From Chloroflexota bacterium (GTDB lineage: Bacteria > Chloroflexota > Limnocylindria > P2-11E), in the NCBI GenBank assembly GCA_021787445.1, contig JAJYLV010000014.1, positions 1-34,342 of the forward strand: a stretch of DNA of 34,342 nt, written 5' to 3'. Every line of letters begins with the position of its first letter. Within the stretch, counting starts at the first letter, position 1. Made by a program: the position numbers and the translations under genes. Positions 1 through 34,342 of this stretch are shown here, piece by piece. The notes under the pieces were generated by a model. It was not told the origin of the DNA, did not search any database, and saw nothing but the letters and a program-made list of their open reading frames with translations.

Positions 1-14
1 CCGGTCGGGACCGC
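1..14 (+). repeat. Candidate att core copy A (CCGGTCGGGACCGC)
   Basis: Identical 14-mer at 19807-19820 and 34194-34207; CGGTC-GG-GACCG dyad with a 2-bp centre. Confidence 0.55.
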
Positions 15-1513
15 GGCATCGAACTCGATGCCGCCAATGCGAAGAGTGGGGCGACCTCCTTCCGGACGTCGACCTCGGTGAAGGCCCCCCCATCGATCAG
101 GACCCGCGAGGAGATAGTCCACGTGATGCGACGCTGGACCTCAGGTGACGCCTCCGACCAGGTCGAGGCGAAGTCCATCGCCATCTGAGTCGCCTCGAGG
201 ATCCTGCGCTCCTCGGGCAGCTGTTCGACGCGCCCGAGTTGCGCGCGGAGATCCGCGAGCTGCGCGCGGTAGTCGTCCTCCTCGAGCGCACCCCAGGTGA
301 ACGCGTCAGTGATCCGCTTAATCGCGACGCGGAGCCGCGCGGCTTTCCCAGCATCAGCTCCGCGAAGCATGTACGCGCGGACGAGCTTCGCGATCCGCGC
401 GCGGTCCTTGTCGCGCAGCGTCGTCGCCTTCGTGAGCCAGGTCCCGAACTCGCGCTCGAGGTCCACCGCCGAGACCGAGGGCTGCTCGCATCCAGCGTGC
501 TGCTGCGCGTTGCGACAGCGCATCCGCTGCTTCGACATCGAGGTCACCTTCCCACCGCAGCGGCAGCGCGCCCCGGAGAGCGGGTAGGCGCGCGCGGCCA
601 CGTCATGGCCGTTCGTGCGCGTGCGCCGGCGCCGCATCGCCTGGAGCTCCTGGTACGTCTCGAGCGGCATGAAGCCGTCGAAGGCCGCGCGTCGCAGTTC
701 CGTGCCACCGCGCTTGCGCCGGTAGCCAAGGTAGCCGGCGTTCATCGGGTTCGCGAGCACGTTGCGCCACCACTCATCGGTGAGGGCGCGGCCGCGCGGT
801 GTGCGATAGCCCTCGCGGCCCGCCCACCGCGCGAGTTCGCCGAAGCCAACCTCGCCGGTGAGGTAGCGGCGCGCGCCCTCGAGGACGATCGCGCTGAGCT
901 CCAGGTGCGGCTTGTAGCTGTAGATCGGTGAGCCCTTCGTGTTCGTACTCGTCTGCACCGCGATGAAGGTCTCCGGCACGCGCCCGAGCGGCAGCCCGCG
1001 CTCGTGCTTCTCGCGCAGCCCGACCCCGACCCAAAAGCCGATCGTGTCCGAGGCGAACTCATCCGCCGCTTCCATGAGGCGCTCGGCAAACTTCCCCTCG
1101 GGCCGCTCGACGTCGAACGGCGCGTTCAGCGCAAGGACCGTGACGCCGCGCGCGCGGAGCTCGTCCTTGTAGCGGCGCGAGATCAGCGCGTTGCGGGCCC
1201 AGCGCGAGGTGTGGAGCACGAGGACGGTGGCGATCTTCCCGCCGCGGGCGAGCGCGAGCAGATCCTGGAACGCGACGCGGTCCTCGCGGCGCCCGCTCAT
1301 GAGGTCGAGGAAGACGTGCTCGGCGGGGATCCAGAGATGCCGCGCGGCTGCTGCCTCGAGCGTGCCCTTGAGCTGCGCCGTGGGCGAGAAGCCCTCGACC
1401 TGCTCGCGCTTGGACTCGCGCATGTACACCGCGCCGACGGCCCAGCCTTCGTTGTCGGCGGCTGCGGCGGCGTACGCCTCCCAGACCTGCGCGAGCTCAG
1501 GACGCAACGTCAT
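2..1513 (-). CDS. Large serine recombinase (resolvase N-terminal, recombinase and zinc-ribbon domains), 3' end runs off window edge
   Basis: Not in the ORF track because it is open to the window edge. Reverse complement from ATG at 1513 reads MTLRPELAQVWEAYAAAAADNEGWAVGAVYMRESKREQVEGFSPTAQLKGTLEAAAARHLWIPAEHVFLDLMSGRREDRVAFQDLLALARGGKIATVLVLHTSRWARNA..., closely matching the recombinase at 19564-21282; zinc-ribbon CRCGGKVTSMSKQRMRC present. Confidence 0.88.
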   Translation of the reverse strand, partial: MTLRPELAQVWEAYAAAAADNEGWAVGAVYMRESKREQVEGFSPTAQLKGTLEAAAARHLWIPAEHVFLDLMSGRREDRVAFQDLLALARGGKIATVLVLHTSRWARNALISRRYKDELRARGVTVLALNAPFDVERPEGKFAERLMEAADEFASDTIGFWVGVGLREKHERGLPLGRVPETFIAVQTSTNTKGSPIYSYKPHLELSAIVLEGARRYLTGEVGFGELARWAGREGYRTPRGRALTDEWWRNVLANPMNAGYLGYRRKRGGTELRRAAFDGFMPLETYQELQAMRRRRTRTNGHDVAARAYPLSGARCRCGGKVTSMSKQRMRCRNAQQHAGCEQPSVSAVDLEREFGTWLTKATTLRDKDRARIAKLVRAYMLRGADAGKAARLRVAIKRITDAFTWGALEEDDYRAQLADLRAQLGRVEQLPEERRILEATQMAMDFASTWSEASPEVQRRITWTISSRVLIDGGAFTEVDVRKEVAPLFALAASSSMPRSRP

Positions 1514-1822
1514 GTAGCTCCTCCCGGCGTCGCTCGCGCTCCGCCTGGCGCCTCACGCCCTCCTCGGCGAGGATCGCCAGCAGCTCCTCGAGCGGGTCGC
1601 CGCCGACACTATCGGGCGCGGGAACTCCATCATCCGGGCGTCTCTGCGCGCCGGCGCGTCGCCGAGCGGCCCGGTGGGTATCCCGGGCCAAAGAGGAGCG
1701 TTCGGCGGGGCGTTCCTGGGTGGGTATCCCGCGAAACCGAGCGCGATGTAGGCGCGTGGGACTCCGACGGGCCGGGACCGGCGCGCCAGCTTTCGAGGCC
1801 GGGGTGGGGTCTTGAGGTCGTT

Positions 1823-1947
1823 GGGTGGCGCAGGGAGGTCCTGGGTGGCGCAGCAGGACCACTTTCCGAAACTCCCCCTATAGCGCTGCTATGGGGAAGT
1901 TCCGGAAACACCCTCTGCTGCGCCACCTGAAGGTCGCTGCGCCACCC
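1823..1947. promoter_or_regulatory. Symmetrical inverted-repeat array: two GGGTGGCGCAG, ~46-bp imperfect palindrome, two CTGCGCCACC
   Basis: GGGTGGCGCAG at 1823-1833 and 1843-1853; palindrome arms TTTCCGAAACTCCCCCTATAGC (1863-1884) and GCTATGGGGAAGTTCCGGAAA (1888-1908); CTGCGCCACC at 1918-1927 and 1937-1946; intergenic between helicase and recombinase genes. Confidence 0.7.
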
Positions 1948-1952
1948 GCACG

Positions 1953-4126
1953 TCACAGCGGCAGCTCCGAGTCGGGCTCGTCCTCGAGGATCGCGTCGTC
2001 GCGATGCTCGCCGGTGGCCACGAGCCGCTGCTGCTCGCGCAGGCCGATGCCCTGACGGATTCGCACGCCCTTCGCGCCCTTCGCCGCCGGGAAGCCGTGC
2101 CGGTCGAGCCGGTTCGCGAAGCCGCGCTTCGCGAGAGGACGGCGCTCGCCCGCGGCCTTCGCCCACACCGAGTAGCCCGCGTACAGCTCCTCCATCGTCG
2201 CCCACGCGTCGGCCTCGACGACGCAGCACTCGGCGACGAAGTCGGCGACCGGATCCTGCGCCTCGCGGTAGCCGCGGGTCGCGGCGTCGATGACCGGCGG
2301 CATGCCGAGCCCCTCGCGCTGCCAGAGGAGACACCCGGCGACGGCCCACGCGAGCACTGCGGGTCCGCCGACCTTCGGGTCGCGCAGCGTGAGCTTGATC
2401 TGTGGGTCGCGCTGCTCGCGCGGGACGGGATGGACGAAAGGGACGAGCCGCAGCCTTCGCCACACCGCGTCGTCGTCGTCGCGCACGCGCGGCGCGTCGT
2501 TGGCGAAGATCCACAGCTTGAACTGCGGGCGGAACTCGAAGTGGTCGCGGTAGAGGTGCCGCGCGACGACCGTGTCGCCGCCGGTGAGCTGCTTCACCAG
2601 GCCCTCGGCCATGTGGCGGCCCTGGTCGACCTCGACGCCGACGACGAGCCGCCGTCCGTGGAGGCGCGCGATGTCCGCGCGCGGCGCGCCCCCGTCGCGG
2701 TGCGAGAGGAGGAACGTCTCGGGGTCGGCGGTCGCCGCGTAGTCGCCGAGCGCGGCGCGGAGCGCCTCGGCGAGCGTCGTCTTCCCGCCGCCTGTCGGGC
2801 CGTGTGCGATGAAGATGACCTCCTCGCGCGTGTCGCCGCAGAGGCCGTAGCCCGCGGCCTTCTGCACGTAGCGGATGAGCTCGGCGTCGCCGCCGAAGGT
2901 CTGGAAGAGGAAGGCGTCGAAGAGGTCGAGCCGCGCCTCCGCGTCGTAGGCGACCGGCGCGAGCTTGGTCACGAGGTCCTCGCGACGGTGCGGTCGCAGC
3001 GCGCCGGTGCGGAGATCGATCGTCCCGTTGGCGACATTGAGCAGCCAGGGCTCGGCGTCGAGGTCGTCCGCGCGCAGCGCGACCCGCGCGTCGGACTGCG
3101 CGAGCGCGATCATCGCCGCGATCTTCGAGGCGGCTTCGCTCCGCACGGCGTGCGCGGCGAGCTCCTTGCGCCGTGCCGCGCTCGTCGCGGCCTCGGCCTC
3201 GCGGTAGATGGCGCGCGCGGTGTCCTTCGCGCGCCGCTCGACCTCGCCCGTGTCATCGGTCCGCCAGCGACGGCCGTCCCAGATGTGCCACTGGCGCGTC
3301 GCGGCGACGTAGCGCAGGTCGGAGGCGTGTCGCTGGACGAGCCGCTCGCTGTTCGCGAGGTCGGTGCAGCCGTGCTCGGTCCGCGTCACCACGGGTCGGC
3401 GGTATTCGGGCGCCTGAGCCGCGAGCGCGACCAGCTCCGCGACCTCGTGACCGGCGTCGAGCCAGTCGACAACGTCGCCGTGCTCGGGCAGGTCCGGCAG
3501 ATCGACGATCCGCACGCTCGCCGCGTGACCGCTGCATGAGTCTGCGACCAGCTGCGCGTGCTTCGCGCCGACCTCGTCTGCGTCCGGGAGCACGACGATG
3601 TGACGGTCGCGCAGGTAACGCTCGCCCCACGCGGCGGGCCACTTGCCCGCGCCGAACGGCGAGACGGCAGCCGATACGGGACTGGCTCCGCGCCGCCGAG
3701 CCCCCGCAGCCAGCCCGATCCGTTCGGATGCCAGACCTCGAAGGCCTTCGGCCGGTAGCGCACGACGCGGTAGCGCGGCGCGCCGTCAGCCGTGGCGTAC
3801 ACGTAGATCGCCTCGACCGACCGCAGCTCGCGCGCCCGCGGCGGCGCCGGCGCCGGGCGACCGTTGCCGCTCGGCCACAGGCGGCGCTCGCGCAGCGCGG
3901 CGATGACCGTCTCCTGGTCGCACTGCCCGTGGCAGTGGACGAGGATCCTGCCGTCCTTCTCGCTGACGTTCAGCGACGGCTTGTCGTCGGCATGGGTCGG
4001 ACAGTGCGTGAGCCCCGAGCCGCGCCTGGCGGCCGCGGAGCACGAGCAGGCGCCCGACGAGCACGTGAGCGCGGCGAGGATGTCGCGTGCGGCTATCGCC
4101 GCGCCTCCCGCTCGAGCAGGAGGCAC
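1953..4126 (-). CDS. Primase-helicase (CHC2-type zinc finger, TOPRIM, D5_N / P4-type helicase), apparently frameshifted or internally deleted near 3600-3690
   Basis: ORF 1953-3593 carries GPTGGGKTTLAEAL and TOPRIM-like VVLPDADEVG; ORF 3386-4465 carries the CHC2 part (CSSGACSC...LTHCPTHADDKPSLNVSEKDGRILVHCHGQCDQE); continuity PFGAGKWPAAWGERYLRDRHIVVLPDADEVG lies in the helicase frame upstream of 3593. Confidence 0.75.
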
Positions 4127-4347
4127 AGGGCACAGACCGCCTTTCTGTCCAGCCGGATTGCCGCCTCGACGAGATGCGCACCCTGGTCGTCGCGCTCGTG
4201 GATCTGCAAGAGGACGTCGTCGGTGGACGGCTCGGTGAGAAGGTCGAGCGTCCCCAGGGTCCCGGAGGCGCGGATGCTTGCGGCGAGCGACCACCTCGAC
4301 AGCGACGCCTCGCTGGCGCCCTGGACGTCGGAGCGGTCGGCGCTCAC
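4093..4347 (-). CDS. Small hypothetical protein (VSADRSDVQGASEASLSRW...)
   Basis: GTG start overlaps the stop of the 4344-4586 ORF; frame within ORF 4093-4848. Confidence 0.4.
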   Translation of the reverse strand: MSADRSDVQGASEASLSRWSLAASIRASGTLGTLDLLTEPSTDDVLLQIHERDDQGAHLVEAAIRLDRKAVCALCLLLEREARR

Positions 4348-4586
4348 GCCCGGCCAGTCGCGCGGCGGGCAGCGAGGACCTGCGCGAGCTCGTCGCTGCT
4401 GAGCATGTACGACGTGAACCAGCTGGCGCCGCAGTGCGCACAGACGTAGCCGCCGACCGTCGCATCGCGTTCGAGGTCGCGCGCGATCACCGTCGGAGCA
4501 GTCCCACGGCTGCATCGGGTGCAGGCGTCGAGCATCAGGTCCGCGCTCGCGCCCCCGATCCCGCCGAGGCCACGGACCGCCATCAC
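4344..4586 (-). CDS. Small zinc-ribbon protein
   Basis: CTRC...YVCAHCGASW; ATG overlaps the stop of the ParB-like gene. Confidence 0.55.
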   Translation of the reverse strand: MMAVRGLGGIGGASADLMLDACTRCSRGTAPTVIARDLERDATVGGYVCAHCGASWFTSYMLSSDELAQVLAARRATGRA

Positions 4587-5140
4587 GACGCCTCGATCTC
4601 CTCGAGGATCGCGTCTGGGTCGCCTGCAGGGAGGCGATCCGCGAGCTCACCGATGAGGTCCGCGACCTGGACGTCGCTCGCGCGCAGCGCGAAGTCCTTG
4701 AAGAGCGCGGCGACCGTCTCGCCGACGAAGCCCGCGGAGCGCAGCCAGCTCGTCGCAGCCGTCCGCCGCTCGTCGGAAACGCGCGCCCATGCCTGCTTGA
4801 TCGCGGCGCGCTCCTCGAGCGAGATGCCCGTGAACTCGCCGGTGGCACGGACCTCCTCGGCCGAGATCTCGCCCGCGCCGATCATGTCGCTGATCGCGCG
4901 GTTCGCGGCGCGCGTGTACGCGGTCGTCGCGATGTCGTGGTCCTGGCGGACGAAGCGTCGGTCGGGGTCGGCGGCGATCGCGCGCCGCAGGTTCTCGAAT
5001 CGCTCGGGGCTGATTGTGCGCGGGTTCTCATCCCACGGATGGAGATCGCCCACCGGCACGAGCCGTGGCGATGCGAGCCGCGACGCGGGCGCCACATCCA
5101 CAGGTTCTGAGGATGGGGAGCCAACCGTCCGCTGCGGCAC
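4583..5140 (-). CDS. ParB-N-like protein, apparently truncated and fused to an unrelated C-terminal domain
   Basis: LVPVGDLHPWDENPRTISPERFENLRRAIAADPD is ParB-like and then switches to RRFVRQDHDIATTAYTRAANRAISDMIG...; N-terminal part repeated at 27500-27640. Confidence 0.6.
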   Translation of the reverse strand: MPQRTVGSPSSEPVDVAPASRLASPRLVPVGDLHPWDENPRTISPERFENLRRAIAADPDRRFVRQDHDIATTAYTRAANRAISDMIGAGEISAEEVRATGEFTGISLEERAAIKQAWARVSDERRTAATSWLRSAGFVGETVAALFKDFALRASDVQVADLIGELADRLPAGDPDAILEEIEAS

Positions 5141-5252
5141 GGATTCGTCGCTCGCTGGTAGTGCGTTTCTCTATGTCAGCGTGATGCGGCCAGGTACAAC
5201 CGATCCGAGCTTTGCAGAGAGAGCTACGCCACGGCCCCGCTCGGTTGCCTCC

Positions 5253-5459
5253 TCATGAGGACTGCTTTGACCCTGCGTACACGTAAGCGTTCACGCCGAG
5301 GTACAGGTCCTTGCCATCGATCTGGACCGCGGTCTTCTGGTTGCCGCGCGTCGACGCCACCACGAGCGTCTTCCCGCTCGAGCTCGGGGTCGGAGCGGTG
5401 ATCGGGATGCGGATAACCAGCACGTCGCCGTCGCGGGTGACGCTCAGATCATCAGCCAT
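5253..5459 (-). CDS. Small conserved protein family 'sp', copy 1 (68 aa)
   Basis: MADDLSVTRDGDVLVIRIPITAPTPSSSGKTLVVASTRGNQKTAVQIDGKDLYLGVNAYVYAGSKQSS; paralogs at 13771 and 31988. Confidence 0.8.
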   Translation of the reverse strand: MADDLSVTRDGDVLVIRIPITAPTPSSSGKTLVVASTRGNQKTAVQIDGKDLYLGVNAYVYAGSKQSS

Positions 5460-5485
5460 TGCAGCGCCTCCACTGCAGTTCGGGC

Positions 5486-5908
5486 TCAGGTCGCGGCAAG
5501 CTCCCACACCTTCTCGCGTAGTCCATCGCGGACCGCGCGGAACGCCTTGAGGCGCTCGTCCGGCGCGCCGATGGCGGCGGGATCGGGGAAGGACCAGTGG
5601 AGCATCCACTTCGCCCCCGGGAACAGCGGGCACGCTTCCTTCGCCTCGTCACAGGTGGTCACGACGAGGTCGAAGGGCTGACCGGCGAAGGCCTCGACCG
5701 TCTTGTTCTTCTGGTCCGCGATGTCGATGCCGACCTCGCGCATCACCTCGATCGCCTCCGGTCGGACCGAGCCTGCCTCGAAGCCCGCGCTGAAGACGTC
5801 GAAGCGTTCGCCGGCCGCGTGGCGGAGGAGGCCTTCGGCCATCTGCGAGCGTGCGGAGTTGTGGACGCAGAGGAAGAGCACGCGCTCCTTCGCCACCGAC
5901 GCCGCCAC
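5486..5908 (-). CDS. arsC: Arsenate reductase, LMW-phosphatase-like family
   Basis: VLFLCVHNSARSQMAEGLLRH...; active-site CxxNxxRS motif. Confidence 0.88.
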   Translation of the reverse strand: MAASVAKERVLFLCVHNSARSQMAEGLLRHAAGERFDVFSAGFEAGSVRPEAIEVMREVGIDIADQKNKTVEAFAGQPFDLVVTTCDEAKEACPLFPGAKWMLHWSFPDPAAIGAPDERLKAFRAVRDGLREKVWELAAT

Positions 5909-5939
5909 CAGGGAAGTATCGGCGACCTACGATCCTCGC

Positions 5940-7114
5940 ATGCGAGCGCGTCCGAGCCTGCGCGTCGCGTTCGTCCTCGGGTTCGTCGGCTTCGTGACCT
6001 CCTTTCGGCGCGCACATCGTCGCCGTCAACCTGCCCTTCTACGCGGAGAGCGTCGGCGTCGGGGTCGCCGTCATCGGCGTGCTCATTGCGGCGTACGACC
6101 TGGCCGAAATCATCGCCAAGCCGGTGTTCGTGCGCGGTCGCGGACCGGCAGGGGATGAAGCGAACGATGCTCGCCGGCATCGCGCTCTTCACGCTGGCGT
6201 CGCTCCTCTACCTCGTTGTGCCGCCGCAGCTGCTCATCGCCATCCGCTTCTTGCAGGGCCTCGGCGCGGCGGCGCTCTCGGCGGTCTCGCTCGCGCTCGT
6301 GGGCACGTACTTCACCCGCGACCGTGGACGAGCCTACGGCATCTACAACGCCATCAAAGGCGCGGGCTACGTCGTGAGCCCGATCGTCGGCGGGGCGATC
6401 GTGCTTCAGGCGGACTTCGCCGCGATCTTCCCCGCGACCGCCGCGGTCGGCGGCCTCGCTTTCGTGCTCTCGGCGGCGCTGCCGCAGCCGGCGAAGGAAC
6501 CCGAGGGAGTGTTCGATGACGATGAGGATCTCTCGTGGTCGAGCTTCGTGGCCGTCTTCCGCGAGCCGGTCCTATTGCCCTGGTACCTGGTGATCGTCGC
6601 GAACATGTTCCTGGTCGGGATCCTGTTCGGCTTCCTTCCGGTGAGGATCCATGAGCTGCGCCTCGACGCGGTCACGAGCGGCTTCTTCCTCTCGCTGGTC
6701 GCCGCGAGCTATCTCACGATCCAGCCGGTCGCGGGTGCGCTGGCCAACCACGTGCCCGCCGCGATCACCATCCGGGCCGGCCTCGTCCTTGGCGCAGCCA
6801 GCATCGTCGTCGCGCCGTTCGTCGACGGACCGGCGCTTGCCATTACTTCGATCATGGCGGGGATCGGAGTAGGCACGGTGTGGACCAACACCGACACCCT
6901 GGTGAGCCGGCTCGCACGCAGGGGCCGGCTCGGCGCGACGATGGGCGCGGCCGGATCGTTCAAGGAGTTCGGCGACACGATCGGGCCGATCCTCATCGGC
7001 CTCCTCTCGCAAGCATTCGGCCTTCCGACCGGCTTCGTCGTCTGCGGGGCCATCGGCCTCCTCTCCGTAGCGCTCGTTCGCGGGAAATCCTCCGTGCTTG
7101 CTACGGAGGCGTGA
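5940..7114 (+). pseudogene. MFS efflux transporter with two apparent frameshifts
   Basis: MRARPSLRVAFVLGFVGFVTSF | GAHIVAVNLPFYAESVGVGVAVIGVLIAAYDLAEIIAKPVF | ADRQGMKRTMLAGIALFTLASLLYLVVPPQ... split over three frames near 6003 and 6125-6150. Confidence 0.65.
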
Positions 7115-7175
7115 ACGACGCCGCGGCAGCGGTGACCGTCGCCTCGACCAGTCATACCCGGCCGGTGAAGACCGC

Positions 7176-9278
7176 CTACTTCGATCGAAGCAGGCGGGCC
7201 GAGTTCAGCAAGATGGCGACATCGGGAAGACTCTGCGCGGCTGCGGCCCAGATGGGCGGCAGGGTCCCCGTGGCCGCGAGGGCGATACCGACGACGTTGT
7301 AGATCGCGGCGAACGCCAGGTTCTGTCGGATCTTCGCAGCGGCGCCGCGGCCGACGCGGATCGTGTCCGGCACGAGCGACCAGTCATCGCGCAGCAGCGC
7401 CACGTCGGCGGCCTCGATCGCGACCTGGCTGCCGGCCGCGCCCATCGCCACGCCGACATCCGCCTGGGCGAGCGCCGGCGCGTCGTTCACTCCGTCCCCG
7501 ACCATCAGCACCACGCGACCCCGCGCCTGGACTTCACGGACCGCCGCGATCTTCGCGTCGGGCAGCAGCCCTGCGCGGTACGCGATCCCGAGTGGTGCCG
7601 CCGCTGCGGCGGCCACCCGTTCGTTGTCCCCGGTGAGGAGCAAGACCTCACGCACCCCGAGGTGGCGCAACCGTCCCAGCGCGCCAGCCACATCGGGACG
7701 CACCCGGTCGGCCAGCGCCACGAGTCCGACGAGCGCAGCGTCACGGGCAGCGAAGAAGACCGTCTCGCCCCGCCCCTCGAGCGCGTGCGCGCGCTCTTCC
7801 GCGGAACCGGAGACGACGACCCCGCGCTCTCCGAGGAGCGCGCGGGTGCCGACGGCCCACTCTGCGCCGTCGAGACGCGCGACCACGCCCCGCCCGGGGA
7901 GGGCTCGGAAGTCGTCGGGCGCGCCGACCGGCAGCCCGCGCCGGCGCGCCGCGTCGGCGACGGCGCGGCCGAGCGGATGCTCGCTGCGGACCTCGGCCGT
8001 CGCGAGCGAGGACAGGAGCGCGGACTCGAGCTGACCGTCGAGGGGGATGATGCTGGTGACCTCGGGGTGACCGAAGGTGAGCGTGCCGGTCTTGTCCAGG
8101 CAGACGGCATCGACGCGCGCGAGCTGCTCGAGGACGATGCCGCCCTTGACGAGCAGACCGCGCCGCGCCGCGGTGCCGACGCTCGCGAGCACGACCAGCG
8201 GGGTGGCGATAACGATGGCGCACGAGCAGGCAACGACGAGCACGGCGACCGCGTTCAGGACGCGCCCGCTGATCAGATACGTGACAAAAGCGATGCCCAG
8301 CACGAGCGGCAGATAAAAGGCGGTGAAGCGATCGGCGAAGCGCTGCACAGGAGCCTTCTGGCTCTCGGCTTCCTCGACCAGGCGCACGACTTTGGCGAAG
8401 GTCGTGTCGGCGCCGGTGCGCAGCGCACGCACCTCGACGTAACCGCCCTGGACGAGGGTCGAGGCGAGCACGCGCGAGCCCGGCGCGACATCGACGGGCA
8501 CGCTCTCGCCCGTGAGCGAGGATTGGTCGACGGCCGCGCTTCCGGTGAGGACCTCGCCGTCGGCAGGGATGCGCTCGCCGGGGCGCACCGCGACGACCTC
8601 GCCCGTGGCGACCTCGGCTGCGGGCACCTCGTGCTCGACACCGCCGCGGATGACGCGCGCGGTCTGCGGAGCGAGCCGAGTGAGCAGGCGAATCGCGTCG
8701 CGGGCACGTTCGGTCGTGCGCTCCTCCACCCAGTCGGCGAAGCGCATGAAGAACACGATGAGCGCCGCGGTGGTCCACTCGCCGATCGCGGCCGAGGCGA
8801 TGACCCCGATGGTCATGAGCGTGTGACTGGTGACCTGGCGGCGCAGCGCCGCGCGGGCCACGCCGCGGAAGACGGGGAACCCGCCGAGGACGATCGCGAG
8901 CGCCGGCACCCACCACGGCAGCCGCGCGACGAGATCCTCGACCAGGCCGAGCCGCTCGCCGAGCGCGGCCAGGCCGACCACGACTGCGATCATCGCGAGC
9001 GAGGCCCAGCCGATGAGCTGAGCCACGTCCCGACCAACCGCCTCGACCTCGCCGTGTGCGCGGGCGGTGTGGAACCCCGCCGCCTCGATCGCGTGCGCGA
9101 GCGCTTCCGCTGTGGCCTGATCGCGGTCGAAGCGGACGCTCACGCGCTCCGCGGCGAGCAGCGTCTTTACCTCGCTCACCCCGGGAACGGCGCGCAAGGC
9201 CGTCTCGACCTGCTCGGCCTCTTCGGCACAGCACATCCCCACGACCGGAAGGCTCAGCTCTTCGAGATGTGCGCTCAC
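7176..9278 (-). CDS. Heavy-metal translocating P1B-type ATPase with N-terminal HMA-like domain (VVGMCCAEE); TM4 motif reads CSC instead of CPC
   Basis: DKTGTLT, TGES, SEHPLG and GDGVNDAPAL motifs; start taken at MSAHLEELSLPVVGMCC. Confidence 0.88.
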   Translation of the reverse strand: MSAHLEELSLPVVGMCCAEEAEQVETALRAVPGVSEVKTLLAAERVSVRFDRDQATAEALAHAIEAAGFHTARAHGEVEAVGRDVAQLIGWASLAMIAVVVGLAALGERLGLVEDLVARLPWWVPALAIVLGGFPVFRGVARAALRRQVTSHTLMTIGVIASAAIGEWTTAALIVFFMRFADWVEERTTERARDAIRLLTRLAPQTARVIRGGVEHEVPAAEVATGEVVAVRPGERIPADGEVLTGSAAVDQSSLTGESVPVDVAPGSRVLASTLVQGGYVEVRALRTGADTTFAKVVRLVEEAESQKAPVQRFADRFTAFYLPLVLGIAFVTYLISGRVLNAVAVLVVACSCAIVIATPLVVLASVGTAARRGLLVKGGIVLEQLARVDAVCLDKTGTLTFGHPEVTSIIPLDGQLESALLSSLATAEVRSEHPLGRAVADAARRRGLPVGAPDDFRALPGRGVVARLDGAEWAVGTRALLGERGVVVSGSAEERAHALEGRGETVFFAARDAALVGLVALADRVRPDVAGALGRLRHLGVREVLLLTGDNERVAAAAAAPLGIAYRAGLLPDAKIAAVREVQARGRVVLMVGDGVNDAPALAQADVGVAMGAAGSQVAIEAADVALLRDDWSLVPDTIRVGRGAAAKIRQNLAFAAIYNVVGIALAATGTLPPIWAAAAQSLPDVAILLNSARLLRSK

Positions 9279-9628
9279 CTGCGGTAGTTGGCGCACGCCG
9301 CAATCCGCTCGGCGAGCGCGGCGACGGTCCCGTCGGCGTGCGCGAGCATCCGCTCGACTTCGCGACCGGCGACGCGGTAGTACACGAAGCGGCCCTCGGA
9401 GCGGCTGGTGACGAGTCCGCAATCGCGAAGGCAGGCGAGGTGCGCGCTCGCGTTCGCCTGCGACAGGCCCGTTGCCTCGACGAGGTCGCCCACGGACCGC
9501 TCGCCATCCCGAAGCGCCTCGAGCAGCGCGAGCCGTGACGGCTCCGCCAATCCGCGGAAGAGCTTGGCCTTGAGCTCAAGCGCCTCCTCCGCACCGACGC
9601 TGCTGCGGGCAGGCGCTCTCACATTCAT
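9275..9628 (-). CDS. ArsR/SmtB-family metal-responsive repressor (CadC/CmtR-like)
   Basis: LFRGLAEPSRLALLEALRDGERSVGDLVEATGLSQANASAHLACLRDCGLV; overlaps ATPase start. Confidence 0.85.
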   Translation of the reverse strand: MNVRAPARSSVGAEEALELKAKLFRGLAEPSRLALLEALRDGERSVGDLVEATGLSQANASAHLACLRDCGLVTSRSEGRFVYYRVAGREVERMLAHADGTVAALAERIAACANYRR

Positions 9629-9766
9629 CGTTGAGCGATTATATGACGATATATTCCGGCCACTTCGCTGAAAAGCGTTTGCCTCGGGCGAGTTCCAACG
9701 CGGAGCTGGGGCCCGCTCGGGATCCGGCGCGAATCTTCTCGGTGATGTCTCTGCACTCGGTTGGAC

Positions 9767-10450
9767 CTACAGCGGCAGCGTGATCGCCGGGATGCCGAAC
9801 GGGTAGCCGATGAGGAAGCCGAGCTGGAGGTAGAGCAGGTACAGCCCCGCCGTGGAGAGCAGCGCGCCCCCGCCGTAGCGTGCGAGCGCGGGACTGCGCA
9901 GGAAGCGGGCCGCAAACCCGGTCGCGGCGCCAAGTGCGACCAGGACGACGAGCGATGCCGCGGTCCCGAGCGCGAAGGCGACGAGTGTGCCGAGAAGGCC
10001 CGCGGCGTCACGATCACTGAGCGCGATGCCGGTGAAGGCGAGGAAGATCGGCAGTGCGCACCCAAGCGAGGCCAGGGCATAGGTCGCGCCGAAGAGGACG
10101 TGCGCACCGAAGCTCGGACCTCCACCCGCCACGCGCGCGCCGGGCAGCGCGAGGTGCACAGTCCGTCCGAGGAGCGTGACGATCCCCAGGGCGAGCAGGA
10201 CCAGGCCGATCGCGCCCGCGACGAAGGGCGCAGCGCGCAGCAGCGCGTGGCCGAAGACGGCGAGTGCCAGCGCGACGGCGCTGAAGACGCCGACGAACCC
10301 GAGCACGAGCGCGGCCAGCCCTGCGCTCGCCGCGGCCAGCCGGCGGTGATCGGCGTGCAGCGCCAGATAGGCCGGGATCATCCCGAGGGCGCAGGGGTTC
10401 ATGATCGCCAGCGCCCCGGCGCCGAACGCGAGGCCGAGGGTCGGATCCAC
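9767..10450 (-). CDS. CcdA/DsbD-like membrane thiol-disulfide transporter
   Basis: GAGALAIMNPCALGMIPAYLAL...ATYALASLGCALPIFLAF: conserved Cys/Pro membrane motifs. Confidence 0.7.
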   Translation of the reverse strand: MDPTLGLAFGAGALAIMNPCALGMIPAYLALHADHRRLAAASAGLAALVLGFVGVFSAVALALAVFGHALLRAAPFVAGAIGLVLLALGIVTLLGRTVHLALPGARVAGGGPSFGAHVLFGATYALASLGCALPIFLAFTGIALSDRDAAGLLGTLVAFALGTAASLVVLVALGAATGFAARFLRSPALARYGGGALLSTAGLYLLYLQLGFLIGYPFGIPAITLPL

Positions 10451-10459
10451 GTCGACGCT

Positions 10460-10831
10460 CTAGCCTGGCTCCGCGGGGGCGATGACCCGGCAGGCCATGA
10501 TCCGCTCGGCGTTCTCGCGGAGCATCCGCTCGCCGATCGCGAGGAGCGTGTGCACGCGGCGGTCGAGCAGCTCGTACACGACGGTGCGCCCCTCGCGGCG
10601 AGCCTCGACGTAGCCGCAGAACCGCAGGCAGGTGAGGTGCGCGGACACGCTCGGCTGGTAGCGTCCGACGTGGCGCACGATCTCGCCGGCGGTCTTGGGT
10701 CCGTCGAGCAGGAACAGCAGGATGTCCACGCGCGTCGGATCGGCCAGGCCGTGGAAGAAGCGCGCGATGACCTCAGGATCCTCGGGGTCGAGCTCCGGCG
10801 CGCGCTTGGCCTTCGCGCTTCGCGCGGCCAT
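10460..10831 (-). CDS. ArsR-family regulator, likely of the mer genes
   Basis: FFHGLADPTRVDILLFLLDGPKTAGEIVRHVGRYQPSVSAHLTCLRFCGYVEARREGRTVVYEL; in the mer locus. Confidence 0.8.
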   Translation of the reverse strand: MAARSAKAKRAPELDPEDPEVIARFFHGLADPTRVDILLFLLDGPKTAGEIVRHVGRYQPSVSAHLTCLRFCGYVEARREGRTVVYELLDRRVHTLLAIGERMLRENAERIMACRVIAPAEPG

Positions 10832-10833
10832 CG

Positions 10834-11388
10834 CTACAGCTCCAGCGCCTGCTGCACGGCGCGGCGCAGGGTGTTCGGGTCCGGCAGCGAGTTCGAACGG
10901 AACAGGACCTCGCCTGACCCACTGACGAGGATCGTCGTGTCGAGGTACACGACCCGGTACGCGCTGGTCGCGCGCCCGCCGACGTCCATCGCCCAAAAGT
11001 ATCGAGGGTCGCCGGCGAGCGAGCGGAAGCGATCGAGGTCGGCAGGGGTCTCGCCGGGATCGACGTCGATCGCGATCACCTGCAGGCCGCGGGCGCTGTA
11101 ATCCTCGTGGATCCGCGCCAGGTTCACCGCGCCCTGGACGCATGACACGCACCACGCGGCCATGAAATACACGATCGTCGGGCGCCCGGCGGTCGGGATG
11201 GCGACGTCCTTGCCGTCGGTCGTGCGCATCGTGAGCGCCGACACGCGCGACGGCGCGGCGGCGATCGCCACGGGCTCGTGGCGATCGGGCGCTTCGTTCT
11301 GGACCGGTGCGCTGCCGACCGCGGTCCCACAGGAGACAAGGACCAGGCTGGCCACGAGCAGCCCCCGACCGACGATGTTCACTCGCAT
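10834..11388 (-). CDS. TlpA-like thioredoxin lipoprotein
   Basis: Signal/lipobox LVSC near the N-terminus; YFMAAWCVSCVQGA redox motif. Confidence 0.78.
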   Translation of the reverse strand: MRVNIVGRGLLVASLVLVSCGTAVGSAPVQNEAPDRHEPVAIAAAPSRVSALTMRTTDGKDVAIPTAGRPTIVYFMAAWCVSCVQGAVNLARIHEDYSARGLQVIAIDVDPGETPADLDRFRSLAGDPRYFWAMDVGGRATSAYRVVYLDTTILVSGSGEVLFRSNSLPDPNTLRRAVQQALEL

Positions 11389-11402
11389 GAGCGTAGCACT
11401 CC

Positions 11403-11420
11403 CATCCAGAAATCTGGATG
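11403..11420. promoter_or_regulatory. Perfect inverted repeat CATCCAGA-AA-TCTGGATG in the divergent tlpA / merF-merA intergenic region (candidate operator)
   Basis: 8-bp arms with 2-bp spacer; TTGACA at 11433-11438 and a further half-site TATCCAG follow. Confidence 0.65.
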
Positions 11421-11467
11421 CTATCGTTTCGCTTGACATATCCAGTCGCGCTTCGGGAGGTGCAGAC

Positions 11468-11746
11468 ATGCGACAGGGCACCGATGGCATCGGCGGCGGC
11501 GCGCTCCTCGTGGGCCTGGTCGCTCTCTGCTGCGGCGGGCCGCTCCTCCTCGGCGCCCTCCTGGCGAGCGGTGTCGGCGCATGGCTGCTGGCCTTGGGCG
11601 GGCCGGTGCTCGCGGGAGGCGCGCTCCTCGTGGCCGCCATCCTCGGGACGCTGTGGCTGCGGCGGCGCGGCTGGCTCCTATCTCGCGTCGCGGACGCAGA
11701 CTGCTTCGCCCCGGTCAAGCCGGCGCGCTCGGAGGTTAGGAAATGA
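11468..11746 (+). CDS. MerF/MerT-like small mercury transporter
   Basis: [37 protein letters not shown]...: two TM helices, vicinal CC in TM1; ATGA overlap with merA. Confidence 0.65.
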
Positions 11747-13161
11747 AGGACAGCTACGACCTCGTGATCCTCGGGTCCGGGTCGACCGCCTTCGCCGCGG
11801 CGATCAGGGCGGCCGAGCTCGGCAAGAGCGCGGTCATGACCGAGAGCCGCACCATCGGCGGGACCTGCGTGAACCGCGGCTGCCTGCCCTCGAAGGATCT
11901 CCTCGAGGCCGCCCGCATCTACTGGGAAGCGCAGCACCCGCGCTTCCCCGGCCTGGGCGCCAAGACGCTCGACCTCGACTTCCGCCGGCTCATCCAGGGC
12001 AAGGACGAGGTCATCCGCGAGTACCGCAGGAAGAAGTACGACTCCATCGTCGACGAGAGCGAGCGCATCACCATCGTGCAGGGCCACGCCCGTCTCGTCG
12101 ATCCGCACACCGCCGCCCTGGACGGCCAGCGTCTGGTCGGCGACCAGGTCCTCATCGCCACCGGCAGCCGGCCCGCGGTGCCGGAGATCCCCGGTCTGCG
12201 GCACGTCCCCTACCTGACCAGCGACCTCCTCACCAGCGACGAGCCGATGGAGCTCACGGAGCAGCCGCGCTCGCTCGCCATCGTCGGCGGCGGGTACATC
12301 GCGGTCGAGCTCGCGCAGCTCTTCCAGCGCCTGGGCACGCCGGTGACGCTCATCCAGCGCTCCCCGCAGCTCCTCAGCGGCTATGAGCCCGAGGTCCAGG
12401 CCGAGATCGAGAACGTCCTCTCGGGCGAAGGCGTCGACCTGCGCCTGGGCGCGCGCGTGCGCGGTGTACGCCGCGAGGGCGACGGCGTTGTCGTCGCGCT
12501 CGAGGACGGCGAGGTCCGCGCCGAGGGGCTGCTCCTCGCGACCGGGCGGACCCCGAACACGGACGACATCGGCCTGGAGGAGGCCGGCGTCACACGCGAC
12601 GGGCGCGGCTTCGTCGGGGTCGACGAACACCTGCGCACCAACATCCCGCACATCTGGGCGGCGGGAGACGTCATCGGACGGCACACCGGCGCGCAGATGG
12701 CCACCCCGGTCGGCGCGCACGACGGCAACATCGCAGCCGGCAACGCGCTCGGCGGCGAGCGGCGCACGGTCGACCACACGGTCCTGCCGCGCACGATCTT
12801 CACCGATCCGCAGGTGGCGACCGTCGGGCTCACTGACGAAGAGGCAAACGGCGCCGGCTATCGCTGCAGTTGCAATACCGTGCCCATCCACCTCGTCCCG
12901 CGCGCCGGCGCGGTCCGCGACGAGCGCGGCATCATCAAGATGGTCGCCGAGGCCGGTACCGGGAAGGTGCTCGGCGTCTCGATGGTCGGGCGGGACGCCG
13001 GCGAGGTCATCCACGAGGCCGCGATGGCTATGCGCTTCAAGGGGACCGTCCACGACTTCATCGACATGGTCCACGTCTACCCGACGATGGCCGAGGCGCT
13101 GAAGATCGCCGCGCTCTCGTTCTTCAAGGACGTCTCGAAGCTGAGCTGCTGCGCCGAATGA
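11743..13161 (+). CDS. merA: Mercuric reductase
   Basis: [12 protein letters not shown] redox motif; C-terminal vicinal cysteines [13 protein letters not shown]. Confidence 0.92.
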
Positions 13162-13748
13162 GTGCCGAGGTCACGCTCCGGCTCCGCGGCCTCACCTGAA
13201 GCGCAGCCACGGGCCTCGGCTGAGGCTCACGCATCGCGCCCGTGCTGGCGCGTCTGACGTCCCTCGATGGGGTCATCGCGGCGGAGGTGGACCACCGCGG
13301 CGAGCTGCTGCGACTCCTGGTCTCTGGCCCGTCTGCGCTCGCTCGCATCCACGCGGCGCTGCGCGAGCTCGGCTACCGCGCGGACGAGGTCGGCGAAGCG
13401 CCCTCACCTGACAGCCGCTGGTACGGTCCAGCGCGGGTCAACGAGCTGTCGCGCGAGGAGGTGGACGTGATCGCGCGGCGCGTCGTGCCGCCCTTCGCTC
13501 GCTCGCAGGCACTATCGACTGCGGTGCAGGACCGAGTGCGCGAGGCGGTAGCGAACGCACTGTATGCCTGCTTCACCGCGCACACCCTTGGTGCCGGGGC
13601 GCCGCCGGGCGAGCTGCACGGGGCCTGCTCCAACGCCGTGCGGGAGGCGGTCAGAGACCTGGTCGGGCCGCATGCGGCGGACCGGCTCGTCGCCACGCTG
13701 TGGCTGGACCTTGACGAGTCGCAGCCTTCTGGCGCGGAGCCAGGGTAG
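13158..13748 (+). CDS. HMA-like protein with two in-frame TGA codons; candidate selenoprotein (conventional ORF 13242-13748)
   Basis: ATG overlaps merA stop; [82 protein letters not shown], in one frame with ORF 13242-13748. Confidence 0.5.
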
Positions 13749-13770
13749 GCGTTCCAGCAACGCCGGCACA

Positions 13771-13977
13771 TCAGCGGTCGCCCTTCGGCTCGGCGTACAC
13801 ATAGGCGTTGAGGCCGAGGTAGAGGTCCTTGCCGTCGATCTGGAGGGCGGTCTTCTGGTTGCCGCGCGTCGACGCGACCAGGAGCGTCTTACCGCTCGAG
13901 CTCGGCGTCGGCGCAGTGATCGGGATGCGGATCACGAGCGTGTCACCCTCTCGGTTCACGGTCAGGGCGTCGGCCAT
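13771..13977 (-). CDS. Small conserved protein family 'sp', copy 2 (68 aa)
   Basis: MADALTVNREGDTLVIRIPITAPTPSSSGKTLLVASTRGNQKTALQIDGKDLYLGLNAYVYAEPKGDR. Confidence 0.8.
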   Translation of the reverse strand: MADALTVNREGDTLVIRIPITAPTPSSSGKTLLVASTRGNQKTALQIDGKDLYLGLNAYVYAEPKGDR

Positions 13978-14118
13978 ACATCTGCCTCCTCGGGCTCGCT
14001 CCACATTGCGCGCCGCATGGCGGTCGTTGCGCCGGACCGACGTCGAGCAGTCGCCTTTGAGGCGCTCGCGGATGTGCCCGACGACGCGGGCAATTGTCGC
14101 TGTCGCGCGCCGCCACAC

Positions 14119-14583
14119 TCAGCGCGTGGTCTGAAGCAACTCTCGCTCTATATGATGCCGCAGCTCGTCCCGGACTTTGCGAAAGACCGCCAGCTGCTCC
14201 GCGTCGGTACCCGTGGCCCTTGAGGGATCCGGCAGCGACCAGTGCATCCGCATACGCGCGTTCGGGAAGATCGGGCAGCTTTCGTTCGCGTCGTCGCACA
14301 CAGTTATCACGTAGTCAAACGGCTGGTCGAGGTACCGATCGAGCGTCTTGGAATCCTGCCCGGCGATGTCGATCCCGAGCTCTGCCATCGCCCTGATCGC
14401 CAAGGGACGGACGTGGGTCGCCTCGGTGCCGGCGCTGTGCGCCTCGAAGCGCCCTCCACCGAGTGCGCGTAGGAGACCCTCCGCCATCTGGCTGCGCGCT
14501 GAGTTGTGCGTGCAGAGGAACAGCACTCGCCCTATCGAGATCGGGGCTCCCCGCAGCGCCGATCCGGGCGTTTCAGGTCGCAT
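14119..14583 (-). CDS. arsC: Arsenate reductase, LMW-phosphatase-like family (second copy)
   Basis: VLFLCTHNSARSQMAEGLLRALGGGRFEAHSAGTEATHV...; overlaps ACR3 stop. Confidence 0.87.
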   Translation of the reverse strand: MRPETPGSALRGAPISIGRVLFLCTHNSARSQMAEGLLRALGGGRFEAHSAGTEATHVRPLAIRAMAELGIDIAGQDSKTLDRYLDQPFDYVITVCDDANESCPIFPNARMRMHWSLPDPSRATGTDAEQLAVFRKVRDELRHHIERELLQTTR

Positions 14584-15718
14584 CGGACGGCACGACGAGC
14601 GGCTCGGGCCAGCGGACGCGCGTCGAGAGCCACAGGGCGACGTACACGAGGCCGACGAGCACCGGCACCTCGACCAGGGGACCCACGACGCCGGCGAGCG
14701 CCTGTCCTGACTCGGCCCCGAAGACACCGACCGCGACGGCGATCGCGAGCTCGAAGTCGTTGCTCGCGACGGTGAACGCGAGGCTTGCCGTCTGTGCGTA
14801 CGGCAGCCGCAGCGCCTTACCAGCGGCGAACCCGGCGACCCACATCAGTACGAAGTACGCAAGAAGCGGAAGCGCGATCCGCGCTACGTCGAGCGGCTCG
14901 GCGGTGATGCGCTTCCCCTGGATCGCGAAGAGCAGCACGATGGTGAAGAGCAGGCCGTACAGCGTGAGCGGGCCGATCCGCGGCAGGAACTGGCCCTCGT
15001 ACCACTCGCGACCGCGCCGCCCGAGACCGACGCGTCGCGTCAGGTAGCCGGCCACGAGCGGGATACCGAGGAAGATCAGCACGGTGCGCGCGATCTCCCA
15101 GATCCCCGGCTGGAAGCCTTGGGTGTCAAAGCCGAGCCAACCGGGCAGGAGCGTCAGGTAGAAGTAGCCGAGCAGCGCGTAGGCAGCGACCTGGAAGACC
15201 GCATTGAACACCACCAGCACCGCGGCGCGCTCGCGGTCGCCGCGCGCGATGTCGTTCCACACGAGCACCATCGCGATGCAGCGCGCCAGGCCGACGATGA
15301 TCACGCCGGTGCGGTACATCGGCTGGTCCGCCAGAAACAGCCATGCGAGCGCGAACATCAGCGCCGGACCGACGACCCAGGAGAGCAAGAGCGACACGCC
15401 GAAGAACGCGCGGTCGCTGATCCCGTCGGCGCGCATCCGTCCGAGGTCCTCGTAGCGGACCTTGGCGAGCACCGGGTACATCATGAGCAGCAGCCCGGCC
15501 GCGATGGGCAGCGAGACCGTGCCCACGCGCAGCCGGTCAAGCGCGTCGTTCAGGCCCGGGACCAGTGAGCCGAGCGCGAGCCCCGCGGCCATCGCGAGCG
15601 CGATCCATAGCGGCAGGAAGCGATCGAGCGTGGAGAGCTGCGCGGCGACGGCGATGTGACCGGGCTGAGGTGCGACGGTGCGTGAAGCGGCGCTACTCCT
15701 CATCGCAGCAGGCCGCAT
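14573..15718 (-). CDS. acr3: ACR3-family arsenite efflux transporter
   Basis: Multi-TM protein with GLARCIAMVLVWNDIARGDRE and FTVASNDFELAIAVAVGVFG, typical of ACR3. Confidence 0.9.
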   Translation of the reverse strand: MRPAAMRSSAASRTVAPQPGHIAVAAQLSTLDRFLPLWIALAMAAGLALGSLVPGLNDALDRLRVGTVSLPIAAGLLLMMYPVLAKVRYEDLGRMRADGISDRAFFGVSLLLSWVVGPALMFALAWLFLADQPMYRTGVIIVGLARCIAMVLVWNDIARGDRERAAVLVVFNAVFQVAAYALLGYFYLTLLPGWLGFDTQGFQPGIWEIARTVLIFLGIPLVAGYLTRRVGLGRRGREWYEGQFLPRIGPLTLYGLLFTIVLLFAIQGKRITAEPLDVARIALPLLAYFVLMWVAGFAAGKALRLPYAQTASLAFTVASNDFELAIAVAVGVFGAESGQALAGVVGPLVEVPVLVGLVYVALWLSTRVRWPEPLVVPSDAT

Positions 15719-16040
15719 CCGGTGACTTCGCGACTGCGACGAGGTTGTTCACGAGCTCGCCGAGCCGTGCGAGGCGCTCGCGATGCGCGCAGTAGCACAC
15801 ACGCGGACCATCGATGGTGCCGACGATGAGGCCCGCGTCCTTCAGCACCTTGAGGTGCTGCGAGACCGTCGCCTGGGCGAGCGGAAGCTCTTCGACGATC
15901 TCGCCGCAGTAGCAGCTGGTGCGGTCCATCAGCAAACGCAAGATGCGCACGCGAACGGGATGGCCCAGTGCCTTGGCGATCGCGGCAAGCTCGTCGTCCG
16001 TCGCGTCGATACGCGCTGGCGTGGCGGCCACCGCCGTCAT
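15693..16040 (-). CDS. arsR: ArsR-family arsenic-responsive repressor
   Basis: ALGHPVRVRILRLLMDRTSCYCGEIVEELPLAQATVSQHLKVLKDAGLI; operon with ACR3 and arsC. Confidence 0.88.
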   Translation of the reverse strand: MTAVAATPARIDATDDELAAIAKALGHPVRVRILRLLMDRTSCYCGEIVEELPLAQATVSQHLKVLKDAGLIVGTIDGPRVCYCAHRERLARLGELVNNLVAVAKSPDAACCDEE

Positions 16041-16270
16041 CGTGCGGCCCTCACCGGCTCGGGCCGCGGCCCAACCACGACATGCCCGTTCGCGAGATGC
16101 CTCGTGACGACGGCACGGTCGAGGTGATGGTGACACCCGTATCGGAGTCCGCCGACCGTGTACCGCGCCGCCTCGCCGAGATGCTCGAGGCAGAGCGCCG
16201 CGCCGCACTTCAGGCACACGCCGGTAGAGGCGACGGCGTTACCCTTGATCGCGCACTCGTAGCAGTCCAT
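16037..16270 (-). CDS. Small Cys-rich zinc-binding protein (DUF2180-like)
   Basis: MDCYECAIKGNAVASTGVCLKCGAALCLEHLGE...; overlaps arsR start. Confidence 0.6.
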   Translation of the reverse strand: MDCYECAIKGNAVASTGVCLKCGAALCLEHLGEAARYTVGGLRYGCHHHLDRAVVTRHLANGHVVVGPRPEPVRAAR

Positions 16271-16330
16271 GACCGACTCCTGGCGGGGCGATTTGGCTTG
16301 GGTGGTGGCGGCCTCGTCTGCCAATCGTAT

Positions 16331-16346
16331 ATCGTCGATGGACGAT
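16331..16346. promoter_or_regulatory. Inverted repeat ATCGTC-GATG-GACGAT, candidate ArsR operator
   Basis: Between the ars operon (minus) and the FAD-reductase gene (plus). Confidence 0.45.
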
Positions 16347-16451
16347 GAGGTCCAGAGAAGATCGGCCCTGACCGATGAGCCGGAGGACCTTTCGCTTCGC
16401 GGGAGACGGGAGATGGGTGCCCGGCCTTGCTGACCTGAGCTGGGCCCGCTG

Positions 16452-17793
16452 ATGCGGATCCTCGTCGTCGGTGGCAGTGACGGCGGGACGATGGCGGCGC
16501 TGCGCGCGCGAGCTGGATCCGACGATCGAGGTCACGATGCTCGTGGCCGACGGCTTCCCCGATTTCAGCATCTGCGGCCTGCCCTTCTACGTGAGCGACG
16601 AAGTGCACCAGCCGAGCGCGCTGGCGCACCGCACCGGGGCGCCGCTGGCCGAGCACGGAATCGAAGTGCTTCTCCACCACTCGGCCACCGAGCTTCGCCC
16701 GGCGGAGAGGACCGTGCTCGTGCGAGGGAGCGACGGGCACGAGCAGTCGATGCGTTACGACACCGTCGTCATCGCGACCGGCGCCCGGCCCCGTCGCGCG
16801 CGGATCGAGGGCGAGGACCTCGCCGGTGTCCACCACCTGCACACCGTGGCCGACGGCATCCAGCTCCGAGCACGGGTGGACGGCGGCAGGCTCGACCGCG
16901 TCGCGATCGTCGGCGCGGGTTACATCGGGCTCGAGATGGCGGATGCGTTCGTGCGACGCGGACTACACGTCACGCTGCTCAGCCGGTCCGCGACAGTACT
17001 TCCGACGCTCGACCCGAGCCTCGGGGAGCTGCTACGCGTCGAACTCGAGCGGCACGGGGTCGCGGTCGAGACCGGCGTCGCGGTGAGGCAGGTCAGCAGC
17101 GCGCAGGAGCGGCTGCGCGTGCAGGCCGACGCCGGATCGAGCTATGGGGCCGACCTCGTGCTCCTTGCCGCAGGCGTCGAGCCCAACAGCGATCTCGCCC
17201 GCAGCGCCGGCGTCGCGCTCGGACTCCATGGCGCGATCCGAGTGGATCGACGGATGCGCACGAACGTCCCGGGCGTGCTGGCCGCCGGGGACTGCGTCGA
17301 GACCTGGCACCGGCTTCTCGCGCGGCCCGCATACCTGCCGCTGGGAACGACCGCGCACAAGCAGGGTCGCATCGCCGGCGAGACCGCCGCTGGCGGCACG
17401 CGCGAGTTCCAGGGGTCCCTGGGCACGCAGGTCGTGAAGGTGTTCGAGCTCGCCGCCGCGCGGACCGGTCTGCGCGAGGCCGAGGCACGCGCGGCGGGCC
17501 TCTACCTGGTCACGGTCGAGACCGAGCCGTGGGACCACAAGGTGTACTACCCAGGCGCACGACGCCTGCACATTCGGATCACCGGCGACCGCCGCAGTGG
17601 ACGGCTGCTCGGCGCGCAGATCGTGGGCGACTGGCGAGCCGAAGCCGCCAAGCGCATCGACATCTTCGCCACGGCCATTCACAACGGCTTGAACATGGAC
17701 GACCTGAACGATCTGGACCTCAGCTACACGCCACCGCTCGGCGCGCCGTGGGACGCGATACAGGAAGCTGCACAAGCCTGGTCGATCTCATGA
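16452..17793 (+). CDS. FAD/NAD(P)-dependent disulfide oxidoreductase (CoA-disulfide reductase-like), apparent frameshift near 16500-16512
   Basis: MRILVVGGSDGGTMAALRAR | ELDPTIEVTMLVADGFPDFSICGLPFYVSDEVHQ; two frames meet in gcgcgcgcg; GAGYIGLEMADAFVRRG. Confidence 0.8.
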
Positions 17794-17848
17794 GCCTCGC
17801 GGCGGTGTCGCACCGCGGCGATGCGGTGACCGTCGCGGGTCTCGTGCG

Positions 17849-19111
17849 ATGGATGACCTCGGAGGTCAGGTGGTCGCGCGAGTAGCCACGGTCGGCGCTG
17901 CATATGGCGCCGTCATCCGCAGCCCTCGCTACTTCCCACTCTGGCTCGGGCAGCTCGTCTCGAGCTTCGGCGACACGCTCCACTACATCGCCCTCGTCGT
18001 GTTGGTGTTCCAGCTCTCGGGCCAGGGACTCGCCGTCGCAGGCCTCGTCGCGACCGAGATCGTGCCCGTCCTTCTCCTCGGTCCGGTGGCGGGCGTGGTC
18101 GTCGACCGCTTCAGCCGCAAGGGCATCCTTATCGGCGCGGATCTGTTCCGCGCTGCGCTGGCGCTCACCCTGCTCTGGCCGCAGGGGGTCTGGCACGCGT
18201 ACCTCGTGGCCGCTGGGCTCTCGGCGGGGAGTGTGTTCTTCAACCCCACGGTCAACGCGGTGATCCCGGTGCTCACCACACCGGAGCAGCGCCTCGCGGC
18301 GAACTCGGTGTCGTGGTCCACCGGTCGGCTCGTGCAGATCGTCGCGGCCTCTATCGCTGGCGGCGTGATCAGCCTCGTCGGCACCGGACCGGCCTTCGGG
18401 CTGAACGCGGCGAGCTTCGCGGTCTCGGCGCTGCTCATCGCCACGCTCGCGATCCCCGCCCACGCGGGGCAGATCGAGGGCGGTGCCAAGCGCGGCCTCG
18501 GCTCACTCCTTGCCGACGCCAGTGCCGGCCTCGCTTACGCCCGCCGCGACTTCTTCGTGTCGCGGCTGCTCGCCGTCCAGTCGCTCGCCTCCTTCGCGGT
18601 CGGCGGGACCGGTGCGATGCTCGTCGTGCTCTCCGAGCGGCACCTGCATCAGCCACCCGAGGGATTCGCTTGGCTCATCGGCGCGATCGGCGTCGGTGCG
18701 CTGTTGGGGCCGCTCATCCCGAACACTTTCGCCCGCGACTACCGTAACGCCCGCTGGCTGTTCGTCCCGTACCTGATCCGCGGCGTGGGCGACGTGCTCA
18801 TCGCCGTGTTCACGCCCCTGCCGATCGCGTTGGTCATCCTCTTTATCTACGGCTTGAACACGAGCACGGGGATGGTCGTGTTCAACAGCACCATCCAGGG
18901 CGCGATCCCCGACGCGATGCGCGGCCGGGTCTTCACCATGCTCGATGTGAGCTGGAGCACGATGCGGCTGCTGTCGCTTGGCCTAGGTGCGCTCGTGGTC
19001 GACCGGCTGGGTGTCGAGCCGCTCTATTGGATGGGCGGGACGCTGCTGTTCTTTGCCGGCGTCCTTGGCCTCGCACTGCTCGGGCGAGTGAGGTTCGGGA
19101 CCGTCGGATAG
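17849..19111 (+). CDS. MFS transporter
   Basis: RYFPLWLGQLVSSFGDTLHYIALVVLVFQ...GPVAGVVVDRFSRKGILIGADLFRA; 12-TM pattern. Confidence 0.82.
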   Translation: MDDLGGQVVARVATVGAAYGAVIRSPRYFPLWLGQLVSSFGDTLHYIALVVLVFQLSGQGLAVAGLVATEIVPVLLLGPVAGVVVDRFSRKGILIGADLFRAALALTLLWPQGVWHAYLVAAGLSAGSVFFNPTVNAVIPVLTTPEQRLAANSVSWSTGRLVQIVAASIAGGVISLVGTGPAFGLNAASFAVSALLIATLAIPAHAGQIEGGAKRGLGSLLADASAGLAYARRDFFVSRLLAVQSLASFAVGGTGAMLVVLSERHLHQPPEGFAWLIGAIGVGALLGPLIPNTFARDYRNARWLFVPYLIRGVGDVLIAVFTPLPIALVILFIYGLNTSTGMVVFNSTIQGAIPDAMRGRVFTMLDVSWSTMRLLSLGLGALVVDRLGVEPLYWMGGTLLFFAGVLGLALLGRVRFGTVG

Positions 19112-19288
19112 CCCGCGGTGGCACCTGCTGTACAGCCACGGGTACGGCCAACGGGTCGAAACCAGCCGGGATGAGGCGGACGAGCCGGGACGTCCTGCGA
19201 CCCGCGAATCAGCATCCGACTTTCTAGCGCCCGCGAACCCTGCGCGCGCGGGGGTCGGCAGAGATCGTTCTTCGCGTTCATCGTGACT

Positions 19289-19678
19289 CTAGGTCGAGCC
19301 CCTCGCCTTGAGGCGCTCACGGATGGGCCCGAAGTCGACTCTGGACCCGCACAGGAAGTGCGCGTCTCGATGTGCGTTGACCGCAGCCGCGGCGCCGTGG
19401 ACGCCGAGCTTCCTGTAAGCGTTGGCCGCGACGTTCCCCACCGTGTTGATGGAGATCCCGAACTCGAATGCGATCATCTTCTGCGTCATCCCCCGCGCCA
19501 GTCGCTCGAGGGTCGCGCATTCGCGGGCCGTGAGGGGCCGCGGGTAGGACGTCGGAGATCGTCTCACGCCCGCTTCGCCCATTGCCGTCGTGCCCCACGC
19601 GCCGATACGGCGGCCAACGAGCGCTGAGGCGTGGCCCGGTGGGTTCGGGGCGGCGACATCGGCCAAGAATCGCCACAC
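19289..19678 (-). CDS. Small LuxR-type HTH protein (copy 1)
   Basis: PLTARECATLERLARGMTQKMIAFEFGISINTVGNVAANAYRKLGVHGAAAAVNAH; near-identical to 33672-34070. Confidence 0.8.
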   Translation of the reverse strand: MWRFLADVAAPNPPGHASALVGRRIGAWGTTAMGEAGVRRSPTSYPRPLTARECATLERLARGMTQKMIAFEFGISINTVGNVAANAYRKLGVHGAAAAVNAHRDAHFLCGSRVDFGPIRERLKARGST

Positions 19679-21282
19679 GTGGCCACGTGCACGGCCAAGC
19701 GGCTAGCCTGTCGGTCATGCCGCCCCTGCGGCGAGGAGCTCCAGCAGGTCCTCGAGGCCTCCGACGAGCACGCCGTGGACGAGCGTTCGATGCCCCGGGT
19801 CAGACCCCGGTCGGGACCGCCAGACTGAACTTTCGCCGCGAGCAGGGGAGCGACGTCGGGCTTCGGCCGGACGGCAACGATCGCCTGGCGGCTCACGGTG
19901 ACGGAATCGAACAGCGTGCGGAGAACTTGGCATCGGCGCTCGGGCGATGCGCTCTCCCACGCGGTCCCCAAGTCCTGGGCCACCTTGATCGCCTGCAGGA
20001 TCCGCCGCTCATCGGGCGCCTGCTCAGCACGCTCCAACTGCGCCTGCAACACGCCGAGCTGCTCGCGGTAGTCCGCCTCGTCGAGCGCCTTCCACATGTA
20101 GGCGTCGGTCAGCCGCTTCACCGCCACTCGTAGCGTTTCGACAGTCGCGCCGTCACGCTGTTGGCTAACGCGAGCGCGCACGAGAGCCGCGACACGCGGC
20201 CGCAACGACGTCGGCAGCGCCATCGCTAGGCGCAGCCAAACTCCGAGTTGCGCTTCGATCCGCTCTGCCGCGACGGAGGGCTCCGAGCAGCCGGCGTGCT
20301 CCGACGCCCGCCGGCAACGCATGCGCCGTTTGGACGACGCCGTCACCCGCCCACCACAGGCGCAGCGCGTTACCTCCGTGAGCGGGTACACGCTCCGGTT
20401 CGCGCTGCGCTTCGGAAGCCGCACGCGTGCCCGCCGGGTCGCCTGGACCCGCTCGAAGAGGTCGAGGGGCATGAACCCCGCGAACGCGGCCCGACGAAGC
20501 TCCTTGCCGCCGCGCTTCCGCCTGTAGCCGACCAGGCCCGCGTTCAGCGGGTTCGCCAGGACGTTGCGCCACCATTCGTCGGTCAGTGATCTTCCGGCCG
20601 GCGTGCGGAAGCCCTCGCGGCTGCTCCAACGAGCGAGCTCGCCGAAGCCGACACGACCGGTCGCATACCGGTGCGCACCTTCCAGGACGATCGTGGACAG
20701 CTCGGGATGGGGCAACACCGCTCCCGCCGGGTCGCGATAGAACGTCTCGGGCAGCCGCCCAAGGGGCTCGCCTCGTTCGTGCTTTTCCCGCAACCCGACG
20801 CCGACCCACCAGCCGATGGTGTCTGAGGTGAACTCGTCGACCGCTTCCATCATCCGCTCGGCGAACTTGCCTTCGGGACGCGCGACGTCGAAGGGTGCGT
20901 TCGTGGCAACGACGTCGACGCCCCGGCGGCGGAGTTCATCCTTGTACTTGCGGGAAACCATCGCGTTGCGCGCCCACCGCGACGTATGGAGCACGATGAC
21001 CGCGGCGATCGTCCCCGTTCGCGCGAGGGCCAAGAGGTCCTGGAAGGCGACACGGTCCTCGCGTCGGCCGCTCATCAGATCGAGAAAGACATGTTCGACG
21101 GGCACCCAGAGGAGGCGACGGCTCGCCTCGTCGAGGGTGCCTTTGAGCTGCGCGGCAGGCGAGAAGCCCTCGACCTGCTCCCGCTTGGACTCCCGCAGGT
21201 ACACCGCGCCGGTACGCCAGCCAGTGTGATCGCCCGCAGCGCTCGCATAGGCGACCCAGATCTCCTGCAACTCAGCTCTCAC
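19564..21282 (-). CDS. Large serine recombinase; reading frame passes through att copy B into the LuxR module
   Basis: AVYLRESKREQVEGFSPAAQLKGTLDEASRRLLWVPVEHVFLDLMSGRREDRVAFQDLL...; zinc ribbon CACGGRVTASSKRRMRC; C-terminus ...QSGGPDRGLTRGIERSST spans the repeat. Confidence 0.9.
   Translation of the reverse strand: MRAELQEIWVAYASAAGDHTGWRTGAVYLRESKREQVEGFSPAAQLKGTLDEASRRLLWVPVEHVFLDLMSGRREDRVAFQDLLALARTGTIAAVIVLHTSRWARNAMVSRKYKDELRRRGVDVVATNAPFDVARPEGKFAERMMEAVDEFTSDTIGWWVGVGLREKHERGEPLGRLPETFYRDPAGAVLPHPELSTIVLEGAHRYATGRVGFGELARWSSREGFRTPAGRSLTDEWWRNVLANPLNAGLVGYRRKRGGKELRRAAFAGFMPLDLFERVQATRRARVRLPKRSANRSVYPLTEVTRCACGGRVTASSKRRMRCRRASEHAGCSEPSVAAERIEAQLGVWLRLAMALPTSLRPRVAALVRARVSQQRDGATVETLRVAVKRLTDAYMWKALDEADYREQLGVLQAQLERAEQAPDERRILQAIKVAQDLGTAWESASPERRCQVLRTLFDSVTVSRQAIVAVRPKPDVAPLLAAKVQSGGPDRGLTRGIERSSTACSSEASRTCWSSSPQGRHDRQASRLAVHVATCGDSWPMSPPRTHRATPQRSLAAVSARGARRQWAKRA
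19795..19820 (+). repeat. Candidate att site copy B (CCGGGTCAGACCCCGGTCGGGACCGC)
   Basis: Identical 26-mer at 34182-34207; last 14 nt equal window positions 1-14. Confidence 0.6.
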
Positions 21283-21466
21283 GGCGCCGCCTCGGCTTCC
21301 GCCGCTCGGGCTGGTGCTTCTCGAACCGCGCGAGCTCGCCCGAGGTCACGAACCAGCGGCCGGCGAGCTTCTGTCCGCGCAGTCGTCCGGCCACGACCCA
21401 CTGGCGCACGAGCTCCGGATGCCGACGTAGCCGCCGGGCGACCTGTTGGAGCGGAATGATGTCCAC
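21272..21466 (-). CDS. Excisionase/MerR-like HTH protein
   Basis: MDIIPLQQVARRLRRHPELVRQWVVAGRLRGQKLAGRWFVTSGELARFEKHQ; stop overlaps recombinase start. Confidence 0.72.
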   Translation of the reverse strand: MDIIPLQQVARRLRRHPELVRQWVVAGRLRGQKLAGRWFVTSGELARFEKHQPERRKPRRRRES

Positions 21467-21619
21467 CTAATTGGATTATACCGAGGAGTGGCTCATGGGT
21501 GATGCGGCAGGGTTCTGTTGCCTCGAGCGCGATATCGACGAGGATATCGAGCAGCTCGTCCAGCGTCGGATTCCCCGTCGACCCCGCGCGACCCGAAGGA
21601 ACGGAGAGCCCGCGCGCAT

Positions 21620-22426
21620 TCATCGGCGCTGGTCCCACGGCAACGGCTCCTGGGCACAGCGCTCGACGATGAGCGGGCAGTACTCCTCGGCGCGCTCGAT
21701 GCCGATGGCGCGGCGCCCCATGGCGCGCGCGGCCACGAGCGTCGTCCCGCTGCCGGCGAAGGGGTCAAGCACCGTGGCCCCGAGCGGCGCGGCGAGGGCC
21801 ACGAGGTAGCGCGTGACGTCCTCGGGCTTCTGCGTCGGATGGCCGGTCGCCTCTCGCCCCCTCTTGCGGCGAGGCGCCTCGATGACCGTCCCGGCCATCG
21901 GCCCGGCGGGATGGGGGACGTAGCGGTGGGGGCCCAAGCCGTGCGAGCGCACGAGACGGCGGCTGGGCCGCAGTGCGGAGCCGTAGCGGCGCAGGCCGCG
22001 GACGTCCTCGGACTCGGCCAGGAGCAGGCCGCTGATAACGATCTGCTCGTGCTCGGGCCGCAAGTACCCCGGCGCGACGCGGAAGCCCGCGTAGTGGGCC
22101 CACACGAGGAGTTGCATCGGGCGTGCGGGCGAGTCGCCGCGCACCTCGCGCAGCGCCGACATCACGAGGTCGAGGCGGCGACGCGGCGCGAAGGTGACGA
22201 TCGGGCCGCCCGGCATGACGACGCGGTCGACCTCGCGCAGCCACGAGGCGTACCACTCCCGGTCGCGCGGCCCGTCCCAGTCCGCGGCGCCCTCGCCGTA
22301 CGGTGGGTCGGTGACGCAGCAGTCGACGCTCGCGCTCGGGAGTTGAGCGAGGACCTCGAGCGCGTCGCCCTGGTAGAGCGTGACGTCGCCGCTCTGGAAG
22401 GTCGGCGCGAGCGTCGTGACGCTCAC
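21620..22426 (-). CDS. DNA (N6-adenine or N4-cytosine) methyltransferase, no partner restriction gene seen
   Basis: DPPYGEGAADWDG and DPFAGSGTTLVAARAMGRRAIGIERAEEY; GHPTQKPEDV. Confidence 0.88.
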   Translation of the reverse strand: MSVTTLAPTFQSGDVTLYQGDALEVLAQLPSASVDCCVTDPPYGEGAADWDGPRDREWYASWLREVDRVVMPGGPIVTFAPRRRLDLVMSALREVRGDSPARPMQLLVWAHYAGFRVAPGYLRPEHEQIVISGLLLAESEDVRGLRRYGSALRPSRRLVRSHGLGPHRYVPHPAGPMAGTVIEAPRRKRGREATGHPTQKPEDVTRYLVALAAPLGATVLDPFAGSGTTLVAARAMGRRAIGIERAEEYCPLIVERCAQEPLPWDQRR

Positions 22427-22611
22427 CGCGAGACCTCGCCGTCAGACAGAGACGTGTGTGTGTCACCCGGCGATGCCTGGCGATGTGGCGGCGCTTGCGG
22501 CTCGGGTTGCTCTCGAGCGGCGTCCGCTTCGTCGCCCGTCGCCGCGTCGCCATCGGGCGCGGCGAGGCGCTGGCACATCAGCGCCTCAATCTCCTCGCGC
22601 GTCGGGAGCAC
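22423..22611 (-). CDS. Small hypothetical protein between methyltransferase and primase
   Basis: 62 aa; ATGA-type overlap with methyltransferase start. Confidence 0.4.
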   Translation of the reverse strand: MLPTREEIEALMCQRLAAPDGDAATGDEADAAREQPEPQAPPHRQASPGDTHTSLSDGEVSR

Positions 22612-22614
22612 GGC

Positions 22615-24590
22615 CTAATCCTCCGGGAGCGGGTCGCCCGGAACGAGCTGGGCCGCCTGCCTGGGGCGGGTCCGGAGGTTGTGCAGGTAGCCGAGGCGGA
22701 CGGCCTCGCGCACGCGGCTTCGCGCGGCGTTGTGGCTGAGGCCAAGCGCCTTCGCGAGCTCCGCGACGGTCAGCGGGGTGTTGCCGTCATACGCGCCGAC
22801 GAGCGCCGCGACGGTCTCGCGGACTGTGCGTGAGACTCCGCCCGTCGCTGCCGCGGTGAAGACCTCGAGGAGCAGCGCGCGCGCGTTTGCGTAGTCGTCG
22901 AGCGTTGCGACGACGCGCCCCTGCTCGTCGCGCTCGCGTTGGCGCTGGCGCAGGAGCGCGAGCGCCTTGATGAGGGTCAGGAGCTGGGCGAAGTCGCGGC
23001 GCATGCGCACCTCGCGGTCGGGGACGCGGTCCGCGAGGAGGTCCGCGAAGGGGACCGCGATGTCGCGACAGGCCGCGAGCTCGAACCAACGCTGGAGCGC
23101 GACGAACGGTGCCCGATCGAGCGCGGACCGCGCGCCAGTGGCTGCTGCCGCGTGGGCCCGCAGCACCAGGCGCGTCTGCTCGGGCGTGTCCGGGATGCCC
23201 ACCGTGAGCATGCGCGAGCCCATCTGCTCGCCGAGCGCTTTGGTGGAGGTGGTAATGAGGCCGGTCGGACCGGGTTTGCGGATCTTGCGCGTGACCTGGT
23301 GGCCTGTCCGCTCATCACGCTCGACGACGTCGTATTCCATGGCGTTGTCCGCGGCGAGCGCGCGAATCGCCGATGCCGCCGGACCTTCTTCGGGGATGCT
23401 GTCGGCCTCGGCGACAACGACCGTGCGGTGCTGGAAGTCCTCATCGTTGAACACGAGCGCGCGCGGGCTGCCGGCTTTCTCGAGGTAGTAGGCGGAAGCG
23501 GGCATGAGGTCGAGCGCGGCGTCGACCGCACGGTTCTTGCCCGACGCTGCGATCGCGACGAAGGCCAGGTTGAGCGGGCGCTCGAGGAGCCGGCTGGTCA
23601 GCGCGAGGTACGCAAGGAGCGCGGGCCTGGCGTCGCCGGCGTAGCCGGAGAGCGCGACCGCGCGCTCAATGCGCCCAAGGAGGTCCGGAGCCTCGAGGAG
23701 CTCGCGCCCCTCCGTGAAGGCGGCTTCCGCTTCGGCGCGCGACGCGGCATCGATGCGCTCGCGGATCGGCCGCGCGCTCGACATGAGCTCGCCCATCCGC
23801 TCGGCGAAGGCTGCGGGCCCGCTAACGTACAGGGCGCTCGGGTCCTTCGCGTCCGGCGGCGCCTCGATGACACGGGCCTCCGGAAGGCTCCGGCCGACAC
23901 ACTCGGCGAAGGCCGCGCCGCCTTCGTCCGGCTCCCGCCAGACGAAGACCTCGCGTCCGGCAACGAGCTTCGCGTAGTCGCCGCGCCAGGTCGCCGCGCC
24001 TGGGAGCCCGAGCGCGTGGAGACCCGCGTACCAGAGCGTCCAGGCGTCGCTCGCGCCCTCGACGAGGATGAGCGGCGCCTCGGGCGGAGCGCTATTGACG
24101 CGCCAGAGGCCGTAGGGGATCGGCCTGTCGCCGCGCCGCCACAGAAACCGCAGCTCTCCTTGGAGCGCGATGCGCTTCTGGACGGCGCACTCCTCCCCGG
24201 CTGCGTCGAGGTAATGGATGTCGACGCACGGCCGGCGATGAACGCCGTGCACGCCCTCGCGGACGCCGAGCGCGCCCAGGAACTCCTCGGGCAGCCGCTT
24301 CGCGCGAGCGAGCTCGGAGAGCGTGAGACCCACTCCGTGCGTCGGCGCGTCGGACCACAGGCCCTTCTCGCGCAGCGCCTCGAGGACGGCCTCCTGATCG
24401 CAGCCGGCCTGGCAGTGGAAGAGGACCCGGCCGTTCGCGCTTCTGACGCTCAGCGATGGCCGCTCGTCCGCGTGCGCCGGACAGTGCACGAGCCCCGCGC
24501 CGCGGCGCGCCGCGCCCTGGCAAGCGCATCCCGTTCGCTCGCAGTTGAGCGTCCGGCAGAGCGTCGCGGCGTCCGGATGGTCGTTCACGG
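22615..24590 (-). CDS. CHC2/TOPRIM primase with degenerate ATPase-like domain and C-terminal wHTH
   Basis: GTG start VNDHPDAATLCRTLNCERTGCACQG...LVHCPAHADERPSLSVRSANGRVLFHCQAGCDQE; TOPRIM-like LILVEGASDAWTLWYAG; IAASGKNRAVDAALDL; HTH LTVAELAKALGLSHNAARSRVREAV. Confidence 0.75.
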
Positions 24591-25004
24591 CCGCCTGCCG
24601 TATCCGAGTCCGTCGAGCGCGGCGATGGCATCGGTGGCCCACGCCGCGACCGTCTCGAGCTTGAGCGCTTCCGCGAGGCGTAGGCCCGATCGCAGGTAGC
24701 CGCGCAGACGCTGGCGGTCGCGTAGCCATGCGCGGCAGCGCGGGCAGTAGCGGGGGAGAGGGCCACTGGGATGGACCCGCGTGATGGGGACCTCACAGGC
24801 GGCGCAGCGCGCGCTCTGAACCCGTGGTACAGGGACGTCCGACCCGAACGCCGACCGGGCGGCATCAGATGGCTGGCCCGGCCTACCGCGCCGTGCGGCG
24901 ATCCGTTGCCGCGCCGCGTCCAGCACGCTGATCGTCCCTCGCTCGCACTCGTTGTTCGCTTCGGTCATGCACCTAAACGTCTGTGCGCGCGAGCCACGCG
25001 TCAA
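24585..25004 (-). CDS. Small zinc-ribbon protein
   Basis: ARCAACEVPITRVHPSGPLPRYCPRCRAWLRDRQRL; stop overlaps start of primase gene. Confidence 0.55.
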   Translation of the reverse strand: MTRGSRAQTFRCMTEANNECERGTISVLDAARQRIAARRGRPGQPSDAARSAFGSDVPVPRVQSARCAACEVPITRVHPSGPLPRYCPRCRAWLRDRQRLRGYLRSGLRLAEALKLETVAAWATDAIAALDGLGYGRRP

Positions 25005-25024
25005 TGCATCGGAGCAGATGCGAG

Positions 25025-25119
25025 CCGGTCGCGTCTCTCACGCGACCGGCCGGTCCCGCGCAAACCTATCGCCCGCGACTGGACTCTTCGCGCAAACTAG
25101 TAAAGGTGACCGCGCAAAC
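25025..25119. promoter_or_regulatory. Regulatory repeat region: perfect inverted repeat CCGGTCGCGT-ctctc-ACGCGACCGG plus three direct GCGCAAAC repeats
   Basis: IR 25025-25049; GCGCAAAC at 25058-25065, 25090-25097, 25112-25119; between divergent genes. Confidence 0.6.
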
Positions 25120-27202
25120 GCAGAAATTTACAAAGCGCAAGGCCGCGACGACCGACAAGAGCCCGGCCGCGGTCGAGCAGCGGGATCTGCAGATCCTCGG
25201 CGCGCTTGCCGACGGCGGCGCACGCAGCGCAGTGATCGCGGCGCGCACCGGGATCCGCCGCCGAACGGTCCAGCACCGCCTGCTGCGGCTGCGCGAGGAG
25301 GGCCTGGCGAGCGACCCTTCCCGCGGAACGTTCCGCCTCACCGGCTCAGGTCAGGCGAGAGTCCTCGCGGCGCGCCGGCCGGCCCTCATCGCCGAGCCCG
25401 ACCCGAGCGCGCTGGGCCACCTTCCCCAGGAGCACCAGGCGCTGCTGCGGCTAATCTGCGACGCCGTCGTGGCCCGACGCGAGCTCGCCGCCGTGCACGC
25501 GACGAACTGGCCCGGTTTCGTCGTGATGGGGCCGTCGAAGACCGGCAAGACGCTCATCGCGCAGCTCGTCTGCCGCCGCTTCGCCCTCGACGCCCCGAGC
25601 CACATCCACGTGCTTCCCCGCGAGACCTCCGGGAGCATCTGGGGACGCCGCGTCCCCGAGGAGGGAGGGGGCTATCGGTTCGAGCGGGCCGCGCTGCTGT
25701 CGGCGCCCCTCGCCGTGCTCGATGAGTTCGACAAGGCGACGCTGGACGTCCGACGCGCGGCGCAGGCGTACCTGCAGGGCGACAGCGTTTTCGCCGTGGA
25801 GGACGACCGCGCCGACGTGCGTGCTACGCCGCTCGTGCTCCTCAATCAGGACCGCGGCATCGAACTCGTCCCCGAGCCCTACCTGCGGCGGAGCGTCGTC
25901 CTCGACACCACTCCGCTGCTCAGCGCGACGAGGGACATCGACGAGGTCGCGCGCGCCGCCCTCGCCGCGCGGCTGCCCACGGTCCCCGCCTCGCTTGTGC
26001 CACCTGCGCTCGCCCTCCCCGAACCGGCGCGGCGTCTGCTGCGCTCCGCGCTGCAGGACTGTCTCTCCGCGTCCGGCTGGCGCCGCGTGGACATCGAAGC
26101 GCTCTCGCGCATCGCCCTCGGCCGCTGGGCCTCCGACCCCGCCGCCGGTCCCGAACGCGCGGCCCTTGCGGTGGCCGCCGACTACCTGCTCTGCACCGCG
26201 ACACGCGCGGACGAAGTCGCTGAGGACTGGGTGAGCCGAATCGAGGCCGCGGCCACGGCGGGTGCGGGCGACGAGGTCGTGACGGCGCTGCCGAGGCCGG
26301 GACCAAGCGCGCGAGAACTCCGCGAGGCCGAGGCGGAACGCGCGCACGAGGCGCGCGCGGCGCTAGCCGGTCGGCGCGGAGAACTTCTCGCAAGCCTGTC
26401 GCAGGCGCTCGCGCGCGTCCCGCGCGGGCTCACCGAGGCCGAGGTCGTGCGCGTCGGGGGAGTCCGAGGACGACACACGGCCTGGCGCGAGCAGATCATT
26501 GCCGCCAGGAGCCTCGAGGAACTCGGCCGCCTCGCCGGGATCGTCGAGCGCGAGGTGCTCACGCCCCTGCGAGAAATCCGAGATATCCACGCGGCGGCGG
26601 CCGATGCCGCTGCCGACGCCCGACGGTCTGCCGCGGAGGCGAAGCGCGCCGCGGCTGAACAGCAGCGCGCGCAGCGAGAGCGCAAGAAGCAGGTCGACGC
26701 GTACGTTGCCGAGCTCCAAGCCTGCTACTCCAGGACCAGCGTCACCTACGACCCCGGCGTCCTCGATAAGCTCCTCCGCTTGCGCTGCGTCGCACCGCGG
26801 ACGGAGGAATATCAGGTGGAGACGATGAGTTCGATGGTGCGTCGCGGCGTGCGCCGCGTAGGACAGGAGGTCCAGCGCTTCTTGGGACCCGCGCCGGCCC
26901 CGCCGATCGATCCGCTCGAGCAACTGAGCCCATACCCCGGGGTGTTCGCTCCGCGAGCGCCGGCGCCGCCAAACGATCGCGAGTACGAGACGAAGACCGT
27001 GACGTGGTACGTCGATCACAGCGGCACCACCTACAGCGCATGGGAACTGCGAGGTTGGGGCTCGCCGACGGTCAGAGCCATGCTCAGAGCCACCGCCCAC
27101 CGTTACGGCAGCACATTGAAGGAGCCTCGCCGCGTCGCGGCAACCCGGACCGTAGGCAGACGGAGGTCGCGGCGGCTCACTCCAGCGCGGACCCGTGCGT
27201 GA
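25106..27202 (+). CDS. HTH-AAA+ ATPase with long C-terminal coiled-coil/unknown region
   Basis: HTH ILGALADGGARSAVIAARTGIRRRTVQHRLLRLREEGL; Walker A VMGPSKTGKTLIAQL; Walker B APLAVLDEFDKA; Ala/Arg/Glu-rich coiled-coil segment near 26580-26700. Confidence 0.75.
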   Translation: MTAQTQKFTKRKAATTDKSPAAVEQRDLQILGALADGGARSAVIAARTGIRRRTVQHRLLRLREEGLASDPSRGTFRLTGSGQARVLAARRPALIAEPDPSALGHLPQEHQALLRLICDAVVARRELAAVHATNWPGFVVMGPSKTGKTLIAQLVCRRFALDAPSHIHVLPRETSGSIWGRRVPEEGGGYRFERAALLSAPLAVLDEFDKATLDVRRAAQAYLQGDSVFAVEDDRADVRATPLVLLNQDRGIELVPEPYLRRSVVLDTTPLLSATRDIDEVARAALAARLPTVPASLVPPALALPEPARRLLRSALQDCLSASGWRRVDIEALSRIALGRWASDPAAGPERAALAVAADYLLCTATRADEVAEDWVSRIEAAATAGAGDEVVTALPRPGPSARELREAEAERAHEARAALAGRRGELLASLSQALARVPRGLTEAEVVRVGGVRGRHTAWREQIIAARSLEELGRLAGIVEREVLTPLREIRDIHAAAADAAADARRSAAEAKRAAAEQQRAQRERKKQVDAYVAELQACYSRTSVTYDPGVLDKLLRLRCVAPRTEEYQVETMSSMVRRGVRRVGQEVQRFLGPAPAPPIDPLEQLSPYPGVFAPRAPAPPNDREYETKTVTWYVDHSGTTYSAWELRGWGSPTVRAMLRATAHRYGSTLKEPRRVAATRTVGRRRSRRLTPARTRA

Positions 27203-27239
27203 TCGTCGTGTGTTCCTTTCGCACCGGGCTCGGCGACCG

Positions 27240-27625
27240 CTAGGCGCATGTTTGCGTGAGGACGGGCGAGTCGGCAGGACGCCCTCGCCCTCGAGCGAGC
27301 GGAGCACGAGCACGAGGCCGTCGGACCAATCGCCCCACTGCTCGTTGTCGCGGATGGCGCGCTCGCGCATCGTCCGCTCGTCGACGTCCTCGAGGACCGC
27401 GGTCGCGCCGTTGGCCCATCGCGGCGAGGGAGCGCTGGTTGCCGCAGAAGATGAGGCCATCGGTTCGCGCGAGGACCGGCCGGAGGCGCAGGAACTCGGG
27501 ATTGGCGGCGATCGCGCGCCGGAGGTTCTCGAACCGCTCGGGGCTGATGGTCCGCGGGTTCTCATCTCACGGATGGAGATCGCCGACGGGCACGAGCCGC
27601 GGTGAGACCAGCTGCGACGCGGGCG
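27240..27625 (-). pseudogene. ParB-like gene remnant (in-frame stop plus frameshift)
   Basis: LVPVGDLHP*DENPRTISPERFENLRRAIAANPEFLRLRPVLARTDGLIFCGNQRSLAAM then, in another frame, NGATAVLEDVDERTMRERAIRDNEQWGDWSDGLVLVLRSLEGEG. Confidence 0.68.
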
Positions 27626-27838
27626 TCACATCCATCGGGTCCTGAGGATGGCCGTCCACGCGTCCGTCGCGGGGCGGATCCCATGCTCGCTACTAGCGCG
27701 TTTCTCTATCTCTCACCGTGAGGCCAACGCGCCGCATGCTGCGCGTCCGGTTGAGCAGGACTACCCCATGTTGATCAACCGGGCCCCTCAGAATGGTGTC
27801 TTTCTCTACCGTCGGGCAGCTCTTTGGTGAGTCGCGTC

Positions 27839-29101
27839 TCACTCGCTGCTCTCGGCAGATCCGTGGGATCGCAGGGCGCGCACGAGGGGCAGTGGCGAGC
27901 GGCCAATGGCACAGTAAGCCGCTGCGCTGAGCACGTACGCGACCGCCACCTCCAGGCGGATCGCAGGCACGGCGAACTGGGTGAGGAAGAGCGCGAGCAG
28001 CAGCACGGCGTCGAAGAGGGTCAAGCGCAAGCGCGCCAGCATCGCGACGCCAAGCAGGGTCTGCGCCGCGGTGAGCAGGATCTCGTCGCGCGAGAGCTGA
28101 ACGAGCGCGATCTCGGCAGGATGTCCGAGCGAGAGGCTGTACACGATGGGGATCGTCGCGATGAGCAACGTCCACTGATTCAGTTTGGCCGAGACCAGGT
28201 TGCCGAGGCCGCGGGCGACGCTGACTATCGTCGCCGCCCACAGAAATGCGGTGAGCGATTCGGGGAACTCCGCCAGGAACGGTGCCACCCACTGGATCAG
28301 GAAGAACTGCGGCACCCCCAGAGAATCGGCGCTCGCTATGAGCCCGGCGATGAATGGCTCGGCGCCGAAGCCGATCACGAAGGCGCCGAACGCCAGGAAG
28401 ACGACGACCACGAGGGCACGACGGATCCCGGGCAAGCGCTGCAGTTTGCCGACGATGCCCGGTTCGCCCTCCTCCTCCTCCTCCTCCTCGGACTCGGTCC
28501 GACCGGAGCGCAGCGCATTGACGATGTAGGCGACGTAGAGGGCGATAAGGACCACGGCGTCCAGCAGGCCGAGCGTCGCTTTCGCGGCGATGAGCACCGC
28601 GTAGACGGTCGCGGCGCTCAGGAAGAGCACATCCGCCGCGAGCGCCCGCGGGATCTCTACGGCCCGGAAAGGTCGGCGACGCGCCCGCGCCGCGAAGTAG
28701 GCGACGAAGAAGATCAGCGGCCACCCCACGCCGAGGAGCAGCCGGTTCGACCCGGTCATGGAGGAGGCGGCGAGCTCGATGCGGCGCTCCCAGGCCAGCA
28801 CGACCTCGAAGCTGTACTCCGGAAGGACCTCGATGAGCGCGAGCAAAGCGAGCGCAGCCGAGACGGGGACCGTGATCTCCAACGTCTCCGTCGCCCACGA
28901 CAGGAATAGCGCGGCCGCGACGATGGCAAGTCCGGTGACCGCCGCCACGACCAGCGGACTGGACCGGCCGACGCCACCGAAGATGACGATGACGAACGGA
29001 ATGAGCGTGAGCGCGAGCAGCGCGATAAGGAGCGCATCGGCGCGACCGAGTCGCGCCGACCGGCCCTCACCTTCCTCGGTCGGTGCATCGTCCGCGCTCA
29101 C
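27839..29101 (-). CDS. Sodium/calcium-exchanger (CaCA) family cation antiporter with acidic loop
   Basis: Two homologous halves with GFGAEPFIAGLIASADSLGVPQFFLIQWVAPFLAEFPES; loop ESEEEEEEEGEP. Confidence 0.72.
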   Translation of the reverse strand: MSADDAPTEEGEGRSARLGRADALLIALLALTLIPFVIVIFGGVGRSSPLVVAAVTGLAIVAAALFLSWATETLEITVPVSAALALLALIEVLPEYSFEVVLAWERRIELAASSMTGSNRLLLGVGWPLIFFVAYFAARARRRPFRAVEIPRALAADVLFLSAATVYAVLIAAKATLGLLDAVVLIALYVAYIVNALRSGRTESEEEEEEEGEPGIVGKLQRLPGIRRALVVVVFLAFGAFVIGFGAEPFIAGLIASADSLGVPQFFLIQWVAPFLAEFPESLTAFLWAATIVSVARGLGNLVSAKLNQWTLLIATIPIVYSLSLGHPAEIALVQLSRDEILLTAAQTLLGVAMLARLRLTLFDAVLLLALFLTQFAVPAIRLEVAVAYVLSAAAYCAIGRSPLPLVRALRSHGSAESSE

Positions 29102-29445
29102 CCGGGCCGCCGACCCCGCTCGTCGTAGTTCAGGCACGCGGCGATCTCCGCGGCGGTCCGCTTTAGCACCCGGTCCGCCGCCGCCAGGAGGGCGCGCACC
29201 TCGCCGCCGGCGAGCTCGTAGCGGACGAAGCGTCCCTCGCGCTCACGCCTGACCAGTCCGCACTCGAAGAGACACGCCAGGTGCGCGGACACACTGGACT
29301 GGCCAAGATCGCTCTCCTCGACGAGCTCGCTGACCGTGCGCGGACCCTGGGCGAGCGCGACCAGGATCGAGAGGCGCGCTGGGTCTCCGAGGCCGCGAAA
29401 GATCTTGGCTCGTAGCGCGTGCGCGGTCTCGGTTACGATCGTCAT
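29098..29445 (-). CDS. ArsR/SmtB-family metal-responsive repressor
   Basis: IFRGLGDPARLSILVALAQGPRTVSELVEESDLGQSSVSAHLACLFECGLV. Confidence 0.84.
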   Translation of the reverse strand: MTIVTETAHALRAKIFRGLGDPARLSILVALAQGPRTVSELVEESDLGQSSVSAHLACLFECGLVRREREGRFVRYELAGGEVRALLAAADRVLKRTAAEIAACLNYDERGRRPG

Positions 29446-29461
29446 ATCTTTATGTGACGAT
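29438..29461. promoter_or_regulatory. Inverted repeat ATCGTCA-N10-TGACGAT overlapping the start of the ArsR-family gene
   Basis: Related ATATGACGAT occurs at 9641-9650 upstream of the 9275-9628 repressor. Confidence 0.5.
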
Positions 29462-29496
29462 ACCACCGGCGGGACCCGCCGTGCGCACTACGATAC

Positions 29497-29901
29497 ATGA
29501 GCGATGGTTCATACATGGAACTGACGCTCGAGCGCTGCGAGGTCGAATGCCTGCACCCGCAACACGTCGGCCCGCTCATTGGGCGCGTCATCAGCAGCGG
29601 CGACGCTGAGGAGGTCGTCACGACCTTCGACCTCCTGGCCGACCCGACGCGCGCGCGCATCCTTCACGCCCTCAGCCTCGCGGATGAGCTCTGCGTGTGC
29701 GACTTGGCATGGCTCCTCGGCCTCAGCCAGTCCGGACTCAGCCATCAGCTGCGGCTCTTGCGCGAGCGCCGCGCGGTCGAGCGCCGTCGCGCCGGGCGGA
29801 TCGTGTATTACCGGCTACGCGACTGCCACATCCGCCGCCTGGTGCGCGACGCGCTGCGCCACGCCCGCGAGCCGCGACCGCGCGCACGGGAGGCCGTGTG
29901 A
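29497..29901 (+). CDS. ArsR-family repressor, CadC-like (ELCVCDLA)
   Basis: TFDLLADPTRARILHALSLADELCVCDLAWLLGLSQSGLSHQLRLLRERRAV. Confidence 0.82.
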   Translation: MSDGSYMELTLERCEVECLHPQHVGPLIGRVISSGDAEEVVTTFDLLADPTRARILHALSLADELCVCDLAWLLGLSQSGLSHQLRLLRERRAVERRRAGRIVYYRLRDCHIRRLVRDALRHAREPRPRAREAV

Positions 29902-30791
29902 CTGCGCACGCCCAAAGCCCGGCCGGAGCGAACCGCTCGCGCCTCGCGCTCGTGCTCGGGATCAGTTCCGCGATCTTCCTCGTCGAGGTCAGCGGCGCGT
30001 ACCTCACCAACAGCCTCGCGCTGCTGGCTGATGCCGGTCACATCCTCGCGGACGCCGCCGGGATCGGGACCGCGTTGCTCGCCGTCCGGCTCGCGGCACG
30101 GCCCGCAACGCAGCGGCGGACGTTCGGCTTCTACCGCCTGGAGATCATCGCTGCGGTCTTCAATGGCCTGCTCCTCTTCGGGATCGCCGGGTACTTGCTG
30201 CTCGAGGCAGCGCGTCGCTTCGAAGCGCCACCCGAGGTCGCCAGCGGCGCGATGCTCGGCTTCGCCTTGGTCGGTCTGTTCGCGAACCTCCTGTCTGCGT
30301 GGGTGCTCCGCGACGCACAGCGCGAGAGCCTGAACATGCGCGGCGCGTTCCTCGAGGTCCTGTCCGACGCGGCCGGCTCGGGCGCGGTGATCCTCGCCGC
30401 GCTCTTGATCTTGGCGACCGGGTTCCGCAGCGCCGATGCGATCGCGTCGGCGTTCATCGGCATCTTCATCATTCCGCGGACCTGGCGCCTGCTACGCGAC
30501 GCCGTCGACGTGCTGCTCGAAGCCACGCCCAAGGACGTGGACATGAGCGAGGTCCGTCGCCATATCCTGGAGGCGCCTGGCGTGCGCGACGTCCACGACC
30601 TGCACGTCTGGACCATCACCAGCGGCATGAACGTCGTGTCCGCGCACGTCGTGATAGATCGCGGCGCGGAGTCCTCCTCTGTGCTCGACCACCTCTGCCG
30701 CTGTCTTGGCTCGCAGTTCGACATCGAGCACTCGACGCTCCAGCTCGAGACCCCCGATCGCCGGCCGCTCGAGACCGCGACGCACGGGTGA
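29898..30791 (+). CDS. CDF-family (CzcD-like) divalent cation efflux protein
   Basis: NSLALLADAGHILADAAGIGTALLA...RTFGFYRLEIIAA...DVHDLHVWTITSGMNVVSAHVV; GTG start overlaps repressor stop. Confidence 0.88.
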   Translation: MTAHAQSPAGANRSRLALVLGISSAIFLVEVSGAYLTNSLALLADAGHILADAAGIGTALLAVRLAARPATQRRTFGFYRLEIIAAVFNGLLLFGIAGYLLLEAARRFEAPPEVASGAMLGFALVGLFANLLSAWVLRDAQRESLNMRGAFLEVLSDAAGSGAVILAALLILATGFRSADAIASAFIGIFIIPRTWRLLRDAVDVLLEATPKDVDMSEVRRHILEAPGVRDVHDLHVWTITSGMNVVSAHVVIDRGAESSSVLDHLCRCLGSQFDIEHSTLQLETPDRRPLETATHG

Positions 30792-31419
30792 GCGACCTCG
30801 CCCTCGCGCGTCCTCGGCTCGTTCGGCACGCGCTGCGCCTCGAGTACCTGACGGTAGGCTGGAACGTCGTTGAGGGCATCGTCTCGATCGTCGCGGCCCT
30901 CGCGGCAGGAGCGTCGCGCTCCTCGGGTTCGGCATCGACGGCTTCGTGGAGAGCGCGTCGGGCTCGGTGCTCGTCTGGCGTCTGTGGGCCGAGCGCCGCG
31001 CGGGCGATCGCGAGGCGATCGAGTGGCTGGAGCGGCGCGCCCTGGAGCTCGTCGGGCTCTCGTTCTTCCTGCTCGCTGTGTTCGTTGCGGTCAAAGCGCT
31101 CCTCGCCCTCGTCGGCCAGGAGCGACCCGAGCCCAGCCCCGTCGGCATCGCGGTGACGTCGCTCTCGATCGGCGTGATGTGGTGGCTAGCGCGCGCGAAG
31201 CGCCGCACCGCACGCGAACTCGGCGGCCGCTCGCTCGAGGCGGATGCCTTCCAGACGACAGCCTGCTGGTGGCTCTCGCTCATCGTCCTCGGTGGCATCG
31301 GCCTCAACGCCGTCGTCGGCTGGTGGTGGGCCGACCCGAACGCCGCCATCGGCATGACCTACTTCCTCATCCGCGAGGGGCGCGAAGCCTGGGAAGGCGA
31401 GGAGTGCGGCAAGGCTTAG
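30788..31419 (+). pseudogene. CDF/TMEM163-like membrane transporter with one apparent frameshift near 30907
   Basis: MSDLALARPRLVRHALRLEYLTVGWNVVEGIVSIVAALAAG | SVALLGFGIDGFVESASGSVLVWRLWAERR; two frames joined. Confidence 0.65.
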
Positions 31420-31991
31420 CGCTCGTAGCCGCGGTGATGCTGGCCCTCTCGGGGTCGACGGTGGCCCTGGCGCACGAGCAGCGTCAGGTCGGCAAGTACA
31501 CGCTCGAGGTCGGCTGGCACGACGAGCCGGCGATCGAAGGGATCATGAACGCAGTCGAGGTCGAGGTCCACGAGACGGCCAGCGGCAAGGGAGTGGAAGG
31601 GCTGACCCGCACTCTGCGGGTGGTGGTCTCCTACGGCGGGCTCGCGCAGACCTTCGAGCCCACGCTGCGCGCTGTCGGCGGTGAGCCGGGCTCCTACCTC
31701 GGAGACCTCATCCCGACCGCGCCAGGCGACTACACGTTCCGCGTCGTGGGGACGATCGAGGAGCTGAAGGTCGACGAGCGCTTCGAGAGCGGCCCTGGTC
31801 GCTTCGACCCGGTGCGTTCGCCCGACGCGCTCCAGTTCCCGGACCGCGTCGGCAGCGCGGGCGCGCTGGCTCGCGAGATCCGCGCGCTCAACGACCAGCT
31901 CCAGTTCTGGCGCCTCGTCACGGTGGGTGCTGTCGCCATCGCGCTGGTCGCCACGGGCGTCGCTCTGACGCTCGTCCCGGGCCGCCGCTAG
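31404..31991 (+). CDS. Secreted/membrane-anchored hypothetical protein
   Basis: Signal-like VRQGLALVAAVMLALSGSTVALAHEQ, beta-rich body YTLEVGWHDEPAIEGIMNAVEVEV..., C-terminal TM. Confidence 0.6.
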   Translation: MRQGLALVAAVMLALSGSTVALAHEQRQVGKYTLEVGWHDEPAIEGIMNAVEVEVHETASGKGVEGLTRTLRVVVSYGGLAQTFEPTLRAVGGEPGSYLGDLIPTAPGDYTFRVVGTIEELKVDERFESGPGRFDPVRSPDALQFPDRVGSAGALAREIRALNDQLQFWRLVTVGAVAIALVATGVALTLVPGRR

Positions 31992-32254
31992 CGATCGACT
32001 TCGGCCCCCCGTGGCTTAGCTCCCTGCGGTCTTCGTGGTTCGCCGATCAGGGGGCCACCTTTCGGCTCCGCGTACACGTAGGCGTTGACGCCGAGGTAGA
32101 GGTCCTTGCCGTCGATCTGAACACCGGTCTTCTGGTTGCCCCGGGTCGACGCCACGACGAGGGTCTTCCCGCTCGAGCTGGGTGTCGGGGTTGTCATCGG
32201 GATGCGGATCACGAGCGTGTCTCCCTCGCGCGTCACGGTCAGGTCGTCAGCCAT
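31988..32254 (-). CDS. Small conserved protein family 'sp', copy 3 (88 aa, extended C-terminus)
   Basis: MADDLTVTREGDTLVIRIPMTTPTPSSSGKTLVVASTRGNQKTGVQIDGKDLYLGVNAYVYAEPKGG... Confidence 0.8.
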   Translation of the reverse strand: MADDLTVTREGDTLVIRIPMTTPTPSSSGKTLVVASTRGNQKTGVQIDGKDLYLGVNAYVYAEPKGGPLIGEPRRPQGAKPRGAEVDR

Positions 32255-32318
32255 TTTCGGCCTCCCTTCGTCGCTCGCCCATCATCACCCCCCGCGGCAG
32301 CCTGACGATCGCGTCGCG

Positions 32319-33542
32319 CTACCGCGCGTTCGAGCCCGCTCGGCTCGGCACGACGGAGAGAGCACCGTACCAGAACGCGATCCCCGCGATGACCCCGACC
32401 CCGAGGTTCCCGCTCGCCGTTGCGAGCGCCGCGACCACAGCGCACGTCGCCCAGCCCAGCATCCCGCGGAGAGCCCGCACGAGCTGGACATGCTCCCAGC
32501 CGACGTACGCGAGCAGCGCGCCCAGCACCGCCGGCGGCACCCCGCGCGTCACGATCTGTAGCGCGGACTGGCCGAATACGAGCCCAAGGCCGATACAGGT
32601 CGCACCAATGACGAGGGTCGCTGCGGCGGTGCGTGCACCGAAGCGGTGATGTGCGGTCAGCCCTCCCGCGCCGTGACACATCGGCATCCCGGCGAATACG
32701 CCGACCGCGAGGTTCGCGAGGCCCATAGACCGCGCGATGCCGGTGAGCGTCGCGCGGCGCGCACCCTCCCCGAAGTAGGAGCGCGCCACGTCCTGCATCG
32801 AGATCATGGCGTTCCCTATCGACAGCGGCAGCTGCGGGATCGCGAGCAGCGTGAGCGCGGGCCACCAGTCACCTGCCGCCGGGATGGTCGGGGCGATCGG
32901 CACGGGTCCCAGTCGAAGCGGTCCGACGTCGCTCCCGCCCAGCGCGCCGAGGAGCGCGCCCAGACTGAGGACCACCAGGGATGCGGGCGCGAACCGCCAG
33001 CGCAGGAGGATCAGGGCGAGGGCCAGCGCGCCAGCGGCAATGAACAGGCCGATCGGCGCGCTCGTGCCGCCGGCCGTGACGCCCGAGGGAAGGCTCGCAA
33101 GGCCTTGCGGCCGCCGGGCGAGAGCCCAGGCGCCCTGCAGCAGCGTGATCCCGAGGGAGAGCTGGATGCCCTTCACGACCGCGAAGGGCACGTAGCGACC
33201 GACGACCCGGATGAGGCCCGTCGCGCCGAGCAGGAAGTAGGCGGCGCCGAGGATGAGCGTCCCGGCCGCGATGACCGAGGGAGAGAGCGCGTAGGCGATG
33301 GCGATCGCCGAGAACGCCTTGAGCGGCTGGACCGGCATCGGGAGACGGAAGTACAGCGCCGCGGCGATGTAGAAGATGCCGGCGCCGATGAAGACGGTCG
33401 TCGGGCTGAGGCCGTTGACGGCGATGAGCGAGGCGGCGAGCGGGAAGAGGATCCCGCTGTCGCCGAACGCGCCGGACAGTTCGTGGCGGTCGAGACGCAT
33501 GCGTGCGACCGGTGCAACAGCGTCACTGCTAATTGTGGCCAC
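32319..33542 (-). CDS. MOT1-type molybdate/sulfate transporter family protein
   Basis: ELSGAFGDSGILFPLAASL...MISMQDVARSYFGEGARRATLTGIARSMGLANLAVGVFAGMPMCHGAGGLTAHHRFGART. Confidence 0.78.
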   Translation of the reverse strand: MATISSDAVAPVARMRLDRHELSGAFGDSGILFPLAASLIAVNGLSPTTVFIGAGIFYIAAALYFRLPMPVQPLKAFSAIAIAYALSPSVIAAGTLILGAAYFLLGATGLIRVVGRYVPFAVVKGIQLSLGITLLQGAWALARRPQGLASLPSGVTAGGTSAPIGLFIAAGALALALILLRWRFAPASLVVLSLGALLGALGGSDVGPLRLGPVPIAPTIPAAGDWWPALTLLAIPQLPLSIGNAMISMQDVARSYFGEGARRATLTGIARSMGLANLAVGVFAGMPMCHGAGGLTAHHRFGARTAAATLVIGATCIGLGLVFGQSALQIVTRGVPPAVLGALLAYVGWEHVQLVRALRGMLGWATCAVVAALATASGNLGVGVIAGIAFWYGALSVVPSRAGSNAR

Positions 33543-33564
33543 GAGATCATTCTCATCGGGATCG

Positions 33565-33633
33565 TCCGGGGATCCGGATTCGGAGCGTGTCGCCCTGCCA
33601 GGTCACGCTCAGGTCATCGCGATCCGCAAGCCT
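33565..33633 (-). pseudogene. Truncated 5' remnant of 'sp' family (copy 4)
   Basis: DDLSVTWQGDTLRIRIPGRSR* matches the first ~18 residues of sp copies and then stops; coordinates approximate. Confidence 0.6.
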
Positions 33634-33671
33634 TCCTCGTTCCCTCGGTCCATCACCGCGCGCCGTGGGCA

Positions 33672-34070
33672 TCAGACCGTGCGGGCTGCATTGAGGCGCT
33701 CGCGGATCGGCCCGAAGTCGATCCGGGATCCGCAGAAGGCATGGGCGTCGCCGTGCGCGTGGACCGCGGCCGCGGCGCTGTGGACGCCGAGCTTCCTGTA
33801 CGCGTTCGCCGCGATGTTCCCCACCGCATTTATGGAGATCCCGAACTCGAACGCGATCATCTTCTGCGTTATGCCCCGCGCCAGTCGCTCGAGGGTCGCG
33901 CATTCGCGGGCGGTGAGCGGCCGCGGGTAGGACCTTGGAGGTCGTCTCACGCCCGCCGCCCGCACCGCCGTCGTGGCCCACGCGGCGACACGGCGGCCAA
34001 CAAGCGTCGCCGCGTGGGTCGGTCGGTTCGGCGCCAGGCCGGCCAACAGCCGCCACACGCAGCCACACAC
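33672..34070 (-). CDS. Small LuxR-type HTH protein (copy 2)
   Basis: PLTARECATLERLARGITQKMIAFEFGISINAVGNIAANAYRKLGVHSAAAAVHAHGDAHAFCGSRIDFGPIRERLNAARTV. Confidence 0.8.
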   Translation of the reverse strand: MCGCVWRLLAGLAPNRPTHAATLVGRRVAAWATTAVRAAGVRRPPRSYPRPLTARECATLERLARGITQKMIAFEFGISINAVGNIAANAYRKLGVHSAAAAVHAHGDAHAFCGSRIDFGPIRERLNAARTV

Positions 34071-34181
34071 GTGGCCCTGGGGCAGTCAGGCAAGCGCGAG
34101 CGCTCACGCCACACCCCGCGCGAGCTCGAGCAGGTCCTCGATCTGCTCGACAATGACGCCGTGGATCCGGACTTCACCGTT

Positions 34182-34207
34182 CCGGGTCAGACCCCGGTCG
34201 GGACCGC
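34182..34207 (+). repeat. Candidate att site copy C (CCGGGTCAGACCCCGGTCGGGACCGC)
   Basis: 26-nt identity with 19795-19820. Confidence 0.6.
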
Positions 34208-34259
34208 AGTATCGGACTAGCGCGATAACTGGGATCCAATGACGACGGATGGGCCGACT

Positions 34260-34342
34260 TCAGGCGGCGGCGAGATCGACGAAGCGGTCGAGCTCGCGGG
34301 CGAGGCGCCGCCAGGCGAGCGCCAGCGGCCGCGGCGGATCAC
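34260..34342 (-). CDS. 3' end of an unidentified gene outside element 2, cut by window edge
   Basis: ...DPPRPLALAWRRLARELDRFVDLAAA*; too short to identify. Confidence 0.25.
   Translation of the reverse strand, partial: DPPRPLALAWRRLARELDRFVDLAAA

Follow-up and report, generated by a model that had tools for sequence, protein, structure and literature searches.

Gene content and repeats of the window

The window analyzed here is an entire contig (C51, 34,342 bp) of a 2.5-Mb Chloroflexota MAG, whose relatives carry the label Chloroflexi. Two genes for large serine integrases lie on its reverse strand, int1 at 2-1513 and int2 at 19829-21282, and their products are 63% identical. The Resolvase domain was detected well over the cut-off in both (E = 2e-19 and 2e-20, respectively), the motif Y-x-R-x-S with serine S34 is invariant, and int1 also matched a PHROG integrase (E = 7e-49, residues 28-471). 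The Pfam Recombinase and zinc ribbon domains were found in the expected places with scores just under their cut-offs; the four cysteines are invariant. Structure prediction of the integrase was poor (pLDDT 45), and a search against solved structures returned relatives of the catalytic domain only. The int1 frame is open at its 3' end, with no stop codon before the end of the contig, and the int2 frame passes the repeated core described below and runs on to 19564.

Each integrase gene is accompanied by replication and metal-related genes. In element 1, a D5-like primase/helicase is encoded at 1953-3593 on the reverse strand (D5_N, E = 5e-36; PHROG DNA primase, E = 2e-128). The whole primase region of this element (1953-4465, reverse strand) is covered by a pair of frames that overlap each other (1953-3593 and 3386-4465) and match different parts of PHROG 6088; the primase looks split, be it by a frameshift, by an assembly error or as two genes. 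The cargo comprises an ArsC arsenate reductase-like protein (5486-5908, reverse; LMWPc above the cut-off, TIGR02691 with E = 5e-36 below the curated cut-off), a heavy-metal P-type ATPase (7176-9422, reverse; TIGR01525), the mercury(II) reductase MerA (11743-13161, forward; TIGR02053) and an Acr3 arsenite efflux transporter (14573-15718, reverse; TIGR00832), the last three above their cut-offs. At 16452-17885 (forward) the longest ORF has an arginine-rich product, typical of a wrong frame, and the overlapping ORF at 16471-17793 may be the real gene instead. Element 2 encodes an N6/N4 DNA methylase (21620-22426, reverse; PF01555, E = 5e-29), a primase-like replication protein (22615-24729, reverse; PHROG DNA primase, E = 1e-14), two ArsR-type regulator ORFs (29098-29466, reverse, and 29497-29901, forward) and a cation-efflux (CDF) transporter (29697-30791, forward). 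A LuxR-type HTH gene is located at the right end of each element (19289-19678 and 33672-34070, both reverse; GerE, E = 1e-10 for the latter), and the same protein is encoded in the element of a related genome, G011. No capsid, terminase or conjugation genes were detected among the ORFs scanned against Pfam, and PHROG matches in the window were limited to integrase, primase and regulators.

An earlier note, made from the sequence, had described a 26-nt direct repeat in the window and had read it as the att core of a serine integrase. The 26-mer CCGGGTCAGACCCCGGTCGGGACCGC is indeed present exactly at 19795-19820, at the junction of right end 1 and int2, and at 34182-34207, where element 2 has its outer end. 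The final 14 nt of the repeat, CCGGTCGGGACCGC, are identical to window positions 1-14. The partial agreement reported for the 11 nt behind each copy also held (GGCATCGAACT, CAGACTGAACT and, after 34207, AGTATCGGACT). Allowing up to 3 mismatches, the 26-mer occurred only twice in the 2.5-Mb assembly, both times in the window, with no match in the backwards-read control or in shuffled windows; the repeat is not widespread at unrelated loci. The 14-mer was found at four sites in the genome, namely C51:1, C51:19807, C51:34194 and the last 14 nt of contig C100 (reversed control, 0).

When the window was compared with itself, 171-1488 matched 19970-21263 at 70% identity, and 19305-19820 matched 33688-34207 at 79%, which corresponds to about 500 bp to the left of both 26-mers. 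The self-matches thus define two related units, each with an integrase-gene left part and a right part, joined at the repeat. The window holds a tandem pair of related islands of about 19.8 and 14.4 kb, both of which encode a large serine integrase and a primase and carry metal-related cargo. Two further sequences are common to both elements and to the element of G011: a stretch of about 190 bp in three copies of about 85% identity (5275-5460, 13781-13977 and 32058-32254), which translates to a short ORF of no clear family, and a stretch of about 225 bp at 82% identity (4962-5187 and 27496-27724).

The tRNA-Asp gene and the element boundaries

The 14-nt core is the 3' end of a tRNA-Asp(GTC) gene. 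A pattern search of the window's own genome returned a single tRNA-Asp 3' end, located on C100, a contig of 4841 bp whose final base is the final base of both the tRNA gene and the core. As C51 begins at the first base of the core, the overlap between the two contigs is exactly 14 nt. The tRNA-Asp flanks of the related genomes G011 and G006 show synteny with C100 (about 74-79% identity over longer segments), and in both of these genomes GCGGTCCCGACCGGATTCGAACCGGCG... comes immediately after a homologous integrase; this sequence is the 3' end of a tRNA-Asp(GTC) gene on the opposite strand. Based on the contig-end overlap and the synteny, the tRNA-Asp gene would adjoin the start of the window, and the core at 1-14 would be attL. 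Window positions 1-4962 match the G011 element at 88-89% identity, beginning at the core, and the integrases are 92% identical; the excess over the chromosomal flank (about 76%) is expected after horizontal transfer. The locus thus has the layout of a tRNA-targeted island, with tRNA-Asp beside the integrase (on C100 and in the relatives) and displaced core copies at 19807 and 34194.

Contigs C51 and C100 break at C51:1 and C100:4841, exactly at the two edges of core identity. The base following the core differs among all right-hand neighbors (G, C and A), while the base preceding it is T at the tRNA gene and C at the right ends. A break at this position would be expected in a de Bruijn assembly if several successors existed on the tRNA side and several predecessors for int1; the position of the breaks suggests the coexistence of more than one junction in the sampled population.

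The ends of the element were also located in related genomes, as the earlier note had proposed. In G019 (genus g8) the tRNA-Asp gene, the core and the chromosome are contiguous, which represents an empty site. In G021, of the same genus, one contig matches G019 as far as the core, and a second contig carries a right end (...GCGGCTCAGACC), the core and then G019-like chromosome, so that the BLAST segments of this empty and occupied pair meet at the core. Positions 62678-62703 of G011 have the form of the window's right ends with an integrase remnant beyond, so that G011 carries another tandem array. In several relatives AGTATCGAACT beside tRNA-Asp precedes integrase-like remnants. Neither a contiguous attP nor near relatives were found in the viral contigs searched, and a plasmid search returned distant recombinases only, none above 60% identity.

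A purely coding origin of the repeat, as a 3' end conserved between paralogous recombinase genes and without any att function, was rejected as having practically no chance of being correct. Two paralogous recombinase ORFs do have the repeat inside them or at their end, but the reading frame through the core differs between int1 and int2 (PRSRP vs. GPDR), the same 14 nt are the end of a tRNA gene and bound the insert in the empty and occupied pair, and matches to relatives end at the core. The tandem arrangement could also have arisen by duplication of, or homologous recombination within, one island instead of by two site-specific insertions, as the two units are related at both ends and have further stretches of about 190-230 bp in common. 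However, the integrases are only 63% identical, cargo and replication genes differ, the left module of element 1 is far closer to the G011 element than to element 2, and the frame of each right end agrees with that of the integrase of the same element; we regard this origin as very improbable. The tRNA target, the boundaries and the tandem order are read directly from the DNA, and an att site at tRNA-Asp occupied by tandem elements is almost certain.

The proposal that the three repeats are attL, an internal att site and attR was borne out in part: tandem att sites mark the element boundaries, with attL at the window start and an internal site at 19795. The assignment of the site at 34182 as attR is less secure, because the 11 nt following it (AGTATCGGACT) resemble an integrase-side arm and because of the remnants behind AGTATCGAACT in relatives. 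These 11 nt open the flank at 34208-34342 (forward), which is either chromosome or the remnant of an older element; compared with relatives, this flank gave, core and arm aside, only short matches such as arise by chance in GC-rich coding sequence. We somewhat favor the reading of the 34182 site as internal, with an older, decayed element beyond it.

Proposed crossover site and integrase C-terminus

Large serine integrases cross over at a 2-bp core inside short dyad-like sites. The attP sites were reconstructed by placing the core between the right end and the integrase side of the same element. In all three attP sites the best center of symmetry was CC at core positions 1-2, that is, at the left edge of the core (19807-19808 on the forward strand). 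The site of element 1, GTTCGATGCCCCGGGTCAGACC-CC-GGTCGGGACCGCGGCATCGAAC, is symmetric around CC at 18 of 22 positions, and that of the G011 element at 19 of 22. For element 2 the value is 13 of 22, which about one in eight random stretches attains at its best center; this site was counted nevertheless because its center coincides with that of the other two. Among 5000 random stretches none scored above 16, and values of 13 or more were common. Short, quasi-symmetric att sites with a 2-bp center, a trait of serine integrases, are hence present at this locus.

The earlier note had placed the 2-bp center at GG within CGGTC-GG-GACCG. This inverted repeat exists, but it belongs to the tRNA gene, as the end of its acceptor stem, and is not the best center of symmetry of the site; centers at GG gave at most 11 matches, compared to up to 19 of 22 at CC, and a crossover at GG was rejected. 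Likewise, the 26-mer marks an att site, but the common core is 14 nt long instead of 26: the repeat is composed of a 12-nt right arm of the element and the 14-nt core (19807-19820 and 34194-34207). From the attP symmetry, the likely crossover site is CC, which is part of the T-arm of the tRNA gene. On this model the other 12 core nucleotides are identical because the island must rebuild the end of the tRNA.

In the mechanism that we propose, the attP of the circular island would consist of the right arm (ending in CCGGGTCAGACC), CC, and GGTCGGGACCGC with the integrase-side arm, which form near-symmetric half-sites. The large serine integrase would exchange strands at CC with the identical sequence in the T-arm of tRNA-Asp, and the island-borne GGTCGGGACCGC would rebuild the 3' end of the tRNA. 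Each new island would enter against the tRNA gene and displace older ones outward, with a core kept at each boundary.

The attP would also lie inside the 3' part of the integrase gene. Extended across the core to the right end of its own element, the int1 frame continues as RSRPGSDPGHRTLVHGVLVGGLEDLLELLAAGAA, the int2 frame as GPDRGLTRNGEVRIHGVIVEQIEDLLELARGVA and that of the G011 integrase as RSRPGSDPRHRTLIHGVSVGGLEELMELLAAGAA, each up to a stop codon. The C-terminal tail of int1 is located in right end 1 (19715-19806, reverse; stop at 19715-19717) and that of int2 in right end 2 (34104-34193, reverse; stop at 34104-34106), both in frame with their integrase in the circle; in the tandem, int2 is out of frame with right end 1. 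A circle would therefore provide the integrase with a C-terminal tail of about 34 amino acids from the island's other end, and integration would swap it for a short one from the tRNA antisense strand or from the next island. Integrated beside the tRNA gene, the integrase terminates in the tRNA antisense as PRSRPDSNRRSRP or GPDRIRTGDLVLDRDVC, followed by a stop. The LuxR-type HTH gene follows the tail in elements 1, 2 and G011 and would come after int in the circle.

A related tail was recognized in seven right ends, in one frame each, with mean scores of 38-58 vs. 13-21 for the other frames. In six of the seven it is 30-34 amino acids long, with the stop at a near-constant distance. The tail frame equals the frame of the cognate integrase in elements 1, 2, G011 and G012, that is, in four pairs, two of which are closely related. 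The closest pair of tails differs at 4, 1 and 10 nucleotides in codon positions 1, 2 and 3, respectively; remoter pairs are less clear. The cognate ends and the conserved in-frame tail are features of the sequence itself, and it is highly probable that the integrase tail is completed in the circular form.

The tail might instead be a DNA-level arm of attP or the remnant of an unrelated ORF and not belong to the integrase. About 22 bp at the start of the tail region are indeed att arm DNA, and the small number of independent frame matches would also fit such a reading. However, the tails are alike at the protein level over about 100 nt up to their stop, the closest pair differs mainly at third positions, the tail frame differs where the integrase frame differs, and no start codon of its own precedes the tail, as judged by eye; we consider this explanation improbable. 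More serious is the possibility that the elements are dead relics, with sites and tails as remnants that no longer recombine: decayed copies are common in relatives, and the primase of element 1 is seemingly split over two frames. Against this, int1 and int2 are intact with conserved serine and cysteines, the tails retain coding constraint, and the contig ends at both core edges look as if several junctions coexist in the sample. Relics are thus unlikely, though the best surviving of the alternatives, and the elements may be active at present. For the account as a whole, with two related islands inserted one behind the other at the 3' end of tRNA-Asp(GTC) and an exchange of the integrase tail, our confidence is high. 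The order of insertion would follow from the proposed displacement. The swap may also give the integrase different properties in the free and in the inserted state, which would help to fix the direction of the reaction; that it acts as a functional switch is, by analogy with the phage Mx8 (see below), a tentative suggestion.

Known systems and related integrases in Chloroflexota

The closest known system are the ssrA-specific genomic islands of Dehalococcoides with the serine integrase DsiB (McMurdie et al., 2011, PMC3146451). They belong to the same phylum, carry a large serine integrase of similar size adjoining attL and variable cargo, and lie in tandem downstream of an RNA gene with a 20 bp direct repeat of its 3' end; the crossover was inferred in the T-loop, and a repeat is embedded in a dsiB homologue. 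They differ in their target, which is tmRNA (ssrA) instead of tRNA-Asp, and in their module, which also includes a second, small serine recombinase (DsiA), ParB and Mom. The window showed none of these three, and among the ORFs scanned the Resolvase domain occurred only in int1 and int2. The description of the DsiB islands is without any conserved integrase tail restored in the circle (PMC3146451).

An att site inside the integrase gene is known from the streptococcal rumA ICEs, in which integration exchanges the C-terminus of a serine integrase (Ambroset et al., 2016, PMC4701971). In sequence terms the same arrangement was found here, with an int ORF that spans att and a C-terminus that differs between the circular and the integrated form. 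The rumA ICEs differ in using the protein gene rumA as target, in being conjugative and in their repeats of 2-21 bp (PMC4701971). The myxophage Mx8 is similar in that attP lies in the integrase gene and integration alters the C-terminus; the modified integrase is reported to have an altered specificity or a lower activity (PMC6070905, PMC4701971). Mx8 differs in being a phage with a tyrosine integrase.

Serine recombinases at tRNA genes are also used by Mycobacterium AICEs (tRNA-Leu) and the filamentous phage phiRSM (tRNA-Ser), the latter with a 13-bp tRNA match and, unlike here, an attP between genes (PMC3218068, PMC4471427). These differ in tRNA species and element type. SCC elements resemble them as mobile islands with serine recombinases and resistance cargo (PMC3146451 and general knowledge), but their Ccr enzymes act at a protein gene, whereas each island here has one integrase. 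Serine integrases were not known to specify tRNA genes according to the Islander paper, and Ghinet et al. considered serine integration at tRNA genes rare, with two cases. In the literature searched, largely outside subscription journals, no report of the present combination or of a wide tRNA-targeting group was found. Each ingredient was already known singly, and the combination is, within this literature, apparently new.

A search of the phylum with the four integrases gave matches in 26 of 399 Chloroflexota genomes (E <= 1e-25), and a tRNA gene was present at most of these integrase loci. The integrase stop lies beyond the tRNA 3' end in 19 of the 22 loci with a convergent tRNA; the tRNA genes entered by these 19 ORFs are those for Asp, Ala, Val, Gly, His, Pro, Leu and Glu, and remoter homologues were found near tRNA-Asn and tRNA-Arg. 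By a rough estimate, chance adjacency of integrase and tRNA is negligible. In the integrase tree the target shifts between tRNA species, and the users of tRNA-Asp are placed in separate positions. Besides int1 and int2, two of these integrases are encoded in the window's own genome (G000), one at C7:8786-10405 (L029, L211), whose ORF enters tRNA-Val(CAC), and one on C80 (L033, L212), whose ORF enters tRNA-Leu(CAG). Distal ends of the other Chloroflexota elements, searched with 11-nt seeds within 40 kb, were mostly not detected, with plausible repeats only in G345 and perhaps G192. On contig C93 of G345 (L217) a similar integrase lies at tRNA-Gly(GCC). The 3' end of this tRNA recurs at a distance of 3.9 kb (23 nt) and of 8.4 kb (13 nt), similar in-frame tails are present, and the locus is probably another tandem array.

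Tentatively, these integrases may form a broad group in Chloroflexota that is specialized on tRNA genes (Asp, Ala, Val, Gly, His, Pro, Leu and Glu, perhaps also Ser, Asn, Arg and Ile) and switches between them, with the att site in the integrase gene and the loss and regain of the tail as a built-in direction switch. While tRNA genes are considered the targets of tyrosine integrases, serine integrases here use them repeatedly across a phylum. The swapped tail would offer a testable model for an enzyme that senses whether its element is integrated or free, and the group may supply serine integrases that are directed to conserved tRNA sites. The islands themselves carry mercury and arsenic resistance genes among uncultured bacteria.
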